DNA from: a virus
Length of the DNA: 64,000 nt
Strand: one strand, 5' to 3'
Virus record (IMG/VR): IMGVR_UViG_3300006947_000007
Location: 1-64,000 of that record
Shown: one piece after another, positions 1 to 64,000 of the stretch
Numbering within the stretch: the stretch's first letter is position 1
Layout of the letters: each line of letters begins with the position of its first letter
Program-made: the position numbers and the translations under genes
The notes under the pieces: model-generated
Told to the model about the DNA's origin: nothing
What the model saw: the letters and a program-made list of their open reading frames with translations, nothing else
Database searches by the model: none

Positions 1-33
1 AAACTAGCAAATGAGCTGTTATCTTTGGTCATC

Positions 34-579
34 TTATGCTCCCTTGTTTTCGTTAGCTCTTCTTAAAGCACCTGCTACTTTAGGATGATCTGCTAAACCT
101 GGTTTAATTTTATTAATTTTGTTAGAGGCACCTGTGTGGTTGCCACCTTTAAATTCAGGATGATTAGCAATAGCTATTGCTTTCCTAATATCATCGTCTG
201 AATGTTCACTTTTTAATTCATTAACACTTTCAGTAGCACCTAATTCGCCATTATCATCAATTGACATATCAGTTGGTGCTGGTGTAGGTATACCCATATC
301 TGGTGTAGGTTCAAATCCAGTATCGTCGTTCACTTCAGCTTGTTCAAATTCTAAGTGATGTTTTACACTAGAAATATAGTCTGCGGCTTTAGTAATTTTA
401 GCCTGTACCCACCCTTCAAGACCTTCTGCTTCTGATACGTTTTTAAGTATTTTGTGTAACTCTACGGAGTACTTTGCTAATTTGAATAAATCTGCCCTAG
501 CCATTTGTACCTCGTGGTCTGTTTCCATAACGCGAGTGTCGTTGGACAAATCTTCTCTTATTATCTGTTTAGCTCTCAT
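34..579 (-). CDS. hypothetical protein, virion-type
   Basis: 181 aa, no enzyme motif recognised. The N-terminal two thirds is predicted helical and carries a W-V-Q-A-K-I-T-K-A-A-D-Y segment at residues 57-68, which recalls helical proteins of marine T4-like phages thought to be virion or scaffold related (memory, not a search). The middle (about 85-115) is acidic and rich in Pro/Thr/Asp, and the tail is basic and Gly/Lys/Asn rich. It follows the 80-aa gene in transcription order. A TAAATAA element about 30 nt upstream of the start may be a late promoter. Function unknown. Confidence 0.75.
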   Translation of the reverse strand: MRAKQIIREDLSNDTRVMETDHEVQMARADLFKLAKYSVELHKILKNVSEAEGLEGWVQAKITKAADYISSVKHHLEFEQAEVNDDTGFEPTPDMGIPTPAPTDMSIDDNGELGATESVNELKSEHSDDDIRKAIAIANHPEFKGGNHTGASNKINKIKPGLADHPKVAGALRRANENKGA

Positions 580-628
580 TGTTTAACCCCGAATATTAGT
601 TGTTTAAGTTATTTATTGTTTATTATAA

Positions 629-871
629 TTATCTAGTTACGACAGGACCACCAAATAAGCTGGTGCCTTTCATGTTTAAAGCATTGTCTGTAGGTTTTTG
701 TTTCTTAGGTTTAGGATGCTTAGGTGCTTTACCCATCTTACCAGGAGAACCAGCATAGTTCTTTTGCTGTTTCTTATTACCTATAGCAATGTGAGGATTT
801 ACAACTGCGGCTATATTACCCGACGATGTTGCTCCTGCTGTTGCTGTTTCTGTAATATCTTTTATTTTCAT
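629..871 (-). CDS. small basic hypothetical protein
   Basis: 80 aa, Gly/Ala/Lys/Pro rich, low complexity with a run of K-P-K-x-x-K-P around residues 50-62. It starts M-K-I-K-D-I-T-E, a start I associate with short structural proteins of T4-like marine phages; that is recollection only. No membrane segment or catalytic motif. It lies between the 181-aa and 74-aa genes, all on the same strand with short spacers, so it is probably co-transcribed with them. The opposite-strand ORF over this interval is Cys/Phe rich with no ribosome site and is treated as a shadow. Confidence 0.7.
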   Translation of the reverse strand: MKIKDITETATAGATSSGNIAAVVNPHIAIGNKKQQKNYAGSPGKMGKAPKHPKPKKQKPTDNALNMKGTSLFGGPVVTR

Positions 872-894
872 AGTATTATTACTTATCTGTTTAA

Positions 895-1119
895 TTAAAA
901 ATTAAATCGTTTTAATAATCGATGACTTATTAATCGATCATTTCTTCTACTTGCTTTTTTTAACTTTATTGCCCTAGCTCGTATTATTTTTAACTCTGTT
1001 TTACTTAAATCAGGTCTCGTAGTAAAACCTAAATAGCGTAGTGCCCTATATTTAAAGTTACCTTTCTTTTTGAAGTTGTTGATTGATGCTGGTTCATTTG
1101 TTACTGCCTCGTTTTTCAT
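895..1119 (-). CDS. small basic hypothetical protein
   Basis: 74 aa, strongly basic (many Lys/Arg, few acids). The central part has the phrase Y-R-A-L-R-Y-L-G-F-T followed by an Arg/Lys-rich helix ending S-H-R-L-L-K-R. Its start overlaps the 3' end of the HAD-CCA fusion gene by 26 nt, which suggests translational coupling. It could bind nucleic acid, but no domain is recognised. A real gene is favoured because the reading frame continues the packed minus-strand series. Confidence 0.6.
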   Translation of the reverse strand: MKNEAVTNEPASINNFKKKGNFKYRALRYLGFTTRPDLSKTELKIIRARAIKLKKASRRNDRLISHRLLKRFNF

Positions 1120-3160
1120 TTTTCCAACTCCTCATTAATAGCCCTGGCATACCTTCGCCTTTGCCATTTGTTTTTAATTGTAACCCAAGTTTATTAGCCT
1201 GTCTTATTGTTTCACCAGGCTTAACATCCTTAGTAGTATTATATGGTGTTATGATTCCGACACCTTCGTCAAATATCATATCTTTCATACGGTTAGTAAC
1301 AAATAATTTAGACTCTGTAGTAATAGCATTTAATAGATCATCTGCTGATATATTGTAGTCGTGTTGTTTCCACAAATCTTTTAATTTATTTAACGTAGCA
1401 CCTAAGTTAGGTCCCGGTGTCATACCATGTTGAATAAGGTCTTTTCCTGTAATAGGAAACTCTGGCATTTTGAACTGTTCTATGTAATTTGCTAGTTCAG
1501 TTTGATTTTGTATCTTTGCTAAGTTACTAACTTTTGTTTTATCTTTGCCGTCAATAATTAAATGTTCTGCTTGTTCTTTGTTTAATTTTTTATTTCTATA
1601 AGACAGATAAAAATCTAGATCTTGTGCTTCGGCATTACTTAATCGCCATTTTTTAGCAACTGAAGAATCGTCTACTAATATTGCTAATGCTATAACAGGA
1701 TCTGTATTACCTTTTAAATCATTTAGCATTTGTATTTTGCTAGTATCTAAACCAATTACTTCATCAACGCTTGTAGCTGACATGTAAGACAATGTTTGAA
1801 TTACACTATGTCCTACAAGTAGTTTGGCCATTTCTTGCCATATTCTTTCTACAGAAACTTGTGATAATCCTTTAGCGTTATCTTTTATAGCATTTAATGT
1901 TTCTTGGTCCCAACTAGGACTTTCTAATTTACTTTGAAATCTAAAGTATCTTAATATTCTGAGGTAGTCTTCTTTAATACGTTCCACAGGATCGCCTACA
2001 AATTTACTAACTCTATCTTGTAAGTCGTCCATGCCGTTAAAGTAATCATACAAATTGCCATCGAAGTCTACACTCATAGCATTGTATGTTAAGTCTCTAC
2101 GTTGAGCATCTTCTTCCCAGTTACGAATAAATTCTACATCAGCATGTCTACCATCAGTACTAACATCTGCTCTTAGTGTTGTAATTTCATAGCCTTCACC
2201 ATCAATAATTGCTGTAAGAGTTCCGTGTTCTAATCCTGTCGGCTTATGTTTGATATTTGCTTTATCAAACATAGCAATCATTTCGTCTGGAGTAGCATCA
2301 GTTGCCAGGTCGATATCCTTAGGTAATTTGCCTAAAGCAATATCTCTAACAGCGCCTCCTACTATTCGTATCTCAAATTTATTATTTTTAAATACGCTGT
2401 CTAATTTTTCTAATGCTGGATTTAGGATCTCATTAAATGCGGTAGTGTCTAAGTCTTCATTTTCATATACTTTTCTTACTTTATGTTTGTAGTGCATATT
2501 AGAACTGTTATATCCCATTTTGACTTTAGGATACGATAATTTACCTGGAGTAGATTTTTTAATTTTTAATGGACGACGAAACCCTCCGTATGTCAGTCCA
2601 CTAACACTCATTACTCCTCGCTCTGTTAAGTATTTTTCTTTATACTCTTGTAGTCCTTTTACTACTACACTTAATGAATCTTCGTCTGCTTGATACTTAA
2701 TACCATGCCCGCCTGCTTTGTTCCAGTTTTCAATGTTTAATCCCCTATCATCAATTAATATGTTAGGAATGCCGTTTGAGACAGCGTATCCTTGCTTATT
2801 AGCAACGATTATCGAATTAACTGGTCGAGGGTTAAGATGTTTATTAATCCAAGAAAGTTTGTGTTTTTTGCTGTTGTTGTGATCATTTCTCAATGGGGAT
2901 GACAATATAGAGTACTTGCCAAACTGTTCTATCACAAGTTTTATAAGTTGATCTGTTGTAGGAAATTTAGGAAGTCTAGCAAAGAAGTCTGTGTCGATCA
3001 TCATGTTTAACGTAGGATCTACTTTAGCTGGAGGAATATCTCTATAACTTCCCGACTTAATTCCTGCTAATTTGGCCCATTCAGCAAAGAAGTCAGCAAG
3101 TACGCCGTCCATATCCACGTATACAATTGGTTCTTGTTTCTCTACTTCACCGAGTTTCAT
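1094..3160 (-). CDS. HAD 5'-nucleotidase-like domain fused to CCA-adding tRNA nucleotidyltransferase
   Basis: 688 aa. Residues about 11-175 form a HAD phosphatase-like domain with D-M-D-G-V at 16-20 and a late I-D-D-R-G acidic motif near 136-140, as in 5'(3')-deoxyribonucleotidases. A linker (about 180-245) leads to a class II poly(A)/CCA nucleotidyltransferase: G-G-A-V-R-D at 268-273, catalytic D-I-D at 282-284, then R-R-D-L-T-Y-N-A-M and an E-R-x-x-x-E-x-x-K-L helix that closes the family head/neck region. CCA enzymes repair or add tRNA 3' ends using CTP and ATP; the HAD part would dephosphorylate nucleotides. The fusion is unusual. Neither half lacks its key acidic residues. No frameshift is visible, so this looks like one working two-domain protein. 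Confidence 0.88.
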   Translation of the reverse strand: MKLGEVEKQEPIVYVDMDGVLADFFAEWAKLAGIKSGSYRDIPPAKVDPTLNMMIDTDFFARLPKFPTTDQLIKLVIEQFGKYSILSSPLRNDHNNSKKHKLSWINKHLNPRPVNSIIVANKQGYAVSNGIPNILIDDRGLNIENWNKAGGHGIKYQADEDSLSVVVKGLQEYKEKYLTERGVMSVSGLTYGGFRRPLKIKKSTPGKLSYPKVKMGYNSSNMHYKHKVRKVYENEDLDTTAFNEILNPALEKLDSVFKNNKFEIRIVGGAVRDIALGKLPKDIDLATDATPDEMIAMFDKANIKHKPTGLEHGTLTAIIDGEGYEITTLRADVSTDGRHADVEFIRNWEEDAQRRDLTYNAMSVDFDGNLYDYFNGMDDLQDRVSKFVGDPVERIKEDYLRILRYFRFQSKLESPSWDQETLNAIKDNAKGLSQVSVERIWQEMAKLLVGHSVIQTLSYMSATSVDEVIGLDTSKIQMLNDLKGNTDPVIALAILVDDSSVAKKWRLSNAEAQDLDFYLSYRNKKLNKEQAEHLIIDGKDKTKVSNLAKIQNQTELANYIEQFKMPEFPITGKDLIQHGMTPGPNLGATLNKLKDLWKQHDYNISADDLLNAITTESKLFVTNRMKDMIFDEGVGIITPYNTTKDVKPGETIRQANKLGLQLKTNGKGEGMPGLLMRSWKNEKRGSNK

Positions 3161-3169
3161 TTTCTTTCC

Positions 3170-4525
3170 TTATGCAGTATCGAAGTTTATGTTTTCAAAT
3201 TGATATGTAGATTCTGCTTTAACCCTTTTTAATAGTGTCATTATTTTTTGTGTTTCTGCTGGGTCCTTAGCAATTAATTCCTTAAAAGCATCAGCGGCCG
3301 CAATCATTTGATTACGTGAATATTTCTCATCACCTCGTTTCATTTTCATTAGTACTTGTAGTAATTGCTGTTTGTCTTTTACACCTGGGAGTTGTTTAGC
3401 AATCATTTGTGGACTAACGCCACCTGATAATTTGCTAGTGACAGCACCATCGTCGCTACTTGTTTCTTCTCCATTGGGTGTTACTAATTCTTCAGATATT
3501 GGTGATTCATAATTGTCTTGATAATATTTTGATAACACTTTAGTATCAATGCCTTTAAATCCTCTACCTATGTTTTGAATATAATAACCTAAAGAATGGC
3601 GAAAGTGCCCATCATTTTCTTTTTCTTTTCTTAGTAATACATCGTGTACTCGCTGTGCGGCATTGTGATATCTTTGGTCATGTATTTTAGGATCTATTTT
3701 TCTTTTTAGCAATTCCCAATAAGAATCTTCAATAACCTTTAAGCTATTTTCTAGTTTTGTTATTCTTGGTTTAAATAGTTTCTGATCGCCTTTATTAGTT
3801 TTAAGTACTGGTTGCCCGTGTTCATCTTTAGTAATACTTTTTACTGTAGCTTTCCTATTTTTAAATCTACCAACTTTAACCTCATCACCTTTGTCAATCG
3901 TTGCCGTGTATGAGTCGCTTTCTTTAACAGACATTTCTGCTAGGCGTGTATCTAGGACCTGCTGGATAACCTCATTATATGTTCCAAATAAATCTGTAAT
4001 GAACTGCTTACGTTGATCGTCATCTAGTGTTTTGTATTGGGCTCTTAATTCTGTAGCCGAAGTTGCTGGCTTATCTAATACTGTAAAATTAACAGTAGGT
4101 ATTACAATTAAATAACCGTGTTGTTCATATCCCTTTAAGTCGTTAACTTTACTATTACCTAACGGCATAAAATAACTAGGTGTTCCGTCCTTCTTTAGTC
4201 CAGGCTTAAACCTCGGATTGTCATCCATATCTTTTTTGCCAACAGCAAAGATTACTGCTGTATCTGGGCTAACACCTGATAGTGTATTTTCGGGTCTGTA
4301 TGGTGATATCTCTTCTTTAATTGCTTTAGCTGGCACACCAGTAAGCATCATCATAACACGTTTTTCTTTAAATGTAAATGGAGAGCCTGGTCCTGTTTTA
4401 TTGCTTGTAGCAATAGATACTTTGTCCACACCAAATTTTGAGACTAAGCTATCGTAAACAGCTTTATGTCCCTTATGAAATGGGTGAAATCTTCCAGCAT
4501 ATATGATTGCAATGTTACTTGCCAT
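3170..4525 (-). CDS. nucleotidyltransferase (NMN/pantetheine adenylyltransferase-like) multidomain protein
   Basis: 451 aa. The N-terminal domain (about 5-165) is a cytidylyltransferase-fold enzyme: G-R-F-H-P-F-H-K-G-H at 11-20 is the HxGH-type nucleotide-binding motif, as in NadM/NadR-type NMN adenylyltransferases. A basic KOW/SH3-like stretch (D-K-G-D-E-V-K-V-G-R, near 210-220) follows, then a helical C-terminal half with no recognised domain. Known family members attach AMP to small phosphate-bearing substrates; a role in NAD supply is plausible but unproven. A late-type promoter element lies 21 nt before the start, with a GGAG ribosome site. The family enzyme is usually under 350 aa, so the extra C-terminal half is phage-specific. 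Confidence 0.8.
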   Translation of the reverse strand: MASNIAIIYAGRFHPFHKGHKAVYDSLVSKFGVDKVSIATSNKTGPGSPFTFKEKRVMMMLTGVPAKAIKEEISPYRPENTLSGVSPDTAVIFAVGKKDMDDNPRFKPGLKKDGTPSYFMPLGNSKVNDLKGYEQHGYLIVIPTVNFTVLDKPATSATELRAQYKTLDDDQRKQFITDLFGTYNEVIQQVLDTRLAEMSVKESDSYTATIDKGDEVKVGRFKNRKATVKSITKDEHGQPVLKTNKGDQKLFKPRITKLENSLKVIEDSYWELLKRKIDPKIHDQRYHNAAQRVHDVLLRKEKENDGHFRHSLGYYIQNIGRGFKGIDTKVLSKYYQDNYESPISEELVTPNGEETSSDDGAVTSKLSGGVSPQMIAKQLPGVKDKQQLLQVLMKMKRGDEKYSRNQMIAAADAFKELIAKDPAETQKIMTLLKRVKAESTYQFENINFDTA

Positions 4526-4545
4526 TGAATTACTCCAGTTATAAA

Positions 4546-4553
4546 GTATTTAG
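4546..4553 (-). promoter_or_regulatory. late-type promoter element CTAAATAC
   Basis: The minus strand reads CTAAATAC here, close to the T4 late -10 element TATAAATA. It overlaps the stop codon of the glycosyltransferase gene and lies 21 nt before the adenylyltransferase ATG, leaving room for a short leader with a GGAG ribosome site. The same octamer recurs before several other genes in this window. Confidence 0.5.
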
Positions 4554-5251
4554 CTAGTTTGAAGTAACGTTATGTCACCTTGGAATGAATAATACCCTGT
4601 ATGTGATAGCCCTATGCTTGTATCAGCGTATATTTTGCCGCCTAATTCTCGCCAACGTTCACAGAATGTATAATCTTCACTTAAATAGTTACCATGTTTG
4701 TCAATGCTAGTGTCAAACAACGCATACATAAATGGTTCAGCCGCATTATCGATGTTAATGCTGTTATTATATTTTAATTTAGGAAACTTATCAAACATTG
4801 TTTGAATAACTTTACGTTTGATTAGTAAAAACCCTGTGCCTATGTCCTCAACTTCTATTAAATCACCGTCACGTGCAGAATCTGTGCTAGGGTTAAACAC
4901 ATAGTTAGGTTCAAATGTTTTCTTAGGGTATATGCCACCAACGACATCTTTATCGTGTGCTATGAGTTTAAATATTGATTCGGCATCAAAGCCAACATCG
5001 GCATCTATAAATAGTATATGAGTTATTTTAGGATTCATCATACACTTTGCTACAAGATTATTTCTTGCCCTAGTAACAAGGCTTTCGTTAGCCATTGTTT
5101 CTAAACTAAATGTCATATTGTTTCTCATACAAGCAATTGTATATGATACCATACTCACATAATGTTTTTCTGTAACCTGGCCACCATAACAAGGTGTGCA
5201 TATAGCTAGGAAACTGTTTTGAATCGTTTCTGATTGTTCATCTGAAAACAT
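4550..5251 (-). CDS. GT-A fold glycosyltransferase-like protein
   Basis: 233 aa. The start F-L-A-I-C-T-P-C-Y-G-G resembles the nucleotide-sugar-binding beginning of family 2 glycosyltransferases. The segment I-L-F-I-D-A-D-V-G-F (about residues 80-89) supplies the DxD metal/nucleotide-sugar motif, followed by D-V-V-G-G-I-Y-P. The protein is shorter than bacterial GT2 enzymes but typical of phage forms. Such enzymes modify phage DNA bases, virion proteins or host glycans; the acceptor here is unknown. It lies 11 nt after the IscA-like gene and is probably in the same transcript. An AGGT ribosome site precedes the start. Confidence 0.8.
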   Translation of the reverse strand: MFSDEQSETIQNSFLAICTPCYGGQVTEKHYVSMVSYTIACMRNNMTFSLETMANESLVTRARNNLVAKCMMNPKITHILFIDADVGFDAESIFKLIAHDKDVVGGIYPKKTFEPNYVFNPSTDSARDGDLIEVEDIGTGFLLIKRKVIQTMFDKFPKLKYNNSINIDNAAEPFMYALFDTSIDKHGNYLSEDYTFCERWRELGGKIYADTSIGLSHTGYYSFQGDITLLQTS

Positions 5252-5262
5252 AAATTACCTAC

Positions 5263-5610
5263 TTAAATTGAAAAAGAAGAGCCACACCCGCATGTTGTTT
5301 TAGCATTCGGATTGGTCACGTTAAATCGTGAACCTTGTAGATCTTCTATATAGTCTATTGTTATTCCTTCTAAATACTGATAGCTCATTGGATCAATACG
5401 TAATTGAACACCATTCTTTGTTACAGTAGAATCTCCTTCTATTAGTTTCTCATCTAATACAAAACCATACGAGAAACCCGAACATCCGCCGCCTGAGATA
5501 TAAACACGAAGATTCTGATCACCTTCTTTCATATCTGCTACACGTAATGATGCAGCATCGGTAAATCCAATGTTTGCTGTATCGATATCGTGCGAAAGTA
5601 TATTATCCAT
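5263..5610 (-). CDS. A-type iron-sulfur cluster carrier (IscA/ErpA-like)
   Basis: 115 aa, full length for the HesB/IscA family. The three cluster-binding cysteines are present: Cys43 in G-G-G-C-S-G-F and Cys107/Cys109 in the C-terminal C-G-C-G-S-S-F. These proteins accept clusters from the ISC machinery and deliver [4Fe-4S] clusters to target enzymes in the cytoplasm. This is one of two copies in the window (the other at 40894-41226). With IscS and the ferredoxin it makes a partial ISC pathway, whose likely clients are the seven radical SAM proteins encoded nearby (inference). Confidence 0.95.
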
Positions 5611-5634
5611 ATTTATTTACTCAAGTGTATATAC

Positions 5635-5883
5635 CTAAATTGAAATTTCTAATTCGTGATCTGGTATAGTTTTTGATAGTACTTTGGAGAGCCTGTTAGC
5701 TTCTTCTTCTGTAAACGCTACATTAAATTTACAACCTAATGAACTTTCTAATACATCAATGTGCCAGTCGTCTGTGCTTTCAGTAAGGCCTTTGCCTAAC
5801 ACCATAGCGATAGCGCCAGCAAATATTCTTTGCTCGTGTATTGTAGGTTCGTGACCTAAATCTAGTTTGATCCAATTTTCCAT
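5635..5883 (-). CDS. hypothetical protein
   Basis: 82 aa acidic protein without recognised domain. The sequence has two predicted helices separated by a short strand (C-K-F-N-V-A-F). Its ATG overlaps the stop codon of the preceding structural-type gene as TAATG, so the two are translationally coupled. It precedes the IscA-like gene in transcription order. No membrane segment. Confidence 0.75.
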   Translation of the reverse strand: MENWIKLDLGHEPTIHEQRIFAGAIAMVLGKGLTESTDDWHIDVLESSLGCKFNVAFTEEEANRLSKVLSKTIPDHELEISI

Positions 5884-6275
5884 TAGTAATTAAACCTCAA
5901 TTTGCTAATTGTTCCTGCTGTGAAGTCAGTAACACTAGCTCTAATGTTAACAAAGTTTCCAGTACAGTTAAACGCCAAGTGTGATGTGTTTGTTGTGTAG
6001 GTCTGAAGTGTTCCGGATGCTGTACCTGCAGGATCACTTAATGTAACATCAAACCAGTCAGCACTAGTAGGTGTTTCTACTAAACTTGCTTGTATTGTAA
6101 TTTTACCAGTAAATGCTATTAACTGCCAACTGACTGTATGTAAGCCGTCTGCGTAGCCGTAATAGCCATCTCCCTTTGCTGGATCGCTTTGAAATGCTAC
6201 AGAGCTACCGTCATAGTTTCCTGTAGAGGTACCGTGTGTTGTTGTCGCTATAAGTGTTGTTGCTGTTGCTGGCAT
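5883..6275 (-). CDS. putative virion/adhesin beta-rich protein
   Basis: 130 aa, very rich in Thr, Ser, Gly and Ala with alternating hydrophobics, almost no Lys/Arg, and aromatic motifs such as Y-Y-G-Y-A-D-G near residues 37-43. This is typical of beta-sandwich virion decoration or tail proteins rather than enzymes. The start has a strong AAGGA ribosome site and a late-type ATAAATAC element 23 nt upstream, both fitting a late structural gene. No family is named with certainty. Confidence 0.75.
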   Translation of the reverse strand: MPATATTLIATTTHGTSTGNYDGSSVAFQSDPAKGDGYYGYADGLHTVSWQLIAFTGKITIQASLVETPTSADWFDVTLSDPAGTASGTLQTYTTNTSHLAFNCTGNFVNIRASVTDFTAGTISKLRFNY

Positions 6276-6297
6276 ATTATTTTTTCCTTTTACGAAT

Positions 6298-6305
6298 GTA
6301 TTTAT
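6298..6305 (-). promoter_or_regulatory. late-type promoter element ATAAATAC
   Basis: Minus-strand ATAAATAC, one base from the T4 late consensus core, 23 nt before the ATG of the 130-aa beta-rich structural-type gene, with an AAGGA ribosome site between. Same spacing as the other late-type elements here. Confidence 0.5.
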
Positions 6306-6328
6306 TTAATATCGTGTGCTTTAGTCAA

Positions 6329-6937
6329 TCAGTCTGGAGTTGTACTGTCTACTTTCTTTACATATTTTATAACTCTCGAAATTGAATTGCCAAGAACCAA
6401 GTCTACTAACGTTAAGTTGTGGTCGTCTTCAACATAAATCCAATCACCAAATGGTATACCGTAATTCCTATGTGCCAATGTACTCATGTCTGCTAATCGC
6501 CTATCAGTTACTTTAATAGTTTCTTGTGTGTTCAGGTCATTGATTATGTTAATTATAGATTCATTTTTCCTACACTTATCTTTAAGTATAACACGATACT
6601 TGTATTTCTCAAGTGGGAAATTATCACATTCTATTTCATTTGATTTAATTTTAGGGTTTACTAAATTAATTTCATGAATTAACTGATCTACCTCCTGTAA
6701 CAAAGAAAATATATTATGGTCGTTTGTGTAGAAGTCTACAATATTTCCTTCAATTCTAAGTTTAGGTTTTTCGCCTAACGTGTCGTACATCCATTGGATT
6801 AACTTATACGTGTCTTCGTACTCCTTATTCCATATGCTGTTTTTAGTTGTAGGTCTACTAAATGAGTTATTTAAATACGATTTTAATATACTCCTATCTT
6901 CGGGGAGTAAATTTGTTATCCATTGTTTGTATGGCAT
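6329..6937 (-). CDS. hypothetical protein
   Basis: 202 aa from the ATG at 6937 (M-P-Y-K-Q-W). The open frame runs upstream to 7153, but that extension would overlap clpA by 86 nt and has an unlikely Arg/Trp-rich composition, so the internal start is preferred; the ribosome site is weak and the start is uncertain. The body mixes charged helices with strands, including Y-K-Y-R-V-I-L-K-D near the middle, and ends in I-K-Y-V-K-K. No catalytic motif recognised. It is the last gene of the dnaJ-iscS-def-clpA run. Confidence 0.65.
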   Translation of the reverse strand: MPYKQWITNLLPEDRSILKSYLNNSFSRPTTKNSIWNKEYEDTYKLIQWMYDTLGEKPKLRIEGNIVDFYTNDHNIFSLLQEVDQLIHEINLVNPKIKSNEIECDNFPLEKYKYRVILKDKCRKNESIINIINDLNTQETIKVTDRRLADMSTLAHRNYGIPFGDWIYVEDDHNLTLVDLVLGNSISRVIKYVKKVDSTTPD

Positions 6938-7067
6938 TGTATTAGCACCACTAAATTTAGCACGTCTTGAATAAAGCCAACGCCAATGATAAAGTGGACA
7001 AAACCGTATACGGATGTGAAACTTGCTATAGAACTGCTGGTCAGATATCCTAACTATAGAATAAAAT

Positions 7068-9380
7068 TTATTTAAGTTCGGGTTTAAACTGGTCCAATAC
7101 AATGAGACCGGATTTGTCGACGCCTGTTGTAGATTCAGCTGGTAGCTCTTCATCTAACCCTCCTGTAGTAACTATAATTGTAAATAGATCATCTATATAA
7201 TCGATTCTCATTAATGAGCCTTCGGTTATTGTTTCGAATAAAATTTTCTTAGATAATGGGATTTTAATCTTATCTTCAATTACCCGTGCTAGTGGTCTAG
7301 CACCCATTTTCTTATCATATCCTAGCTCGGCTAACTGAGCGACAGCCTTCTCCATAAACTCAATTTTGATTCCTTTTTCTGCTAACAAGTCATTAATCTC
7401 TTCTTTAAATTTACCAACAATTTTCCTTACTACTTCAGTTGATAAATGGTTAAACTTACAAATGCCATCTAGTCTATTACGGAACTCTGGCTTAAAGAAG
7501 TTTTTAACTGCTTTGTCTTCTTCACCTGTTTTCTCTAATGTATTACTAAACCCTATGTTGTTCATTTCATTATCCATTGCTCCTAAATTCGATGTCATTA
7601 AGATAACTGTATTTCTAGCATCAGCTTTTTTACCATTGGTGCTTGTGATAAATCCTTCATCCATAAGTTGTAGTAACACATTGCTAACATCAGGGTGTGC
7701 TTTTTCTATCTCATCAAATAATATAACAGCATGTGGATTCTTTTCAATTTGACTTACTAGCAATCCACCCCCTAGGTTGCCGTCTTCGTATCCTACGTAA
7801 CCAGGAGGAGCACCAATCAGTCTTGCTATTGTGTGCTTCTCTTGATATTCTGACATATCAAATCTTAATAGCTTTGCTTGACTGTGTTCTGCTAATAGTT
7901 TAGCAAATTCTGTTTTGCCAGATCCTGTAGGACCTAGTAGTAAAAATGTTCCAATTGGTTTGTTAATACTTTTTAGTCCTGCTTTGCTTACCATAATTTT
8001 ATTAACTACAGTATCAATGACTTGATCTTGTCCAAATAGACTTGCTTTAATTTGATCATCTATGTCTGCCAAACTCTTTGTAACTTCAGAGTTTAATTGC
8101 TCTAATGGTATCTTAGTTGCTTTAGATAATTCGTCTATGATATTAGATTTACGAATTTTAAAGTTTTCGTATCCTAAGAAACGTTGCCTAGCACAGGCAC
8201 TATCGATTAAATCAATTGCCTTATCTGGTAGTTTCTTATCTGGTTGGTGTCTGACGCTAAGGTCAACAGCGGCTTCAATTGCCTCTGGAAATATTTTTGC
8301 TTTATGAAAATCCATAAAATACTTGTTAAGACCAGTAAGTATTTCTTTCGATACTTCTGGTGTGGGCTCTTCAACTGTTAGTCTATAAAATCTTCGCATA
8401 AATGCTCTGTCTTTTTCAAAGCTCTGCGTATAATCTTCCCATGTGGTAGTAGCTATTATTTTAACTTCTCCTTTAGCTAATGCTGGTTTCAGCATTTGCA
8501 TAAAATCTGGTCCACTGTTTCCCCCGGCGCCGGCACCCTTCATTTGATGTGCTTCATCAATGAAGATTATAGTGCCCGGTATTAGTTTTGCCGCGGCTAT
8601 AATATCTTTCAATCTTTCTTCAAACTCGCCTCTGTATTTGGTTCCAGCAATTAATCCGCCAACATCGAGATTGTGTATTTTACAATCTCGTAAATACTTT
8701 GGAACATTACCTGATATAATCCTGTTAGCTAACCCTTCAGCAATAGCAGTTTTGCCTACTCCGGGATCACCAATTAACAGTACGTTTGATTTGTTTCTTT
8801 TTGCTAATACTTGGCATATTTCTTCTATCTCAGATTCTCTACCGATAACAGGATCAATTTTGCTATTCTCAGCCTCTACATTTAAGTTAACTGTAAATTC
8901 ATCTAACGTTTCTTGAGCCATGCTTATATGTAGCTCTGTTTCGTCTTCGCCTGTATATGTCTTATTAAAAAATAATGTTAGGGCATCCTTGTCAACTCCA
9001 AACTTTTTAAAATAGTAGTAAGCATGACTACGTTGTTCAGCCATAATGCTCTGGAACAAGTCTATTGTTTGTAAATGCTGTCTACCACTAAACAATACTT
9101 GAGTAAATGCTCGATTACATACCCTATCTAATCCTTGTGTCTTTTGAACTTCAACAGGTGTTGCAGAAGCAATAGGTAATTGCTCAACGTAACCTCTAAG
9201 TTCTAAAGCAAGTTGTTCTTGATCACAACCATATTCTTCTAACATGATTTTAAAGTTTTTATAATTAACTAATGCTAATGTCAAGTGTTCAATAGTGACA
9301 TATGTGTGGTTCAGTGAATCCGCAAATTCATATGCTTTGCTTAAAATTAAATCCATTTCCGGGTTGTGCTTTATTGCCAT
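7068..9380 (-). CDS. clpA: ClpA-type AAA+ unfoldase
   Basis: 770 aa, matching full-length ClpA. Order: Clp N-domain (1-145), first AAA module with Walker A G-D-P-G-V-G-K-T (204-211) and Walker B I-I-F-I-D-E-A-H (271-278), second AAA module with G-P-T-G-S-G-K-T (483-490) and V-I-L-F-D-E-I-E (552-559), and a C-terminal small domain. The tripeptide I-G-F at 609-611 sits where ClpA carries its ClpP-docking loop, so it should dock a ClpP. A ClpP homologue is encoded at 21817-22395. ClpA unfolds substrates using ATP and threads them into ClpP. An AGGA ribosome site precedes the start. It is the fourth gene of a dnaJ-iscS-def-clpA run. Confidence 0.95.
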   Translation of the reverse strand: MAIKHNPEMDLILSKAYEFADSLNHTYVTIEHLTLALVNYKNFKIMLEEYGCDQEQLALELRGYVEQLPIASATPVEVQKTQGLDRVCNRAFTQVLFSGRQHLQTIDLFQSIMAEQRSHAYYYFKKFGVDKDALTLFFNKTYTGEDETELHISMAQETLDEFTVNLNVEAENSKIDPVIGRESEIEEICQVLAKRNKSNVLLIGDPGVGKTAIAEGLANRIISGNVPKYLRDCKIHNLDVGGLIAGTKYRGEFEERLKDIIAAAKLIPGTIIFIDEAHQMKGAGAGGNSGPDFMQMLKPALAKGEVKIIATTTWEDYTQSFEKDRAFMRRFYRLTVEEPTPEVSKEILTGLNKYFMDFHKAKIFPEAIEAAVDLSVRHQPDKKLPDKAIDLIDSACARQRFLGYENFKIRKSNIIDELSKATKIPLEQLNSEVTKSLADIDDQIKASLFGQDQVIDTVVNKIMVSKAGLKSINKPIGTFLLLGPTGSGKTEFAKLLAEHSQAKLLRFDMSEYQEKHTIARLIGAPPGYVGYEDGNLGGGLLVSQIEKNPHAVILFDEIEKAHPDVSNVLLQLMDEGFITSTNGKKADARNTVILMTSNLGAMDNEMNNIGFSNTLEKTGEEDKAVKNFFKPEFRNRLDGICKFNHLSTEVVRKIVGKFKEEINDLLAEKGIKIEFMEKAVAQLAELGYDKKMGARPLARVIEDKIKIPLSKKILFETITEGSLMRIDYIDDLFTIIVTTGGLDEELPAESTTGVDKSGLIVLDQFKPELK

Positions 9381-9389
9381 ATTATATTC

Positions 9390-9863
9390 CTAACTGTATT
9401 GTATTTCATTATTAAATCGTTGATTCATTGTTATTCCTTGACAATGATCATATTCGTGTAACCAACATCTTGCTTCTAAGTTTGTAAAATCTGCCGAGTA
9501 ATAGTTTCCTGCATAGTCTTGATATTTAACACTACAGTTTGTCGGCCGTTTAATCATCTTCGGTTCGCCTGGAAAACTCAAGCAACCTTCCTCTTCTGTT
9601 CTAAACGAAGCGAGTTGCCACGGAGCTTCGGTGTGTACTAGTTCAGGATTAATACAAGTAAGCATTGTACCGTCTAATCTTTTCATAATAAACATTTGTA
9701 TATTTACTCCACATTGGTTAGCCGCTAATCCTCGTCCACCGTTTTCAATCATAATAGCAATAAGTTCTAAATTGTATTTTTGATACAACTTTTTGCTTTT
9801 TTCTTTATCAGTCCAAGTAAGTTTTTTGCCTACCTTGTGTAGATATGTTGGATCTAATCTCAT
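9390..9863 (-). CDS. def: peptide deformylase
   Basis: 157 aa. All three deformylase motifs are present: G-R-G-L-A-A-N-Q at 43-50, E-G-C-L-S at 92-96 with metal ligand Cys94, and H-E-Y-D-H at 136-140 with ligands His136 and His140 and catalytic Glu137. The enzyme removes the N-formyl group from nascent proteins and releases formate. Phage deformylases are known in marine T4-like phages. It starts 1 nt after the iscS stop codon, so it is coupled to iscS. The formate it makes is the substrate of the formate dehydrogenase encoded at 31333-32541. Confidence 0.95.
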   Translation of the reverse strand: MRLDPTYLHKVGKKLTWTDKEKSKKLYQKYNLELIAIMIENGGRGLAANQCGVNIQMFIMKRLDGTMLTCINPELVHTEAPWQLASFRTEEEGCLSFPGEPKMIKRPTNCSVKYQDYAGNYYSADFTNLEARCWLHEYDHCQGITMNQRFNNEIQYS

Positions 9864-9864
9864 T

Positions 9865-11085
9865 TTAATGTGCGGCCCATACTACAGTATTTAAATCAAT
9901 ACCGTCTTTATACATATCCCATAGAGGCGATAATTCTCTTAGCTTTTCTACTTTTTGTCTAACAAGTGTAATTGCTTTATCTACATGTTCTTCTGTTGTA
10001 TAACGTCCTATACTAAAACGTATTGAACTAGCTGATAATTCATCACTAAGTCCTATTGCTCTAAGAACGTAAGAAGGTTCTAAACTTGCTGAGGTACATG
10101 CCGATCCTGATGATACTGCGATACCAGTTATTGCCATCATTAACGATTCGCCTTCAACATAGTTAAAACTAATATTTAGGTTATTGCCAATACGTTGTTC
10201 CATATCGCCATTTACCTTTACTTCTTCCATGTCAGAGAAACCAGCGTACAATCTATCTCTAAGTCCACGTGTTCTAATTTCTTCGTCTGCCATCATTTCT
10301 TGTGCTAACGCAAATGCTTCACCGATGCCAACAATTTGATGTGTAGCTAATGTGCCTGAACGCATTCCACGTTCATGCCCACCGCCATGCATTTGTGCTT
10401 CAAGTCTAACTCTAGGCTTACGAGAAACATAAAGAGCTCCCATACCTTTTGGACCATAAATCTTATGTGCTGAAAAACTCATTAAGTCAACTGGAAGTTC
10501 TGTTAAGTTTATTGGGAGTTTACCAACTGACTGTGCCGCATCAACGTGAAAGAATGTTTTGTTTGCTCTACAAATATCACCAATTGTATGTAAGTCTTGA
10601 ATGACACCAATCTCATTATTAACGTGCATGAATGAAGCTAGAATTGTATCCTCTCTTATTGTAGATTTAAATTCTTCAATGTCTAACAGTCCACTTGGTA
10701 ATGGATTCATATACGTAACTTCAAAACCTTCTCGTTCAAGTTGACGACAAGTATCTAGTACTGCTTTATGTTCTGTCTTTGATGTGATAATATGTTTACC
10801 ACGTTTTTCATAAAAATGAGCAATACCCTTAATGGCTAGATTGTTAGACTCTGTAGCACCAGAGGTCCATACTATTTCTTTAGGATCTGCTCCTACTAAA
10901 TCTGCAACTTGTTTACGTGCTTTGTCTACTGCCGCCTCGGCTTGCCATCCATAATAATGTGAACGTGATGCTGGATTTCCAAATGTGCCTTCTAGTGTTA
11001 AGCACTCTGCCATTTTTTCAGCAACACGTTGATCTACAGGCGTAGTAGCCGAATAATCCATGTAAGTAGGTGTAATATCTGTCAT
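9865..11085 (-). CDS. iscS: cysteine desulfurase IscS
   Basis: 406 aa, the usual IscS length (about 404). PLP lysine is Lys208 in [10 protein letters not shown]; the persulfide cysteine is Cys330 in [17 protein letters not shown] is at 180-186. The C-terminal S-P-L-W-D-M-Y-K is the conserved ISC-type tail that contacts partner proteins. The enzyme takes sulfur from cysteine for Fe-S clusters and tRNA thiolation. No IscU scaffold is seen in the window, so it may work with host IscU. It lies 4 nt downstream of the DnaJ-like gene in the same run. Confidence 0.95.
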
Positions 11086-11089
11086 TTTC

Positions 11090-11860
11090 TCATTTTTCCT
11101 TCCATTTTATTATAACATCTTTTTGTTCAGCTGTCAAATCTTTAGGTATATTAATATGTAACCTAACAAATAAGTCGCCGCCTTTCAATCCATATCTAGG
11201 TATACGCTGTATTGACTGGTGTCCAGTTCCTTCCTTAATTGATATTTTTAAAACTCTATCATCGATATGTGTATATTCAGTTGTTCCGCCTACAATTGCG
11301 TCCCATACACTAATCTCATGTTCTGCGATAAGTTTTCCACCTTCTATACTGTACTTATTATCTCTCTGAATTAGAACAGTGATTAGTAAATCACCCGGGA
11401 TACCCATTTGGTTTGGAGGTAGGCCGTGTTCTGAATAACGTATTCTAGAACCGTTATTAATGAACGGTGGGGTTTTAACACTTAATGTTTTACCGTTTAC
11501 TCGTACGATGTGTTCATGCCCATGCCACATCTGATGGAAAGTTATTGGTAGTTCCATATTGATATCTCTACCCCTCATTGGCTGGTGTTGGCTCTGTTGT
11601 CCAAAGACATTAGAAAATGCTCCACCGAAGTTAGAAAATAAGTCATGTAAATCTTCTTGGGACATGTTATTACTAAATCCGTTCGTAGGATCACCTTTGG
11701 TAATTCTACCATAAGCCTCAGATATTTCTTTCATCTTGACTTCGCTACCACCTTCCCTATCAGGATGGTGTTTCATAGCCATTTTTTTATAGGCTTTCTT
11801 TATTGTTTTTTCATCTGCATCTGGGGATACACCTAAAATTGTGTACGGATCTTGATTCAT
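11090..11860 (-). CDS. dnaJ: DnaJ/CbpA-type co-chaperone
   Basis: 256 aa. J-domain at 4-65 with the H-P-D motif (32-34, in K-H-H-P-D-R-E-G) that stimulates Hsp70 ATPase. A short Gly/Phe-poor linker leads to a C-terminal DnaJ substrate-binding region (about 95-250, with G-R-D-I-N and G-L-K-G-G-D-L). The cysteine-rich zinc-finger domain of true DnaJ is absent, so this is a type II, CbpA-like protein, and somewhat short. It recruits host DnaK to clients. It is the first gene after a consensus sigma70 promoter at 11867-11895, heading the dnaJ-iscS-def-clpA run. Confidence 0.92.
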
Positions 11861-11866
11861 GTGTAT

Positions 11867-11895
11867 ATTATATACGAAAACTCAACGTTTGTCAA
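11867..11895 (-). promoter_or_regulatory. sigma70 promoter of the dnaJ-iscS-def-clpA run
   Basis: On the minus strand TTGACA (11890-11895), 17-nt spacer, TATAAT (11867-11872): perfect consensus. The -10 lies 7 nt upstream of the dnaJ ATG, so the transcript would be leaderless or nearly so unless initiation starts further in. No other gene lies between. Confidence 0.85.
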
Positions 11896-11905
11896 GTTAG
11901 TATTT

Positions 11906-12199
11906 CTAATCAGCGGGGTCGCTGTGTGATGCTTCTTGGTTCTTGTTAGTGCCGCCAACATATAATCCAAACCATGCCGCACCAGCACCTGTAACTACTG
12001 ATACTAGTCCTGATTGTGCTATGTTAGGATCAGGCAACCCCATAAACCAATGTACTACTTGATATAACAACACAATGTAAACAGTTATAAATATTCTTGG
12101 AAATAGTCTCCAAGCATCAAAGGCCCTGGCCAAATCAATTACTTTATCGTATCTGTTGTCATTGTATTTGTATAGTGAATTTTGTTTTTTCTCTGCCAT
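11906..12199 (-). CDS. putative holin (membrane protein)
   Basis: 97 aa. A basic N-terminus is followed by two hydrophobic segments (about 34-52 and 64-83), the second Gly/Ala rich: V-V-T-G-A-G-A-A-W-F-G-L-Y-V. A polar tail follows. This recalls holin-type proteins of marine phages that end in a V-x-G-A-G-A-x-F-G-L-Y-V helix (recollection). Holins permeabilise the inner membrane to let the endolysin reach the wall. It sits in a lysis neighbourhood with spanins and endolysin, and its start overlaps the MscS-like gene's stop by 1 nt. Confidence 0.65.
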   Translation of the reverse strand: MAEKKQNSLYKYNDNRYDKVIDLARAFDAWRLFPRIFITVYIVLLYQVVHWFMGLPDPNIAQSGLVSVVTGAGAAWFGLYVGGTNKNQEASHSDPAD

Positions 12200-12630
12200 T
12201 ACTTTTTTCCGTTTTTAATTTCTTTGATTGCTTTTTTGTTTTGCTCAATTTGATTGCTTTGTGCTTCATCTAATAGAGCTTGTAGTTTGTTAGCTTTTTC
12301 AAGAGGAGAATCTTTATGTACTTCTTTGTTAATAACTTTCTCTAATTTGAGAAGAGGTATTCTAGTATTTTGTATGTATCGCCAAGTATATCCTCTGTCT
12401 GAGTATACACCAAATACTGTTTGATTAATACCAATTTTAACTATAATAGCATCATCGCCACCTAATATTACTGTGTCACCTTCGTTAAATGCTGGATTCA
12501 TTTTGAACTTCAACCCTTGTGCTAGATTTTGTACAAAGTCTTTAGTCCAAAATGCTATCATCAAAGATATAAGAATCGCGACCCACGGCATTATTAATTC
12601 TGCTAAATCTATACCTAATTGTTCAGTCAT
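12199..12630 (-). CDS. mini MscS-like membrane protein
   Basis: 143 aa. One membrane segment (about 13-30) is followed by a sequence like the MscS beta domain: F-N-E-G-D-T-V-I-L-G-G at 48-58, then V-K-I-G-I-N-Q-T-V-F-G-V-Y and Y-I-Q-N-T-R-I-P (compare the F-x-x-G-D-x-V and P-N families of mechanosensitive channels). A Lys/Glu coiled-coil tail ends it. MscS proper is about 286 aa with three membrane helices, so this is a reduced form. Position between holin-like and membrane genes suggests a part in lysis or envelope pressure control (inference). It overlaps the next gene by 4 nt. Confidence 0.65.
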   Translation of the reverse strand: MTEQLGIDLAELIMPWVAILISLMIAFWTKDFVQNLAQGLKFKMNPAFNEGDTVILGGDDAIIVKIGINQTVFGVYSDRGYTWRYIQNTRIPLLKLEKVINKEVHKDSPLEKANKLQALLDEAQSNQIEQNKKAIKEIKNGKK

Positions 12631-12935
12631 TTACCTAACCCACCAAACTTTGGATAATCATCACCTTCTATATTGTCGAGCCTTGCTTCCATTTCATCAA
12701 AATGTTTTGTTAGCTCTGGGTGTACTTTCCTCCAAGCATTTGGATCTTTCTTAAACCAAGTCCAACCCCAACGCTCTACTAAAAAGTTTATAATAGTATC
12801 AAACTTTCCGTACAACCACATTCCTGCTCGTGTACCTTTAAAATATGTTGAAAATGCTAGACCAAATAATGACCCCACAAGTGCTGTGTATATCCATAGC
12901 CGCTCAGTGGCCATTCTTTCAATTATATCTATCAT
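12627..12935 (-). CDS. membrane protein in lysis cassette
   Basis: 102 aa. One or two hydrophobic segments near residues 13-30 and 37-52 are followed by a Trp-rich amphipathic stretch (W-G-W-T-W-F-K) and an acidic tail. No family recognised. It overlaps the MscS-like gene by 4 nt (ATGA) and has a late-type CTAAATAT element 24 nt upstream plus an AGGATGGG ribosome site, so it probably starts the late transcript for the holin-like genes. It could be a second holin or antiholin. Confidence 0.7.
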   Translation of the reverse strand: MIDIIERMATERLWIYTALVGSLFGLAFSTYFKGTRAGMWLYGKFDTIINFLVERWGWTWFKKDPNAWRKVHPELTKHFDEMEARLDNIEGDDYPKFGGLGK

Positions 12936-12958
12936 ATAGATCCCATCCTTTATAATGT

Positions 12959-12966
12959 ATATTTAG
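12959..12966 (-). promoter_or_regulatory. late-type promoter element CTAAATAT
   Basis: Minus-strand CTAAATAT 24 nt upstream of the 102-aa membrane protein start, with the ribosome site AGGATGGG between. Similar core and spacing to the other TAAATA elements in the window. Confidence 0.45.
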
Positions 12967-12982
12967 TAGATCTTAATAGAGG

Positions 12983-13411
12983 TTATTGAATTTGCCACCA
13001 TTTTTTATCAGCGCCTTCTTTATTTTTTTCTTCAAGTTTTGAGTTTGAATCATCTATTTTCGCATCTGCTTCTTCATAGTAATCTTTATAAGCACCTATG
13101 ATTGCTTTTTGTTGTTGAACTAGTGCCATTATATCTGACATGTTTGTTGATAGTTGCTCATAGCCGTCATCAGTCAGTCCAAACAGGACTATATCTTTTT
13201 TGTCATCTGATAAGCGTTGCCAGATTGTATCAACGTTTTCTTCATTTATAACAAACCATTCAACATTTTGTAAATTTAGTGTAGATGCTTGGGGCAATGC
13301 CAAAGATGGTTTTTCAATTGGCTTTGTAGTTATTTCTAGCTCTTTTACACTACTACTACATCCAGCTAGAAATAATGTAGCGATAATTGATAATACTATT
13401 ACTTTGTTCAT
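12983..13411 (-). CDS. outer-membrane lipoprotein, o-spanin (Rz1)-like
   Basis: 142 aa from ATG 13411, chosen because it forms an ATGA overlap with the upstream gene's TGA. A signal peptide M-N-K-V-I-V-L-S-I-I-A-T-L-F ends in a lipobox L-A-G-C (Cys17). The mature part is acidic with a predicted coiled coil near the C-terminus. A lipoprotein directly overlapping a membrane-anchored coiled-coil protein, next to an endolysin, is the classic two-component spanin layout that fuses inner and outer membranes at lysis. It is longer than lambda Rz1, so the spanin call rests on context. Confidence 0.7.
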   Translation of the reverse strand: MNKVIVLSIIATLFLAGCSSSVKELEITTKPIEKPSLALPQASTLNLQNVEWFVINEENVDTIWQRLSDDKKDIVLFGLTDDGYEQLSTNMSDIMALVQQQKAIIGAYKDYYEEADAKIDDSNSKLEEKNKEGADKKWWQIQ

Positions 13412-13905
13412 AAGTTTTTCTTCCTCCATGCCTCTGATTGTATGCTAGGATCAAAGTTAGGATTTGCTATCTCATAACATTCCGGATTGATTTCGCTAGG
13501 TTTTGTTGCTGAAATTTCTGATTCTAATAGTTCTGAACCACTAATTATTTCAGCACATCGTAAAGCATTGGCAGAACCTTTATTGATAACTTTTTCTGTG
13601 TAAGTATCTCTTGCTATTCCTAATACACCTAAGTCGTGTCTGCTTAATTTATTTTGTAGTCTTTTGTTTGCGGAGTTTATCTCATCAAATTTGGCATTAA
13701 CTTTTTTATTTTCTATTGCCATCTTTTTATAAGACTCTTCCATAGCCGCCTTGGCCGCTTCAGCTTCTTGTACAGCCAAAGTTGCTTTTGCCTCATTGGC
13801 AACCAAAGTGGCCATACGTTCCTGTGTATCATTATAATACCAGTAACCTACTCCACCCATGGCTCCCATAAGGACCATCATAATTAATGCTAATTTTAAT
13901 CCCAT
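13408..13905 (-). CDS. i-spanin (Rz)-like membrane coiled-coil protein
   Basis: 165 aa. An N-terminal membrane anchor (residues 4-23, Met/Gly/Ala rich) is followed by a long Ala/Glu/Lys coiled coil (30-90). Then comes H-D-L-G-V-L-G-I-A-R and an N-K-G-S-A-N-A motif that I recall from Rz-type proteins of marine phages. Rz proteins sit in the inner membrane and contact the lipoprotein partner across the periplasm. Its stop overlaps the lipoprotein start by 4 nt. A GGAGAG ribosome site lies in the end of the 41-aa gene upstream. Confidence 0.75.
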   Translation of the reverse strand: MGLKLALIMMVLMGAMGGVGYWYYNDTQERMATLVANEAKATLAVQEAEAAKAAMEESYKKMAIENKKVNAKFDEINSANKRLQNKLSRHDLGVLGIARDTYTEKVINKGSANALRCAEIISGSELLESEISATKPSEINPECYEIANPNFDPSIQSEAWRKKNL

Positions 13906-13908
13906 AAT

Positions 13909-14034
13909 TTACTCTCCAAATCCGTCAATTGCTCGCCTTCTTTTAGAAATCTCTTTAGGTGTTTTCTTTTTACCTAATAGCTTCCTTTGATTTTTTATAA
14001 AACGTTCAAATGCTTTTAATGTAGATTTTCTCAC
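13909..14034 (-). CDS. tiny basic protein (41 aa) between endolysin and spanin
   Basis: 41 aa, starting with GTG at 14034, one nucleotide after the endolysin stop. An AGGA ribosome site lies in the endolysin's last codons, and the stop falls 3 nt before the next gene's ATG. The product is highly basic (K-N-Q-R-K-L-L-G-K-K-K ... K-R-R-R). No family recognised. The tight spacing on both sides and the ribosome site argue that it is translated. Confidence 0.55.
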   Translation of the reverse strand: MRKSTLKAFERFIKNQRKLLGKKKTPKEISKRRRAIDGFGE

Positions 14035-14035
14035 G

Positions 14036-14878
14036 TTATCCTAATAGTTTTGCTAGTGTGTTAGGTCCAACTATGCCATCTGCAGTTAAACCATTTTTTG
14101 TCTGCCATCCCTTAACTACTTGCTCTGTACCAGAGCCAAAGTTACCATCAACTGGTAAAATATTTAACGCCCTTTGTACTTTCATAACAGTATCTCCTTT
14201 AGAACCTTTTCTAACAGTTTCATATTTGTCTGTTGTTGACGGAGTGTAATGACCACCGAACACTTCTAAAGCATGTTCATAATGTTCTTTACGATCCTCA
14301 AGTCCTATTGTACCACCGTTAATTCTTTTTGTCATACCAACAATATCTTGACTGTCGGCATATTTGTTCAAACCGTTTGTACTCCAAAACCAACAAGCTG
14401 ATTCTAAAGCACCTTTTTTAGTTTCTAAATATGTTACTACTTCTTCTGGTGTTTTATTAATTGATTCACCAAATCTTGTGTAGTTACTTCTACCTGTTAA
14501 TTGTATTACGCCACGTCCACGAAATTTGTACCCGTCGCCTGTACCTGTATCGCCATTGTCCATTCTGTTAGCATAGATAACGTTAGCAATCTTTTCAGGT
14601 TGTCTATGATAACCAGTTGCATCTCTTCCGGCATTTTTAAAATACTTTGGGAATACTCTGTTAAGGGCATCTGAACTATAGTTTAGGTTTTCTTTTAAAA
14701 CTGTAAATTGTAGACTTTCGTGTCCACATTGTGCTAAAAATCCTGCTACTCTATTCTCAGTAGTAATACTGTATAATGGTAGCATAGTTTTCATTAATTT
14801 GTACCATTTATTAACTTCTTTGTTTTTAGTTAAGATACTTGATAGTCGGTCTTCTGTAAAATTAAATTTAAAACCCAT
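14036..14878 (-). CDS. endolysin: GH19 glycosidase with peptidoglycan-binding domain
   Basis: 280 aa. Residues about 1-205 are a GH19 chitinase/lysozyme-like domain: catalytic Glu54 in Q-C-G-H-E-S-L-Q-F and the G-R-G-V-I-Q-L-T-G signature at 121-129. Residues 222-280 are a PG_binding_1 domain with G-S-K-G-D-T-V near its start and D-G-I-V-G-P-N-T near its end. It would cleave host peptidoglycan at lysis. No signal peptide, so it depends on a holin. A GAGGAAG ribosome site precedes the start. It heads the lysis block that continues with spanins and holin-like genes. Confidence 0.93.
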   Translation of the reverse strand: MGFKFNFTEDRLSSILTKNKEVNKWYKLMKTMLPLYSITTENRVAGFLAQCGHESLQFTVLKENLNYSSDALNRVFPKYFKNAGRDATGYHRQPEKIANVIYANRMDNGDTGTGDGYKFRGRGVIQLTGRSNYTRFGESINKTPEEVVTYLETKKGALESACWFWSTNGLNKYADSQDIVGMTKRINGGTIGLEDRKEHYEHALEVFGGHYTPSTTDKYETVRKGSKGDTVMKVQRALNILPVDGNFGSGTEQVVKGWQTKNGLTADGIVGPNTLAKLLG

Positions 14879-14926
14879 TTTGATTCTTCCTCTCGTAAGT
14901 TCTACTTACTTACTTATTGAAAGCGA

Positions 14927-15385
14927 TTAAATGTTAACGGCTTTCTTGATATCGTCTATTAATGTCGAGTCTACTAAGAAACTGTTGTAGCTGTCAGACG
15001 AATTTGGTATTTCGTCTAGTGTGTCTTCTGTAACATCTTTGCTTATAGAACTTTTGCTATATCGCATTTTCCAATTATCTAGTTCAGCAATTTTGCTTAC
15101 TTCTTTTAGCATGTATCCAACGTTATCTCGAATGTCTGTGTTTCGTTCTACTTCTACAAACACCATATACTTACCGTGTTTGTTTGTGCCCGGTGATACC
15201 GCGGCATCTAATATCCATTCATATCCCGACTCTAAAAAGTTAACTAAATCTTGACCAGCATCCTTGTTTTCGACTGTAAAGTTAATTACACATACATCTT
15301 CGTCTGTGCCCATTTTTGATTTATAACGATCTACATCAATATGATCGTTAATTGTCATTCTTAGGTCTCCGCGTTTAAGTCCCAT
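14927..15385 (-). CDS. hypothetical protein
   Basis: 152 aa. The possible internal start M-T-I-N-D-H at residue 10 is an alternative, but the annotated ATG overlaps the upstream gene's stop by 1 nt. The product alternates strands and helices (V-C-V-I-N-F-T-V-E; Y-M-V-F-V-E-V-E-R-N) with an acidic tail. No known domain. It is paired with the 182-aa gene and probably shares its late promoter, consistent with a virion or assembly role. Confidence 0.75.
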   Translation of the reverse strand: MGLKRGDLRMTINDHIDVDRYKSKMGTDEDVCVINFTVENKDAGQDLVNFLESGYEWILDAAVSPGTNKHGKYMVFVEVERNTDIRDNVGYMLKEVSKIAELDNWKMRYSKSSISKDVTEDTLDEIPNSSDSYNSFLVDSTLIDDIKKAVNI

Positions 15386-15933
15386 TATAAATCTAACTCC
15401 GTATCCATTGTTGGTTCGATTGGTGCTTCGATAACATCAGTATCTGTTGTTCCAGCTTCGTGTGTTGCTGTGACATCTTCCATATCGTAAGTGTCACCTT
15501 CAATTTCAATACTACCTCTGTAAATTTCTGACATTAACTGCTTAGGCATAGTAATTTCTACTACCCATATCTTTTCTGAAACCATTTTAGGATATCTGGT
15601 TCCGTCCATGAAATTTTCTAAGTTTCTAGCCTTATCAGCTGAAATATCTGCTGGAGTTTCTAGTACATCTTTCCTGTACTTAATAGTAGCGCCGTAATCC
15701 AACAAGCGTCTTGCGCCGTCCGGATCTGGCATCTTCTTTTCTGGCCACATAAAAGACGCTGTTACCCAATGTCTTTCAGAGACAGGTCCTAAGACTAATT
15801 CACCGTCTGTCCAGTTCTTATAACTGTAAAGATGAACAGCATCTAGTACTCGCTCAAAGTCTATCAGTGTTTCTGTAAAACTATCCGAGTTGTATAACCC
15901 TTTTAGTGTTTCTGCTATATCTAATGCTTTCAT
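15385..15933 (-). CDS. hypothetical protein, late-gene context
   Basis: 182 aa with many aromatic residues in the first half (L-Y-S-Y-K-N-W; H-W-V-T-A-S-F-M-W-P) and an acidic Thr/Asp-rich C-terminus. No enzyme motif recognised. A CTAAATAC late-type element lies 25 nt upstream, and the gene diverges from phoH across a 166-nt intergenic region. It may be a structural or packaging-associated protein; this is inference from promoter type and phage context. Confidence 0.75.
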   Translation of the reverse strand: MKALDIAETLKGLYNSDSFTETLIDFERVLDAVHLYSYKNWTDGELVLGPVSERHWVTASFMWPEKKMPDPDGARRLLDYGATIKYRKDVLETPADISADKARNLENFMDGTRYPKMVSEKIWVVEITMPKQLMSEIYRGSIEIEGDTYDMEDVTATHEAGTTDTDVIEAPIEPTMDTELDL

Positions 15934-15957
15934 TATTTAATCCGTATATGTATCAGT

Positions 15958-15965
15958 GTATTTAG
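15958..15965 (-). promoter_or_regulatory. late-type promoter element CTAAATAC
   Basis: Minus-strand CTAAATAC 25 nt before the 182-aa gene start. It lies in the divergent region shared with phoH, which has its own plus-strand TTAAATAC at 16015. Confidence 0.5.
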
Positions 15966-16014
15966 TTTAAAATCTAAGAATATTATATAAGTTATATGGT
16001 TTTGCTCTTACTCA

Positions 16015-16022
16015 TTAAATAC
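16015..16022 (+). promoter_or_regulatory. late-type promoter element TTAAATAC
   Basis: Plus-strand TTAAATAC followed by TTATA. The same TTAAATACTTATA string occurs at 18133 before the plus-strand envelope cassette. It lies 78 nt before the phoH ATG, so it would give a leader of about 65-70 nt. Confidence 0.4.
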
Positions 16023-16099
16023 TTATAGTGGTTACATGATTCCACTTCAAGAATTGAATAGGTTTCTGTGCCGCTACACATTGTTTACAGGAGGCACCA

Positions 16100-16822
16100 A
16101 TGTCAAAGAAAAACAAAAGACACAAGCACAATCTCGCTTATGCGGAAGATAATACATTACAATTTGACAATATTCGTCAAAAACCACCACAGATGATTCC
16201 TAGATCGATAGCACAAGAGCATTATATTGATATATTAACAGATATTAATTGCCCTATAGCTGTTACTAGTGGACCAGCTGGTACAGGAAAAACATACTTG
16301 GCCATGCTAGCGGCTGTTAGAGCCCTACGAACGGGCGAGTGTGAGAAACTGGTTTTAACTAGGCCGGCTGTAGGGGTTGATGACGAACAACACGGATTCT
16401 TACCTGGCGACTTGAACGCTAAAATGGAACCGTGGACGAGACCCCTTTTCGATGTGTTAAAGGAATACTACAGTACAAAAGAAATAACTAGGATGCTAGA
16501 AGAAGAAATATTGGAGATCAGTCCACTAGCATTTATGCGAGGTCGAACTTTCAAAAAATCGTGGATCATAGCAGACGAAATGCAGAATGCCACCCCAAGT
16601 CAGATAAAAATGTTGCTCACCCGCTTAGGAGAAGGATCTAAAATTGTAGTTACCGGAGATGTTAAACAGGCAGATAGGCACAATTCAAAGAACGGATTAT
16701 TAAATTTTGATGCTATCGTAGATGGCAAAGAGATGACATATATCAGAACTTGTAAGTTTACTAACAAGGATATAGAAAGACATCCGGCGGTTGCGGAGGT
16801 ATTAGCATTATATGGTGAATAA
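16100..16822 (+). CDS. phoH: PhoH-like P-loop ATPase
   Basis: 240 aa, typical of phage PhoH. Walker A is G-P-A-G-T-G-K-T near residues 60-67 and the Walker B-type acidic motif is W-I-I-A-D-E-M-Q-N near 155-163, followed by T-G-D-V-K-Q-A-D. PhoH proteins are P-loop ATPases common in marine phages; their exact role (phosphate stress, RNA metabolism) is not settled. The start follows a perfect AGGAGG ribosome site. A stem-loop (16838-16887) follows the stop codon. It is on the opposite strand to the preceding 16 kb. Confidence 0.95.
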   Translation: MSKKNKRHKHNLAYAEDNTLQFDNIRQKPPQMIPRSIAQEHYIDILTDINCPIAVTSGPAGTGKTYLAMLAAVRALRTGECEKLVLTRPAVGVDDEQHGFLPGDLNAKMEPWTRPLFDVLKEYYSTKEITRMLEEEILEISPLAFMRGRTFKKSWIIADEMQNATPSQIKMLLTRLGEGSKIVVTGDVKQADRHNSKNGLLNFDAIVDGKEMTYIRTCKFTNKDIERHPAVAEVLALYGE

Positions 16823-16837
16823 CTAACATTTAATCAA

Positions 16838-16887
16838 AATCAAGGAAAACTACCCATATAACTCGCAGATAACTGTTTTCCTTGATT
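16838..16887 (+). terminator. long-stem hairpin after phoH
   Basis: A 13-nt arm AATCAAGGAAAAC (16838-16850) is matched by GTTTTCCTTGATT (16875-16887) with a 24-nt loop, 15 nt after the phoH stop. There is no long U-tract after it, so it may be an mRNA 3'-end stabiliser rather than a simple terminator. Confidence 0.5.
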
Positions 16888-17073
16888 ATTTATCACTGAA
16901 CTATCATAGTTTTCGGTACCGAAGACCAAATCAGAAGTTATAACTATGGTTCGGCCTATGAGTAAATATTACAGCTGAGCATACATTGTTGGCTTGATAA
17001 AGTAATGGAATACTTTTAAAAGTAACTTTTTTCAACGATTAGAGTTGGAAAAACATTTCAAAGGAGAAATAAT

Positions 17074-17295
17074 ATGTTAGATAAAATCTTACGCTGGGTA
17101 TCCGGCGCAACAGAAGCAGGTGTATCACTAATTGGTCTTGCTATCGTACTACAAGTAGTATTCGGTGGATCAGTTCCTTTCTTAGGTGGTGATGTAATCG
17201 GTACTGTAATTGGAATAGTTGGCCAACTTGGATCAGCTGGTTTAGTTGGACTTATATCTGCGGCTGTGCTGTGGAAACTATTTTCAAAAGACTAA
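17074..17295 (+). CDS. small double-helix membrane protein
   Basis: 73 aa, strongly hydrophobic with two Gly-rich membrane segments (about 17-33 and 42-67), Asp38 and Asp41 between them, and a charged tail K-L-F-S-K-D. No family recognised. A strong AAAGGAG ribosome site precedes the start, and a good rho-independent terminator follows, so this is likely a highly expressed single-gene unit. It could be a small holin-like or membrane-remodelling protein. Confidence 0.75.
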   Translation: MLDKILRWVSGATEAGVSLIGLAIVLQVVFGGSVPFLGGDVIGTVIGIVGQLGSAGLVGLISAAVLWKLFSKD

Positions 17296-17321
17296 GACCT
17301 GTATCAAATTAATTTAAAATG

Positions 17322-17354
17322 AAAAAGCAAATCCTAACCCGATTTGCTTTTTTT
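17322..17354 (+). terminator. bidirectional rho-independent terminator
   Basis: A 12-bp perfect stem (AAAAAGCAAATC / GATTTGCTTTTT) with a 7-nt loop, ending in a T7 run on the plus strand and in a T-run on the minus strand as well. It lies between the convergent 73-aa membrane protein gene and the HAD gene and can serve both. Confidence 0.85.
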
Positions 17355-17418
17355 ATGACTGGAATTTAAGTCAAAAAAATCGCCAAGTAAATCAATACTT
17401 GACGAGTTTATTAGCGAC

Positions 17419-18030
17419 TTATCCTAACTTGTTAAGTTCTATTACGTTAGCACCTTTGCCGGTTATGAGTTCATATATGTCTTTCCAGTTCTTTGCTACA
17501 GGAAATCCGTGATTAGTATTCATGTTAAATCCATGTTCGATTACAATAGGTTTCAGGCCAGCGTTCTTACCAGCTACAGCATTTTCAACTTTATCTTCAA
17601 TCCACCACATCTTGCTATTCTTATATACAGATAGTGCTTCGTCTTTATCAGCGCCTGTACCTAAGCAAGTAACTTCTGTAAATACTCCTTCGCCAAACAA
17701 CTTGTCTAAGTTTTGTACTCTAAGTTTTTTAGCATGATAGTTAGTAGACATACTAGTAATAGCATGGAAAGTATATCCTTCGTCGGCCATTTTTGTTACA
17801 TATTCAACAGCATCTCGTAATGGGGGTAAAAACCCCATTGCGGCACTTTCGTTAAAAGTTTTAATAAGTTTTCTAGCTTGTTGCTTTTCAATTCCGTAAC
17901 GAAAGTTCATTCCGTATACAAATTCTTCGCCTTCTTGCTTTTTAAAGCCTTGTTCTATCATCCAGATATCAAAAGCGTACTCCCAGTTTAATAACACACC
18001 ATCTACATCTGTTAATATTGTCTTTTTCAT
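17419..18030 (-). CDS. HAD-family phosphatase (5'-nucleotidase-like)
   Basis: 203 aa from ATG 18030 (M-K-K-T-I-L-T-D); this start has an AAAGAGA ribosome site, while the longer open frame to 18069 lies in the promoter. The HAD motif I D-V-D-G-V is at residues 8-12, the motif II T-S near I-T-S-M-S, and the acidic motif W-W-I-E-D-K near 146-151. It probably dephosphorylates a small phosphorylated metabolite such as a nucleotide. It is related in type to the N-terminal domain of the protein at 1094-3160. It stands alone behind a consensus sigma70 promoter and ends at the bidirectional terminator. Confidence 0.85.
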   Translation of the reverse strand: MKKTILTDVDGVLLNWEYAFDIWMIEQGFKKQEGEEFVYGMNFRYGIEKQQARKLIKTFNESAAMGFLPPLRDAVEYVTKMADEGYTFHAITSMSTNYHAKKLRVQNLDKLFGEGVFTEVTCLGTGADKDEALSVYKNSKMWWIEDKVENAVAGKNAGLKPIVIEHGFNMNTNHGFPVAKNWKDIYELITGKGANVIELNKLG

Positions 18031-18060
18031 ATGAATCTCTTTATTGTTAATTATACTAAT

Positions 18061-18089
18061 ATTATACACTAGTTTTGGCCGTTTGTCAA
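18061..18089 (-). promoter_or_regulatory. sigma70 promoter of the HAD gene
   Basis: Minus strand TTGACA (18084-18089), 17-nt spacer containing GGCC and ending AGTG, TATAAT (18061-18066). An A-rich stretch upstream resembles an UP element. Perfect consensus hexamers. It would start transcription about 25 nt before the HAD ATG at 18030. Confidence 0.88.
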
Positions 18090-18132
18090 CCTTTTTTCTT
18101 TCTATTTTTATTAAATTATTTTCATTTTTTTG

Positions 18133-18140
18133 TTAAATAC
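18133..18140 (+). promoter_or_regulatory. late-type promoter element before the envelope cassette
   Basis: Plus-strand TTAAATAC followed by TTATAAC, matching the element before phoH. A second element, CTAAATAG, lies at 18231-18238. The region 18090-18299 has no ORF; besides these elements it holds a short TAATAG triplet repeat (about 18169-18187). Confidence 0.4.
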
Positions 18141-18299
18141 TTATAACAGTAAAATAGAGTTGCTGTAAGTAATAGTAATAGTAATAGGAATATATAGACT
18201 ACAACGAAGGGAGCAGTCCCGTTTCTAAGCCTAAATAGATAAACGGCACACATAGACGCTAATAATGGTGCTGTGACGAAAAACAATAAGGATTAGAAT

Positions 18300-19124
18300 A
18301 TGTTTAGATCTTTTTTTCAAGAGACAAAGTGGTTGCTGATCATCAGTTTCACATTACTTGCCGTACTCGGAGGCAACGTATATTGGTTCGCAACTTTACC
18401 AGTTACTGCTGGCGACCAGTGGCACGCTCCTAACTTTGAAGACCCCAATAGAGATGTTCTATCGCCTTTAGCGTTTAAAAAGATCGGTGATCATCTGTAT
18501 ACAATGACCGGTAATATCTTAGCAGAAGACTGTGAACGTATTGTTCCAGACCTACCTAAAGGTGACCATCCATTTACAGTTATATTAGAAAGCCCAGGCG
18601 GATCATTAGCAGATGGGGCCTGTTTAGCAGGGCATCTTAAAATTCGAAACGTAGTAACTGTAATTAGAGACACACCTATACTAAACGAAGACGGCGAAGT
18701 GATATATGAGCCAGGACTAATTGGCCTAGCAGGCGATCCTGATCCAGATGGAAAAGTAATATGTGCCTCTTCGTGTTCATTACTATTTTTAGCAGGTGAC
18801 AATCGTTACTTGATTGGTGATGTGTGGTTAGGAATACACGGACCCAGAACACCTGATGATGCTATCGCTGGTATCGGTAAAAGAGCCCTCGAGGCATCAG
18901 CATATAGGACTTCAGCCGCAATAATGTTAATGTTAGATCAATTAGGAGTAACAGACAATCAAATTAAATATATGTTTGTTCAAGTTCCTTCAACATCGAT
19001 GTATTGGCTTAATGTAAAAGATTTTGAATATAAACCCGAACTCAAAACACTAGCTACCCACTATAAAAACTTTTGGGGTTTTACTGGCGTTGGTGCTGTA
19101 GGGTTCGACGGTACTCAACAATGA
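18300..19124 (+). CDS. membrane-anchored ClpP/SppA-fold protein (COG3904-like)
   Basis: 274 aa. An N-terminal membrane anchor or uncleaved signal (residues 11-34) is followed by a ClpP-crotonase-like domain: L-E-S-P-G-G-S-L-A-D-G (about 96-106), then I-C-A-S-S-C-S-L-L-F-L-A-G (about 156-168) and I-H-G-P-R. The pattern S-x-G-G-S-L ... C-A-S-x-C matches a family of predicted periplasmic ClpP-like proteins. It would face the periplasm and might cleave peptides or act as a scaffold; a Ser-His-Asp triad is not proven by eye. First gene of the plus-strand cassette, with an AAGGAT ribosome site. The next gene's protein also begins M-[FL]-[RK]-S-F-F. Confidence 0.75.
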   Translation: MFRSFFQETKWLLIISFTLLAVLGGNVYWFATLPVTAGDQWHAPNFEDPNRDVLSPLAFKKIGDHLYTMTGNILAEDCERIVPDLPKGDHPFTVILESPGGSLADGACLAGHLKIRNVVTVIRDTPILNEDGEVIYEPGLIGLAGDPDPDGKVICASSCSLLFLAGDNRYLIGDVWLGIHGPRTPDDAIAGIGKRALEASAYRTSAAIMLMLDQLGVTDNQIKYMFVQVPSTSMYWLNVKDFEYKPELKTLATHYKNFWGFTGVGAVGFDGTQQ

Positions 19125-19140
19125 TCAAAGGAGATATACA

Positions 19141-20166
19141 ATGTTAAAATCGTTTTTTGGAACATGGGCCTATGCCTTTTATGCTTGGGCAATGCTAAGT
19201 GTATTGCTAGGTATATCTTGGTACACCGTAGAAATACTTGTTTTTTATAATGCCTGGAATAAAGAAATTTATGATGTCATTCAAACATTAAACGAAGATA
19301 GATTTTGGGAATTATTCTTAGGATTTGATTTAGGACGAATGTGGGAGTTTTTCACATTAACAGAAGACACAATGCCGTCATTTGTTGAGATTATAATATT
19401 ATATACACCAATAGCCGTGTATGCTTCTTGGCAAACACAAAGGTATTGTTTTAAATGGCGTGAAGCTAATACTCACCATTACTTAGTTAGGTGGGAGAAT
19501 TGTAAAGCTAAAATAGAAGGTGGTAGTCAGCGTATACAAGAAGACTTAATGATATTTGGTAAAACCCTACAAGGGTTATTTACTGGATTCTTTTCTTCTA
19601 TATTAATACTAATTGCTTTCCTCCCTATTCTATGGGAATTGTCTGAAGGTTTGCCAATATGGAACGGCAAAATAATTCCAGGATTCTTAGTATGGGTAGC
19701 ATTAAGTGTATCTATAGGTGGTACATTGATATCTGTTATCCTTGGTTGGAAACTTCCAAAACTTGAGTACAATAATCAAAAAGTTGAAGCTACTTTTAGA
19801 AAACAATTAGTGTACTCCGAAGATGATTTTAATAGCAGGGCTACCGAAGTTCTATTTCCTATGTTTTCATCAGTTAAAAGAAACTACTATAGACTTTTTA
19901 ACTGGTATATGGGATTTGGCGTCTGGCAAACAGCATTTGGATTATGTGTAGGCAACTTAGCACTTATCGTACTTGCTCCAGCATACTTCCAACAGCTGAT
20001 TACTTTAGGCGTATTATTCCAAGTTCTAAACGCCTTTGGTAGAGTAGAAAGTTCAATGGGTTTCTTCATAGATAGATGGACTACAATTGTAGACTTTTTA
20101 TCAGTAATAAAACGTATCCGTGAATTTAACAAGGCCCTGGACCAAGCAGAATTAGAGGAAAAATAA
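19141..20166 (+). CDS. sbmA: SbmA/BacA-like peptide transporter
   Basis: 341 aa polytopic membrane protein, somewhat shorter than SbmA (about 406). The central segment I-E-G-G-S-Q-R-I-Q-E-D-L-M-I-F and F-S-S-I-L-I-L-I-A-F-L-P-I-L closely follow the SbmA/BacA signature (I-E-G-A-S-Q-R-x-Q-E-D), and W-R-E-A-N-T-H-H-Y corresponds to the family's W-R-x-A segment. SbmA/BacA import peptides and peptide antibiotics across the inner membrane using the proton gradient, with no ATPase domain, and none is present here. A strong AAAGGAG ribosome site precedes the start. It lies directly upstream (1 nt) of the ExbB-like gene. Confidence 0.88.
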   Translation: MLKSFFGTWAYAFYAWAMLSVLLGISWYTVEILVFYNAWNKEIYDVIQTLNEDRFWELFLGFDLGRMWEFFTLTEDTMPSFVEIIILYTPIAVYASWQTQRYCFKWREANTHHYLVRWENCKAKIEGGSQRIQEDLMIFGKTLQGLFTGFFSSILILIAFLPILWELSEGLPIWNGKIIPGFLVWVALSVSIGGTLISVILGWKLPKLEYNNQKVEATFRKQLVYSEDDFNSRATEVLFPMFSSVKRNYYRLFNWYMGFGVWQTAFGLCVGNLALIVLAPAYFQQLITLGVLFQVLNAFGRVESSMGFFIDRWTTIVDFLSVIKRIREFNKALDQAELEEK

Positions 20167-20167
20167 A

Positions 20168-20650
20168 ATGATAAAGAAAACTTTAGCCAGATGGTGGCTA
20201 ATTACTGTCATCACATTGTGTGGATTTGTGCCAGTATATCAATACGGCATATTCCATGACATTTATAAGGCAGACGTGACTGGTATTCACTTAGTGATTT
20301 ACGGTGTGTTTCTAATAGCAACAATTCTAACAGGGATTGCCGCTTATAGAACATCCAAGGATTCTAGCAAAAAATATAATTCAACAACACACAAAGTAAT
20401 AGAAATGAATTGGTTCTGTTCAGAAGCTATGATGACATTAGGTTTGATTGGTACTGTAGCAGGTATGATATATTTGTTTGGGCAGATCTTTTTAGACATA
20501 GATCCAAGTAATGCAGACGATTTGAAAAAGGCATTATCTTATATGGCTACTGGTTTGTCAACTGCTATGTACACTACGATTTGCGGTATGATCGGAGCGT
20601 TGCTTATCAAGGTCCAATTAATGAGTATAGAGTTTGATCAAGATGGATAA
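20168..20650 (+). CDS. ExbB/TolQ/MotA-like proton-channel subunit
   Basis: 160 aa with about four membrane segments (8-27, 42-60, 86-107, 127-148). The third carries L-G-L-I-G-T-V-A-G-M (91-100) and the fourth has G-L-S-T-A-M-Y-T-T-I-C-G (129-140), the two hallmark helices of ExbB/TolQ channel proteins (G-L-x-G-T-V-x-G and x-A-L-x-T-T-x-x-G). Such proteins use the proton motive force to drive an outer-membrane or periplasmic partner. Its stop overlaps the ExbD-like start (ATGGATAA, 8 nt). It is shorter than ExbB (about 244 aa). Confidence 0.85.
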   Translation: MIKKTLARWWLITVITLCGFVPVYQYGIFHDIYKADVTGIHLVIYGVFLIATILTGIAAYRTSKDSSKKYNSTTHKVIEMNWFCSEAMMTLGLIGTVAGMIYLFGQIFLDIDPSNADDLKKALSYMATGLSTAMYTTICGMIGALLIKVQLMSIEFDQDG

Positions 20651-21323
20651 AAATAAGTATAAAAGCATGACATCATTCCTAGATATGTTATGGATATTAC
20701 TAGCAGGGTTTGGTGCTATGTTTATTATTGCTTTTCTTCTTATACAACCTCCAGCAAAAGAGGCAGATATTATTAAGAAAGCAGAATATATTATTGTCCT
20801 TAGTTGGGACAGTAAAGTAGGTGATGATATTGACCTTTGGGTACAAGATCCAAAAGGTGTTACGGTTAGTTTTAAAAATAGATCAGCCGGCTTTATGAAC
20901 TTAGAAAAAGACGACCTCGGAAGAACAAACGATACTATGACAGACGAGTATGGTACTGTAACTGTTATGGAAATAAACAGAGAAACAATAACACTTCGAG
21001 GGACTATAGAAGGCGAATACCAAGTTATGATTCATGTTTACAACAGAGAGTTTAAGAGTATGGGCACAGGATTAGGCAGAGAACGAACTACTGGGCCGGT
21101 ACCGTATACAGTTGAAGTTGTTAAGATTAATCCTTATAGAATTGTTTATGCCGAAGAAGGATTTTATGAATTTGACAAACAGGAAATAAGCATTGTAAGA
21201 TTTAAAGTAGATAAAAAAGGTTGGTTTGATGGTTTTAACAAAGATCCATCAAACATTATAATGATGAGATCTACCTCGTACGACGGCAATACTGAAACAG
21301 TAGACGGGACACCAAGATTATGA
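20643..21323 (+). CDS. ExbD/TolR-like stator with DUF2135-like periplasmic domain
   Basis: 226 aa from ATG 20643; a TTG at 20634 in the same frame is an alternative. The start S-F-L-D-M-L-W-I-L-L-A (11-21) matches the ExbD/TolR/MotB membrane helix, with Asp14 at the position of the proton-conducting aspartate. A single helix (to about 35) is followed by a periplasmic beta-rich domain with D-I-D-L-W-V-Q-D-P-K-G, resembling DUF2135 or other Ca-binding beta sandwiches, not the usual ExbD fold. Its fusion of an ExbD-type anchor to this domain is unusual. It overlaps the next gene by 4 nt (ATGA). Confidence 0.8.
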   Translation: MDKNKYKSMTSFLDMLWILLAGFGAMFIIAFLLIQPPAKEADIIKKAEYIIVLSWDSKVGDDIDLWVQDPKGVTVSFKNRSAGFMNLEKDDLGRTNDTMTDEYGTVTVMEINRETITLRGTIEGEYQVMIHVYNREFKSMGTGLGRERTTGPVPYTVEVVKINPYRIVYAEEGFYEFDKQEISIVRFKVDKKGWFDGFNKDPSNIIMMRSTSYDGNTETVDGTPRL

Positions 21324-21820
21324 TACTAGATATAGAAACTACTAAACTCTTTTTAACAATATCAATTTTCATACTAATGGGATTTAGTTTATTAGTATCC
21401 ATTCGTTACGGTAAACTAAATAAATGGACTTACATAATGATTCCTGTTATATTAGCGTTATCTATAACTGTTAAAATTAGTATAGAAGATATGTTAGGTT
21501 ATCCTACTAACAGACAAGTAACTAAAGAACAATTATACCTGACTCACATGATCGGTATAAACAAAGAATGGATATATATTTGGGCAATTGACAAACAAGT
21601 ATCTATGGTGCCAAGGTCATATAGAATAGACTATACTAAAGAAAATGAGAAAAAACTTAATGAAGCTAAGAATCAAGCATCAAGCGGAGTGCCAATGGGA
21701 GTGACAATTGAACGGCCGCCTATATCATTAAGTGATAATCAAGATCAAACTAGAGTCCGAGTAGATATTTACAACAAATTTACTGGGGTAACTAAACAAA
21801 TTAATGGGGAAAATGAATGA
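21320..21820 (+). CDS. membrane protein of the envelope cassette
   Basis: 166 aa. Two membrane segments (about 9-29 and 36-55) are followed by a soluble mixed alpha/beta region. No family recognised. The ATG overlaps the ExbD-like stop (ATGA), and its own stop overlaps the clpP start (ATGA), so all three are coupled. It may be an accessory subunit of the ExbB/ExbD-like unit. Confidence 0.75.
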   Translation: MILDIETTKLFLTISIFILMGFSLLVSIRYGKLNKWTYIMIPVILALSITVKISIEDMLGYPTNRQVTKEQLYLTHMIGINKEWIYIWAIDKQVSMVPRSYRIDYTKENEKKLNEAKNQASSGVPMGVTIERPPISLSDNQDQTRVRVDIYNKFTGVTKQINGENE

Positions 21821-22395
21821 GTGAGAAAAAACAATTAACACCAGCAGACATGATACCACCTAAAATAGAATTACTATTAAATGGTATGTATGTGTTTATG
21901 GGAGATGTTTCTATGGAAACTATGAGTCCAGTAGTTGACTGGATACTCGCTGAAAACATGAAAAAAACTAATAAAGCAAAAGAATTAACCTTAGGGATTT
22001 GTTCTCGAGGTGGAGACTTAAATGCCTGTTTTGCTTTAGTTGATGTTATGAGGGCGTCGTCAATACCCGTTAAAACAGTAGGACTTGGGATGATTGCTTC
22101 ATGCGGTTTACTGTTGTTTATATCAGGTAAGAAAGGACGAAGAGTGCTTACACCTAATACAGCAATATTGTCTCACCAGTACAGTTGGGGAAGTGTAGGT
22201 AAAGAACACGAACTATTTGCTCGTGTTAAGGAAATGGAACTAACCTCAGAGCGTTTAATTAATCACTATAGAAAGTGTACAGGATTATCAGAAAAGAAAA
22301 TTAGAGAAGTTTTACTACCTCCTCAAGATGTATGGCTTGGTTCCGAAGAAGCCTTAGCATTAAAACTTTGCGATAGGGTAGAAAGCATTAAATAG
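21817..22395 (+). CDS. clpP: ClpP-like serine protease
   Basis: 192 aa, normal ClpP length. The catalytic triad can be placed: Ser95 in G-M-I-A-S-C-G, His120 in A-I-L-S-H-Q-Y-S, and Asp171 in P-P-Q-D-V-W-L. The oxyanion loop C-S-R-G-G-D-L (62-68) replaces the usual N-S-P-G-G, a change to note. No N-terminal transit or signal peptide, so it is cytoplasmic, unlike the first cassette protein. Its natural partner is the phage ClpA (7068-9380), which retains the I-G-F docking tripeptide. A GGGG ribosome site lies just upstream in the overlap. It overlaps the convergent minus-strand gene by 8 nt. Confidence 0.92.
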   Translation: MSEKKQLTPADMIPPKIELLLNGMYVFMGDVSMETMSPVVDWILAENMKKTNKAKELTLGICSRGGDLNACFALVDVMRASSIPVKTVGLGMIASCGLLLFISGKKGRRVLTPNTAILSHQYSWGSVGKEHELFARVKEMELTSERLINHYRKCTGLSEKKIREVLLPPQDVWLGSEEALALKLCDRVESIK

Positions 22396-23050
22396 AATAG
22401 TATCTCATCATTAACGAATCCCTATTAAAATCTGTTAAGTTATTAATAGGGTTAACTAAATGCCAAGAATCTTCACTTGGTTTAATACACCAAGCGACAT
22501 TAGGTATAAATGGTATAGTTTCAATTGTCATGTAACTAATCTTTACATTAAATGCGTTAAATTTCTTTAGTAACTTTAAACCCAACCCTGGATGGCTGTT
22601 GTCAATAGGACAGTATACTTGAAAGTTCAATAGTAATCCTTCATGATTCATATCTGTATGTGGTTTTAAATCTATAGTAATTTCTCTGACTAGTTCTGAC
22701 CCGCCTTTTGCTTCTTCTGTAATACCAAACTTGTTAAAGATTGCTTCTTTAACATTTACATTAGACAATAACACATCAACTTCCACATGTACACTATTTG
22801 CTTTATACATATCATAAGTTATTGTACCGGCTTCGTGTATGTTTTCCAATGTAGGGCTAAAGTCGCCTTTATTAGGTATTTCAATCTTTCGTATTGCTTT
22901 AAGATTGTCGTTTGTTAATTTATTATTTGCTTGGACTAATCTGTTATACAGATCAGCGGGTAAAAAGTCATGGATTATAAAATGATCGAAAGGTGCCGAT
23001 GACACCGTTGCTTTATTAATTTTGGATAGTATATGATCTAAATGTTTCAT
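22388..23050 (-). CDS. putative 2OG-Fe(II) oxygenase
   Basis: 220 aa. The fold is suggested by H-T-D (about 132-134, in K-P-H-T-D-M-N-H-E-G) as H-x-D iron ligands, a later H (D-S-W-H-L-V) as the distal ligand, and R-D-S-L-M-M-R-Y-Y as the 2-oxoglutarate-binding end. The N-terminus resembles the F-I-I-H-D-F-L-P start of prolyl-hydroxylase-type phage enzymes. It would hydroxylate a protein or small molecule; the substrate is unknown. It ends 8 nt inside the convergent clpP. Distinct from the two oxygenases linked to radical SAM genes, but the third of the class here. Confidence 0.7.
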   Translation of the reverse strand: MKHLDHILSKINKATVSSAPFDHFIIHDFLPADLYNRLVQANNKLTNDNLKAIRKIEIPNKGDFSPTLENIHEAGTITYDMYKANSVHVEVDVLLSNVNVKEAIFNKFGITEEAKGGSELVREITIDLKPHTDMNHEGLLLNFQVYCPIDNSHPGLGLKLLKKFNAFNVKISYMTIETIPFIPNVAWCIKPSEDSWHLVNPINNLTDFNRDSLMMRYYSI

Positions 23051-23069
23051 TGCTCACTCATATTTATGT

Positions 23070-23144
23070 TGGTACACCCTAGGAGAATCGAACTCCTCTT
23101 GATGGCATGAAAAGCCACAGTCCTAACCGATAGACGAAGGGTGC
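23070..23144 (-). tRNA. tRNA-Glu (anticodon TTC)
   Basis: A 75-nt cloverleaf on the minus strand: acceptor GCACCCT pairs with AGGGTGT, anticodon loop TTTTCAT flanked by GTGGC/GCCAT, T-arm GGAG-TTCGATT-CTCC, and an encoded 3' CCA. Anticodon TTC reads Glu codons GAA/GAG. Its 5' end follows the stop codon of the 107-aa gene with no gap, so it is probably cut out of an mRNA. Confidence 0.93.
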
Positions 23145-23468
23145 TTAAACTGTTTCTATGTCGTCAGCTATTTTAACTGAGATAACGTTAGCCCAGATGA
23201 AACTGCGCCAGCCTTCTGCTTTGATATCCCACACACTTTGTAAGTGTTCCTTAACAGGCTTAGGTTCCTCACCCTCTGCTAATGGCTTAGGACGATTCTC
23301 TACAGGTATTGCCTCGGTTACAAGTGTACACGTCATTACACGCTGTTCACCGTTTTTCTTTGTAAATGTTACTTCCATGATATTTGAGCGTAAATCTTCT
23401 TTAACTTCAGAGTTACGTTCTGGATCATCAAATCCTATTTCTTCAAATAACTTCATTTGTACTGCCAT
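23145..23468 (-). CDS. small SH3-like protein (DUF2693-type)
   Basis: 107 aa. The core E-V-T-F-T-K-K-N-G-E-Q-R-V-M and V-W-D-I-K-A-E-G-W-R-S-F ending in V-I-S-V-K resembles a WYL/SH3-like beta-barrel family (DUF2693) common in T4-like phages; the function is not known. It overlaps the upstream membrane gene by 1 nt, and its stop abuts tRNA-Glu. The opposite-strand ORF across it is a shadow. Confidence 0.75.
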   Translation of the reverse strand: MAVQMKLFEEIGFDDPERNSEVKEDLRSNIMEVTFTKKNGEQRVMTCTLVTEAIPVENRPKPLAEGEEPKPVKEHLQSVWDIKAEGWRSFIWANVISVKIADDIETV

Positions 23469-23788
23469 TATGCTATAACTCCATAATAAAAATTTAATAA
23501 GCCAACAACTATGAGAGTCACTAGCACCGCATTTAGAAAAATAAGAGCACGGTCATGCCATAGCATACCTACCCACAACCAACCAACAGTTCCAATTAAA
23601 CCAAACCATAAATCAATGTGAGGTATAGTTCCTACACTCCTGGCCGATGTTGCTATTAATATAAACATTACTGACACCCACTTAACATACCATGACAAGT
23701 CGCCCTTGGGCGTTATCTTCTTAAATACCCTAGTTGAATCTAGGGCTTTAATTTTATCATTAAGTTTTTGTCTTTTTTCAGATGCCAT
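23468..23788 (-). CDS. membrane protein
   Basis: 106 aa with about three hydrophobic segments (34-49, 58-74 and 82-103) after a charged, helical N-terminus (K-R-Q-K-L-N-D-K-I-K-A). No known domain. Its ATG lies inside the end of the 38-aa gene, in another frame, and its stop overlaps the next gene's start by 1 nt. Confidence 0.75.
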   Translation of the reverse strand: MASEKRQKLNDKIKALDSTRVFKKITPKGDLSWYVKWVSVMFILIATSARSVGTIPHIDLWFGLIGTVGWLWVGMLWHDRALIFLNAVLVTLIVVGLLNFYYGVIA

Positions 23789-23894
23789 AAAAGATCTTTC
23801 CTACTTCAAAAGTAATTACAACTGCTACTAGAAAGTATACAGTATTTTTCATTCGGTTCATTGAACGTTCTAACTTATCCATTCCTTTACTCAT
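23778..23894 (-). CDS. tiny membrane protein (38 aa)
   Basis: 38 aa: a charged start (M-S-K-G-M-D-K-L-E-R) followed by one membrane helix (Y-F-L-V-A-V-V-I-T-F). A GGAG ribosome site precedes the ATG, and the stop overlaps the next gene's start region by 11 nt. It is too short for most gene callers. Function unknown; several tiny membrane proteins are clustered here. Confidence 0.55.
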   Translation of the reverse strand: MSKGMDKLERSMNRMKNTVYFLVAVVITFEVGKIFYGI

Positions 23895-23909
23895 TTTTTT
23901 ATCTCCACA

Positions 23910-24308
23910 TTATTTAAATTGTTGACACAACATCAAATCATCTACTTGATATTCTGTTGATTTAATACAAGTATAAGCCAATAATATTGTTTCTGTCATT
24001 TCGTTATACTCTTCCTCGGTGTGTCCTACTGTCTCGATTATTGGCTCACAGCCCTGGTAACCACCACCGCATTTTCTATATACTTCAGCAACTACAAAAT
24101 CTAATGTTTTGTCTGCTTTGTTAAGTTCTTCTAACTTGTTAATAATAGGAATAGCACATTGTCCATTGCCGTAATTTTGTATAGACTTATGACAAATAGA
24201 CATCTCATCATATATTACTCTGCCTTCACTTTTAAGACTAAGTTCTATCGCATCTGTAGTACCACTAAGTGCTAATGTAAGTAGTGATAATAAAATAAGA
24301 TCTATCAT
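23910..24308 (-). CDS. secreted cysteine-rich protein
   Basis: 132 aa with a signal-peptide-like start (I-L-L-S-L-L-T-L-A-L-S-G-T-T-D-A). The mature part carries about six cysteines spaced to make disulfides (C-H-K-S; Q-C-A-I; K-C-G-G-G; G-C-E-P; T-C-I; C-Q-Q-F), so it is likely periplasmic. No family recognised. It overlaps the upstream 65-aa gene by 4 nt (ATGA). Confidence 0.75.
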   Translation of the reverse strand: MIDLILLSLLTLALSGTTDAIELSLKSEGRVIYDEMSICHKSIQNYGNGQCAIPIINKLEELNKADKTLDFVVAEVYRKCGGGYQGCEPIIETVGHTEEEYNEMTETILLAYTCIKSTEYQVDDLMLCQQFK

Positions 24309-24502
24309 ACAGTCTTAGGTTTAGGTGACTCGTATATAGTGAGGTTGTCTAGGCCTTGATCTATCTTAGCCTTATCCATTATAGCATCAAAGGCTTTCTG
24401 ATTCTGTAGTATTCTCAACTTTTTAAAGGCTTTCTGTGCCTCTGGTGTAGGCTTCTTCCAGCCTTTGTATTGTTCTTTAGCTCTTTCTTTTAATGACTTC
24501 AT
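24305..24502 (-). CDS. small basic hypothetical protein
   Basis: 65 aa, Lys/Ala/Gln rich and fully helical in appearance, no hydrophobic segment. Its stop overlaps the secreted protein's start (ATGA), and it begins directly after the 255-aa gene's stop, so it is in the same mRNA. No domain recognised. Confidence 0.7.
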   Translation of the reverse strand: MKSLKERAKEQYKGWKKPTPEAQKAFKKLRILQNQKAFDAIMDKAKIDQGLDNLTIYESPKPKTV

Positions 24503-25270
24503 TTAAGCCTCCTCGACTTTTTTAACATAATTTAAACTTGTTTCCCAAGCACCTTTATAAAACTTACTAAGACCAAGACGTTTCACCTTCGCTTTGATAT
24601 CAATAACATCATTAGTTTCACCTAATTCTTTACCGTTCCAAAAGTTAACAAGGAACTTGTTTTCGTATATACCTGTGTAAATAAATGATTCATAATTTTT
24701 AGAATAAAAAGCATTTATAAGTTTAACACTACCTTCTATCTTATCACCTATTGAACCAATGTATTCATTAGCACAATTTTCTAATACAGTATCCTCAATA
24801 ACTTCTTGTTTAGCATCTCTGTAATAAGCAGACGGAGTTGAACATAGTAAGCCTACTCCAAATGCCGGTACTTCTTCTTTGTCTAATGTTTGCCAAATGT
24901 TCTCAACATACTCGTTAAGTTGACCACCTAGTGCTTCAAATATTTTACCTTGAAAGTGTGATTTAATATCTTCTGCTAGGCATTTATCTTCCATAGTGAT
25001 TTCAATCTTACAGGCTTGTAAGAAATCATATCTTTGTGGGTGGTGAGCATAACTAGGAAGGTTGCCTGTTACTAAAAAATATACTAGAGATTTGTTACTT
25101 GCTTTTGTAACAATCCATTTAGTAGGCTGATGATCAGGTTTGTGGTATTTTGTTTGATCTTCTTTAACATACGACCCGTTGATATGTTGGGCGGCACAAG
25201 CCGCCTGTAATACCAAATCTGTATTGTACGTTTTTGTTTGTTTCATAGCATTAGCCTTATAGTACATCAT
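24503..25270 (-). CDS. hypothetical protein
   Basis: 255 aa, soluble, mixed alpha/beta. The start overlaps the lipoprotein stop as TAATG; an in-frame ATG at 25246 with an AAGG ribosome site is an alternative start. Features: an Ala/Cys-rich helix near 20-30, the phrase Y-K-G-A-W-E-T-S-L near the C-terminus, and no clear catalytic pattern. I recall similar proteins in marine T4-like phages but not a function. Likely expressed from the promoter at 25655-25683. Confidence 0.75.
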   Translation of the reverse strand: MMYYKANAMKQTKTYNTDLVLQAACAAQHINGSYVKEDQTKYHKPDHQPTKWIVTKASNKSLVYFLVTGNLPSYAHHPQRYDFLQACKIEITMEDKCLAEDIKSHFQGKIFEALGGQLNEYVENIWQTLDKEEVPAFGVGLLCSTPSAYYRDAKQEVIEDTVLENCANEYIGSIGDKIEGSVKLINAFYSKNYESFIYTGIYENKFLVNFWNGKELGETNDVIDIKAKVKRLGLSKFYKGAWETSLNYVKKVEEA

Positions 25271-25416
25271 TAAAAGTCGTCTTTATCAATAGGTTGAGCA
25301 GGCCTCTCTTGGCAAATACCCGTACTTGGTAGTTCAATATCGACTGGCATATAACTACAACATCCAGCTAAAAATCCTGTACATAAAATAAACATTAAAG
25401 TTATTAAATATTTCAT
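25270..25416 (-). CDS. small lipoprotein (48 aa)
   Basis: 48 aa from ATG 25416; the longer frame to 25515 covers the neighbouring gene and lacks a signal. Signal peptide M-K-Y-L-I-T-L-M-F-I-L-C with lipobox L-A-G-C, so the product is probably a lipid-anchored peptide of about 30 aa. The ATG follows the 67-aa gene's stop by 1 nt. Function unknown; small lipoproteins of this size in phages include superinfection-exclusion proteins (inference). Confidence 0.6.
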   Translation of the reverse strand: MKYLITLMFILCTGFLAGCCSYMPVDIELPSTGICQERPAQPIDKDDF

Positions 25417-25417
25417 G

Positions 25418-25621
25418 TTATTGTACCCATATATGGTTATATTTGGTTGGCATGTTTTCGCAATTATAAGCAGTATCACTAAATAGAATGCTTGGGAAGT
25501 TCTCCACTTCAACACAAACTCCGGTGCTGTGGGACATTAATACGTTTGGAATAGAGAACATATAGTCAGCACCTACAAAACCTAAACCAAATATAACTAA
25601 CCCTACTATAACTGTTTTCAT
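25418..25621 (-). CDS. small exported protein
   Basis: 67 aa with an N-terminal hydrophobic helix (V-I-V-G-L-V-I-F-G-L-G-F-V-G-A) acting as signal or anchor, then a short mature part with two cysteines (V-C-V-E; N-C-E-N) that could form a disulfide. First gene after the sigma70 promoter at 25655-25683, followed by the lipoprotein gene with a 1-nt gap. No family recognised. Confidence 0.65.
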   Translation of the reverse strand: MKTVIVGLVIFGLGFVGADYMFSIPNVLMSHSTGVCVEVENFPSILFSDTAYNCENMPTKYNHIWVQ

Positions 25622-25654
25622 ATCTTCTACTCTTTTTATTAACTTATACTATGT

Positions 25655-25683
25655 ATTATACACTAGTCTAGGCCAAAAGTCAA
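25655..25683 (-). promoter_or_regulatory. sigma70 promoter of the 25.6 kb small-protein operon
   Basis: Minus strand TTGACT (25678-25683), 17-nt spacer with GGCC and AGTG, TATAAT (25655-25660), followed by ACATAGTATAA. It shares most bases with the promoters at 43619 and 51604. A palindrome AAAAGACGTCTTTT lies just upstream. Confidence 0.87.
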
Positions 25684-25725
25684 CCGAAAAGACGTCTTTT
25701 TTTCATCTAATTTAAGGATTTGTGG

Positions 25726-26619
25726 TTATTTGAAGGCTTCGTCGAAGAATTCAGCCATTTTAGACATATATTTGGAATGTAAATGATGGTAATCATCATG
25801 ACAGTACTGCCGAAAGTGTCTCCTCATTACGGCTCCAGGTGGATTGTTTTTTGCTTCTTGACTCTTAAATTCAACAACCGATTTTTCATATTCCCATTGT
25901 ATCATATTGTTATTTTTTAACATATTTAGACTTGCTGGAATACGGAACGAACTCATTAACGCCGGCGACCAGGAGAACCAATATACTTGTTTACCTTTGG
26001 TTTTTCTTAAGAACGAGTCTATAAATTCACATTGTGCTACGACATCTGAGTGTTTAGATTTAAGGCCGCCATTAACATTTGTTAAGACTTGCTTATATCC
26101 TCGCCACTGTTCCTCTGTTAAACTATTAAATGACATACCGGTTTTTTCGGTCCAATATTGATTTAATTCTTCAATAGACATATTAGCATGAAATGAATCT
26201 ATTACCGGTGTCGCGTGTTCACGGTATTCTTCGTATAGGTTTTGGGGTAGACCATCTACCCATTCTTGAACTGGAAAGTAACGTTCATAGTGCTCATGGT
26301 AGTCTGAATTAACGTGTGCTGAAAGACGCTCTCCTTCAGGAATTTCTAGTACAAATACATCAGGATCATATCGATTTATTAATTCTAATATTCTTTTAAA
26401 GTAAGGTTCAATGCCTTGAGCAGGCTCACTACAATTGTAAATTTTATTATTAGGATGTCTTTGAGAAACTGCTTGAACTAGATTAGTTTCAAATGCAAAT
26501 CTAGGATTCGACTTTCTCTTTTCTCCGGGCCAACTATTAACATAAAGATTAGATTTAAATTCATCCTCACATTGGGACAAATAACTTGTTCCAATAAAGG
26601 CATATGATTTATCTATCAA
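25726..26619 (-). CDS. SGNH-hydrolase-like protein
   Basis: 297 aa. The start A-F-I-G-T-S-Y-L-S (7-15) is a GDSL/SGNH-type block I with a candidate nucleophile serine, and the end has D-D-Y-H-H-L-H-S, fitting block V D-x-x-H. It is paralogous to the protein at 44468-45361, which starts A-F-I-G-S-S-Y-M. SGNH enzymes remove acyl groups from sugars or lipids, or act as O-acetyl transferases. It is next to a 123-aa protein and a radical SAM gene, overlapping the 123-aa gene by 4 nt. The catalytic call is by motif position only. Confidence 0.7.
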   Translation of the reverse strand: MIDKSYAFIGTSYLSQCEDEFKSNLYVNSWPGEKRKSNPRFAFETNLVQAVSQRHPNNKIYNCSEPAQGIEPYFKRILELINRYDPDVFVLEIPEGERLSAHVNSDYHEHYERYFPVQEWVDGLPQNLYEEYREHATPVIDSFHANMSIEELNQYWTEKTGMSFNSLTEEQWRGYKQVLTNVNGGLKSKHSDVVAQCEFIDSFLRKTKGKQVYWFSWSPALMSSFRIPASLNMLKNNNMIQWEYEKSVVEFKSQEAKNNPPGAVMRRHFRQYCHDDYHHLHSKYMSKMAEFFDEAFK

Positions 26620-26987
26620 AACGGTACTTGAATATAATCATCTTCTTCTAAGTCGGGTGGTGTTAGAAGCTCTAATGTTATATGTTGCTCAACTGCTAAA
26701 GCATACTCGTCAGCTAGTTGTTTAAGATGTGGATGTTTTTCTTCCATTTCTACATTACGGTCCAAATCTGCTGGAATACCTAATGCCCTTTCTATTCGCT
26801 GTAGGCGATAATTAACTTGGTCTAGTTCAGTATTGTCTTCTGCTAAATCTGAAAGCCTGGCTTTAAGAAATGGTTCATTAGCAAAGTCTATTCCTGATTC
26901 GGAAGTCATATATTTAATTGAGTTGCTATCTTCATTGTAATAACTATCTATGTCTAGTATATACTGGCCGTGTTCATCTGGGTTCAT
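26616..26987 (-). CDS. hypothetical acidic protein
   Basis: 123 aa, acidic, with a predicted helical hairpin (L-D-Q-V-N-Y-R-L-Q-R-I-E-R-A-L-G; residues about 55-70). Overlaps both neighbours by 4 nt, lying between the radical SAM and SGNH genes, so it is part of that set. It may be a small partner or structural protein. No family recognised. Confidence 0.7.
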   Translation of the reverse strand: MNPDEHGQYILDIDSYYNEDSNSIKYMTSESGIDFANEPFLKARLSDLAEDNTELDQVNYRLQRIERALGIPADLDRNVEMEEKHPHLKQLADEYALAVEQHITLELLTPPDLEEDDYIQVPF

Positions 26988-28279
26988 TTTGTTTCTCCTA
27001 ATTCGATCCTTTCTTCTTTCTTAGATCTTAGTGATGTAGCAATTGATCCACAGTTATCAATACAAATATTAAGCCTAGGCTTATCGGGATCATCTGTTTT
27101 ATTATCCCAACTATCATGTAAATCCTTTTGAAAGAATTTATGATGTAAGATATCTTCTAATGTATGATGACTTGTATAGTTCCACTTCTCATCATACTTG
27201 TTAACATAGTAATTTTGGTATTCGTTATCAGGCTGTCCTTGTTCGTTTGCTGAATCCTTGTTCCAAGGTCTACCAAAGTATGCTGTCATATGGCAACAAA
27301 CATGGACTCGTCCGTCCCATTCAATTTGTAGCTTTCCTTCATTGCCCCACTGACACCAAATGCTACAATTATTAGCATAGTCGTCCATATCGTTGTTAAA
27401 CTCTTCGACAACAATTTTCTTTGCTTTTACTTCCATTTCTTTGTATGCTTCTGTAGTGTGACTGTGTTCGGCACCGTCGGACATGTCTTTCTTTTTTACC
27501 TTGCTAAAGCCATCAACTTCATAACTTGTTTCTTTGTCTTCCACAGTCATAACACCTGTTCTAATTGCTTCTTCTCTTAGTGTGTTAGAAATGTGTTCTG
27601 CCATTCTACTACGTCTAATATCAAACCTGGAGAATCCATATTCTTTTGCTAGTTTTTGAGCATCTTGTATCTGATGTTTGTTATGATCAAATTCTATAAA
27701 CTGCCATACTGCTACACCACCAGCATCCATAAACCACTTAGCTCTTTCTAATACTTTTTCGTAAGGTACACCCCTACGATACATTTGGTGTGTCTTATCG
27801 TCTGTGCCTTCTAAAGCAAATATAACTTCAGAGTTGTTAGGGTTATATCGTTCACTGGCAATCTTGCCTAGTTCAGTCCAAAATGCTTTATCTCTTACAC
27901 CACCGTTTGTGCTAATCCATAAGTCAGTACGTCGGTTACGACCGTTTGCTTCACGCTCTGCTTTTTGTGAATCACTAACGTCTGCTATATGGTGTAAGAT
28001 TTCAATCAAGTCTGGGTGCATTATACAGTCACCAAACGTGCCATTAAAGTCTAATGTTTTAAGACCTCCCATTACTGTAGGAGTAAACACATTTTTAACA
28101 GTTGACAACGGCATGTTACCCTTATGTCCTACTTGTATAGCAGGATTGATATCACCTTCTTTAAGTCCTAGTCGTGGAACATCTGACGATACACGCCTCA
28201 AGCATCCAGGACAGAAACTATTACAGTTGGCTGTAATATCTATTGTAATTCTTCTAAGTTTTTTAGGGTCTAAGAACAT
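26984..28279 (-). CDS. radical SAM protein with SPASM-like C-terminus
   Basis: 431 aa. Radical SAM motif C-N-S-F-C-P-G-C (Cys19, Cys23, Cys26) binds the [4Fe-4S]-SAM cluster. Further C-S-I-W-C, V-C-C-H and C-I-D-N-C cysteines in the C-terminal third suggest a SPASM or twitch auxiliary-cluster domain. The family makes a 5'-deoxyadenosyl radical; SPASM members often modify peptides. The sequence closely parallels the enzyme at 57537-58583 (C-P-G-C motif, G-D-x-x-M-x-P, S-T/D-T-N-G-G). Its start overlaps the stop of the upstream oxygenase gene (28279-28905) by 1 nt, as the 57.5 kb enzyme is also paired with an oxygenase. Substrate unknown. Confidence 0.88.
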   Translation of the reverse strand: MFLDPKKLRRITIDITANCNSFCPGCLRRVSSDVPRLGLKEGDINPAIQVGHKGNMPLSTVKNVFTPTVMGGLKTLDFNGTFGDCIMHPDLIEILHHIADVSDSQKAEREANGRNRRTDLWISTNGGVRDKAFWTELGKIASERYNPNNSEVIFALEGTDDKTHQMYRRGVPYEKVLERAKWFMDAGGVAVWQFIEFDHNKHQIQDAQKLAKEYGFSRFDIRRSRMAEHISNTLREEAIRTGVMTVEDKETSYEVDGFSKVKKKDMSDGAEHSHTTEAYKEMEVKAKKIVVEEFNNDMDDYANNCSIWCQWGNEGKLQIEWDGRVHVCCHMTAYFGRPWNKDSANEQGQPDNEYQNYYVNKYDEKWNYTSHHTLEDILHHKFFQKDLHDSWDNKTDDPDKPRLNICIDNCGSIATSLRSKKEERIELGETK

Positions 28280-28905
28280 TATATCATATTGCTGTGGTCT
28301 AATACATAACCCACAGAATCCTTATTAAGCAAAACGTTAAGTACAACCATAGTCATATTATCATAGCCACAGTTAAATAGCAAATGCTGTTTACATGTAT
28401 TTACAAAATACGTAGATCCGTAGTCCCAATGAAGAACTTTATCTTCTATCATCATGTAACTGTGTACTGGATTCATATTTTCTAATGGAATTAAAAGCCT
28501 AAATGAGTCTATATCTGTTCCGTAATTATCAATGTGTGCTGGAAAATATCCACCCGGTCGTAACTGTAATATATGGCATCTTATTAAGTGTTCTTTAATA
28601 GGATCTAATGTATCCTTAAATATGTCATAGACGGGTGTAGGTGTTTTAAAGTCACGTTCAGATAATGACGTGCCACACAAAGTGTTGTACTGTAGTAAGC
28701 TATCTAAGTCTGGTCCAGCACCTAGTTTGCCATCTAGATTTGTTATACTTAGACCCCACCTGTTGTTAACTGTACGTGGATTGTAGCGTGTATAATCATT
28801 TTCGTAGGGTAGTAGCTGTTCTAACGTATTATAAGGATTAATATCTTTATTAAGTTGAAACTGATCACCATATGCTGTTAAGGTGTTGTACAGTTGGAAG
28901 CTCAC
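28279..28905 (-). CDS. aspartyl/asparaginyl beta-hydroxylase-like 2OG oxygenase
   Basis: 208 aa. The segment L-R-P-G-G-Y-F-P-A-H-I-D contains the H-x-D iron-ligand pair, followed by F-R-L-L-I-P-L-E and a later H (C-K-Q-H-L-L-F-N), as in the Asp/Asn beta-hydroxylase family. Such enzymes use Fe(II), O2 and 2-oxoglutarate to hydroxylate protein side chains. It overlaps the clamp-loader gene by 4 nt and the radical SAM gene by 1 nt. The pairing with a radical SAM suggests a joint modification pathway (inference). Confidence 0.8.
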   Translation of the reverse strand: MSFQLYNTLTAYGDQFQLNKDINPYNTLEQLLPYENDYTRYNPRTVNNRWGLSITNLDGKLGAGPDLDSLLQYNTLCGTSLSERDFKTPTPVYDIFKDTLDPIKEHLIRCHILQLRPGGYFPAHIDNYGTDIDSFRLLIPLENMNPVHSYMMIEDKVLHWDYGSTYFVNTCKQHLLFNCGYDNMTMVVLNVLLNKDSVGYVLDHSNMI

Positions 28906-29828
28906 GTTGTGCTAATTTGTGCTAGTTCAACTAATGTTGCTGACAGATTGATCTCAGGATCACTTACCATACTATGGTTAACTAGTCCTTTTCTAATAAC
29001 GAGAATAGCTTCGTCTTCTCCCTCTGCTGTAGGACTCCATAACTCTAAGTTATCGTACATCCAACGAAATAAGTCTTCCATTTCGTCTGCTCGTACTTGA
29101 CTACACAACAACTGCCTTGCTTCTCTAATCTTACCAGACTTAATCATATCAACCATTTGTAGTCTATAATCTGCTGTGCTATTGTCTGCTTCTTGCGGAC
29201 TTTGTAATACACCGTCAACTGTATTCATTTGACATAAGTTTAAACATTTTCTTAGATCTGGATACGTTGCTTTTACATAACTGTCAAGCACATCTAGTTC
29301 CACTTCAACACCTTCTGTTACTAGTACTGTTGCTACTCTAGTTGTAAAGTCTGTTTGATCTAGTTTCTCTATATGAAAACCCTGGCACCTACTATGTAGT
29401 GCCGGAATAACCCTGTTAGGATAGTTACAGGTTAAAATAAATCTTGCTGTGCTGGCATACATTTCCATAACACCACGTAGGGCCGCTTGACCGTTTGGGC
29501 TAATGTAATCTGCTTCGTCTAGTAATACAACTTTAAAGTCACCAAATGGCATTGTTTGTACAAAGCCTGTGATCTTATCTCTAATTGTATCTACAGAGTT
29601 TTCTCGACTAGCATTAATCTCTAGGATGTCATATTGATCTACATCTAGTACATTTAATAATACCTTTGCCAATGTAGTCTTGCCAACGCCAGGAGCACCA
29701 CTAAACAATAAATGCGGTATTGTTTTTTCTGTTACCCAGCTTTGTACTTGTTTACGCTGTGCTTCATCTCTGAACACGTAATCTTCAATTACTGCTGGCC
29801 TATACTTTTCAGTCCAAAGTTCTCTCAT
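28902..29828 (-). CDS. 44: clamp loader ATPase (T4 gp44-like)
   Basis: 308 aa, close to T4 gp44 (319). The N-terminus W-T-E-K-Y-R-P is the RFC/gp44 signature, Walker A G-A-P-G-V-G-K-T at 44-51, Walker B V-V-L-L-D-E-A-D at 100-107, and an S-R-C arginine-finger motif in A-L-H-S-R-C. It loads the sliding clamp on DNA for replication and late transcription. The gp62 partner is not seen in the window. A 54-nt gap separates it from the co-chaperonin gene. Confidence 0.95.
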   Translation of the reverse strand: MRELWTEKYRPAVIEDYVFRDEAQRKQVQSWVTEKTIPHLLFSGAPGVGKTTLAKVLLNVLDVDQYDILEINASRENSVDTIRDKITGFVQTMPFGDFKVVLLDEADYISPNGQAALRGVMEMYASTARFILTCNYPNRVIPALHSRCQGFHIEKLDQTDFTTRVATVLVTEGVEVELDVLDSYVKATYPDLRKCLNLCQMNTVDGVLQSPQEADNSTADYRLQMVDMIKSGKIREARQLLCSQVRADEMEDLFRWMYDNLELWSPTAEGEDEAILVIRKGLVNHSMVSDPEINLSATLVELAQISTT

Positions 29829-29882
29829 TATTCTCCCCAGTTTACAAATAGTTTTAGATTTTTCTTTCCCATTATATTTCTG

Positions 29883-30314
29883 CTACTCTGACATCAACAT
29901 TGGATTTTTTGGAACAAAGGTTGAGATAGATCCTGCTACCTCTTCTGGCTCTTTGTCTGATACAGCGAGTATTTCTTTTGGGTCTACACGCCTCAACTTT
30001 ACAACTGCGCCAGTATCAGGATCTTCTACATCGATACCCCTACTCCAGCGACCGTGGCTGATGAGTATCCATTCGCCTATTTCGTAGTCATCTTTGTTGT
30101 CAGGACCTTTAGCAAATACTCGACCCCAACGTGGTTTAATTCCCTCGTCTTTGCCGTCGTCTGATTGAAGAATAATTCCACCTTTAGTAGTCCTTGCTTC
30201 GAAGTTCATCTCTTCGATAATAACATTATCTTTTATGGGTATAAGTTTACCCTTAATAGCATGATATTGGGTAACCTTACCACCCATCTTACCTGCATCA
30301 AAATTTGGTATCAT
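29883..30314 (-). CDS. GroES/gp31-like co-chaperonin
   Basis: 143 aa. The segment I-P-I-K-D-N-V-I-I-E-E (26-36) followed by T-T-K-G-G-I-I-L-Q-S and the mobile-loop region fits the GroES beta-barrel; the rest, G-R-V-F-A-K-G-P and E-I-G-E-W-I-L-I, matches the fold's later strands. T4 gp31 replaces host GroES to fold the capsid protein. It is longer than GroES (97 aa) but near phage gp31 (111). It overlaps the FkbM gene by 4 nt. Confidence 0.8.
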   Translation of the reverse strand: MIPNFDAGKMGGKVTQYHAIKGKLIPIKDNVIIEEMNFEARTTKGGIILQSDDGKDEGIKPRWGRVFAKGPDNKDDYEIGEWILISHGRWSRGIDVEDPDTGAVVKLRRVDPKEILAVSDKEPEEVAGSISTFVPKNPMLMSE

Positions 30315-31240
30315 ACTGCTTCTTCCTCCTCAAATAATTGTTCCTGAATAGCTTTTCGTTCTTTTTCAACACTACTAGGAACTGTTTTAGTTTCTTTAAT
30401 TGCTACTTGACTCGTATAAGAATCAGTTAATAAACTTTTATGTATAAAGAATCTTTCCATCTTCCGTGTATAATGATCCCATTTAGTTCCAACATCGGTG
30501 CCATCTGCTAATGTAATAACAAAGTCCCTTGCTAAGAACCAATCATAAATATCCTGGCAACTGTACCCAAACCGTTCAGGTTGTCCATGTACCATTTCTA
30601 GTTGAACAATAGGTTTTTGATTTACTATTGTTTGTTCAGCACCTAGTACTACTGGAAACTCGTACCCTTCTGTGTCAACTTTAATAATGTCAACGTCTTT
30701 AAAATCATACGAGTCTAGTGTGTTAACCTTAATAGTTACCTTCTCTGGCTCTATTGTTCTACGTCTTGCTTTGCCGCTTGGCAATGGAACATCAATATTT
30801 TCTATATGATTGTGACCAGCATTGTCTTTCTTAATTAGTATCTCAAATTGGCCTTTTGCGTCACCTAGGCCACGATTGTATGTACTAATATTGCCTGTAG
30901 TTTCTAACGATTCAGATTGATACCAGGATTTAATCATTTGGTCATCAGTCTGTGCTTGGGCTAATACAATATTTCTAAGTGCCATATTGTATGTTTGGGG
31001 AGTAGGCTCAAATCCGTGAACGTCTTTGGCCCATGTTGAATATTCTATACTGTTCATACCAATGTTCATACCTACATCTAATATAGTACGAGCATTTGGT
31101 TTTAACTCTCTTAGTCTTAATAAGTTTTGTTTTTGATACGGACCAGCATTTGCTATTCGTTGTTGATAAAAAACATCATCCTTATAGATCCAATATTGTC
31201 TCCCAATGGCGTTTGTTACTAGTTCTTCAATATAATTCAT
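30311..31240 (-). CDS. FkbM-family methyltransferase
   Basis: 309 aa from ATG 31240 (M-N-Y-I-E-E-L), chosen because a GAGGG ribosome site lies 7 nt upstream and the promoter -10 element at 31269 falls inside the longer frame. SAM-binding motif I is I-L-D-V-G-M-N-I-G-M-N; later motifs are H-G-F-E-P-T-P, and V-D-T-E-G-Y-E-F-P-V-V (family hallmark). These enzymes O-methylate hydroxyl groups, often on sugars. It may act on the phage or host glycan together with the glycosyltransferase. It overlaps the co-chaperonin gene by 4 nt. Confidence 0.87.
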   Translation of the reverse strand: MNYIEELVTNAIGRQYWIYKDDVFYQQRIANAGPYQKQNLLRLRELKPNARTILDVGMNIGMNSIEYSTWAKDVHGFEPTPQTYNMALRNIVLAQAQTDDQMIKSWYQSESLETTGNISTYNRGLGDAKGQFEILIKKDNAGHNHIENIDVPLPSGKARRRTIEPEKVTIKVNTLDSYDFKDVDIIKVDTEGYEFPVVLGAEQTIVNQKPIVQLEMVHGQPERFGYSCQDIYDWFLARDFVITLADGTDVGTKWDHYTRKMERFFIHKSLLTDSYTSQVAIKETKTVPSSVEKERKAIQEQLFEEEEAV

Positions 31241-31268
31241 TAACATACCCTCTTGTGTTATAACTTTT

Positions 31269-31297
31269 ATTATAACACTATTTGGTTTGATTGTCAA
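31269..31297 (-). promoter_or_regulatory. sigma70 promoter of the FkbM-groES-gp44-radical SAM operon
   Basis: Minus strand TTGACA (31292-31297), 17-nt spacer ending AGTGT, TATAAT (31269-31274). Transcription should start near 31262, so translation of the FkbM gene must start downstream, at 31240. Confidence 0.87.
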
Positions 31298-31332
31298 CCA
31301 TATTTTAGCTTGTTTTTAAGTTTCTGTTCGTT

Positions 31333-32541
31333 CTAAACTAGTTTATTTTTATCAAATTCAGCGGCTTCTTCCGAGCCTCCGGTAGCACTACCTTTACTAT
31401 AAGAGTGAGCACCCATACCTGCTAGTTGGCCGTTTTGTACAATTAAATATGGATCTCTAATTGGAGTTCCATCAAAGAAACATTCTAGTATTTCTCTAAC
31501 TCCATCAGCATATCTTGTTTGTGCTGATAGTGAAGTACCTGAAGTATGTGGCGTCATACCGTGATTAGGCATTGTTCGCCATACATGATCATTAGGTGCT
31601 GGTTGTGGGAACCAAACGTCTCCTGCATAGCCACTTAACTGTCCTGACTCTAGTCCTCTAGCGATAGCATCTTTATCACATATCTTACCACGTGCTGTAT
31701 TAATTATATAAGCACCTTTTTTACACTTAGCAATCAACTCATCATTAAACATGTGTTCAGTTTCAGGGTGTAGTGGACAGCTAATGTTAATAACATCACA
31801 AACAGCAACTAAAGATTCTACTGTTTCGTGGAAAGTAAGATTTAACTCTTGCTCTACTGATTCAGGTAACCTATGTCGGTCCATGTAATGTAAATGTACA
31901 TCAAATGGTTTCATTTTTCGTAGCACATCAATACCAATACGTCCTGCCGCGATAGTACCTATGTTCATACCTTCAACGTCATAACTTCTTTTAACAGCGT
32001 CAGCAATATGCCAACCGCCTTCGTTGACTATCTTGTATTGTGTGTGGTAATCTCTAACCATTGATAGTATCATCATAACGATATGTTCTGCTACACTTCT
32101 ACTGTTACAGTATGTAACTTCAGTTACATCAATGTTATGATCCATTGCCGCTTCTAAATCTACATGATCAGATCCAATACCTGCTGTGATTGCCATCTTT
32201 AAGTTAGGTGCTGATTCCATTTTTTCTCTTGTTACATAGTAAGGCCAAAATGGTTGTGATATAACAATATCAGCATCAACTAATTCTTTGTCTGCTGTAC
32301 AGCCTTCACCGTCTTTGTCACTAGTAACTACCAGTGTATGTCCTAGATCTTCTAAATACTTTCGTAGTCCTAACTCACCTGACACACATCCTAATAATTC
32401 CCCAGGAGTAAAATCTCTACCCTTTGGACTTGGTAATGTCATTCCATCTGGATATTTTTCTATTACTGGTAAATCGCTTAGTGGATAGCTTGTTGGCATA
32501 CCATCTGTCGGGTCGTCATATAAAACACATAATATTTTCAT
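31333..32541 (-). CDS. fdh: NAD-dependent formate dehydrogenase
   Basis: 402 aa, the size of the D-2-hydroxyacid dehydrogenase-type NAD formate dehydrogenases (Pseudomonas sp. 101 enzyme, 400 aa). Sequence matches that family along the whole length, and by position its catalytic residues are present: Asn146, Arg284 (T-A-R-G-K), Asp308, Gln313 and His332 (P-H-T-S-G-T), with Asp221 for NAD over NADP choice and F-W-P at 98-100. It oxidises formate to CO2 and makes NADH, in the cytoplasm. No truncation. It is an auxiliary metabolic gene; the phage deformylase releases formate. It starts 4 nt inside the end of the 226-aa structural-type gene. Confidence 0.96.
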   Translation of the reverse strand: MKILCVLYDDPTDGMPTSYPLSDLPVIEKYPDGMTLPSPKGRDFTPGELLGCVSGELGLRKYLEDLGHTLVVTSDKDGEGCTADKELVDADIVISQPFWPYYVTREKMESAPNLKMAITAGIGSDHVDLEAAMDHNIDVTEVTYCNSRSVAEHIVMMILSMVRDYHTQYKIVNEGGWHIADAVKRSYDVEGMNIGTIAAGRIGIDVLRKMKPFDVHLHYMDRHRLPESVEQELNLTFHETVESLVAVCDVINISCPLHPETEHMFNDELIAKCKKGAYIINTARGKICDKDAIARGLESGQLSGYAGDVWFPQPAPNDHVWRTMPNHGMTPHTSGTSLSAQTRYADGVREILECFFDGTPIRDPYLIVQNGQLAGMGAHSYSKGSATGGSEEAAEFDKNKLV

Positions 32542-33218
32542 ATTCTTTTAACTCCTGACTTGGCTTTAATTTCTTGAGTTTCTGTCTTTTCTTTAACAAC
32601 AGGTGTTGTTGTCTTAACCTTTGCTACTGCTGATGCTAGTCCACCACGAGGTGCTGTTTCTTCAACTGCTTTTCCAGTTGAACTAGCAATCTCATCTTGG
32701 GCTTCTTCTGCCGTAGCATCTTCAGTAGGTGCTGACGTTGGAACATTCATATTACTAGATGATAGTTCTACTTGTCTTTTTACTACCTGTGGTGCTTGTT
32801 CGAGTGTTTCTGTTGGTGCTAATACTTCAGCCGCCGCACTTTTTAAAGCAGGTTCTTCTTTAACTTCGACTGCCGTTTCGGCTAGTGCTTTTGCTAGTTG
32901 TTCGCTACTAATAATTTGGTCAGTATCATCTGCTTCTATAGTAGGAGTAGAGTCTGCTGTAATTGGTGAGTCCATTGGGCCATCTTGGTCATCCGGTACT
33001 GGCATAGTATCGTCAGTTGGTATAACACCATTATGAATCCTATAATAGTCTGCCATCACTTCTTCACGTTTTTGTACAACATCACCACCGGGTCCTAACC
33101 TATCGCCACGAGCATTAACGCTCATATTTCCAACAGCAATAGTTTCTTCACCTTTAAGAGACAATGTATCAAAGTCTATTCGTTTGCCGCTTGCTGTTTT
33201 GTATTCTTTTTTTGCCAT
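32538..33218 (-). CDS. putative virion-associated protein
   Basis: 226 aa. Residues 1-60 are a conserved basic region (M-A-K-K-E-Y-K-T-A-S-G-K and A-V-G-N-M-S-V-N-A-R-G-D-R-L-G-P-G-G) that I recall from T4-like marine phage structural proteins; the rest is an acidic, Ala/Glu/Thr/Pro-rich disordered tail. No enzymatic motif. A CCGGAG-type ribosome site lies upstream, and it precedes fdh with a 4-nt overlap, so the metabolic gene is in a virion-protein context. Confidence 0.75.
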   Translation of the reverse strand: MAKKEYKTASGKRIDFDTLSLKGEETIAVGNMSVNARGDRLGPGGDVVQKREEVMADYYRIHNGVIPTDDTMPVPDDQDGPMDSPITADSTPTIEADDTDQIISSEQLAKALAETAVEVKEEPALKSAAAEVLAPTETLEQAPQVVKRQVELSSSNMNVPTSAPTEDATAEEAQDEIASSTGKAVEETAPRGGLASAVAKVKTTTPVVKEKTETQEIKAKSGVKRI

Positions 33219-33256
33219 TATATTATCTCCGGTTATATATATATATTATGTACTTA

Positions 33257-33766
33257 TTATCGCAGAAACTCTGAGAAGTCTAAACTGTAATATATTGGAT
33301 TAATCCTATTAATTCCAATTTTGTATAATACAAAACTAGACACACTAGATCCTCTGCCTACTCCCCAAACTATATTATGTTTCCTCATAGTTTCTACTAG
33401 GTAGTACATGAAATTTAACAATGGCAATAAGTTACGTTCTTGGAAAGCCAATAGTTCTTCACCTGCCCGTTGTAGCTCTGTGTCACTGTCACATTGTTCT
33501 AATACCCACTTTGATATGTCAAAATCTATATATTCTTTGGGCATAAACCAGTTGCTTTGGTTATTTTTATCAAATTCTTCTACACTAATATCCAAAGGTA
33601 CATACTGCTTTAACTTTGGAACATCACTATATAATTCCTCTACTGCTTTGTTAAACTTAATAGAGTCCTCAATGATAATAGTATTTAGGTCTATCTTTGG
33701 ATTAGCATAGATTATTTTTATAGCCTCTGCTTCGTTTAAATAAACTCGCCCGTAATGATCTTTCAT
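33257..33766 (-). CDS. DNA polymerase III alpha-like fragment
   Basis: 169 aa from ATG 33766; the longer frame (ATG 33781) is inside the promoter. The last 40 residues contain G-V-G-R-G-S-S-V-S-S-F-V and I-N-P-I-Y-Y-S-L-D-F-S-E-F-L, matching the DnaE palm-region segment G-x-G-R-G-S-A-A-x-S-L ... I-D-P-x-x-Y-x-L-x-F-E-R-F-L. DnaE is over 1100 aa, so this is a small piece without the full catalytic site. The ORF ends soon after the motif, so it is either a stand-alone regulator-like domain or a remnant. With the promoter -10 only 6 nt upstream, its mRNA may be leaderless. Confidence 0.65.
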   Translation of the reverse strand: MKDHYGRVYLNEAEAIKIIYANPKIDLNTIIIEDSIKFNKAVEELYSDVPKLKQYVPLDISVEEFDKNNQSNWFMPKEYIDFDISKWVLEQCDSDTELQRAGEELLAFQERNLLPLLNFMYYLVETMRKHNIVWGVGRGSSVSSFVLYKIGINRINPIYYSLDFSEFLR

Positions 33767-33772
33767 ACTAGT

Positions 33773-33801
33773 ATTATACAATATTACAAGTTAAAAGTCA
33801 A
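33773..33801 (-). promoter_or_regulatory. sigma70 promoter of the DnaE-like fragment
   Basis: Minus strand TTGACT (33796-33801), 17-nt spacer, TATAAT (33773-33778). Only 6 nt separate the -10 from ATG 33766, so predicted transcription starts at or very near the AUG. The -35 lies in the last codons of the 54-aa gene upstream. Confidence 0.8.
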
Positions 33802-33948
33802 GTACTTTTTACTGTACCAATCTTTAAACTCTAGGTCTTGTTCCATTTCCTGTATAACTTGCTTTGCTGACAGTTGATCAGATCTAATGCAGTCAGCTAA
33901 ATTTTGATAACGTCTTTCTTTGAGCAATTGTTGTTCGTTGGTTGTCAT
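33784..33948 (-). CDS. small helical protein (54 aa)
   Basis: 54 aa: M-T-T-N-E-Q-Q-L-L-K-E-R-R-Y, then an amphipathic helical body ending F-K-D-W-Y-S-K-K-Y. A good AGGAGA ribosome site and an ATG two bases after the preceding gene's stop support translation. The 3' end contains the -35 of the next promoter. No family recognised. Confidence 0.6.
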   Translation of the reverse strand: MTTNEQQLLKERRYQNLADCIRSDQLSAKQVIQEMEQDLEFKDWYSKKYLTFNL

Positions 33949-33950
33949 AG

Positions 33951-34217
33951 TTATTCTCCTACATCTATAGAGTTTACTTGCTCCGGGTCTGTGTTCGCGT
34001 CGTAATCGGGTGCTTCGGTCTTTTTAACCCTTAACATGTCTGTACTACGTCTAGCTAATGCTTCTGAAGTTTCCATGATCATAATACCAACTTGATTACA
34101 TACTGACTGGTTACCTGATTGTCTAGCACCGACCATACGAGCATTTAACTTACTTAATCTTGTAGTTAGATCGTCTATGCTTAATTCATTTAAGTCAGGT
34201 GTTAGTGGGTTATACAT
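33951..34217 (-). CDS. hypothetical protein, marine phage type
   Basis: 88 aa. The start M-Y-N-P-L-T-P-D-L-N-E-L resembles a short protein I recall beside virion or nucleotide genes in T4-like marine phages. Helical, with two cysteine-poor charged segments and an acidic tail. It overlaps mazG by 1 nt and is followed by the 54-aa gene. No function known. Confidence 0.75.
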   Translation of the reverse strand: MYNPLTPDLNELSIDDLTTRLSKLNARMVGARQSGNQSVCNQVGIMIMETSEALARRSTDMLRVKKTEAPDYDANTDPEQVNSIDVGE

Positions 34218-34630
34218 TACAGATCGCCATCCTTACGATTTTCGCTATAATATACATCAAAGTCTCCATCTGGGTAACGCGATTCTAATTTGTGTACATT
34301 TTCTGCTATTACTTCATTAGGGTCCAAACCCAATGCCCTACAACTAGTAATCCAATACCAAATAATATCGCCCAACTCTCGTTTAGCATGAAAGATTGTG
34401 TCTGCATCCAATGGCTTACCTTGGAATATACATTTTTTAACAATTTCACTGAACTCTCCTCCTTCTGATGCCATACCGATAGCACCTGTTAGTAACGAAG
34501 CCATATGAACACCGCTACTCTCTTCTAATGTATTTAATTGTTTTGTTAATGAACTTGTTTCTTTTGATTGTTCAGATGTAACTTTTTCTACGAATGCCAT
34601 ATAGGCGTTTAAATCGATTTGTTTTGACAT
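34217..34630 (-). CDS. mazG: MazG-like nucleotide pyrophosphohydrolase
   Basis: 137 aa. The MazG metal site is visible: E-G-G-E-F-S-E-I-V-K-K (around 54-64) and K-R-E-L-G-D-I-I-W-Y (around 85-94), i.e. E-x-x-E ... E-x-x-D, with N-V-H-K-L-E-S-R-Y-P as the closing helix. MazG-type enzymes hydrolyse (d)NTPs to NMP and PPi and are common in marine phages. It is first after the promoter at 34664-34693. Confidence 0.93.
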   Translation of the reverse strand: MSKQIDLNAYMAFVEKVTSEQSKETSSLTKQLNTLEESSGVHMASLLTGAIGMASEGGEFSEIVKKCIFQGKPLDADTIFHAKRELGDIIWYWITSCRALGLDPNEVIAENVHKLESRYPDGDFDVYYSENRKDGDL

Positions 34631-34663
34631 TGATTAACTCCATTAATAATCATACTATATCAT

Positions 34664-34693
34664 AGTATAACACTAAACAGTATATAAAGTCAA
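34664..34693 (-). promoter_or_regulatory. sigma70 promoter of mazG
   Basis: Minus strand TTGACT (34688-34693); a 17-nt spacer gives TTATAC (34665-34670) or 18 nt gives TATACT (34664-34669) as the -10. AGTG precedes the -10. Slightly weaker than the other members but the same layout, 34 nt before the mazG start. Confidence 0.7.
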
Positions 34694-34720
34694 GTAAAGT
34701 TTAAGAAAAAATTGGATTAA

Positions 34721-35902
34721 TTATGCTACAGTACAGCCAGTATTGGAAATTAATGCCCATCCACCTGTTGTATTGTATACTAACATAGCAGAATCGCCTA
34801 CATCATTAAATGCAAGTGTTGTTCCGTTAGCAAATGTAGTAGGAGTAAGTGTACCAACTCCACCGTCAACAACCATTGTAATGATTTTAATTTGACCGTT
34901 AGTTCCATTAGCAAGTGTTAGTGCCTCGGCACCTGTTGTAGTAACTTGTGTAATTAATGTAGTTGTATTACACGCTCCAGCACCCGATAATGCTTGTACA
35001 GATCCTGTTAAGGCACCTGTAAACATTGTTGAGTATACGTTACTAAACTTCTTGGATGTGCTACCTAGGCTTCTAGTATTAGTTGTTCCAGGTAATATGT
35101 TTCCAGTTATAGCATTGCCGCCATTTCTTAGTAGTCTATTACTTGTTGCTTCGTCGGCGTGTATATCGATCTTCTTCCAAGCACCCGAGCCAGCTGTTCC
35201 AGTAAAAGCGTAAATAGAATCACCATCTATTGCTATCTGTCCAGCAACATCACCAGCTACTCCAACACCAGACTTTGCTGACGCTGTTTGTTGTATTTGA
35301 AGTACGTCGCCGTGTATTACGTTTGGCGCTCTGTTTAAATCTTCAATTGCTACTGTTGTTCCAGCATCTATAGTTGAGAATTTAAATCTGTATTTGCCTG
35401 TTGTAGCAAAACTAATTTGTCTGCTTGTACTATTGTAGTCAGCAAGTTCGCTAATACCTAATGTACATTGTGTAGGGAGTGTTAATTTATGAGCCGTGGA
35501 AGCCATGTCAACTTCTACTGTTACATTACCATATTTTCCAGTTGCGGGCCAGTTGCTAAATGATAAATCTATTGTAGCACTAGATGTTACTGTTTGAAAA
35601 TGTCCAGAGGAGAAATCAATTGCTACAGCACCTGCTAGTGTGCCTTTGTTAACTGTAGTCAACGACATATCTTTAAGTTCGTGATCTTCTATTAAACTGC
35701 CAGCACCATCATTCGATAGTGAAGTACCTGTTAACGCACTCTTAACGACTGCTTTCGCTTGTAAGTCTTCTAGCTCAGTTTTTGCTGAAGTTAAACTAGT
35801 TTTAATATTGTTAAAGTTATCTCTAAATCCCTGAGAGTCATTATCTTGCCCAGCAATTGGGAAGGTTGTGCTTATATTGTTAGGGTTAATGCTACTTGCC
35901 AT
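34721..35902 (-). CDS. tail-fibre-like virion protein
   Basis: 393 aa, rich in Thr, Ser, Gly, Ala and Asn with almost no Cys. The N-terminus (P-N-N-I-S-T-T-F-P-I-A; F-R-D-N-F-N-N-I-K-T) has the R-D-N-F-x-x-I motif seen in the two genes upstream (N-D-N-F-D-E-I; N-T-N-F-S-N-L). It probably marks a shared attachment domain. The remainder is beta-helix or beta-sandwich-like. It follows the 773-aa gene and has a late-type promoter element 21 nt before the start. Confidence 0.8.
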   Translation of the reverse strand: MASSINPNNISTTFPIAGQDNDSQGFRDNFNNIKTSLTSAKTELEDLQAKAVVKSALTGTSLSNDGAGSLIEDHELKDMSLTTVNKGTLAGAVAIDFSSGHFQTVTSSATIDLSFSNWPATGKYGNVTVEVDMASTAHKLTLPTQCTLGISELADYNSTSRQISFATTGKYRFKFSTIDAGTTVAIEDLNRAPNVIHGDVLQIQQTASAKSGVGVAGDVAGQIAIDGDSIYAFTGTAGSGAWKKIDIHADEATSNRLLRNGGNAITGNILPGTTNTRSLGSTSKKFSNVYSTMFTGALTGSVQALSGAGACNTTTLITQVTTTGAEALTLANGTNGQIKIITMVVDGGVGTLTPTTFANGTTLAFNDVGDSAMLVYNTTGGWALISNTGCTVA

Positions 35903-35922
35903 TTTTCTATTCTCCGTATACT

Positions 35923-35930
35923 GTATTTAG
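35923..35930 (-). promoter_or_regulatory. late-type promoter element CTAAATAC
   Basis: Minus-strand CTAAATAC that overlaps the 773-aa gene's TAA stop codon, 21 nt before the 393-aa fibre gene start, with a CGGAGA ribosome site between. Same arrangement as at 4546. Confidence 0.5.
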
Positions 35931-38248
35931 TTCGGCGTGTCCATAATTGTTTCTCGTGGAAATTTGAGATATGTGTCGCCTGTGTTCCAATTTGTTTCTA
36001 CGTTATCAACATTACCAAAAAAGCTCGTATAAGCACCCTCAAACGTAGTTGTGTCACTGTCAAATGTTGTCTCTGCGGCAGTGGTCCATTTTTGAGTTGA
36101 TTTATTAAAGTTTTTACTTCTGCTGTTGTCCCAAAGTAACCGATCAACAGTAAAAGATGTCTTTTGTATTTCTTTTGTAGTGTTTGCCGCATCTAAGTAA
36201 TATTTAATGTGGTTTGCCTTTGTTGGTTTGGCATAACATAGCACCACCCCCGAAACATATCCTAAAACTTTACCGTCTGCTTGTGTGCTTCTCATCCACA
36301 GCGGCAACACTCTGCTATCTTGGTACCCAATCCCGTCAACTAATACTTTTCGCATAATTTCTAGGCCACTCGGGTATAGTTTTGTTTTATTCTTAACATC
36401 ACCTGTGATTAAATTAGTGTTACTTTTAGTTATCTCATCAACAGTTAATGGGGAACTATAATTGGTAATTGTAGTTGATGAGTTAGCCGTAATAGCTACA
36501 TTTCCCGGAACTACTTTTCCTAGTGTATTTGTTTCTGTTATTCTATCAACTATTTCTACATAGACAACTTCATACACAACTTTATCAGTGTCTGAGTCAA
36601 CTGCTTGTGCTGTTTTAATCTCGCTATAGTTTAGTTCTAACTTATAAAAGTTCTTCTGTAAAACATGCATGTACTCTGAACTCAACTTTGGTTGTAGTCC
36701 TTGTACTAATAACATCCTAGCATCATATTGTAATCCAAACTGTGGATCACTTCGTCTATAAATTAAGTCTAATGGTATGTTGTTAGTATTTGATAATACG
36801 TTCTTCCAAATGTCTCGTTCTGCCTGTGAAGATTGGTTAACTAGGTAAACATTTTCGTATGGCTTAAAGTTCTCATTTTTTATTGTTATAGTAAACTCAC
36901 GTTCGGCTCTAATATCACCACTAGCATTAATCGCCTGTATGGTTACTTTAGATGCTTTATCAAATGTTGTTAATTTCTTATCATATGATGTAGTATGGTT
37001 GTCATTTGAAAATGTTCCAAAGCCAGGAACACCTGTTATTGTGCCATCTGTTTGTAATGTTAAGCCTTGTGGCAAGCCACTTTTTGTGCCTGCTTTAACT
37101 TTATAATAAAAGTTTTCTAACTGTGTACTTGTTGCCTTAACCTGAAGTCGACTAGCTTCGCCACTAATAAGTGATCCTAACATAGCAGGACTAGACCAAG
37201 TTGGTGTAATATTACTATCAACAACTACATTTAACTGAAACACTTTATCAGTATAGAACGCGGCATCATCATTTTTAGAAGCTCTAACAGTAAAGTTATA
37301 TTCTTTTTTAATGTCTGTTATTTGAGGTAATGACCCGCTAATCCAACCTGTTGATGAATTAATAGTTATTCCCGATGGTAATGCTCCGGCACTAATGCTA
37401 TATGTTATGCCAGTAAGATCAAAGTCATGTCCTATTATGTGTACAAACCAATTATTGTTATGTAATACATTATTAAATATTGTTTCACTGTTTAGGATGA
37501 TCGGAGGATGTCTAGTATCCGAGTCAGCACCAAAGGTTTCCGAATCTGCTGTTATTCCGTCAAAAGACGATCTTAAATTATTTGTGGCCCGAACATCAAT
37601 TGAAAATGTTCGTAGTGATACATCTTTACCATCTGTTAATGATACTGTAAATTCATATGCTTTACTAATAAATGTGTCAGTAAAGTCATAGCCGTATTGG
37701 TCATAATATGTTTGGTCATAACCATCATCAGGTGTTCCTGGTATCTTTGATGGTATAATTGCTCCGTCAAGTCTTCCTGAAGAACTCATTGCAATGCCTG
37801 GTGGTAGTTCGCCCGATGATAATGTGAAAGTGTACGTATCGTCGGGGTCAGGATCATGTGCTGTTAACTGTATGTCTATATTCGTTCCGTCTTTAAATGT
37901 TCCCAAAGAGCCACCAGCTGTAATAAACATAGGAGCATCTTGTCCTGTTACTGTTAGTGAGAATGTTCTATCTGTTACAATACTATCTGCTGTTGCTCGA
38001 ACGGCAAACGTGCTAGTTACATCTTGGCCAACTTCTTGCGGAATACCTGCTACATCTACCTTAGTAGTAGGTTGTCCTTCTATAACGCCATCTCGTCTAA
38101 TTAATAGTCCCGGAGGCATTGAGCCTGCGATTAGGATATAAACGATATCAGAACTGCCAGCGGTAGCTATAACTGGAAGGCTATAATACTCGTTCTCTTG
38201 GATTGTACCAAGGTGTCCTGCGGGGGTTGTCCATATGGGATTACTCAT
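35927..38248 (-). CDS. large tail-fibre/adhesin protein with Ig-like repeats
   Basis: 773 aa. At least five repeats of a putative Ig (He_PIG-like) unit are visible, each with a G-x-x-P-x-G-L/I followed by G-x-I-x-G: for instance S-M-P-P-G-L-L-I (about 48-55), E-L-P-P-G-I-A-M, A-L-P-S-G-I-T-I and G-L-P-Q-G-L-T-L. The repeats cover about residues 15-480. The C-terminal part (about 480-773) lacks repeats and probably holds the receptor or trimerisation domain. Ig-repeat proteins form virion fibres binding cell surfaces. A TAAATAC element sits 5 nt before the start. Confidence 0.8.
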   Translation of the reverse strand: MSNPIWTTPAGHLGTIQENEYYSLPVIATAGSSDIVYILIAGSMPPGLLIRRDGVIEGQPTTKVDVAGIPQEVGQDVTSTFAVRATADSIVTDRTFSLTVTGQDAPMFITAGGSLGTFKDGTNIDIQLTAHDPDPDDTYTFTLSSGELPPGIAMSSSGRLDGAIIPSKIPGTPDDGYDQTYYDQYGYDFTDTFISKAYEFTVSLTDGKDVSLRTFSIDVRATNNLRSSFDGITADSETFGADSDTRHPPIILNSETIFNNVLHNNNWFVHIIGHDFDLTGITYSISAGALPSGITINSSTGWISGSLPQITDIKKEYNFTVRASKNDDAAFYTDKVFQLNVVVDSNITPTWSSPAMLGSLISGEASRLQVKATSTQLENFYYKVKAGTKSGLPQGLTLQTDGTITGVPGFGTFSNDNHTTSYDKKLTTFDKASKVTIQAINASGDIRAEREFTITIKNENFKPYENVYLVNQSSQAERDIWKNVLSNTNNIPLDLIYRRSDPQFGLQYDARMLLVQGLQPKLSSEYMHVLQKNFYKLELNYSEIKTAQAVDSDTDKVVYEVVYVEIVDRITETNTLGKVVPGNVAITANSSTTITNYSSPLTVDEITKSNTNLITGDVKNKTKLYPSGLEIMRKVLVDGIGYQDSRVLPLWMRSTQADGKVLGYVSGVVLCYAKPTKANHIKYYLDAANTTKEIQKTSFTVDRLLWDNSRSKNFNKSTQKWTTAAETTFDSDTTTFEGAYTSFFGNVDNVETNWNTGDTYLKFPRETIMDTPN

Positions 38249-38278
38249 AAAAGTATTTATCTAAATTGTTGGGTTGGA

Positions 38279-38893
38279 TTATAGTGCCGCTATACGTGAC
38301 TGGAAGTCAGCGAAGTCGCTCGATGCTGCAACGTGTGTTTTTAATATTGCTAACGACATTGTTTCTGCGGTCAAGTAAATGCTATCATTAGTCCATTGAC
38401 TAATGTTACCAGACTTGTTTGTAAATGTGTCAGTACTAGATGCTGAAACGGCACCAGTTAAGCCTGTCCAGACACCGTTTACATATCCAACAAATTGATC
38501 TGTTGAAGTGTTATAATAAAGTGTGCCGTCTACTGGTGAACTAGGTGCTGACGATTGAGCATTAAAAACTGTCTTGTCAGTATAAACTGTAGTAGAGTGT
38601 AAGTTGTTCCAACTTTTACTTGCTGAACCTAAGTCTTTTGAATCTGTTGTATCTGGTTCAACATTACTAGATAGTACTATTTTACCTGTACCATTTGGAT
38701 CTAATGTAATATTAGCATTGGTTGTTGTTGAAGCAATAGTTGTACCAGTTAAATCTAATTGTGTATCAACTGCCCCAACTTGCCATAAGTTTGAAAAGTT
38801 TGTGTTTGCTTTGATTAAAGCGTCACGTAAGTAATCACCAGAGCCGTCGTCTGCTGTTGTTCCTACGTTTATAATCTCTCTTGTGTATGCCAT
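38279..38893 (-). CDS. tail-fibre-like virion protein
   Basis: 204 aa. N-terminus M-A-Y-T-R-E-I-I-N-V-G-T-T-A-D-D-G with D-A-L-I-K-A-N-T-N-F-S-N-L, then Thr/Asn/Asp-rich repeats and the module G-T-L-Y-Y-N-T-S-T-D-Q-F-V-G-Y-V-N-G-V-W (about 125-144), related to G-M-I-Y-Y-D-T-S in the gene upstream. Probably a short fibre. It is 30 nt before the 773-aa gene, with a 13-nt gap to the 222-aa gene. Confidence 0.8.
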   Translation of the reverse strand: MAYTREIINVGTTADDGSGDYLRDALIKANTNFSNLWQVGAVDTQLDLTGTTIASTTTNANITLDPNGTGKIVLSSNVEPDTTDSKDLGSASKSWNNLHSTTVYTDKTVFNAQSSAPSSPVDGTLYYNTSTDQFVGYVNGVWTGLTGAVSASSTDTFTNKSGNISQWTNDSIYLTAETMSLAILKTHVAASSDFADFQSRIAAL

Positions 38894-38906
38894 TAAGTAT
38901 TACCTA

Positions 38907-39575
38907 TTAAACTAAATTAACCCAAGCGCCGTTTTCGTAGCCCTTAAATTTGTTTGCTGATGTATCATAATATATCATACCATTAGTTGGTGAGCCCGGT
39001 GCTGTTCCTGGGTTGTGTAATGTATGGTTAGCACTTACTGAAACACTTGCTGTAAGTGTACCACCAAATATAGTTAACCATTGTAGACTAGCACTACCTA
39101 AACTCTTTTGGGCATCAGCACTTGGTTTAATATCACTTGCTACTGATAAATGACCTGTTCCTGCTGGATCAAGTACAATGTTTTCATTAGTTGTTGTAGA
39201 CGATATAGTACTAGCGTGTATTGATAAGTCTTCAACTGATAACGTGCTAGACGTAGCATTCCATGTCATTTTGGCATCGTGGCTTACATCACCATCAGCA
39301 TCCATATATAAAATAGCATTATCAGTATGTGCTTCAAGCCTTAAACTTGTGCTAGTATCAACAACAACAATGCCGGCACCGTTAGTATCAAGTACTAAGT
39401 TTCCATCTGTGTTAGTTGATTTAATTTTATTGCCGGATATATCAATGTTAGTGCCTACGGCGTCAGCACCATATATTTCGTCAAAGTTATCATTAATTTT
39501 ATCAAACGCTGTTCTTAACGGATCGCCTGTTCCATCATTTGCTGAACTGCCCAGATTTACTGTTTGTTTTGCCAT
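38907..39575 (-). CDS. tail-fibre-like virion protein
   Basis: 222 aa. The start M-A-K-Q-T-V-N-L-G-S-S-A-N-D-G-T-G-D-P-L and N-D-N-F-D-E-I-Y define the attachment region, and the C-terminal G-M-I-Y-Y-D-T-S-A-N-K-F-K-G-Y-E-N-G-A-W repeats the Y-Y-x-T-S module. Thr/Asn/Ser rich overall. It is the first fibre gene of the array, behind a good late-type TATAAATAC element. Confidence 0.82.
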   Translation of the reverse strand: MAKQTVNLGSSANDGTGDPLRTAFDKINDNFDEIYGADAVGTNIDISGNKIKSTNTDGNLVLDTNGAGIVVVDTSTSLRLEAHTDNAILYMDADGDVSHDAKMTWNATSSTLSVEDLSIHASTISSTTTNENIVLDPAGTGHLSVASDIKPSADAQKSLGSASLQWLTIFGGTLTASVSVSANHTLHNPGTAPGSPTNGMIYYDTSANKFKGYENGAWVNLV

Positions 39576-39599
39576 TTTATTGTTCCTATTTTATATATT

Positions 39600-39608
39600 G
39601 TATTTATA
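39600..39608 (-). promoter_or_regulatory. late-type promoter element TATAAATAC
   Basis: Minus-strand TATAAATAC, an exact T4 late core (TATAAATA), 25 nt before the first fibre gene start, with TAGGAAC as ribosome site between. Best late match in the window. Confidence 0.65.
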
Positions 39609-39641
39609 TTCTTAAACAGCAATTAGTCACTAAGAATAATG

Positions 39642-40877
39642 CTATTCAATTAATTCGTGGTAGTGAGGGAAATGATCAGAGAATGATATTTTTCTTCTTT
39701 TCTCTAATATTTCAAATTGCTTCTTTGCTAATTGCTTAGCCTCTGTACTTACCTTACCGCTAACCATAGATTTCATATCCCGTAGAACCGATATGTATCC
39801 TTGTTTATCGTCAAATGTTCCAGACATGTCGATAAAATAATCTATTTGTTCTTGTATTGTGTTAGTGTGGCTAGGGTCTAAACCTAACACAGAAAGCCAC
39901 AACGGATCTTGTACCCGATTATGGTGCATTATTATTTCTTTATCGTAATCAAATTTATTAATTTTCTCATTCAAATATATCAAAAAATCCTTAAAGTATG
40001 GTAGACTTAAACTGTTATGAGCACAGCCAAATCCTAATATTAAATTTTTAGTTTCTTTTGATTGTTTAAAGAACGAGTCTACATTTTGGTTCCATTTATC
40101 AAAGTCCAGGCCCCATCTAATTAGTTCACTCCTCTTACCTAATGCTTCTCCGGAAAGTTGCATTTCATAACGAATGTTTGGGGTTCTCTTCACTAGCTCT
40201 ATAAACTTATCATACTTGTGTTTCGGAAAGTTTAAATTGGTTGTAACAACTAGTACAACTTCTTGCCCGTCGGTTATAGTGTCATTAATGTTAACTATAA
40301 ATTCTTCTATAAATTGATACATGTGATTTGTAAAGAATGGTTCGCCACCTAATAAACTAAAGGTTATAAAATCTTTATGTTTAAGAGTACTGTTCCACCA
40401 TTCATTTAATAATTGAAGTACTTTTTCAAATATAGCATCCTCTGTATCTGGGAATCGTCTACCTGTTTCTTTCTGCCAACGGCTACTCTGACCTTCCCAA
40501 CAATAGGCACATGCCATATTACATTTGTTTGTTAGTTCGAGTTCAACAAACTGAAATAGATCAGATGACAAGTCTAATTTTTTATTAAATAAGGGATTGT
40601 TTTTGCGAATATGCTCAGTTCTTGTACTAGTACCGCTCGCTTCTTCTGATTTCCAGCACCCAGAACAATCTGCGGATTGTATGCCGTTGCTTAATTCATA
40701 TTTTCTTTTTTGTAGCGTTGGGTGATTGAGTAAGAAATCTAAGCCTTTTGCTTCTAATATATCTAAATCAAATGTAACTTCAGCTCGCTGATCTTCTGTT
40801 AATTCTGTCTTACAACACCAGTTGACTGTTTTATTTGGCAGAGATATAATAAGATCGTTCCAAGTTTTGAAACACAT
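39642..40877 (-). CDS. radical SAM protein with N-terminal auxiliary-cluster module
   Basis: 411 aa from ATG 40877 (M-C-F-K-T-W-N); the longer frame overlaps the IscA-like gene and has no ribosome site. The N-terminal third has paired cysteines (W-C-C-K; D-C-S-G-C-W-K-S-E-E), a twitch/SPASM-like cluster site placed before the core. The radical SAM motif is C-N-M-A-C-A-Y-C, followed by L-L-G-G-E-P-F-F. Members of this type also occur at 55583, 58772 and 62385. It sits between the IscA-like gene and the tail-fibre genes, so both cluster supply and a possible substrate class flank it. Confidence 0.88.
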   Translation of the reverse strand: MCFKTWNDLIISLPNKTVNWCCKTELTEDQRAEVTFDLDILEAKGLDFLLNHPTLQKRKYELSNGIQSADCSGCWKSEEASGTSTRTEHIRKNNPLFNKKLDLSSDLFQFVELELTNKCNMACAYCWEGQSSRWQKETGRRFPDTEDAIFEKVLQLLNEWWNSTLKHKDFITFSLLGGEPFFTNHMYQFIEEFIVNINDTITDGQEVVLVVTTNLNFPKHKYDKFIELVKRTPNIRYEMQLSGEALGKRSELIRWGLDFDKWNQNVDSFFKQSKETKNLILGFGCAHNSLSLPYFKDFLIYLNEKINKFDYDKEIIMHHNRVQDPLWLSVLGLDPSHTNTIQEQIDYFIDMSGTFDDKQGYISVLRDMKSMVSGKVSTEAKQLAKKQFEILEKRRKISFSDHFPHYHELIE

Positions 40878-40893
40878 TGTATCCGCATGATGT

Positions 40894-41226
40894 TCAGACT
40901 GCAAATGACTCGCCGCACCCACAACTTGAAGTTGCTTGGGGGTTCTTAACTGCTAGGAACGATCCGCCTAGTTCTTGAACATAGTCAATAACACTACCCA
41001 AGACGTACATTTCAGCAAGTTTATTAATCATTAATCTATTATCGGAATCGTCGCTTAGTTGTACTTCGATCCATTCGTCTGGGTCTGTGATTTCATTGGC
41101 AAACTTCCAGTCGTATGTAAATCCACTACAGCCACCACCTTTTATAGTGAATGTGGCATATTTCTTATCATTTGTTGTTGTGGCGTTTAGCAAATAATCC
41201 TTTGCTTTGTCAGTTACGTCTATCAT
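40894..41226 (-). CDS. A-type iron-sulfur cluster carrier (second copy)
   Basis: 110 aa, full HesB/IscA length. Ligands: Cys33 in G-G-G-C-S-G-F and Cys102/Cys104 in S-C-G-C-G-E-S-F. It differs clearly from the copy at 5263-5610, so the two are not a recent duplication. Immediately downstream of the ferredoxin gene and upstream of the radical SAM gene in transcription order, which suggests cluster delivery to that enzyme (inference). Confidence 0.95.
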   Translation of the reverse strand: MIDVTDKAKDYLLNATTTNDKKYATFTIKGGGCSGFTYDWKFANEITDPDEWIEVQLSDDSDNRLMINKLAEMYVLGSVIDYVQELGGSFLAVKNPQATSSCGCGESFAV

Positions 41227-41260
41227 TTTAATTTCCTAGTGTTATACTTACTTATCGTTG

Positions 41261-41596
41261 TCAATCTATGTGATGTACTTTTACGATTAGTGATTTGTCT
41301 GGTATTCCTCGTAAATCTACTTGGCACCCTAGTCTGCTTTTACCTTCTACATATCCTGGTGAATAATCTAAAAGGTCCAATTCAGCAAGTGGGATTTTGC
41401 CATGTTCCATTTCTCCTAAGAGCTCGTATCCTTTTATTACTTCTATATGGCAGGTAGCACATATACAACTTCCTCCACAATCACCCCAAGGTTCTCCCTT
41501 GAAGTGATCGTAGAGTGCTACCATTATGTTGTCGTTCTCACCATATTCAACATCAAACTCACGGCCTGACCTTGTAATACACTTGAACGTGGTCAT
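41261..41596 (-). CDS. fdx: ISC-type [2Fe-2S] ferredoxin
   Basis: 111 aa from ATG 41596 (M-T-T-F-K-C). Cluster cysteines Cys40, Cys46, Cys49 and Cys91 give the adrenodoxin spacing C-x5-C-x2-C-x41-C, with D-C-G-G-S-C-I-C-A-T-C-H around the first three. Such ferredoxins supply electrons to the ISC pathway. The start follows the small membrane gene by 2 nt. The extra N-terminal residues of the longer frame are basic and not like the family. Confidence 0.92.
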   Translation of the reverse strand: MTTFKCITRSGREFDVEYGENDNIMVALYDHFKGEPWGDCGGSCICATCHIEVIKGYELLGEMEHGKIPLAELDLLDYSPGYVEGKSRLGCQVDLRGIPDKSLIVKVHHID

Positions 41597-41598
41597 AA

Positions 41599-41757
41599 CT
41601 AGCCTTTCGTTAGTACTTGGTAGGCGCCGTAGGCTATTGCGGCATAGGCGGCGTATGTAACCCATCCACCTAAAAATAGTATAACTAATCCTACAGCAAC
41701 TAATCCTAGTCCACCATGAGATGCTTTCTCTTTCATTCTACTTGTAATAAAATCCAT
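41599..41757 (-). CDS. small membrane protein
   Basis: 52 aa from ATG 41757 (M-D-F-I-T-S-R), which has an AAGGAGA ribosome site; the upstream ATG at 41784 lacks one. A charged, Gly-rich start precedes a hydrophobic Gly/Ala/Val helix pair (G-L-V-A-V-G-L-V-I-L-F; Y-A-A-Y-A-A-I-A-Y). Function unknown. It lies between the glucosaminidase and ferredoxin genes. Confidence 0.65.
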   Translation of the reverse strand: MDFITSRMKEKASHGGLGLVAVGLVILFLGGWVTYAAYAAIAYGAYQVLTKG

Positions 41758-41796
41758 AATATTCTCCTTTATATTGTGTAGCATTGCTACGTTACA

Positions 41797-42357
41797 TTAA
41801 GCATTTTCTAATACTTTCCTTATGCTTAAAACCTTTTGCTTAATCAAATCCACATAGTCTGGATTTGTACTCCATTTACTAAGGAGCTCTATTTGTTTGT
41901 TTATATTGAGTGAGTTAGTTTCTAATTGAATAGCTCTTTCAGTTCTAAAGAGCTCATAAGCATGATGCCCATTAATAGTATTTACCATATTTTTAACTGA
42001 TTCACACTTGTTTTTGAACGCTCTAACACCCCATACAGCGTCTGGATCGCCTAATGGCTTTAGTTGAGGTATATCTTTATTCCAAGTTCTAATACCAAAC
42101 AAGTTATTACCTTCGTTAGCAAATCTACTCTTGCCGTACCCAGATTCCATTACTGCCATAGATATAATAATCTCACTACTTATTTGCTGATCAGGGTCAA
42201 TATCTAAATTTACATATTTAATACAGTTATTTACAGCTAATACAAATTCATTGTTATTAGTATATTTCATGGTAGTTGAATGATTAGAAATATTGCCAAC
42301 ACTTGCTGTAACTATTGTTAACAGAATCGCAATAAGTATTCCTTGATTTTTATTCAT
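41797..42357 (-). CDS. Bax/FlgJ-type glucosaminidase
   Basis: 186 aa. N-terminal signal or anchor (6-22), then a glucosaminidase domain: catalytic Glu71 in I-S-M-A-V-M-E-S-G-Y-G-K-S-R-F-A and N-L-F-G-I-R-T-W (85-92). The family cleaves the glycan strands of peptidoglycan. It is the second wall hydrolase besides the GH19 endolysin. With a signal or anchor it would reach the periplasm without a holin, so it may act in entry, in cell-wall remodelling or in lysis timing. It starts 1 nt after the tRNA-containing ORF. Confidence 0.85.
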   Translation of the reverse strand: MNKNQGILIAILLTIVTASVGNISNHSTTMKYTNNNEFVLAVNNCIKYVNLDIDPDQQISSEIIISMAVMESGYGKSRFANEGNNLFGIRTWNKDIPQLKPLGDPDAVWGVRAFKNKCESVKNMVNTINGHHAYELFRTERAIQLETNSLNINKQIELLSKWSTNPDYVDLIKQKVLSIRKVLENA

Positions 42358-42358
42358 A

Positions 42359-42865
42359 CTATACCTTTTTACCTGCTGTTAAGAGTTCTTCCCTCGAAAC
42401 AACCATGTAAGGTCCTTTATTATAAGCAGGGACAACCGAATATTGTTTGCTAATTTCAATTCTTTCAGCTTGTTCTTTCCAACTACGTTGTTCAGATCCG
42501 TGACTGGGAACCGTGGCAGAGGTGAACGGATTCGAACCGCTAGTTTTGGATTTGGAATCCAACGTGTTACCATTAACACTACACCCCTTGAATGGTTCTC
42601 TTAATAGTGTTGGACCTGAAACAAGTTTATTAACTATTGGTGTATGTTTATTTTGATATGCTTGTTTAGGTTTATAATAGCCCTGAACATAATCAATGTA
42701 TTCAGTAAGAGTCATTTGAAGACCATGTAGGTGTTGTTTTCTTAGATGTTTATTATATGCTTTAAGGTCTTTAGATAGTTTTATCTTTTCTTTCTCAGAT
42801 ACAATCTTACGTTTATACTTTTTTGTATTTAACGAGGTCATCCCCCGTACCAAACCCATGGTCAT
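42359..42865 (-). CDS. hypothetical protein whose ORF contains tRNA-Trp
   Basis: 168 aa. The ATG at 42865 follows the 83-aa gene's stop by 1 nt; a possible internal start is at 42841 (M-T-S-L-N-T-K-K-Y). The first 85 residues are a basic helical domain (L-Q-M-T-L-T-E-Y-I-D-Y-V near 50-61) and the last 40 have V-P-A-Y-N-K-G-P-Y-M-V-V-S, both similar to parts of small proteins of marine T4-like phages (recollection). Residues about 93-118 are encoded by the tRNA-Trp sequence, in frame and without a stop codon. Either the tRNA inserted into the variable linker of this protein gene, or the ORF overlaps it. Confidence 0.65.
   Translation of the reverse strand: MTMGLVRGMTSLNTKKYKRKIVSEKEKIKLSKDLKAYNKHLRKQHLHGLQMTLTEYIDYVQGYYKPKQAYQNKHTPIVNKLVSGPTLLREPFKGCSVNGNTLDSKSKTSGSNPFTSATVPSHGSEQRSWKEQAERIEISKQYSVVPAYNKGPYMVVSREELLTAGKKV
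42514..42588 (-). tRNA. tRNA-Trp (anticodon CCA)
   Basis: 75 nt on the minus strand. Acceptor AGGGGTG pairs with CACCTCT (one G-T), D-arm from GTGTTAATGGTAACAC, anticodon stem TTGGA/TCCAA with loop TTCCAAA, T-arm AGCGG-TTCGAAT-CCGTT, discriminator G and an encoded 3' CCA. Anticodon CCA reads UGG. The whole tRNA lies in an open protein frame (42359-42865). Confidence 0.92.
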
Positions 42866-42866
42866 A

Positions 42867-43118
42867 TTAGATAGCTTTCTTGAAAGTTACTTCGTCGAAC
42901 TTGTTATGATCCTCTTTATTAAATATGATATTGGACATTCCAAAATCAGTAGGAGCAAAAGTATCTTCGAATATTTTAAATTCTGATAACTTATATTCTA
43001 GCATTAATGTTAGGATATTAACAACTGCTGTTTTGTTCTTAATATCGTTTATGGAACCCGGAGCAAGTAACTTTAATACCTTCTCCAGGTCCTCTATATC
43101 TTTTAATACGTCTATCAT
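42867..43118 (-). CDS. hypothetical protein
   Basis: 83 aa, mostly helical with alternating charged and hydrophobic residues (K-D-I-E-D-L-E-K-V-L-K-L-L). Located between the 17-kDa-antigen-like gene and the tRNA-containing ORF, 1-nt gaps on both sides. No recognised domain. May be a chaperone or partner of its neighbours. Confidence 0.7.
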   Translation of the reverse strand: MIDVLKDIEDLEKVLKLLAPGSINDIKNKTAVVNILTLMLEYKLSEFKIFEDTFAPTDFGMSNIIFNKEDHNKFDEVTFKKAI

Positions 43119-43119
43119 A

Positions 43120-43584
43120 TTAAAATTCGTGTGTATAATTAGCGTAATACTTAACGTTATCTATCATCCAGCTTATTGTTGAATGAGAGTAAACTTCCTG
43201 CCTAGATTCTTCATATCTAGTTTGTACTGTACAAATTGTTTGAGTTTGCCCGTTAGTAGTTGGCTTATTCTTGTTAGCTACATCGGCACCAATGATAGCA
43301 CCTAATATAGTTGCGGCATCGTTACCTTTGCCTTTACCTACTTGGTTACCAATAACACCGCCAATGATAGCACCAAACAATACATCGGCACTTGAAGCGC
43401 CAGTACCATTAGTGTACACTTGCTTACAAACTTCAACATTGTACGGTACTTGGCTTATTACTGTTTTCATATGATGATAAACATTAGGCCTTTCTACTCT
43501 TCCCGAATTTAAATCAGCCATTGCTGACGCGGCTACCAATGTTAACATTGTACTAGCAATTATTACTTTGATTGTATTTTTCAT
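43120..43584 (-). CDS. secreted glycine-zipper protein (17-kDa antigen-like)
   Basis: 154 aa. Signal peptide with cleavage near A-S-A-M-A-D (residues about 18-24), then a glycine-zipper segment A-I-I-G-G-V-I-G-N-Q-V-G-K-G-K-G and A-I-I-G-A-D-V-A, resembling the Rick_17kDa_Anti 2TM domain that inserts in the outer membrane. Such proteins are common in alphaproteobacterial envelopes and in some pelagic phages (recollection). It is first after the promoter at 43619-43646. Could change the host surface. Confidence 0.75.
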   Translation of the reverse strand: MKNTIKVIIASTMLTLVAASAMADLNSGRVERPNVYHHMKTVISQVPYNVEVCKQVYTNGTGASSADVLFGAIIGGVIGNQVGKGKGNDAATILGAIIGADVANKNKPTTNGQTQTICTVQTRYEESRQEVYSHSTISWMIDNVKYYANYTHEF

Positions 43585-43618
43585 TTGTTATTCCTTCTTT
43601 TATTGTTTATATACTACT

Positions 43619-43646
43619 ATTATACACTATACAGGCCAAAAGTCAA
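43619..43646 (-). promoter_or_regulatory. sigma70 promoter of the glycine-zipper/tRNA-Trp/ferredoxin operon
   Basis: Minus strand TTGACT (43641-43646), 16-nt spacer with GGCC and AGTG, TATAAT (43619-43624). Member of the same family as 25655 and 51604. Heads a run of genes that ends at the radical SAM gene at 39642. Confidence 0.85.
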
Positions 43647-43706
43647 CCATTTTCTCGTCTTTTTTGTCAATATAACCTGTTGATTTTACTAGATTATATA
43701 TATTTA

Positions 43707-44471
43707 TTAGGATTTTATTTCTAAATCACGGTAAAACCACCAGTAATTCTCGTCATTTTCGGTGTTCGGAACAGTTAATGTGTCCAAATACACCATAAAG
43801 TCCTTCCAAGTTTGTCCATCGTAATCGTCATATTCCATATAAGGATACTCTTTAGTATCTCTAACTGCTTGATTAAAACTCTCAAACTTTATGTGCTTTC
43901 TTAACCCTGTGTGAATTAATAAACTTCCTGTGTGTTCTTTTAGATTAGTAACTTCGCCGGTGCCGTAAGTCAACCATAAAGGCGTATAATGATTGTGGTG
44001 ATTCTCTTTACTACGCTCAAAGTTCTGCCATTCTGTCCTGTCTATGCTAGGCCTAAACCCCGGAATAACTTCCCCATCTCGGTATCGAATGTCTTCATCC
44101 ATTTCTGCTACATTAACGAAGTAGCAACTATTAAACATTCTTAAATAAAAGCCTTCATCAGTCCTGTCAATCATATGTCCGATAGCCCACCAACGTTTAT
44201 CCTTAGTTTGTTCTAACACTAACTCAAATGTTTTTTCTGGTTCTAAAAATATATGGCCAGCACTAACTACACACACTACATCTAAGTCGTGTTTATTTTC
44301 GTATATGTGATTCCATATTTGTTTTTGTCGATAGTCTTCTTTAGGAAATGCTATTACATCTGAATTAGCATACATCTTTTTAGCATTTTCAACCGTGTGG
44401 TCAAACAACCGACTAGTAAGAACAGTTTCTTTATATGGGTTGTTAATGTATATTGTTAATTTACGTTTCAT
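43707..44471 (-). CDS. hypothetical protein, possibly glycosyltransferase-related
   Basis: 254 aa. The start M-K-R-K-L-T-I-Y-I-N-N-P-Y-K-E and D-V-V-C-V-V-S-A-G-H-I-F-L-E-P (about 79-93) could be a nucleotide-sugar-like fold core with a late W-W-A-I-G-H-M. The pattern is suggestive but no DxD motif is clear, so the glycosyltransferase call is only a possibility. It overlaps the SGNH gene by 4 nt, so the two probably act together. Confidence 0.7.
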   Translation of the reverse strand: MKRKLTIYINNPYKETVLTSRLFDHTVENAKKMYANSDVIAFPKEDYRQKQIWNHIYENKHDLDVVCVVSAGHIFLEPEKTFELVLEQTKDKRWWAIGHMIDRTDEGFYLRMFNSCYFVNVAEMDEDIRYRDGEVIPGFRPSIDRTEWQNFERSKENHHNHYTPLWLTYGTGEVTNLKEHTGSLLIHTGLRKHIKFESFNQAVRDTKEYPYMEYDDYDGQTWKDFMVYLDTLTVPNTENDENYWWFYRDLEIKS

Positions 44472-45361
44472 TTAGTCATATTAAATATAGGATCAAAGTA
44501 TCTAGCAAACATTTTAAATCCTTCGTGATTTAAATGAGCATCATCGTGAGGTCTCATATATTTGTCTAATTGTGGTGTTTTGTCGTTTGCCCATTTAAGG
44601 AAGTATGTTTCGTTTACTAAGTTGCTTTTAAGGAATTGTTTATCACTTTCAGGAAACTCATGAAAGAACTCATCCCTTTTATTATTTCTAAGAGGTTTCT
44701 CCCATTGATAAAATTTAACCAACTTGCCTTTAGCTGTTAAGTAGCCGTGTATTAATTTTAAAGTACTTATAACTTGTTTCATTCGTGCCGAATCCGAATA
44801 TGTTGTAAAAAATCTAGATACAGGCAAGATATGTGGTTTTGGTACCAAGTTAAAGAGATGATTCTCAACCATCTGTTCCTGCTCGTCACGTGCCAAAGTT
44901 GCCCAATAGCTGTCCACTTGAGGTACTCTGTTATATTTTTTATTAGGGTTTAACAACTTCCCACTTTCGAATATTTGTAGTGGATAATAATTTTCATATT
45001 CTGTTAAGTACCTATCATCAATGTGCCAAGTCAATCGCATATAATTAGGTACCTCAATACAATATAGATCAGGATTATAGTTTTCTTCTGTATAGGTTAT
45101 TCTATCAGGTACTGTGTCTATGCCGGCACCTGGGTAACTTACATTATAAATTTTAAAATTTGGATTTTGTTTTGATAATTCTTTGACAAAGTTATCGCCA
45201 TCTACCCGGGTAGCATAATTGTCTGATTGGACATAGCCATTAAACGTGTATGATTCGTCATCGTCGTGACCGCGTTTTCTATTTCTAACTGAGCCTACTG
45301 CCGCAGGCTCTCCTTCTGATGCCATGTATGATGAACCAATAAATGCTACGCTATTAGCCAT
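44468..45361 (-). CDS. SGNH-hydrolase-like protein
   Basis: 297 aa, the same length as its paralogue at 25726-26619. Block I is A-F-I-G-S-S-Y-M (5-12) with a candidate nucleophile Ser, and block V is P-H-D-D-A-H-L-N (near 275-282) with D-x-x-H-type Asp/His. The Y-N-V-S-Y-P-G-A-G-I-D segment lies in the block II position. Likely an esterase or acyltransferase on a glycan. The gene overlaps the next by 4 nt. Confidence 0.72.
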   Translation of the reverse strand: MANSVAFIGSSYMASEGEPAAVGSVRNRKRGHDDDESYTFNGYVQSDNYATRVDGDNFVKELSKQNPNFKIYNVSYPGAGIDTVPDRITYTEENYNPDLYCIEVPNYMRLTWHIDDRYLTEYENYYPLQIFESGKLLNPNKKYNRVPQVDSYWATLARDEQEQMVENHLFNLVPKPHILPVSRFFTTYSDSARMKQVISTLKLIHGYLTAKGKLVKFYQWEKPLRNNKRDEFFHEFPESDKQFLKSNLVNETYFLKWANDKTPQLDKYMRPHDDAHLNHEGFKMFARYFDPIFNMTK

Positions 45362-45372
45362 ATATTACTTCC

Positions 45373-45882
45373 TTAATGTACGGTATTACCAGTAGAATCT
45401 TGGGGGAGATTAATTTTCTCAACACTATTTCGTGTTTCATGTATGTGTGATACAATATGGTCGTATTCTTGTTGTGTTAATATTGTACGATATAGTTTTA
45501 ATGCTTCTGCTATAAGAGGGCCAGCAATAACTAAGCCACTAGTAAACGAAATATGTTTAGATATTAGTGCCTCAAGTTCAGTATGGAATATAATCATGTC
45601 ATCGCTTCGTTCATCGGGTTGTCTAAAGTCAAAGTCTACATCACGCTGGTTCAAAAACTGCTCATCCATTTCGTCGTCGGTCATTTCGTCAATAACGTAC
45701 CTGTCTTCGACGTTAGTGTCTTCTTCGTATTGTTTTAGTTCTAAGAATCGTTGCTTCTGTTCTTCTTTTGCTTTTTGTGATAAGAATTTATTAAATGAGC
45801 TAGAATCACGTGATAATAATCTATCACTAGTTGTTAATAACATTCTGGCTAGGTGTAGTTTTATTTTTTCATTCCATGTCAT
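45373..45882 (-). CDS. hypothetical protein
   Basis: 169 aa, acidic in the middle (about 52-85) and helical at both ends, no membrane segment. A conserved-looking C-terminal helix pair (F-H-T-E-L-E-A-L-I-S-K-H; L-T-Q-Q-E-Y-D-H-I-V) could bind a partner. An AAGGAT ribosome site precedes the start, directly after the 45.9-46.1 kb intergenic region. No known family. Confidence 0.72.
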   Translation of the reverse strand: MTWNEKIKLHLARMLLTTSDRLLSRDSSSFNKFLSQKAKEEQKQRFLELKQYEEDTNVEDRYVIDEMTDDEMDEQFLNQRDVDFDFRQPDERSDDMIIFHTELEALISKHISFTSGLVIAGPLIAEALKLYRTILTQQEYDHIVSHIHETRNSVEKINLPQDSTGNTVH

Positions 45883-45927
45883 TTGCTGTTTATCCTTAGA
45901 TTAAGTCGTTCGCCTGTCCTACCAGGT

Positions 45928-46057
45928 TGTTCGCTCTTTGATTTTACTAGTATGTACTAATAAAAGTATAATAGTGACCCCCTTATCGCCGTCCTATTAT
46001 CGACTATCCCTGCCGTTGCCCGATCTGTTCAGCCCACATAACAAATTATAGCGAACA
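45928..46057 (-). ncRNA. possible structured RNA in the 45.9-46.1 kb intergenic region
   Basis: The 245-nt gap between 45882 and 46128 has no ORF of useful length. TGTTCGCT (45928-45935) is complementary to AGCGAACA (46050-46057), closing a 130-nt segment, and a CCTG/CAGG hairpin (45913-45926) sits beside it. The enclosed stretch is richer in G+C than its AT-rich surroundings. It could be an sRNA, leader or processed RNA; this is a structural guess without a family match. Confidence 0.3.
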
Positions 46058-46127
46058 TCGATAGTCTTTCCAATTCCTATATTAATAGTACTTATTAAAC
46101 ACTACTATAATAACTAGGTAATTACAA

Positions 46128-46340
46128 TTAAAACTCGTAATCTGGCTCATCTGCGTTGTAACTAGTACACACAAATTGTAATGCCTTCCGGGCTTGTTTT
46201 ACATTTGCTCCCTTTACATTTTTAAGTATAAACCTAATTGCTTTATCTTTTCCTAATTGTAGTTCATAAACAGCCTTGGTTGCTGAATCTTCTAGTTCAG
46301 TTGTTTTACGTTCTAATTGGTCTTGTGTAAGTTTACTCAT
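46128..46340 (-). CDS. small basic helical protein
   Basis: 70 aa, all helical: K-L-T-Q-D-Q-L-E-R-K-T-T-E-L, then a Lys-rich middle and a C-terminal V-K-Q-A-R-K-A-L-Q-F. No hydrophobic anchor. Downstream of the 54-aa gene behind the 46.6 kb promoter. No family recognised. Confidence 0.65.
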   Translation of the reverse strand: MSKLTQDQLERKTTELEDSATKAVYELQLGKDKAIRFILKNVKGANVKQARKALQFVCTSYNADEPDYEF

Positions 46341-46379
46341 TGCTATTTCCTCTAGCTAAATGTAAAAATAAATCTCTAG

Positions 46380-46544
46380 TTATACTTGTTTAGTAGTGAT
46401 AGAGACAATAGTGTCGGCTGTTACATTTTGTGCTTCAGCTGACGTTATAGCACGGTTAACACTCTCAGATTCGGTGTTTCCGTCCCATGATTCAAGTGAC
46501 TCAGTATTTAAGCCGTTTTGTACTTCAATTGTTGTAATAAACAT
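46380..46544 (-). CDS. small protein (54 aa)
   Basis: 54 aa starting M-F-I-T-T-I-E-V-Q-N-G. Rich in Ser/Thr/Glu and beta-prone, ending V-S-I-T-T-K-Q-V. A GAAAGG ribosome site lies before the ATG, and the sigma70 promoter at 46575-46602 is 31 nt upstream. The overlapping plus-strand frame (46396-46578) has no ribosome site and is its shadow. Confidence 0.6.
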   Translation of the reverse strand: MFITTIEVQNGLNTESLESWDGNTESESVNRAITSAEAQNVTADTIVSITTKQV

Positions 46545-46574
46545 ATGGTGCCTTTCTGTTGTTTGTATAGTACT

Positions 46575-46602
46575 ATAATAGCATCTATTTGTTATAAGTC
46601 AA
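46575..46602 (-). promoter_or_regulatory. sigma70 promoter of the 46.5 kb small genes
   Basis: Minus strand TTGACT (46597-46602), 16-nt spacer, TATTAT (46575-46580). Starts with GGTTGAC like the other family members. Drives the 54-aa and 70-aa genes and perhaps beyond through the structured intergenic segment. Confidence 0.72.
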
Positions 46603-46615
46603 CCATTTTATTTGA

Positions 46616-47977
46616 TTAATCTATGTTTATTGTGTTAGGAGAGGTAATACCGAACGTAATTAGCGATTTAACCTTCTCATAAACATCAAAATCCTTAGAA
46701 TAGGTAGTTTTGAACACTTGATCCCATAAAAACATCCATCCTAGTGTATTGTGTTCCTGTGGATCATCACCCATAAATCGCAGTTCACTGTTGCTATAAG
46801 TTCCGTTTGTGACCAGTCCAGTTACCTTAGGGTCTTTATAGTTTTCAGATGCCCATTGTACAAACTTTTCAATCTTAGGGTATTTTTTCCTAATGTCAAT
46901 GCCTTGGTTGTGTAACACTATTGCCATAACTACCATTGATTGCCCAACTTCGTTGCCGCTTGATATTCCATAGTTGCCGCCATCACCGTTTCTGTGTTCA
47001 TTCTTAAACGTTCCGTCGTTTCGCATTGTACTGTAGAAATCCTCAAAGCCATTTACTCCTGCTGTAAAATATGTTTCATTATCATCAGCAATTCCCCAGA
47101 GCATATTTGCTACTTGTTTGTTAATTGTTTCGTGATTGCCTGCTTCGTGAAACGGTTTCCAGTTCCAGCGACTACCAATTGTACCGTTCATCGGCCCTTG
47201 CTCTAATGCCCATACTCTCTTTTCTAACCAGTTGTGTACTAGATTAAACTCTTCAGGTGAGTACATCTTATTTCTTTGTAATACAATGTGTGCTTCTATT
47301 AGCGGTATGATTGTGGGATAAAATCTACCTAAAGAATTAGAAAATCCCTGATAGTCTTCTTGACCATTTGCCTGTCTATAGATAAATGTACCGGCTTGTA
47401 ATTCTTTAAGCCATTTGCCGTCTGCTCCATCTATTAATCCTTCTTTTAAATTTGTAAGGTTATTAGATTGTAGTAAATGAGATATGTCATAGGCGTGTCT
47501 ATAAGGAGCATACATTCCACCGTTAACTGGATATCCTAATTCTTTATTCTTTGGATTTAGTATTACCATCTTGTCGCCACCGTTTTCGTCAACACTCGGA
47601 GCATACAGTATATTATCAAAATAAGATCGCCATTGTAAATTGTCACATGTATTCATCGCACACTGGTACAACGGATAGTAGTCATCTACTGTCCAGGTTT
47701 CTCCCCATACTCCGGACATATTTGTAGGAGTATAGCTTCCGTTGCCTGCTATATTAATTGCCCTGTTAGTACCATCAAAGGAACTTTTACCTACAAACAA
47801 TACTGGCTCTTTGATTAGGTTTTCTATTATTACATTACAAGACCCTGTTCTAGCACAATTATATCCGTATGCCTTTCCAGTTGGCCAATCAGCTTTGGCT
47901 TGTGTTGTAAAACATAATGCCCCTAGCACTACTAAAAGAGTCATCATCTGGTAGATTAGTATTTTATTTTTGTTCAT
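46616..47977 (-). CDS. secreted polysaccharide lyase (alginate lyase-like)
   Basis: 453 aa from ATG 47977, which has a GGAGAGAG ribosome site; the frame is open further upstream. Signal peptide with A-K-A-D cleavage near residue 30. The mature protein has an (alpha/alpha) toroid look with paired cysteines (Y-N-C-A; G-S-C-N; Q-C-A-M; D-N-L), and the segment H-E-A-G-N-H-E-T-I-N-K-Q-V followed by N-Y-G-I-S-S-G-N-E-V-G-Q-S resembles alginate lyase family PL5 (N-N-H motif region). The match is partial, so a PL5-type call is tentative; a glycosidase is an alternative. It would degrade host or environmental polysaccharide. Overlaps the phosphoesterase gene by 14 nt. Confidence 0.7.
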   Translation of the reverse strand: MNKNKILIYQMMTLLVVLGALCFTTQAKADWPTGKAYGYNCARTGSCNVIIENLIKEPVLFVGKSSFDGTNRAINIAGNGSYTPTNMSGVWGETWTVDDYYPLYQCAMNTCDNLQWRSYFDNILYAPSVDENGGDKMVILNPKNKELGYPVNGGMYAPYRHAYDISHLLQSNNLTNLKEGLIDGADGKWLKELQAGTFIYRQANGQEDYQGFSNSLGRFYPTIIPLIEAHIVLQRNKMYSPEEFNLVHNWLEKRVWALEQGPMNGTIGSRWNWKPFHEAGNHETINKQVANMLWGIADDNETYFTAGVNGFEDFYSTMRNDGTFKNEHRNGDGGNYGISSGNEVGQSMVVMAIVLHNQGIDIRKKYPKIEKFVQWASENYKDPKVTGLVTNGTYSNSELRFMGDDPQEHNTLGWMFLWDQVFKTTYSKDFDVYEKVKSLITFGITSPNTINID

Positions 47978-48473
47978 TCTCTCTCCGGTATAGAACTTCA
48001 TCAAGTGATATCGGTGTGGCATTTATTTGCTCAACTGATACATTAACATACCTTTGATCAGGCAAAACTTGATCATGTATGTGTCCGTGTATATTAGCAT
48101 CAAATCTTAACAACTGTTGCGGGTGAACAGGGATATGTGTTAATATCATTTTATAGAGTTCAAATGCCCCACGAATGTCTTTAAAATACTTCATGTAATC
48201 TTTTACAGCAAATTGATCATGGTTACCTTTTATAAGAACTTTATTACCATTTAGTTGTTCAAGTATAGCTAACTTCCTTCTAGGAAATGCTACATCACCT
48301 AAATGATAAACTCTATCGTGTGGTTTAACAACACTATTCCATCTCTCGACCATGACAGCATCACCTTCCTCAGAGTTGTCAGCAAAATTTCTAACTCGTC
48401 TACCATCTTCGTGGGTAAAATGATATACAGCTTCGTGCCCGAAGTGTGTGTCACCTATAAAGAATCTTTCCAT
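47964..48473 (-). CDS. calcineurin-like metallophosphoesterase
   Basis: 169 aa. The five metal motifs are in order: G-D-T-H-F-G-H (7-13), G-D-V (59-61), G-N-H-D (83-86), H (near 112, T-H-I-P) and G-H-I-H (near 130-133). Small phage phosphoesterases of this type act on nucleotides, phosphodiesters or phosphoproteins; the substrate is unknown. Followed by the secreted lyase and preceded by a 36-aa gene. Confidence 0.9.
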   Translation of the reverse strand: MERFFIGDTHFGHEAVYHFTHEDGRRVRNFADNSEEGDAVMVERWNSVVKPHDRVYHLGDVAFPRRKLAILEQLNGNKVLIKGNHDQFAVKDYMKYFKDIRGAFELYKMILTHIPVHPQQLLRFDANIHGHIHDQVLPDQRYVNVSVEQINATPISLDEVLYRRENEQK

Positions 48474-48482
48474 TTTAGTATC

Positions 48483-48593
48483 CTATTTGAGTTTACTTTC
48501 TTTTAGTCGTTTAAGTTTAGCAACTAACTTGTCAGTTTCATTTAATGCCCTTACGACATCTTTGGGATTATTTTTTAAACTGTTAAAACTCAT
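48483..48593 (-). CDS. tiny basic protein (36 aa)
   Basis: 36 aa (M-S-F-N-S-L-K-N-N-P-K-D ... K-R-L-K-E-S-K). The ATG overlaps the cupin stop as ATGA, and only 9 nt separate its stop from the phosphoesterase gene. Short, basic and helical. A functional gene is suggested by the coupling alone. Confidence 0.5.
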   Translation of the reverse strand: MSFNSLKNNPKDVVRALNETDKLVAKLKRLKESKLK

Positions 48594-48931
48594 GATTCTT
48601 CTTCAGTGTGTCTTCCGCCATCGAATACACATACAAAATAAATACCACCTGGTCCTGCTTCAACTTTATGAAACACTCCGTCCTCAATCAGAACCATTTC
48701 GCCCTCTTTAACCAAAAACCTATCGTCATCTATTGTCATCCAACCGTTGCCTTTAATAAACATATACACTTCTTCTTGTCCTTCGTGTTTATGTCCATTA
48801 GTAGATCTATTTGCTTTAAGACTTGTAGAACTTACAACGAGGTTTTTAAGAGAAGTATTATCAGTAACTGTATACCTGGCGTCTTTCTTAACTACTTCGC
48901 CACCTACATCATTTATTTTAACTTTAAGCAT
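48590..48931 (-). CDS. cupin-fold protein
   Basis: 113 aa. Cupin motif 1 is N-G-H-K-H-E-G-Q-E-E-V-Y (about 45-56) with two His and a Glu as metal ligands, and motif 2 is G-V-F-H-K-V. Small cupins isomerise sugars, bind metals or sense ligands; for example they can act on nucleotide-sugars. It overlaps the 103-aa gene by 8 nt and the 36-aa gene by 4 nt. Substrate unknown. Confidence 0.88.
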   Translation of the reverse strand: MLKVKINDVGGEVVKKDARYTVTDNTSLKNLVVSSTSLKANRSTNGHKHEGQEEVYMFIKGNGWMTIDDDRFLVKEGEMVLIEDGVFHKVEAGPGGIYFVCVFDGGRHTEEES

Positions 48932-49235
48932 CTGGTTCTATTCTATCTATGGCGCCCGGTGCCCAGGCACTATTCTTAGTAGCTGACTCTTCAGTACGGG
49001 CTTCGTTGGCTTTTATCATCTTCTTCCATTCAGGTGAATCAAATCCGTAATTCTTCTTTGATGATGCTTCAACCTTATTAATTAATCTTAAAATACCCAC
49101 AGACATTTCAGCTCTGCCTTCATTAAGTTGTTCAGTACCATCAGTAACTTCAACACCTTCTTCTAGAATTTCAATCTCTTCGAGGCAGGTCATTTTTACT
49201 GCTTCAATTATTTCTTTTGCTTTTTCTAAATCCAT
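48924..49235 (-). CDS. hypothetical protein
   Basis: 103 aa, acidic, helical, with a C-terminal W-A-P-G-A-I-D-R-I. It overlaps the cupin gene by 8 nt. No domain. The mix of E and K in the first 60 residues suggests a coiled coil (I-E-A-V-K-M-T-C-L-E-E-I-E-I). Confidence 0.7.
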   Translation of the reverse strand: MDLEKAKEIIEAVKMTCLEEIEILEEGVEVTDGTEQLNEGRAEMSVGILRLINKVEASSKKNYGFDSPEWKKMIKANEARTEESATKNSAWAPGAIDRIEPDA

Positions 49236-49238
49236 TTC

Positions 49239-49508
49239 TTACTCCTCTATGTAAACTGAAAACCGTTCAGCCATCGCTTTAGTACAGTCGTTCATCCATA
49301 AGTTCTTAGGTCTAGGTCCTCTATATCTAATTCTTTTCCTTTGAATGGGCATTGTATTTAACAGTTGTATAACCGACGAATGTAGATTCATTGGCACATT
49401 TTTAAAAGTAGATCGTTCATCTTCAGGACTAAAATACTGCTCAAGTATCGAGTGTTCGTCTATAGTTAAACAACTAAACATTAAAAATTTAAAATTATTG
49501 CTTGTCAT
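49239..49508 (-). CDS. hypothetical protein
   Basis: 89 aa from ATG 49508 (M-T-S-N-N-F-K-F-L-M-F); the longer frame to 49544 overlaps the 129-aa gene by 50 nt and is less likely. Basic C-terminal half with R-K-R-I-R-Y-R-G-P-R-P. No family recognised. 3 nt before the 103-aa gene. Confidence 0.65.
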   Translation of the reverse strand: MTSNNFKFLMFSCLTIDEHSILEQYFSPEDERSTFKNVPMNLHSSVIQLLNTMPIQRKRIRYRGPRPKNLWMNDCTKAMAERFSVYIEE

Positions 49509-49884
49509 AATCTTTCCATCTAAATTCATCTTTCGACCATTCATGATCTTCGTAGTTTAGAAACTCCTCGTTAGTTTCAATGTCAACATCTTCATAAGGA
49601 ACACATTCAGCAATTTTTTCTGATGACGAAGTGTCAGCAAAGTTAAAGTCTGAGGAATACACTTCTAAAGGAGTATCTGGACTAAAACCTTCTTCCCATA
49701 CTATTTCCTCTATGCCACCTAGTTCGATTACAGCCTTCTCGGCTTCTTCTTTAGAGGTAGCAATTACATCATATGTAACTTGAGCATTATAATACTGCCT
49801 AACTCTAAACTTTTGCTTACCTATGTCCTTGTGTGGATCATCTTTTTTATAAGTTCCGTCTATTATTTTTACTTCTTCAGTCAT
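49495..49884 (-). CDS. hypothetical acidic protein
   Basis: 129 aa with a strand-rich N-terminus (Q-K-F-R-V-R-Q-Y-Y-N-A-Q-V-T-Y-D-V-I-A) and an acidic C-terminus. The first 60 residues resemble a small beta domain with a helix (S-K-E-E-A-E-K-A-V-I). The start overlaps the DNA ligase stop by 1 nt. Function unknown. Confidence 0.72.
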   Translation of the reverse strand: MTEEVKIIDGTYKKDDPHKDIGKQKFRVRQYYNAQVTYDVIATSKEEAEKAVIELGGIEEIVWEEGFSPDTPLEVYSSDFNFADTSSSEKIAECVPYEDVDIETNEEFLNYEDHEWSKDEFRWKDYDKQ

Positions 49885-51221
49885 TATAGCTTCTCCCCTA
49901 CTTCAAAGCCTCTAAAAGTTTTAAACCTTGGAAACCTTAAACTAAATGTTCCGTCTTGGTTCTGTGTAACAGCGTCGGCTCTAACTTCCGCTACTTGCCC
50001 AATTAATGCTTGTTTGTCTTCCCAAAAACTATCTCTTTGGGCATCACTTAAACCACTACCAACATTAACTTTAATATCTTTGCCATCATCTGTACCTTCA
50101 CAAACTAAAGCACCTAACTTACCTTCAAGTCTACCTGTGCCTTCTTCAGTTGACATAACAGTTAATGATACTTCAATGAAAGGTTTCATCTTTAACCAAC
50201 TATGACTCCTCTTACAAGTATAACCTGCTTCAATGTCTTTAATCATTACGCCTTCGTAACCACCTTCAACTGCTAGTTTGTTAATCTCTGTAAACCTTGC
50301 TTCGCCCTCTGGCGTATCCAAATTAACATCTTCCCACTCTAACCCACTAACATGAGGAAGTGCTTCGCTGTTTGATTCAACCCAGTCTTTAATGCTTTTA
50401 CTTCGCAAGTTTTGGGATATGTTCCACAAACCTTTTTTAAAGTCTGCTAAAGGAATTAGGTCAAACAAGTATAGCACGGCATCTATTGCTCCTGCTGAAC
50501 TCTTTCTATGAACTTGTTTCATTAAATCTTGAAAGTTATCACTCATAACCTCACCATCTAATACCATGTCCTCATCAAAGTCTGCTACTGCTTTAATTTC
50601 CTCACATATGTGATCGAAGTTATTAAACTGTTTGCCATTTCTACTAAACATTTCAACAGTACCACCATTTGCTTTACTTTTAACAATAGTAATAACTCTT
50701 ACTCCGTCTAGCTTAATTTCGATTTGCTTAGTGCCACTCATTTTCTTTTCATGGTTAGCAGAATCATGTGCTAACTGACAAGTAAATGTAGGAATAATAT
50801 ACTGTGGTGCCTTTGCTTTCTTGGCTACATTGTTAATAGTCTTTTCACTTGTACCACATTTAAAGTCTTTAATAAGAATAAGTCTATACCAATCGTTCCA
50901 TTGTTCGATTGTAGCCCTGTTCATAATCTCAATAATTTTGTCCCTAGCATCGTGTCCTGTTAGTTCTCTATTTTGTAAAGGAGTTGCTAGTTCTGTAACA
51001 AAGTCAGTCCAAACAAGGCCTACACCCTCGTTCTCAGTTTTTTCTGGAACTTGTTTAACACCAAATGTAACAAGTTTATCTAGCGTTAGTTTAGCACCAG
51101 CAAAGAATACTTCATTCTCAGAACCAATCTCACCTAGTATAACAGTTTCTTTAAATATTCTACTGTTATCAGATCTAAGTTTTTGTATTACTTGCCAAGA
51201 TTCCATTTTATATAAATTCAT
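49884..51221 (-). CDS. 30: ATP-dependent DNA ligase (T4 gp30-like)
   Basis: 445 aa from ATG 51221, which has a GGAGAC ribosome site and avoids the neighbour overlap. The adenylation motif is E-I-K-L-D-G-V-R (catalytic Lys followed by D-G), the family then shows F-S-R-N-G-K, D-G-E-V-M, and the C-terminal nucleotidyltransferase K-M-K-P. Shorter than T4 ligase (487 aa), mainly in the N-terminal part. It seals nicks in DNA using ATP. The gene is the second of the run that begins with the 112-aa protein behind the 51.6 kb promoter. Confidence 0.93.
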   Translation of the reverse strand: MNLYKMESWQVIQKLRSDNSRIFKETVILGEIGSENEVFFAGAKLTLDKLVTFGVKQVPEKTENEGVGLVWTDFVTELATPLQNRELTGHDARDKIIEIMNRATIEQWNDWYRLILIKDFKCGTSEKTINNVAKKAKAPQYIIPTFTCQLAHDSANHEKKMSGTKQIEIKLDGVRVITIVKSKANGGTVEMFSRNGKQFNNFDHICEEIKAVADFDEDMVLDGEVMSDNFQDLMKQVHRKSSAGAIDAVLYLFDLIPLADFKKGLWNISQNLRSKSIKDWVESNSEALPHVSGLEWEDVNLDTPEGEARFTEINKLAVEGGYEGVMIKDIEAGYTCKRSHSWLKMKPFIEVSLTVMSTEEGTGRLEGKLGALVCEGTDDGKDIKVNVGSGLSDAQRDSFWEDKQALIGQVAEVRADAVTQNQDGTFSLRFPRFKTFRGFEVGEKL

Positions 51222-51229
51222 ACAGTCTC

Positions 51230-51568
51230 CTATTTCAAGTAAAGTGGGCCAGTCCAACGAACTGTATAGCCACCGTCTAATATGTTGCCACGTGCCTTGT
51301 TTAAAGCAGGAGCATTCCAACCCGCCGCTTTAAGGATATCACCTTTTTTAAAATGTTTAAAGTCTGCCTTAACAACGAATCCCCAAACAGTATTATCTCT
51401 AATAATTTTGATATACTTACTGCCTTCTGTAACAGTAGTTTGTTCATCAAAGTTGTTAACTTGGTCTAACATATAACCACTTAGTTGTTCCTTGCCGTTT
51501 CGCGTAGCGAACCTAATGTAGTCTTTCTTGATTGCTTTTTTTAAGTGTTTAATTGCTTGTTCTAACAT
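51230..51568 (-). CDS. hypothetical protein, marine phage type
   Basis: 112 aa. The end G-G-Y-T-V-R-W-T-G-P-L-Y-L recalls a short conserved protein found next to DNA-replication genes of T4-like phages (recollection). A basic helical N-terminus is followed by beta-strands. It is the first gene behind the promoter at 51604-51632 and precedes the ligase gene. Confidence 0.75.
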   Translation of the reverse strand: MLEQAIKHLKKAIKKDYIRFATRNGKEQLSGYMLDQVNNFDEQTTVTEGSKYIKIIRDNTVWGFVVKADFKHFKKGDILKAAGWNAPALNKARGNILDGGYTVRWTGPLYLK

Positions 51569-51603
51569 AATTTATTCCTTATCTTTTATTAACTATACTA
51601 TGT

Positions 51604-51632
51604 ATTATACACTCATTAAGGCCAAAAGTCAA
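51604..51632 (-). promoter_or_regulatory. sigma70 promoter of the ligase operon
   Basis: Minus strand TTGACT (51627-51632), 17-nt spacer with GGCC and AGTG, TATAAT (51604-51609), followed by ACATAGTATAG. Closely parallels the promoter at 25655. Confidence 0.87.
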
Positions 51633-51696
51633 CCAAAAAAGCATCTTATTTGCCACGGTAAGTCATTGATACTACTACATTTTCAATCTTTTTTTG

Positions 51697-51728
51697 GTTT
51701 TGGCCTACGTTTTGGCCTACGTTTTGGC
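51697..51728 (-). repeat. 12-bp tandem repeat over a stop codon
   Basis: On the minus strand GCCAAAACGTAG is present twice, plus a partial third copy. The first copy holds the last codons (Ala-Lys-Thr) and stop codon of the gene at 51717-52403, so the stop occurs twice in the repeat. It lies at the boundary between the large operon and the ligase-operon promoter. Confidence 0.7.
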
Positions 51729-52403
51729 GAAATTTGACAGTAATTCGTCGTTTCGGGTGGAGTATAAGTCAATCCAATACTGTAAAGTATCTAGTTGTGC
51801 TTCGCTTATAGTTGTAGATAGTGTAAAGTTAATAAACTTCCTAACTGTTTCTCTGTAACAAAATGTGTATAAGTCATCAGCTTCTATCGTACAAAGAGGT
51901 AAGTTCTTTCGTACTGCTTTGTTATTGGTCGTCCATTGGTCTGGATCATAATCAGGAACATGGCCGTTCTTTATTTGAAATAGTCTATAAAACTTCTTTG
52001 CCATTTCGTCTGTCGAGCCTAGGTGAAATATTATATTAATGTTACTGAAATGGTCCTCTAACCATGTAGGATAAGAATGTATAACACCAAAGTGTATTGC
52101 TCCATCCTTTGCTATTATATCATCAAAGTATTTCAGTCTTTCTTCTGTTGTTTCTATATTGTATTGATCATTCCACGATGTGCCGCCCAACGTTATATTC
52201 TTCTTAGCCGGCCCGGGTGTATTAAATTCAAGTCCATGTGTCCATGTGTCCCATCTATTCTTAAAATCTTGCTTAGTTGAGTGGATTGGTGTCTGTCCCA
52301 GCTTGTATTCTTGTTCGCTCATGATCATATGCTGTAGGAACATTAAAAAGTGAGTTCCTGCGCCTTCTGTTATAATGCTCATTGTTACAGGGGCATTATT
52401 CAT
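51717..52403 (-). CDS. P-loop-like protein, family member 1
   Basis: 228 aa. G-A-G-T-H-F-L-M-F-L-Q at 14-24 is the family motif G-A-G-x-x-F-L-x-x-L-Q, shared with the proteins at 52396, 53075 and 60078; here the Lys of a P-loop is replaced by Thr. Sequences ending in a hydrophobic helix and the spacing of the motif suggest a P-loop kinase or sulfotransferase-like fold. No other motif found. It is the last gene of the radical SAM array, overlapping the next by 8 nt. The start could also be M8. Confidence 0.7.
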   Translation of the reverse strand: MNNAPVTMSIITEGAGTHFLMFLQHMIMSEQEYKLGQTPIHSTKQDFKNRWDTWTHGLEFNTPGPAKKNITLGGTSWNDQYNIETTEERLKYFDDIIAKDGAIHFGVIHSYPTWLEDHFSNINIIFHLGSTDEMAKKFYRLFQIKNGHVPDYDPDQWTTNNKAVRKNLPLCTIEADDLYTFCYRETVRKFINFTLSTTISEAQLDTLQYWIDLYSTRNDELLSNFAKT

Positions 52404-53082
52404 TTAACAATTCCTTATTAAGTTTTGTATATGTTTTGATCATTTCACATATGGGGTCTAATCGTTCTTGATTGATATCGTTATAAGGTAACGTGTTTAT
52501 TAGAAACTTTTCTATTTCATTGTTATTAATCTCAAAGAAAAACTTCTTATATGATATCATAGTGTTGGGCGGATACAATTCAAATGCTGTTTCGTTTATT
52601 TTAAATATTCTATTAAGGTACTCGTGATCTAATATTTTATTAGGGTTCAAGCATTCTTCGTTGTTTTTTATATGGCCTTTTACTCGAGCTAACTTTTGAA
52701 CAAATTCCTGTGTCTCGATGTCCTCAACATTTACTGCAATTTCGTGAGTAATATGCTTCCATTGTTGTTCTATACCAACCGGGAAAGTATGCTGGAGCAA
52801 CATAGTATTTGTTATAATATTTTTGGACAGATCCCTGTAAAGTTCTTGACTCTTAACAACATCAAATCCAGTGGCTCTGGGCAGAGGTAATGACATCATA
52901 GGCATATCTTGTTGTAAGTGCCACACATTAAATGGTTTCTCTTCGTCCCAGATATTTCCTATGGGGAAGTCGGCTTCTTCTTTATACGGAACAATATCTC
53001 GATAGTATGCCTGTAAGTATCCTAAAAAAGATTTACCAGCACCCGCAGGAACTGTACATATATAAAGATGGTTATCATTCAT
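52396..53082 (-). CDS. P-loop-like protein, family member 2
   Basis: 228 aa. Motif G-A-G-K-S-F-L-G-Y-L-Q at 14-24, a fair Walker A (G-x-G-K-S). C-terminal residues I-C-E-M-I-K-T-Y-T-K-L-N-K-E-L-L are almost identical to the end of the protein at 63647. Possible functions: kinase, sulfotransferase or another group transferase. Overlaps both neighbours by 8 nt. Function is not established. Confidence 0.72.
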   Translation of the reverse strand: MNDNHLYICTVPAGAGKSFLGYLQAYYRDIVPYKEEADFPIGNIWDEEKPFNVWHLQQDMPMMSLPLPRATGFDVVKSQELYRDLSKNIITNTMLLQHTFPVGIEQQWKHITHEIAVNVEDIETQEFVQKLARVKGHIKNNEECLNPNKILDHEYLNRIFKINETAFELYPPNTMISYKKFFFEINNNEIEKFLINTLPYNDINQERLDPICEMIKTYTKLNKELLNE

Positions 53083-54055
53083 CCAAAGTGCTCCATTTAT
53101 GTGACGTTAATACTTTGTTGCTCACTAGGTGCCAGTTTTTCATTATTTTAAGATTTGTATCGTGGTATCTTTTTAATAAATCTTGACACGTTGATATCAT
53201 ATTATCAGATGTGTCTGCCCCGGTAGTTGCTTGTAGGAATCGCTTAACAGTATTATAATCTTGATCAATAATCAACTCTGAGTAACTTATCTTAATTTTC
53301 GGCTTCATTCCGTATTTTCTAGCTATACAATATATCTTCCATTCAGTATTACATCGTTCGAGATTAGTTGAAATACTGTGTATAGGGACCGGTGGTGTTT
53401 TGTTACTATTATCCATAAACCTACGAACAGTCTTTCCGCCCAGATCTCCGTTGGCTGCATGTTTCAATGATGCTAAAAAATGGGTCCAAACAAATGTTTT
53501 GATATCCATATCGAGGAAAAAGACACATTCTGTTTCAACAAAAAATGGCAATGTTAATAGATCAGTGTGGACTTGTAGCTCGTGGGTTTCTGTAAAACGC
53601 AATACAAATGATATAAATTTAGACCAGGTCTGCTCCCACGTGGTATGCCTGTTTACTAAGTCCATAACATCCTGTTCTAAGTCTGCTGTTCGTTTTTGTC
53701 CGTGTATTGGATTTTTTGTAAGTTCTTTAAAATTAAGCCCGTAAATATCGTCCCATAAGTTGATTTTTCTATTCTCGGGGCTGATAGCCTCAATTTCGAT
53801 CTCACCTTTTGCTAACTCCTGAAGCACTCCTAAAAAACTGCCACCTGCACCGTATGGAGCAATCGAATAACATAATTTAATATCTCTATGCGGATTTAAT
53901 TCAAATAGTTTGAAGTGATTCTTTGGATGTCGAGTTTGTATCTCATTTCGCAAAGAACTTTCAGTAGCATTCATAAGTTGAGGTAGACCTATAGCACAGA
54001 CATACTTGTCAAAGTCTTGAAGTTGTTCCTGGCATTCTATTATTCTATGTTTCAT
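53075..54055 (-). CDS. P-loop-like protein, family member 3
   Basis: 326 aa, larger than the relatives because of about 60 extra N-terminal residues (cysteine-containing). Motif G-A-G-G-S-F-L-G-V-L-Q at 69-79, with Gly in place of the P-loop Lys. The centre contains F-F-V-E-T-E-C-V-F-F-L-D-M-D (about 170-183). Overlaps neighbours by 8 and 11 nt. In an operon with radical SAM enzymes and a tail-fibre-like protein. Confidence 0.72.
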   Translation of the reverse strand: MKHRIIECQEQLQDFDKYVCAIGLPQLMNATESSLRNEIQTRHPKNHFKLFELNPHRDIKLCYSIAPYGAGGSFLGVLQELAKGEIEIEAISPENRKINLWDDIYGLNFKELTKNPIHGQKRTADLEQDVMDLVNRHTTWEQTWSKFISFVLRFTETHELQVHTDLLTLPFFVETECVFFLDMDIKTFVWTHFLASLKHAANGDLGGKTVRRFMDNSNKTPPVPIHSISTNLERCNTEWKIYCIARKYGMKPKIKISYSELIIDQDYNTVKRFLQATTGADTSDNMISTCQDLLKRYHDTNLKIMKNWHLVSNKVLTSHKWSTLDE

Positions 54056-54440
54056 CTACTGGCTCACTAATTACTCTCCGCCAGCTGAGACCGTTGTAGA
54101 AATATAGATCTTGTGTGTCGGAACAATACATTACCTGGCCAGGTAATGCTGGAAATGGTAAATTGCCAGACCTAGTAGGTTTTAATGCTATATGATTTGT
54201 TACTATACTGTTGGCATCAAATTCGTTGAATACAACAACTTCTCCAGATGCCTTAACTACTAATTTGTTATCGTTATTTTTATCAGCTACAGATAGTATA
54301 GCCAATGACTTAGGATACGTTGGGTCACCTGCCTTAATCCTAAGACCCATTCCTGCGTCATTTATATTATGTATAGTTAAGCCGTAGTCTTCTGTGCTAA
54401 TATCTATTATTGATTCTGGTAAGTCCTTCCTCTCACTCAT
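54045..54440 (-). CDS. short tail-fibre-like protein in the radical SAM operon
   Basis: 131 aa from ATG 54440 (M-S-E-R-K-D-L-P-E), with a GGGAGA ribosome site inside the radical SAM gene end; the longer frame to 54572 runs into that gene. Beta-rich, ending P-G-Q-V-M-Y-C-S-D-T-Q-D-L-Y-F-Y-N-G-L-S-W, which is the same Y-x-x-T-x-x-x-x-Y-x-N-G-x-W module found in the tail-fibre proteins at 38279 and 38907. A single Cys sits in the module. It is the one apparent virion-type protein in the array, so it is a candidate substrate (inference). Confidence 0.72.
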   Translation of the reverse strand: MSERKDLPESIIDISTEDYGLTIHNINDAGMGLRIKAGDPTYPKSLAILSVADKNNDNKLVVKASGEVVVFNEFDANSIVTNHIALKPTRSGNLPFPALPGQVMYCSDTQDLYFYNGLSWRRVISEPVDET

Positions 54441-55590
54441 AACTAGTGTCTCCCGGAAACAATGGTAATTTAGTTCCTGGTGCTCGTTTAGGTATCTTAC
54501 TATCTGCTGAACTAACACATGAAGGACTAATACAAGGCATAGGTTTACTAAACAACTTAAAGCCTGTTTCAATGTTTCCTAACGGTACATCCTTGCAACT
54601 GTAACTTCTTTTTACACTACCATCCGGTTCTCTAATAATAATACTACGATACCCTGAACTACATTCCCAGTCGGTGAACTTATTAAAGTTAAAAGCATTA
54701 AATCTTTCTGCTTGATCCATGTACCATTCCTTATGATTACTATCCTTAAACTCTACTTGGAAGTGTTGTGGCACACTCTCCTCACCAAAGTTTTTATATA
54801 TAGGATCAGGTGCTCTCATAAATGTAGGTGTGGGTCTTTCTACATTTATATTTTTAGATTCAGTAAATGCCCGCTGTGGCATTCCGTTGTGTAACCTTTC
54901 AAGCATGTCTTTAGTGTAACCGTCGACAACCTTAGACGCTGTTGGATCTGATTGAGGCTTGAGCGTAACGTTAATACCTCTATTGTGGAAATATAACGAT
55001 TCTTCCCATAGGTCTTCGAACCATTCGGGAACCATAACTTGGTTAATTGTGACTTGGACATCGTGTTCCTGGACGAAGCAAAGTTTATCGGCGAAGTCTT
55101 CTCGTTTCTCTTGTGTGTTAACGTGTTCCCTGTGGTATGAGGCTGTAATACTGGCTCTATGGAACGCTGATACAATTTTGACATATTTTTCAAACCATTT
55201 CATATTTCTCGACATGTTCGTAGTCATGTGTACACTAGTAAAATTAGTGTTGCTTACGTCATCTGCCAAGTGTTTCATTATATCTAAATAGCCAGGATGG
55301 AACGTTGGTTCACCTCCACTTAAACTAAAGTGAAAACTGTTAAATCCACGTTCACGTGCTTGGCGCTTAATCTCATCAACTGTTGTTAAACATAACTCAG
55401 TAGGCCTGAAATCTTTCTTATCACTTCTAGCATACGGCCAACAGTAAGAACATTTGTAGTTACAAAAACGTCCTAGTAACCAACTAACTGAAAACATATC
55501 TCTATACAGCATAGTTCGTTGTCCTACTCTAACTAAATCGTCAAAGGGGACTTTACTAAAATCGTAGTTGCTCCATTTTAAATCATTCAT
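54433..55590 (-). CDS. radical SAM protein
   Basis: 385 aa. Core motif C-N-Y-K-C-S-Y-C (about 43-50) and S-G-G-E-P-T-F (about 90-96) identify the radical SAM fold. The C-terminus has W-E-C-S-S-G-Y, S-C-K-D-V and P-C-I-S-P-S-C, a SPASM-like set of cysteines. SPASM enzymes commonly modify peptides. It is a third architecture beside the two others in this window. It overlaps the neighbours by 8 nt each. Confidence 0.88.
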   Translation of the reverse strand: MNDLKWSNYDFSKVPFDDLVRVGQRTMLYRDMFSVSWLLGRFCNYKCSYCWPYARSDKKDFRPTELCLTTVDEIKRQARERGFNSFHFSLSGGEPTFHPGYLDIMKHLADDVSNTNFTSVHMTTNMSRNMKWFEKYVKIVSAFHRASITASYHREHVNTQEKREDFADKLCFVQEHDVQVTINQVMVPEWFEDLWEESLYFHNRGINVTLKPQSDPTASKVVDGYTKDMLERLHNGMPQRAFTESKNINVERPTPTFMRAPDPIYKNFGEESVPQHFQVEFKDSNHKEWYMDQAERFNAFNFNKFTDWECSSGYRSIIIREPDGSVKRSYSCKDVPLGNIETGFKLFSKPMPCISPSCVSSADSKIPKRAPGTKLPLFPGDTSYE

Positions 55591-56767
55591 TTAATAACTC
55601 CTTTGCCCACGGAAACATATCTCGATACTTAATGGGGTTATTAAAATCCCATAGTTGAACACTCGTATATAGTTCACGGCGTTCTTGGTTAGTAATTTCC
55701 CGTACATCATTCTTTATCCGATGAAGTAGTGTATGGTAACTGTTGCTAACATTTGTGGGGAAAGCAAAGTTGTCTAGTTGTTCTATTAGATTAGTTCGAT
55801 ACTTCATCGGAATTAGTTCCCAATTAAGGCAGGTAGGATAGTCGATATCATTCCATTCGATTTTACAAGTGATATTATCTTCTTTAATCCAGTTGAAAAA
55901 CTCAACGATTCCGAACAAATTTAAATGACTCCAACACGGTGTAATAGAAGTTGTTATTCCGTGCTCTAATAATATATTGTAATTTCTTTTTACTGATTTC
56001 CATCTTACTGGATAGCGTTGATATTCGATCCATTTGTCTACACCATCTATGCTACAGCCGATACTGGCACTATCGAATTGTTTAAGTATATCTAAGACAT
56101 AAGTTTTCACTGTAGTACAGTTTGTTAAGAAGAACGTATGTAAGTCTGTGCGGCCCGCTTTGATTAGTTTTATTAATAGTTCTTCTACTTCTGGCATTAC
56201 AAACGGTTCACCACCAGCAAATTTTATTTCTTTAATATTCTCATTGTTTAAAATAAATTCATATAAGCCTTTAACAGGATCAATATAACCAACACTACTG
56301 TAATATACAGCATTTTCATCCTTAGCAAATTGAATATCTAAAACGCCTGCCTCTGTAGCTGATACTATATTCTTTGCTATTTGGTCACTGTTGCCGGAGT
56401 AACACATCTTACATTGTAAGTTACATTTATTCGAAAGACGCACATCTATTATTTCTAATACAGGAGTATCAAAAGGATCTATTCTGCGTTCTTTATATAA
56501 TTTATTTGATTCTTGCCTTTTAGATATAGATCCACTGTCTTCTAATTTCCAACATGACACACAGCTCGACGGCCTAGTATCTGTTAGAAACTCATGCCGT
56601 ATATTATTTAATCCCTCATCAGTATGGAACCAGTTGTTCGATCCGCTAAGAGGTGTTCCCTTGTAACTATCTGTTTGTATACAGCAAGACTTATATCCGG
56701 GTGTAGTGTCGCCCGAATTATGATCTATATATAGTTCTCTGAACGGGATATAACAAAAGTTTTTCAT
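55583..56767 (-). CDS. radical SAM protein with N-terminal auxiliary-cluster module
   Basis: 394 aa. N-terminal cysteines: F-C-Y-I-P-F, S-C-C-I-Q and S-C-V-S-C-W-K-L-E-D-S, then the core C-N-L-Q-C-K-M-C (about 116-123) and F-A-G-G-E-P-F. This arrangement (cysteine module first, SAM core second) is shared with the proteins at 39642, 58772 and 62385. Overlaps the 258-aa oxygenase by 4 nt and the next radical SAM gene by 8 nt. Confidence 0.88.
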   Translation of the reverse strand: MKNFCYIPFRELYIDHNSGDTTPGYKSCCIQTDSYKGTPLSGSNNWFHTDEGLNNIRHEFLTDTRPSSCVSCWKLEDSGSISKRQESNKLYKERRIDPFDTPVLEIIDVRLSNKCNLQCKMCYSGNSDQIAKNIVSATEAGVLDIQFAKDENAVYYSSVGYIDPVKGLYEFILNNENIKEIKFAGGEPFVMPEVEELLIKLIKAGRTDLHTFFLTNCTTVKTYVLDILKQFDSASIGCSIDGVDKWIEYQRYPVRWKSVKRNYNILLEHGITTSITPCWSHLNLFGIVEFFNWIKEDNITCKIEWNDIDYPTCLNWELIPMKYRTNLIEQLDNFAFPTNVSNSYHTLLHRIKNDVREITNQERRELYTSVQLWDFNNPIKYRDMFPWAKELLNE

Positions 56768-57540
56768 AGTGTCCTCATAAACGATATCCTCACGCCACCT
56801 TTCATAATAAAATTACCTGCGGTAGATTCGTGTACTTGCGCGGTGTCGAATACAAGTAACGACCCCGGTGACCATTTAAAATCCCTTTCAATTGTTAGTC
56901 CTTTATGGTATTCTTTATCAGTTATTCCTATCCTGGCCATCTCTTTTTGTTTCATTTTCTCATCACCAATAACAGTAGGTCTGCGATTAACATCGTACAC
57001 ATCCTTAATAGCAGTATAATCTGTTGAGGAGTCGTAGTGCGAAGTAGGCACAGTTGAGCCGTGATCTAATGTTGTGCCTACATCTGCTATACGTTGATCA
57101 TAGAATACTATACGGCAGTTGCTAGTGTCTGGTTGTAAGTATAGTGGGATTAATACACTCTTGTAGGGTGTATTTTGATGTTCCCAAGCACCGCGTTCTG
57201 GCATGTCAGTATGTATACCGTATTGGTGCGGTGTGTGAAAGAAATTACCCTGTACGCTAGTAACAATGTCAAAATCAATATACTGTGATAACTTTTCTTT
57301 TAGGATATTAACTAATTCGTCAAAGTTCCCTGCTGTCATTAGCAATCCACTAGTGTTTCCTAGCATCCACTCATCTGTTTTATTGTACATAAAATCTGTT
57401 AGTGTTTCTAATTCATCTTCTGAAAACATATCTTCATGACATTCGGCTACAGAGAAGTATTTTGTTAATTCATCGGGATATTCGGAACGCCACTTATGAT
57501 CAGCGTGTGCTTTAAGTTCGGTATTATGTCCTATAGTCAT
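56764..57540 (-). CDS. 2OG-Fe(II) oxygenase (phytanoyl-like)
   Basis: 258 aa. Iron ligands H-T-D at about 113-115 (Y-G-I-H-T-D-M-P) and the distal His in F-D-T-A-Q-V-H-E-S, followed by R-I-S-F-M-R for 2-oxoglutarate. The segment W-S-P-G-S-L-L-V-F-D is the usual strand before the distal His. It is between radical SAM genes and overlaps each by 4 nt, mirroring the pair at 26984-28905. Substrate unknown. Confidence 0.87.
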   Translation of the reverse strand: MTIGHNTELKAHADHKWRSEYPDELTKYFSVAECHEDMFSEDELETLTDFMYNKTDEWMLGNTSGLLMTAGNFDELVNILKEKLSQYIDFDIVTSVQGNFFHTPHQYGIHTDMPERGAWEHQNTPYKSVLIPLYLQPDTSNCRIVFYDQRIADVGTTLDHGSTVPTSHYDSSTDYTAIKDVYDVNRRPTVIGDEKMKQKEMARIGITDKEYHKGLTIERDFKWSPGSLLVFDTAQVHESTAGNFIMKGGVRISFMRTL

Positions 57541-58583
57541 ACTGCTACCCAGGCCTCTTCTTGCTCTATGTGGTTATTCATTGTCCATGCATTGCCCTTA
57601 CATACATTCCAGCATACTTTATATTCACAACCACTTTTCTTTTCCCATTCCTCCTTAAACTGTTCAAATACACCATGTTGTAATATAAACTGTAGTGTAT
57701 TCTTTTCTGCTAAGTTAAATCCTTTATTATAATGATTAAACAAATAAGGATTATCTGTTTTAAATTGTTCTGGATAACCGATGTGGCTTTTACAATAACG
57801 TTGACTAGTATAACAGCAAGGCCATATTCGTCCTTCACCGTTTAAATAAATTCTACTTAATTCTAAGGATTTACAACCTATGGCTTGATCGTTTGTCACT
57901 ACATCAACTGTGTTTGCTCGTATATCTTCTGCTTGTGCAGTTGTATATTTAACTCCATTAGCACCCGGATGCGAGTTTAATGATTTGTATAATGCAGGTG
58001 GTGGTCTCATGCTCATTCTAGAATCAAATCTAGCAAACCTATAAGACTTTGCTAATTGACTAGCTTCTGTTGTTTGGTGTTTGTTATGCTCAAATATTAG
58101 CCATTTCCATGTTGCCTTGCCGCCTGCTTCAATAAACGTTGTAAAGTTTTGTTTAAGTTTTGTCCAATCTACATTAACTCTGTATATGTGATTAGTATCT
58201 TCTAGTCCGTCTATGCTAAATGTACAGTCAACTCTAGGTATCTTTGCGAGTTTTTGCCAAAACTCATTGCTTCTAAGTCCACCATTAGTATCTATAAACA
58301 CTTTACTAACACCCAAGTCCACCCATGTCTGAATACCTTCTAGTATCCTAGGGTTCATTAACGGATCGCCTAGATTACCGCATAGGTGTATTTCTAATTC
58401 GTTTATATTAGGTATTTGTTTAATTACTTTTGTTACTATGTCAACATCTAGATGTTCTTCAATTAAATTGGGTAATTTATCACTGGTTCCCCAATAATGT
58501 CTACTACAGCCAGGGCATGCCGCATTACAGTATGTAGATAATTCTACTTCTAATTGTTTTATTTTATCTAGTTCAATAAACAT
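57537..58583 (-). CDS. radical SAM protein with SPASM-like C-terminus
   Basis: 348 aa. Core motif C-N-A-A-C-P-G-C (19-26) and G-N-L-G-D-P-L-M-N-P, then C-terminal W-P-C-C-Y, Q-R-Y-C and C-W-N-V-C for auxiliary clusters. Paralogue of the enzyme at 26984-28279, with which it shares C-P-G-C, D-T-N-G-G-L-R/S-T-N-G-G-V-R and W-x-K/E-L. It overlaps the oxygenase gene by 4 nt and lies 1 nt from the DUF2061 gene. Confidence 0.88.
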   Translation of the reverse strand: MFIELDKIKQLEVELSTYCNAACPGCSRHYWGTSDKLPNLIEEHLDVDIVTKVIKQIPNINELEIHLCGNLGDPLMNPRILEGIQTWVDLGVSKVFIDTNGGLRSNEFWQKLAKIPRVDCTFSIDGLEDTNHIYRVNVDWTKLKQNFTTFIEAGGKATWKWLIFEHNKHQTTEASQLAKSYRFARFDSRMSMRPPPALYKSLNSHPGANGVKYTTAQAEDIRANTVDVVTNDQAIGCKSLELSRIYLNGEGRIWPCCYTSQRYCKSHIGYPEQFKTDNPYLFNHYNKGFNLAEKNTLQFILQHGVFEQFKEEWEKKSGCEYKVCWNVCKGNAWTMNNHIEQEEAWVAV

Positions 58584-58584
58584 G

Positions 58585-58785
58585 TCATTCTTTGCCCCAT
58601 TCTATTTTATCCCATACTCGTTCATGAATATAATACAAAATAGCCATACCAAATAAAGAAACAACAAACCAACCAGTCTGTTCCCAATTACCTGTTATAA
58701 TATAACTTACTATTGTTAAAAGAACTATAACAATAATTCTCCATGATATTGTTTTAACAATAGATCTTTTTTTAGTGTCCATCAA
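58585..58785 (-). CDS. DUF2061 membrane protein
   Basis: 66 aa with the family pattern: K-R-S-I-V-K-T-I-S-W-R (6-16), two membrane helices (16-32; 38-52), and Y-Y-I-H-E-R-V-W-D-K-I at the end. DUF2061 proteins are small inner-membrane proteins of unknown role, found also in phages. Its start overlaps the 437-aa radical SAM gene by 14 nt and its stop is 1 nt before the next. Confidence 0.9.
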   Translation of the reverse strand: MMDTKKRSIVKTISWRIIVIVLLTIVSYIITGNWEQTGWFVVSLFGMAILYYIHERVWDKIEWGKE

Positions 58786-60085
58786 ACAGTTCCTTATACT
58801 GCGGTGTAACCATTAATATGTTTTGTTTTCTTTCTTGGTCTAAGTACTTTGTAAACTTAATAAATTCAGGCATTTTATCTGAATAGTCTTCAGCGTCCAT
58901 ATAGTTTGTTACACTATCTAATATTTTATTAAACTTTTGTTTAACATTGTCATCTATTGTTGTATCTTTATCTAATTTATCTTTATAATAATTGTAATGT
59001 TCGTGGACATCTTGTTTTAATTCTTTATTTAATAATCTAATATTAGCACGTTTAGGACCGTGAGCTACGTGATGTGTTATAACAGGCTTACTGCTACTTG
59101 AATTAATCTTTTTATATCCTGATTCTTTTAATTTCCACATCATAAATTCAGGTAAATGAAATATATTATATGCTGTAACAGTAAAGGCAATCCAGGCAAC
59201 AACATTCTTAGGTAAATTATCTAACTTTTCTAAGTTTGCTTTTGCCTGTCGCCATTTAACTGGCCAACGTTGGTATTCTATCATCGGCCCCATTCCATCT
59301 ATACTAGCACCGACTCTTATTTGTTTAAATTCTTCCCACATTTTTAATACTCTAGGTGGAAGTGATGTCATATTCGTATTATATTCAATCATTATATTTT
59401 TAGCACACCCCGAATCAATACATCTCTGTAAGAATTCATAATGACGTTCGATCATCATCGGTTCGCCGCCTGCCATATAAACATGTTCAATATAAGGAAT
59501 ATTCTTTTCCATTTGTTCCCAAAATGTTTCTGAATTATGCCAATCATAGTCAGTTGTTTCTAACCTTCCTTTAGCATTACGTTTAAGTTCCACGGTTCCG
59601 TGTGTATCTTCGTACGTTGTTCCTCCGTGGTACCCTAGCCATTGTTCGTACCATGTGTGACTATCAGTTGGGCCACACATCCTACAGGCTAGATTACATA
59701 AGTTTCCGAAACGTAAATCGTAATACTGGTTGCGAACTGTGATGCTACCGTCAGGTGCTGTATCACGAACAGCGGACTCGTAATCATATTCCCAATGCTC
59801 TAATTCGTACAACCTTCGGCTTTGTAATCCTGCTTCTTCTTCAGATTTACAGCGACCGCACTCCTCACTCCAACGACCTGCTAACATATTTTTACGAACT
59901 ATCTTCATTAGGTCAGCGTTCTTGGCATCATCAAAGTTATCACGGCCAGCATTAAAACTGGTACCGTCTGGGTGTCTTACTACGCCCTGATTCTTAGTCA
60001 CATTGGCTTGACAACATATTCTAATGTCTCCATTGTTTCTAACTGCTTGGAAGTTCCAAGGTATCGGGCAAAATGTTTTACTCAT
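58772..60085 (-). CDS. radical SAM protein with N-terminal auxiliary-cluster module
   Basis: 437 aa. N-terminal cysteines: T-F-C-P-I-P-W, R-I-C-C-Q-A-N and E-C-G-R-C-K-S-E-E-E-A-G, followed by the core C-N-L-A-C-R-M-C (about 128-135) and A-G-G-E-P-M-M. This is the fullest example of the N-terminal module type. The C-terminal 100 residues are helical and cysteine-free. It overlaps the P-loop-like gene at 60078 by 8 nt. Confidence 0.9.
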   Translation of the reverse strand: MSKTFCPIPWNFQAVRNNGDIRICCQANVTKNQGVVRHPDGTSFNAGRDNFDDAKNADLMKIVRKNMLAGRWSEECGRCKSEEEAGLQSRRLYELEHWEYDYESAVRDTAPDGSITVRNQYYDLRFGNLCNLACRMCGPTDSHTWYEQWLGYHGGTTYEDTHGTVELKRNAKGRLETTDYDWHNSETFWEQMEKNIPYIEHVYMAGGEPMMIERHYEFLQRCIDSGCAKNIMIEYNTNMTSLPPRVLKMWEEFKQIRVGASIDGMGPMIEYQRWPVKWRQAKANLEKLDNLPKNVVAWIAFTVTAYNIFHLPEFMMWKLKESGYKKINSSSSKPVITHHVAHGPKRANIRLLNKELKQDVHEHYNYYKDKLDKDTTIDDNVKQKFNKILDSVTNYMDAEDYSDKMPEFIKFTKYLDQERKQNILMVTPQYKELFDGH

Positions 60086-60764
60086 GTTTAAGATTTCCTA
60101 GTTCTAATATTTCCCAATTTTTCCTATGATATTTTGCTATCAATGTAGTAATATCTCCTATAGTCACCGGGCTTTCTACTTTAAATGTATCCTCAGTACG
60201 CTCTACTATCTCAGTTATCAAACGAGGATCCAATTCATGAAATAAACTAGTGTAGTCATAAGTGTAATCAGCTTTATAGTGATTCATGTTCTCAGTTTCC
60301 CAAGAATGAATGAGAGTTTGTTCAGCTTCGTGTACACTTCTATTAAATTCGTCTTTCTTTTTATAGTTTGCTAGATTATTTAATTCTATTCTTTGATCAA
60401 CATTATCTAAAATACATACAACACCGTAATGCGGTATGCCTGGAAGACTAGCGTCTAATATGAATGTTCCTTTGTAAGACACATTTAATCTATCTATGAT
60501 TTCTTTCCGAGCTCGATGTTTCTCATACCTATTTCCTAAGTATTTACGCCAAATGCTTTGGCACTCAAGTAATTCTTTATTCCAGTCAGTTCTATCATAC
60601 CAATTAGGATTAAAATGGAATGGCAAGTATATACCGTCAAACAAATTATTAGTATCTATTTGTTTTTCGATGTTTTTTACAGTTTCTTTCCCTTTAATTA
60701 CTGTTTGTAATGCTCCGAGAAAGTTCTTCCCCGCACCGTGTTGTATTATGCTAAATTCTCTCAT
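60078..60764 (-). CDS. P-loop-like protein, family member 4
   Basis: 228 aa. Motif H-G-A-G-K-N-F-L-G-A-L-Q at 9-20 matches the family signature with a P-loop Lys. The C-terminus N-W-E-I-L-E-L-G ends in a helix. Same length as members 1 and 2. It is placed between a sulfotransferase and a radical SAM gene. It may be a transferase of sulfate or phosphate. Confidence 0.72.
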   Translation of the reverse strand: MREFSIIQHGAGKNFLGALQTVIKGKETVKNIEKQIDTNNLFDGIYLPFHFNPNWYDRTDWNKELLECQSIWRKYLGNRYEKHRARKEIIDRLNVSYKGTFILDASLPGIPHYGVVCILDNVDQRIELNNLANYKKKDEFNRSVHEAEQTLIHSWETENMNHYKADYTYDYTSLFHELDPRLITEIVERTEDTFKVESPVTIGDITTLIAKYHRKNWEILELGNLKHE

Positions 60765-60803
60765 TTTATTATACTTCTATATCTATTATTGTTCCTTGAA
60801 GGG

Positions 60804-61664
60804 TCATCTATAACTCTCCAAATTTATATCTGTTATCATACAGTTTTGATCTATTGTCATTAAGTCCGATAAACCATCAATTTCATATTTCTTATGTATT
60901 TTTGTTGCTAGTTCATATAGTTGGTCATAATTAGAAACAATATCTTTTTTATCAGGTGCTTTTGAGTTGTTATCTTTTAATTGATCATAATGTTGTCCGG
61001 TATGGACTATTACTTCGTCAACCTCTGGTAATTCCTCAGTTAAAGTATCGCATATAGATAAAGAGCCAAATATTTCTTTCGGTGTCCGTCCTACTATGTC
61101 ATCCTCATAAAACAGCAAATCTTGAGCCTTTATATTGTGTGGGTTATTTGCTAAAGTCATATAATTACCTTCTATAACACTCTTACATACTAATTCAAAA
61201 AACTCTGGATCTATATGTATTTTGCTAGTATCATTATACGGCGGCAGCCATTCTAGTTTATGTCTAGCAATTGTGGCGCTCAGTACAGTACTCCATATAT
61301 CACGTCTAGTTAAAACAATATTATGTTGAGCTAAATTCATCGTTACTTTTTTCAAATCATCCATATCTTTGAAGATTTCGTCTTCCATTTCACCCGGGTG
61401 TGTTTTCCAGACAGCGGCATTAGTTTTGCCATTTACAAGTGCTTCCATTTTATTGCAGACTGCCTGCCTAATTTGTTCTGGTGTGTCTAAACCCATCAAC
61501 TCATCATTATTAAAAGAAAATGGTGACCCAGTCCACATGGGGTTATCAGCACATTTAGGACAAGCGTCCATATATAACATAATTATATCATGTAAGTAAT
61601 TGCTACCCGATCTAGGTGTAGCATAAATTTGAACCTTTTTTGGTTTTGTTTGTGCCCATTTCAT
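60804..61664 (-). CDS. sulfotransferase-family protein
   Basis: 286 aa. The start Y-A-T-P-R-S-G-S-N-Y-L (13-23) is a PAPS-binding 5'-phosphosulfate loop, and I-V-L-T-R-R-D-I-W-S near residues 116-125 fits the 3'-phosphate-binding R ... S element. Sulfotransferases move sulfate from PAPS to hydroxyl or amino groups, in the cytoplasm. The gene overlaps the SGNH gene by 4 nt. The acceptor is unknown. Confidence 0.85.
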   Translation of the reverse strand: MKWAQTKPKKVQIYATPRSGSNYLHDIIMLYMDACPKCADNPMWTGSPFSFNNDELMGLDTPEQIRQAVCNKMEALVNGKTNAAVWKTHPGEMEDEIFKDMDDLKKVTMNLAQHNIVLTRRDIWSTVLSATIARHKLEWLPPYNDTSKIHIDPEFFELVCKSVIEGNYMTLANNPHNIKAQDLLFYEDDIVGRTPKEIFGSLSICDTLTEELPEVDEVIVHTGQHYDQLKDNNSKAPDKKDIVSNYDQLYELATKIHKKYEIDGLSDLMTIDQNCMITDINLESYR

Positions 61665-62392
61665 GTTAGTATTTCCGTTAATTTAGGTATTATAGCCTCG
61701 GCAAACTTTTTATGACTCTTTGCTCCGGGGTGTTTATCTTTGTAATCATCATTAGCATACGTTGGACTATTTCGTTGTATACCTACGCCAGGTATAAAGA
61801 ACTGCTTATGGCATAGGTGTTGAGCATAATTAAATGCAGAAACATCGTAATGATCTTTACATAGTAGTTCATCGCTTTCAACATAAGCATAAGGAATCTT
61901 TAAATTACCTAGATATTGTTCTGCGATACCTACTTCTTTATATAAATTAATTAATTGTTGTGCTTTATTAATATATAATTTATTGTGGGCGTTAATTAAT
62001 GATTTATCTATTCCATTAGTAGTACTTGCCCATGTACTGTTAGAGAAGTTAGGTTGTTTATCTTCACTCCAGTTTAAATGTATAACACCGTCGTCAGCAA
62101 TATAACTTACGTTTTCTTTATTACTAACCACGTCAGTAAAATATTCATTTCTATTAGCATTTGGCCATTGTATAAACACAAAGTCAGGATAGCCGTGTAC
62201 GGGGTTATCTAAGTATTGTAATAATATTCTATTAACCGTGCTAGGACTTGCTCCTGGTATTGCTAAATTAATTAATTTATTAAATCCTAATTGTTCTTTT
62301 AATTGTATAGTATAACTATTATATCTTATGCCATACTGTATGTGATGACCTAAATGACTATAGCTACAGCCTAGTACTAATAAATTACTCAT
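61661..62392 (-). CDS. SGNH-hydrolase-like protein
   Basis: 243 aa. Block I is V-L-G-C-S-Y-S (6-12) with the nucleophile Ser10, block III W-P-N-A-N-R, and block V D-K-H-P-G-A-K-S-H (near 221-229) with D-x-H. Third SGNH protein of the window, here of another subtype from the two 297-aa paralogues. It overlaps the radical SAM gene by 8 nt. Likely an esterase or acyl-transferase of a sugar. Confidence 0.8.
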   Translation of the reverse strand: MSNLLVLGCSYSHLGHHIQYGIRYNSYTIQLKEQLGFNKLINLAIPGASPSTVNRILLQYLDNPVHGYPDFVFIQWPNANRNEYFTDVVSNKENVSYIADDGVIHLNWSEDKQPNFSNSTWASTTNGIDKSLINAHNKLYINKAQQLINLYKEVGIAEQYLGNLKIPYAYVESDELLCKDHYDVSAFNYAQHLCHKQFFIPGVGIQRNSPTYANDDYKDKHPGAKSHKKFAEAIIPKLTEILT

Positions 62393-63650
62393 TTAAAAAT
62401 TCCTTTAATTTAGGAAATACCGTTTCCCAATTCTCTTGTCTTACTACATCTACTACTCGCTCGTGTTTATTAAAGTTCGCTAGTGCTGACGTTGTGATTA
62501 AAGAATCCATTATATGAGCAAGGTCTAACGTTTGTAAACTATTCTTTAATTCTGTTAAAGAATGCCATACTTGATTTTGCCACTTGCTACTTACTCCTTC
62601 ATCAGCAAAATTAAATGAGTTAAAATCCTCATCAATCAATTCTAATAACCTAGTCTTCTGCTTATTATTTAAGCAATATACACTTAGGTGTGACGGTTCG
62701 CTTAATCGTGCTGTATTAAGAAAGAATGACTCTTTATCATTTAATATGCTTTTATCTATATACATAGTACACCAATCTATAAACTCTCTATAGTATAACA
62801 CATTATAGAGGCTTTGTGTGTGCGATACGCCAATATATATGTTTTTATTTTCGTTATGTAGTTTACAGTACCAAGCAACAGCTTCTTCTACCTTACTCCA
62901 ATTACTCTTCTTACGCATAAACTCGCCACGTTTGCCTATGCCATCTAAGGACATATTAAGGAATACTGTATTAAACTTATTAAAGTTTTTAATATATTTG
63001 TTTTTAGGAATGAATGTAGCATTAGTAAAGATGTCTAATGTAATGTTCTTAGCAAAACCCCAATCAACTAAGCGTTGTAGGAACTCTGCTAGGTATTCAC
63101 TAAGGAATGGTTCACCACCTGTTACTTTAACTTCATTTAAGTATTTACAGTCGTCCTTAGATAAGTTAAGCATTGTGTCTATTGTCTTAGGTATTGCCTT
63201 ATCCTGTTCCCAGGCTTCATTGTTACCATAAAACCATTTAACCAAATGATCCGATGCTTCTAAGTCTTCATCCCAACTTGTACTTAATACTGGGTCACAT
63301 ATACGACATTTAAGGTTACAGTAGCGTCCTGTTGTTATTTCTAAGTAAGTCAACACTCCTTTTATCTCTGGAGAGTTCGGCTTAACACTACGATTAAACT
63401 TATCATATGGTAATAGACTGCTTGTTCGCATACTAGTATTACTAGAGTCTTCTTCTACTTTACAGCGTAAACAACCATTATCCCATATACCATTAGCCAT
63501 GTTATCTCTAGGCGTACTATATAACTCTTTGAATTCAATAGGATTATCTACGTATTCACTATTGCCTGTGTAACGACAACAAGGCTTAACACTACCGTTA
63601 GGTTCTATCATCATTCCATGCTCTAAATACTTACATACTATCGCGGTCAT
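62385..63650 (-). CDS. radical SAM protein with N-terminal auxiliary-cluster module
   Basis: 421 aa. N-terminal cysteines: V-C-K-Y-L-E-H, P-C-C-R-Y and G-C-L-R-C-K-V-E-E-D-S, then the core C-N-L-K-C-R-I-C (about 112-119) and T-G-G-E-P-F-L. Fourth protein of this type. Overlaps the SGNH gene by 8 nt and the truncated family member at 63647 by 4 nt. Confidence 0.88.
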   Translation of the reverse strand: MTAIVCKYLEHGMMIEPNGSVKPCCRYTGNSEYVDNPIEFKELYSTPRDNMANGIWDNGCLRCKVEEDSSNTSMRTSSLLPYDKFNRSVKPNSPEIKGVLTYLEITTGRYCNLKCRICDPVLSTSWDEDLEASDHLVKWFYGNNEAWEQDKAIPKTIDTMLNLSKDDCKYLNEVKVTGGEPFLSEYLAEFLQRLVDWGFAKNITLDIFTNATFIPKNKYIKNFNKFNTVFLNMSLDGIGKRGEFMRKKSNWSKVEEAVAWYCKLHNENKNIYIGVSHTQSLYNVLYYREFIDWCTMYIDKSILNDKESFFLNTARLSEPSHLSVYCLNNKQKTRLLELIDEDFNSFNFADEGVSSKWQNQVWHSLTELKNSLQTLDLAHIMDSLITTSALANFNKHERVVDVVRQENWETVFPKLKEFLNE

Positions 63651-64000
63651 GCTATTAATTCCTTATTAACTTGTGTATATGTCTTAATCATTTCGCATAT
63701 AGTCTCTAGTTTATCGTTATTAAATTCTTTAATATCTATTGTACTTGTTAAAAACTTCTTTATTTCATCTTTATCTATATCAATAAAGATCTTTTTATAG
63801 TCAATATTAGTTAAAGGACTTGCTAATTGTATATTTTTATAAACATCTTCTGCTTTATCTTTTATTTTATTCTTGTTTCTTTCCATCCATAATGGAGATT
63901 TAGCACTTTTTAATTGAGAAGCATACTTAATTGTATCTAAATCGCCTGTAACTGCTAGTGTATGCTCTACATATTTGAACATTAATCGCAAGTCTATAGC
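63647..64000 (-). CDS. P-loop-like protein, family member 5 (5' end outside window)
   Basis: The frame is open to the end of the window, so the N-terminus with the expected motif is outside. The visible C-terminus I-C-E-M-I-K-T-Y-T-Q-V-N-K-E-L-I is nearly identical to the end of the protein at 52396-53082, and D-K-L-E-T precedes it as D-P in the relative. A TTG at 63991 is in frame but not a convincing start. It shows that the operon continues upstream of the window. Confidence 0.65.
   Translation of the reverse strand, partial: AIDLRLMFKYVEHTLAVTGDLDTIKYASQLKSAKSPLWMERNKNKIKDKAEDVYKNIQLASPLTNIDYKKIFIDIDKDEIKKFLTSTIDIKEFNNDKLETICEMIKTYTQVNKELIA

Follow-up and report, generated by a model that had tools for sequence, protein, structure and literature searches.

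Why would a virus devote an uninterrupted operon to radical SAM (rSAM) enzymes and their partners? The window analysed here, positions 1-64,000 of the 82-kb record IMGVR_UViG_3300006947_000007, ends inside such an operon, described in the initial annotation as fifteen consecutive and mostly overlapping minus-strand genes. All 15 genes are indeed present at 51717-64438 (Table 1), the array continuing past the window edge at 64,000 until its final gene stops at 64438. With the start of the fibre-like gene set at ATG 54440, 12 of 14 gene junctions overlap by 4-14 nt, and the remaining two measure +1 and +39 nt. Five of the record's ten rSAM genes lie inside the operon; the others are found at 65231-66433 and at 26984, 39642 and 80664, with one more truncated at the contig end. 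Elsewhere in the genome are genes for an SbmA/BacA-type transporter, an amidinotransferase-like protein (69102-70214) and QueC-like PP-loop proteins. The virus, large and apparently T4-like, has clamp-loader, ligase, PhoH and tail-connector matches in this record, and an APS kinase (PF01583) above cut-off. A gp23 major capsid gene is missing from these 82 kb, which may be a fragment; 8 of the 16 related viral records have one.

Table 1. Genes of the operon and two additional rSAM genes of the window.
Feature	Position	Strand	Evidence
P1, P-loop-like, 228 aa	51717..52403	-	family alignment; profile search E 1.6e-63
P2, P-loop-like, 228 aa	52396..53082	-	family alignment; profile search
P3, P-loop-like, 326 aa	53075..54055	-	family alignment; profile search; L010 orthologue 50% identical
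Fibre-like protein	54045..54440	-	ATG start 54440; longer TTG frame to 54572; PHROG 17342 weak, E 7.6e-4
R1, core rSAM, C-terminal auxiliary-cluster domain, 385 aa	54433..55590	-	PF04055 E 5e-13
R2, N-twitch rSAM, 394 aa	55583..56767	-	NF033640 229.8 bits, cut-off 170
2OG-Fe(II) oxygenase-like, 258 aa	56764..57540	-	H110, D112, H237; no Pfam hit
R3, rSAM, 348 aa	57537..58583	-	PF04055 E 1.5e-5, below cut-off; PHROG 21308 E 4e-24
DUF2061 membrane protein, 66 aa	58585..58785	-	PF09834 above cut-off
R4, N-twitch rSAM, 437 aa	58772..60085	-	NF033640 374 bits
P4, P-loop-like, 228 aa	60078..60764	-	family alignment; profile search; adjoins R4 in 4/4 lineage members
Sulfotransferase-like, PRSGSNYL loop, 286 aa	60804..61664	-	sequence motif; no Pfam hit
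SGNH-hydrolase-like, 243 aa	61661..62392	-	motifs LGCSYS, DKHP; no Pfam hit
R5, N-twitch rSAM, 421 aa	62385..63650	-	NF033640 244.9 bits
P5, P-loop-like, 263 aa	63647..64000, on to 64438 outside window	-	L009:1147-1938; modelled
Additional N-twitch rSAM, adjoins tail-fibre genes	39642..40922	-	NF033640 185.3 bits
Additional rSAM, SPASM-like C-terminal domain	26984..28279	-	PF04055, SPASM below cut-off; PHROG 21308 E 4e-17

The five rSAM proteins first recognized from sequence alone are borne out by Pfam Radical_SAM (PF04055), which scores above cut-off for R1, R2, R4 and R5 and below it for R3 (25.6 versus 29.5 bits), where the CxxxCxxC motif is present. R2, R4 and R5 also exceed the curated 170-bit cut-off of the N-twitch family NF033640, and R1 (40.1 bits) and R3 (51.4 bits) fall short of it. 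N-twitch and SPASM-type auxiliary cysteines are seen in the enzymes of the array. Among relatives, CxxxCxxC is retained in 138 of 139 R1-type and 360 of 368 other rSAM sequences, and seven R1 cysteines are invariant across all 77 alignment rows. R1 evolves with a dN/dS of 0.04-0.06, indicating purifying selection stronger than that on the phage's DNA ligase. Conserved cysteines and low dN/dS together led us to reject inactive remnants, one of the two outcomes that the initial annotation had named as fatal to its proposal. R1 as a viperin-type antiviral enzyme was also rejected (40 bits against a 180-bit cut-off).

R1 proved to be the constant element of an array widespread among aquatic viruses. 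Its relatives are encoded on at least 585 IMG/VR stretches, the best 80 being 67-91% identical, and occur in none of the 50,697 phage records searched; megablast of window positions 40000-64000 against phage isolates likewise gave no matches. Typically, R1 is the last gene of a co-directional rSAM run (median 6 rSAM genes, maximum 9 of 9 genes), with one R1 per locus next to rSAM genes of numerous interchangeable subfamilies (147 at 42% identity); the R4 group is present at 48 of 94 R1 loci. Companion families include aminotransferase-like, nitroreductase, PF05118, TauD, carbamoyltransferase, B12-binding rSAM and PP-loop proteins, and ThyX, ThyA or DHFR genes often adjoin R1. Sixteen related viral records have 6-25 rSAM matches each, and the bacterial genomes searched alongside have 18-50. 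The window's own rSAM/P-loop layout is common to four viruses, so that synteny, on which the earlier proposal had staked itself, holds beyond this record. The fibre-like gene is 76% identical in L010, has no counterpart at this position of L011 or L018, and is accessory to the array.

The partner proteins were assigned with varying success. P1-P5 share GAGxxFLxxLQ and a C-terminal helix in a family alignment, confirming five related P-loop-like proteins as initially described. A canonical 5'-phosphosulfate (PAPS) loop is absent from all five, GAGxxF having no conserved Lys/Arg, and the loop sequence does not fit Walker-A kinases either. A fold search with the P5 model (pLDDT 70) returned tyrosylprotein sulfotransferase-2 (TPST2) as top PDB match (E 0.026, prob 0.90, TM 0.34), with kinases scoring close behind; as modelled, the P-loop-like proteins may resemble sulfotransferases in fold, without the canonical loop. 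A search with P5 by itself found zero relatives in IMG/VR or phage isolates, neither the P-loop profile nor the sulfotransferase-like protein had a significant match among PDB sequences, and a viral fold search yielded nothing below E 0.003. The DUF2061 assignment stands, with PF09834 above cut-off. Those of a 2OG oxygenase, a sulfotransferase and an SGNH protein are based on motifs: each lacks a Pfam hit, but the first has an HxD...H triad (H110, D112, H237) that is unchanged across all 25 rows of its family alignment, and the others carry the motifs PRSGSNYL and LGCSYS...DKHP, respectively.

Although the initial annotation found no described system to match the operon, phage rSAM clusters have been published, all without an assigned function: in Campylobacter phages CP220 and CPt10 (PMC2853527), in the T4-like marine genome TARA_ERS488813_N000010 with its 12 rSAM genes (PMC5332604), and as cassettes in pelagimyophage host-recognition clusters (PMC7029224). 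The T4-related CP220 and CPt10 resemble the window in having an interchangeable module with five adjacent rSAM genes (PMC2853527), and their genomes hold 11-12 rSAM genes each, varying between close relatives. The CP220 module includes an amidinotransferase of the same family as that outside our array and, unlike the array, two putative nucleotide-diphospho-sugar transferases; its rSAM proteins, however, are ~25-29% identical to ours, with neither R1 nor the P-loop family. TARA_ERS488813_N000010, whose rSAM genes are simply counted in its report, is likened here by that description rather than by sequence, sharing many rSAM genes and an A-type Fe-S carrier (PMC5332604). In pelagimyophages (PMC7029224) and Pelagibacter phage Mosig, rSAM genes keep similar company (nitroreductase, PF05118, aminotransferase-like, TauD, methyltransferase-like and SGNH-like proteins), but are fewer, and R1 and the P-loop family are absent. 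Large T4-like Vibrio isolates also carry N-twitch rSAM genes, four in one stretch of K566, with GT8 genes near, and two or three close together in KVP40; these are ~25% identical to the window's and lack R1. In bacteria, R1 is almost restricted to Bdellovibrionota (16 of 241 genomes), with none in 273 Gammaproteobacteria genomes once one phage-like contig was set aside. The Bdellovibrionota orthologues are 57-69% identical; their neighbours are a GT-A-like gene and rSAM genes of the CTANASS and R3-like types, in smaller gene sets where the P-loop family was not found. They occupy a separate side of an R1 tree rooted by very distant outgroups, from which we take no direction of transfer.

We favour, at somewhat less than an even chance, a multi-enzyme tailoring pathway, likely for a surface or virion glycoconjugate on the envelope or virion. 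The multi-step phage modification pathway first suggested is supported by synteny, cluster cysteines and purifying selection, and the single R1 per locus beside exchangeable rSAM genes, the co-directional arrays and the low dN/dS of R1 all point to tailoring. The R1 core would act on a common scaffold, often with R4-group and/or 'CTANASS' N-twitch rSAM enzymes, and variable rSAM, 2OG, PP-loop, nitroreductase and aminotransferase-like enzymes, joined by sulfotransferase-like enzymes in the window's lineage, would diversify it much as surface-glycan clusters vary a sugar. The product would most likely be a modified sugar or a glycolipid or glycoprotein, on the infected-cell envelope or the virion, where it could block superinfection or alter recognition. 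Sulfation is conceivable in this lineage, with PAPS supplied by the APS kinase that the phage encodes; Fe-S clusters would come partly from a phage cysteine desulfurase and A-type carriers.

As the tailored scaffold, a surface or virion glycoconjugate is more likely than a peptide. A GT-A-like family (model pLDDT 86; top PDB matches RmlT and WrtF, prob 1.00) accompanies R1 at 8 of the 11 loci in Bdellovibrionota and in some viruses; a profile comparison of this family with window positions 43707-44471 gave no match. The same leaning follows from the GT8 genes adjoining N-twitch rSAM genes in K566, the Mosig rSAM cluster with its genes for a DegT-type aminotransferase, a carbamoyltransferase and an SGNH-like protein, the sugar-transferase annotations of CP220 and the rSAM cassettes of pelagimyophage host-recognition clusters. 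Against it, the window's array contains no sugar-nucleotide pathway or recognized glycosyltransferase; no member of the GT-A-like family turned up in the possibly incomplete 82-kb record; and R1 loci hold no relatives of the isolates' glycosyltransferase genes. A canonical PAPS loop is absent from the P-loop proteins, and the CP220 and Mosig rSAM genes are no more than distantly related to the window's. Moreover, SPASM/twitch rSAM enzymes characterized so far mostly act on peptides.

Peptide or protein modification, in which rSAM, 2OG, Asp/Asn-hydroxylase-like and sulfotransferase-like proteins would cross-link or alter side chains of a RiPP, a tail fibre or host proteins, is a competitor that we rate as rather unlikely. 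The auxiliary cysteines, the PF05118 companions at R1 loci and the TPST2 match would suit it. So would the fibre-like gene within the operon, but it is not conserved, and a faint resemblance to many peptide maturases in NCBIfam, but these matches lie far under cut-off. A conserved 55-61-aa ORF downstream of R4 in L011 and L018 is a candidate precursor, yet it occurs in two of four lineage arrays, being missing from the window and L010; a RiPP precursor search found no small ORF common to all four, and a Pfam scan of window proteins found no RiPP recognition domain.

We consider it improbable that the phage carries a cluster for a diffusible specialized metabolite, an amino-acid- or sugar-derived small molecule directed against competitors or the host cell. 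Natural-product-type companions at R1 loci, the SbmA/BacA-type transporter and a core enzyme common to predatory Bdellovibrionota are consistent with such a role, but companion genes differ between loci, the operon has no export gene, and no NRPS, PKS, terpene or RiPP scaffold-forming enzyme was recognized in the window's array. Hypermodification of viral bases against host restriction by rSAM, PP-loop and P-loop proteins would explain the ThyX, ThyA or DHFR neighbours of R1 and the QueC-like and amidinotransferase-like genes of the record. It is very improbable, given that R1 is also found on long Bdellovibrionota contigs, that the P-loop proteins, judged by their loop, appear not to be Walker-A kinases, and that no base-modifying DNA enzyme was recognized among the scanned window proteins.

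R1-centred arrays may be a combinatorial biosynthetic system in its own right, one that uncultured aquatic T4-like viruses share with predatory Bdellovibrionota. Its fixed rSAM core would make a new class of molecule by radical chemistry, to be varied by dozens of interchangeable rSAM and partner enzymes; we advance this proposal tentatively and rate it just short of the tailoring pathway itself. An rSAM enzyme under strong constraint, where measured, is carried by hundreds of aquatic viral contigs. The core is missing from the phage isolates searched, and the Bdellovibrionota link offers a second system for its study. Bdellovibrionota themselves were rejected as hosts of this phage: a gammaproteobacterial host fits better, because sequences from Gammaproteobacteria match the cysteine desulfurase of the phage at up to 79% identity and those from Bdellovibrionota at no more than 58%.

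The radical SAM (rSAM) array is real and extends further than the initial annotation had it. The window is positions 1-64,000 of a virus record of 82,405 bases. With the remainder (L009) joined on, the array comprises 15 minus-strand genes running from 64438 down to 51717. Of its 14 gene junctions, 12 are overlaps of 4-14 nt, with spacings of +1 and +39 nt at the remaining two, taking the accessory fibre-like gene to begin at ATG 54440. The described array of five rSAM genes (R1-R5) and five P-loop-like genes (P1-P5) is confirmed. Beyond the window edge it continues with a 75-aa gene and an rSAM gene (65231-66433); in the record as a whole there are ten rSAM genes, the final one cut off where the contig stops.

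Coordinates of the array rSAM genes and the phage Fe-S supply genes
Feature	Position	Strand	Type
R1	54433-55590	-	rSAM gene
R2	55583-56767	-	rSAM gene
R3	57537-58583	-	rSAM gene
R4	58772-60085	-	rSAM gene
R5	62385-63650	-	rSAM gene
Fe-S supply genes	window 5263-5610, 9865-11085, 40894-41226, 41261-41665; L009:10711-11037		

R2, R4 and R5 score above the cut-off of the N-twitch rSAM family NF033640; R1, the core enzyme, matches PF04055 but falls outside that family. Seven R1 cysteines, 43/47/50 of the SAM cluster and 310/332/353/358, are invariant in 77/77 relatives, the latter four being probable auxiliary cluster ligands. At least 99% of the 282 rows in the cluster of N-twitch and R3-type enzymes retain the three core cysteines. 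Comparison with the three closest relatives yielded dN/dS values, rough because several dS were large or saturated, of 0.04-0.06 for R1 where computable, 0.09-0.14 for R4, 0.14-0.17 for DNA ligase and 0.16-0.37 for one P-loop protein. The conserved cysteines and low dN/dS rule out inactive remnants, a reading raised in the initial annotation.

Synteny, which that annotation had left to be sought, is evident among the window's nearest relatives, ranked by R4 identity as L010 (92%), L011/L016 (89%) and L018 (77%). All four lineage members keep the order P4, R4, R3, R1, followed by at least one P-loop protein. L011 and L018 carry an additional P-loop gene between R3 and R1, a place taken in the window by R2 and an oxygenase-like (2OG) gene, and only the window and L010 possess the fibre-like gene. 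Identity within the lineage is 77-92% for R1 and R4, versus 34-62% for the P4 proteins. A profile search recovered the P-loop family only in this lineage, except for one C-terminal fragment in L032. A Tyr/Trp/Asp/Pro-rich ORF of 55-61 aa directly follows R4 in L011 (11301-11468) and L018 (4077-4262), 75% identical between them and absent from the window; it is a possible modified-peptide precursor.

An IMG/VR scan confirmed at least 585 R1 relatives, the best 80 being 67-91% identical, and none of 50,697 phage records searched contained an R1 match. In this set of 80, R1 sits close to the downstream end of a co-directional rSAM run with a median of 6 rSAM genes (at least 3 in 63 loci and at least 5 in 52). 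These counts are not independent, as related samples contributed some near-duplicate loci, and runs that extend to the limit of the fetched flank, as many do, may be longer. All 9/9 genes of the L046 run are rSAM genes. Each locus has one R1 copy (42% level). The rSAM subfamilies total 147, of which the R4 group (48/94) and a group marked by the motif CTANASS (47/94) each recur in about half of the loci. The combination of a fixed core with exchangeable tailoring enzymes suggests that one scaffold is being diversified. Sixteen related virus records contain 6-25 Pfam rSAM matches each (e.g. 25 in 184 kb), and T4-type gp23 is present in 8/16. Apparent split enzymes, in which stand-alone SPASM-like proteins adjoin rSAM-only proteins, occur at L026:6643-7811, L030:8830-10001, L054:8366-8695 and L080:417-752.

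Families recurring beside R1 include QueC-like PP-loop, PF05118 Asp/Asn-hydroxylase-like, aminotransferase-like, nitroreductase, TauD and B12-binding rSAM proteins, together with small SDR-like and methyltransferase-like proteins, the last two labels being sequence readings without a Pfam match. A GT-A-like family also recurs there; its model is confident (pLDDT 86) and has the glycosyltransferases RmlT and WrtF as matches with probability 1.00, at TM-scores of only ~0.4. A highly conserved 73-77-aa protein of no known family (cluster 35) lies inside R1 arrays at L020:776-997, L030:2763-2990 and eight other loci.

The P-loop-like proteins gave a modest AlphaFold model (pLDDT 70, pTM 0.71), whose best structural match is tyrosylprotein sulfotransferase-2 (TPST2; E 0.026, probability 0.90, TM 0.34), with nucleotide kinases close behind. 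Sulfotransferases carry a PRSG/PKSG loop, unlike the GAGxxF loop here, which has no conserved basic residue. The model suggests a sulfotransferase-like fold, with sulfotransferase activity as a candidate function. A canonical sulfotransferase loop is present in the product of the adjacent gene 60804-61664.

Among 84,980 species genomes we found 13 R1 loci, 10 titled as Bdellovibrionota groups, 1 drawn with that phylum and 2 in Acidimicrobiaceae and Gammaproteobacteria MAGs. In sampled genomes, R1 occurred in 16/241 Bdellovibrionota and 1/274 Gammaproteobacteria, the latter being the MAG of locus L108, whose R1 nests among the viral sequences in the tree and whose contig encodes gp23 as well. 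Viral and Bdellovibrionota R1 sequences split with 99/99 support, and the Bdellovibrionota loci are a smaller set of R1, CTANASS rSAM (8/11), R3-like rSAM and GT-A-like (8/11) genes. Identity of the phage cysteine desulfurase reaches 79% with Gammaproteobacteria and at most 58% with Bdellovibrionota, which favours a gammaproteobacterial host together with gene exchange over a host in Bdellovibrionota. A similar host inference has been drawn from IscU (PMC5332604).

Phage rSAM clusters as such are already known. Campylobacter phages CP220/CPt10 carry an interchangeable module, termed highly unusual, of five rSAM genes plus an amidinotransferase, and each genome encodes 11-12 rSAM proteins (Timms et al., PMC2853527); a T4-like marine genome has an Fe-S carrier alongside 12 rSAM genes (Nishimura et al., PMC5332604); and pelagimyophage host-recognition clusters contain rSAM cassettes (PMC7029224). 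Three cultured phages are related to parts of the array: K566 has two GT8 genes close to four N-twitch rSAM genes, Mosig has many of the companion families, and KVP40 has N-twitch genes. The openly licensed literature, which excludes most subscription journals, yielded no function for any of these published clusters. The earlier view that no described system matches holds in part: apparently new are the R1 core, the rSAM/P-loop operon and the almost exclusive occurrence of R1 in uncultured viruses and Bdellovibrionota.

We tentatively favour a glycoconjugate product, given that distant relatives of these rSAM clusters have sugar-related genes next to them, and given the Bdellovibrionota GT-A-like gene, an APS kinase (75743-76279; PF01583 above cut-off) and the host-recognition setting described in the literature. 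Peptide or protein modification, for which SPASM/twitch chemistry and the match to TPST2 speak, is a doubtful reading that nevertheless follows close behind. Less likely than either are a diffusible metabolite, which we consider improbable, and DNA modification, which seems very improbable. This ranking is an inference.

The phage genome has three PP-loop genes, all QueC-like, in a second cluster (L009:12451-15609; window scale 74951-78109) where the APS kinase and a small uncharacterised gene separate them, adjoining a divergent glycine-rich tail-fibre-like gene. A PF05118-type cluster profile also picked up gene 28279-28905. The Fe-S supply set comprises the cysteine desulfurase, three A-type-carrier-like genes and a 2Fe-2S ferredoxin (Fer2 above cut-off). 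An SbmA/BacA-type peptide transporter (19141-20166; PF05992, E 5e-79) lies within a plus-strand cluster (18300-22395), and two of its neighbours have relatives in L054. Gene 31333-32541 encodes an NAD-dependent D-2-hydroxyacid dehydrogenase, possibly formate dehydrogenase (PF02826, E 3.5e-47), and tRNA-Glu (23070-23144) and tRNA-Trp (42514-42588) genes could aid host assignment.
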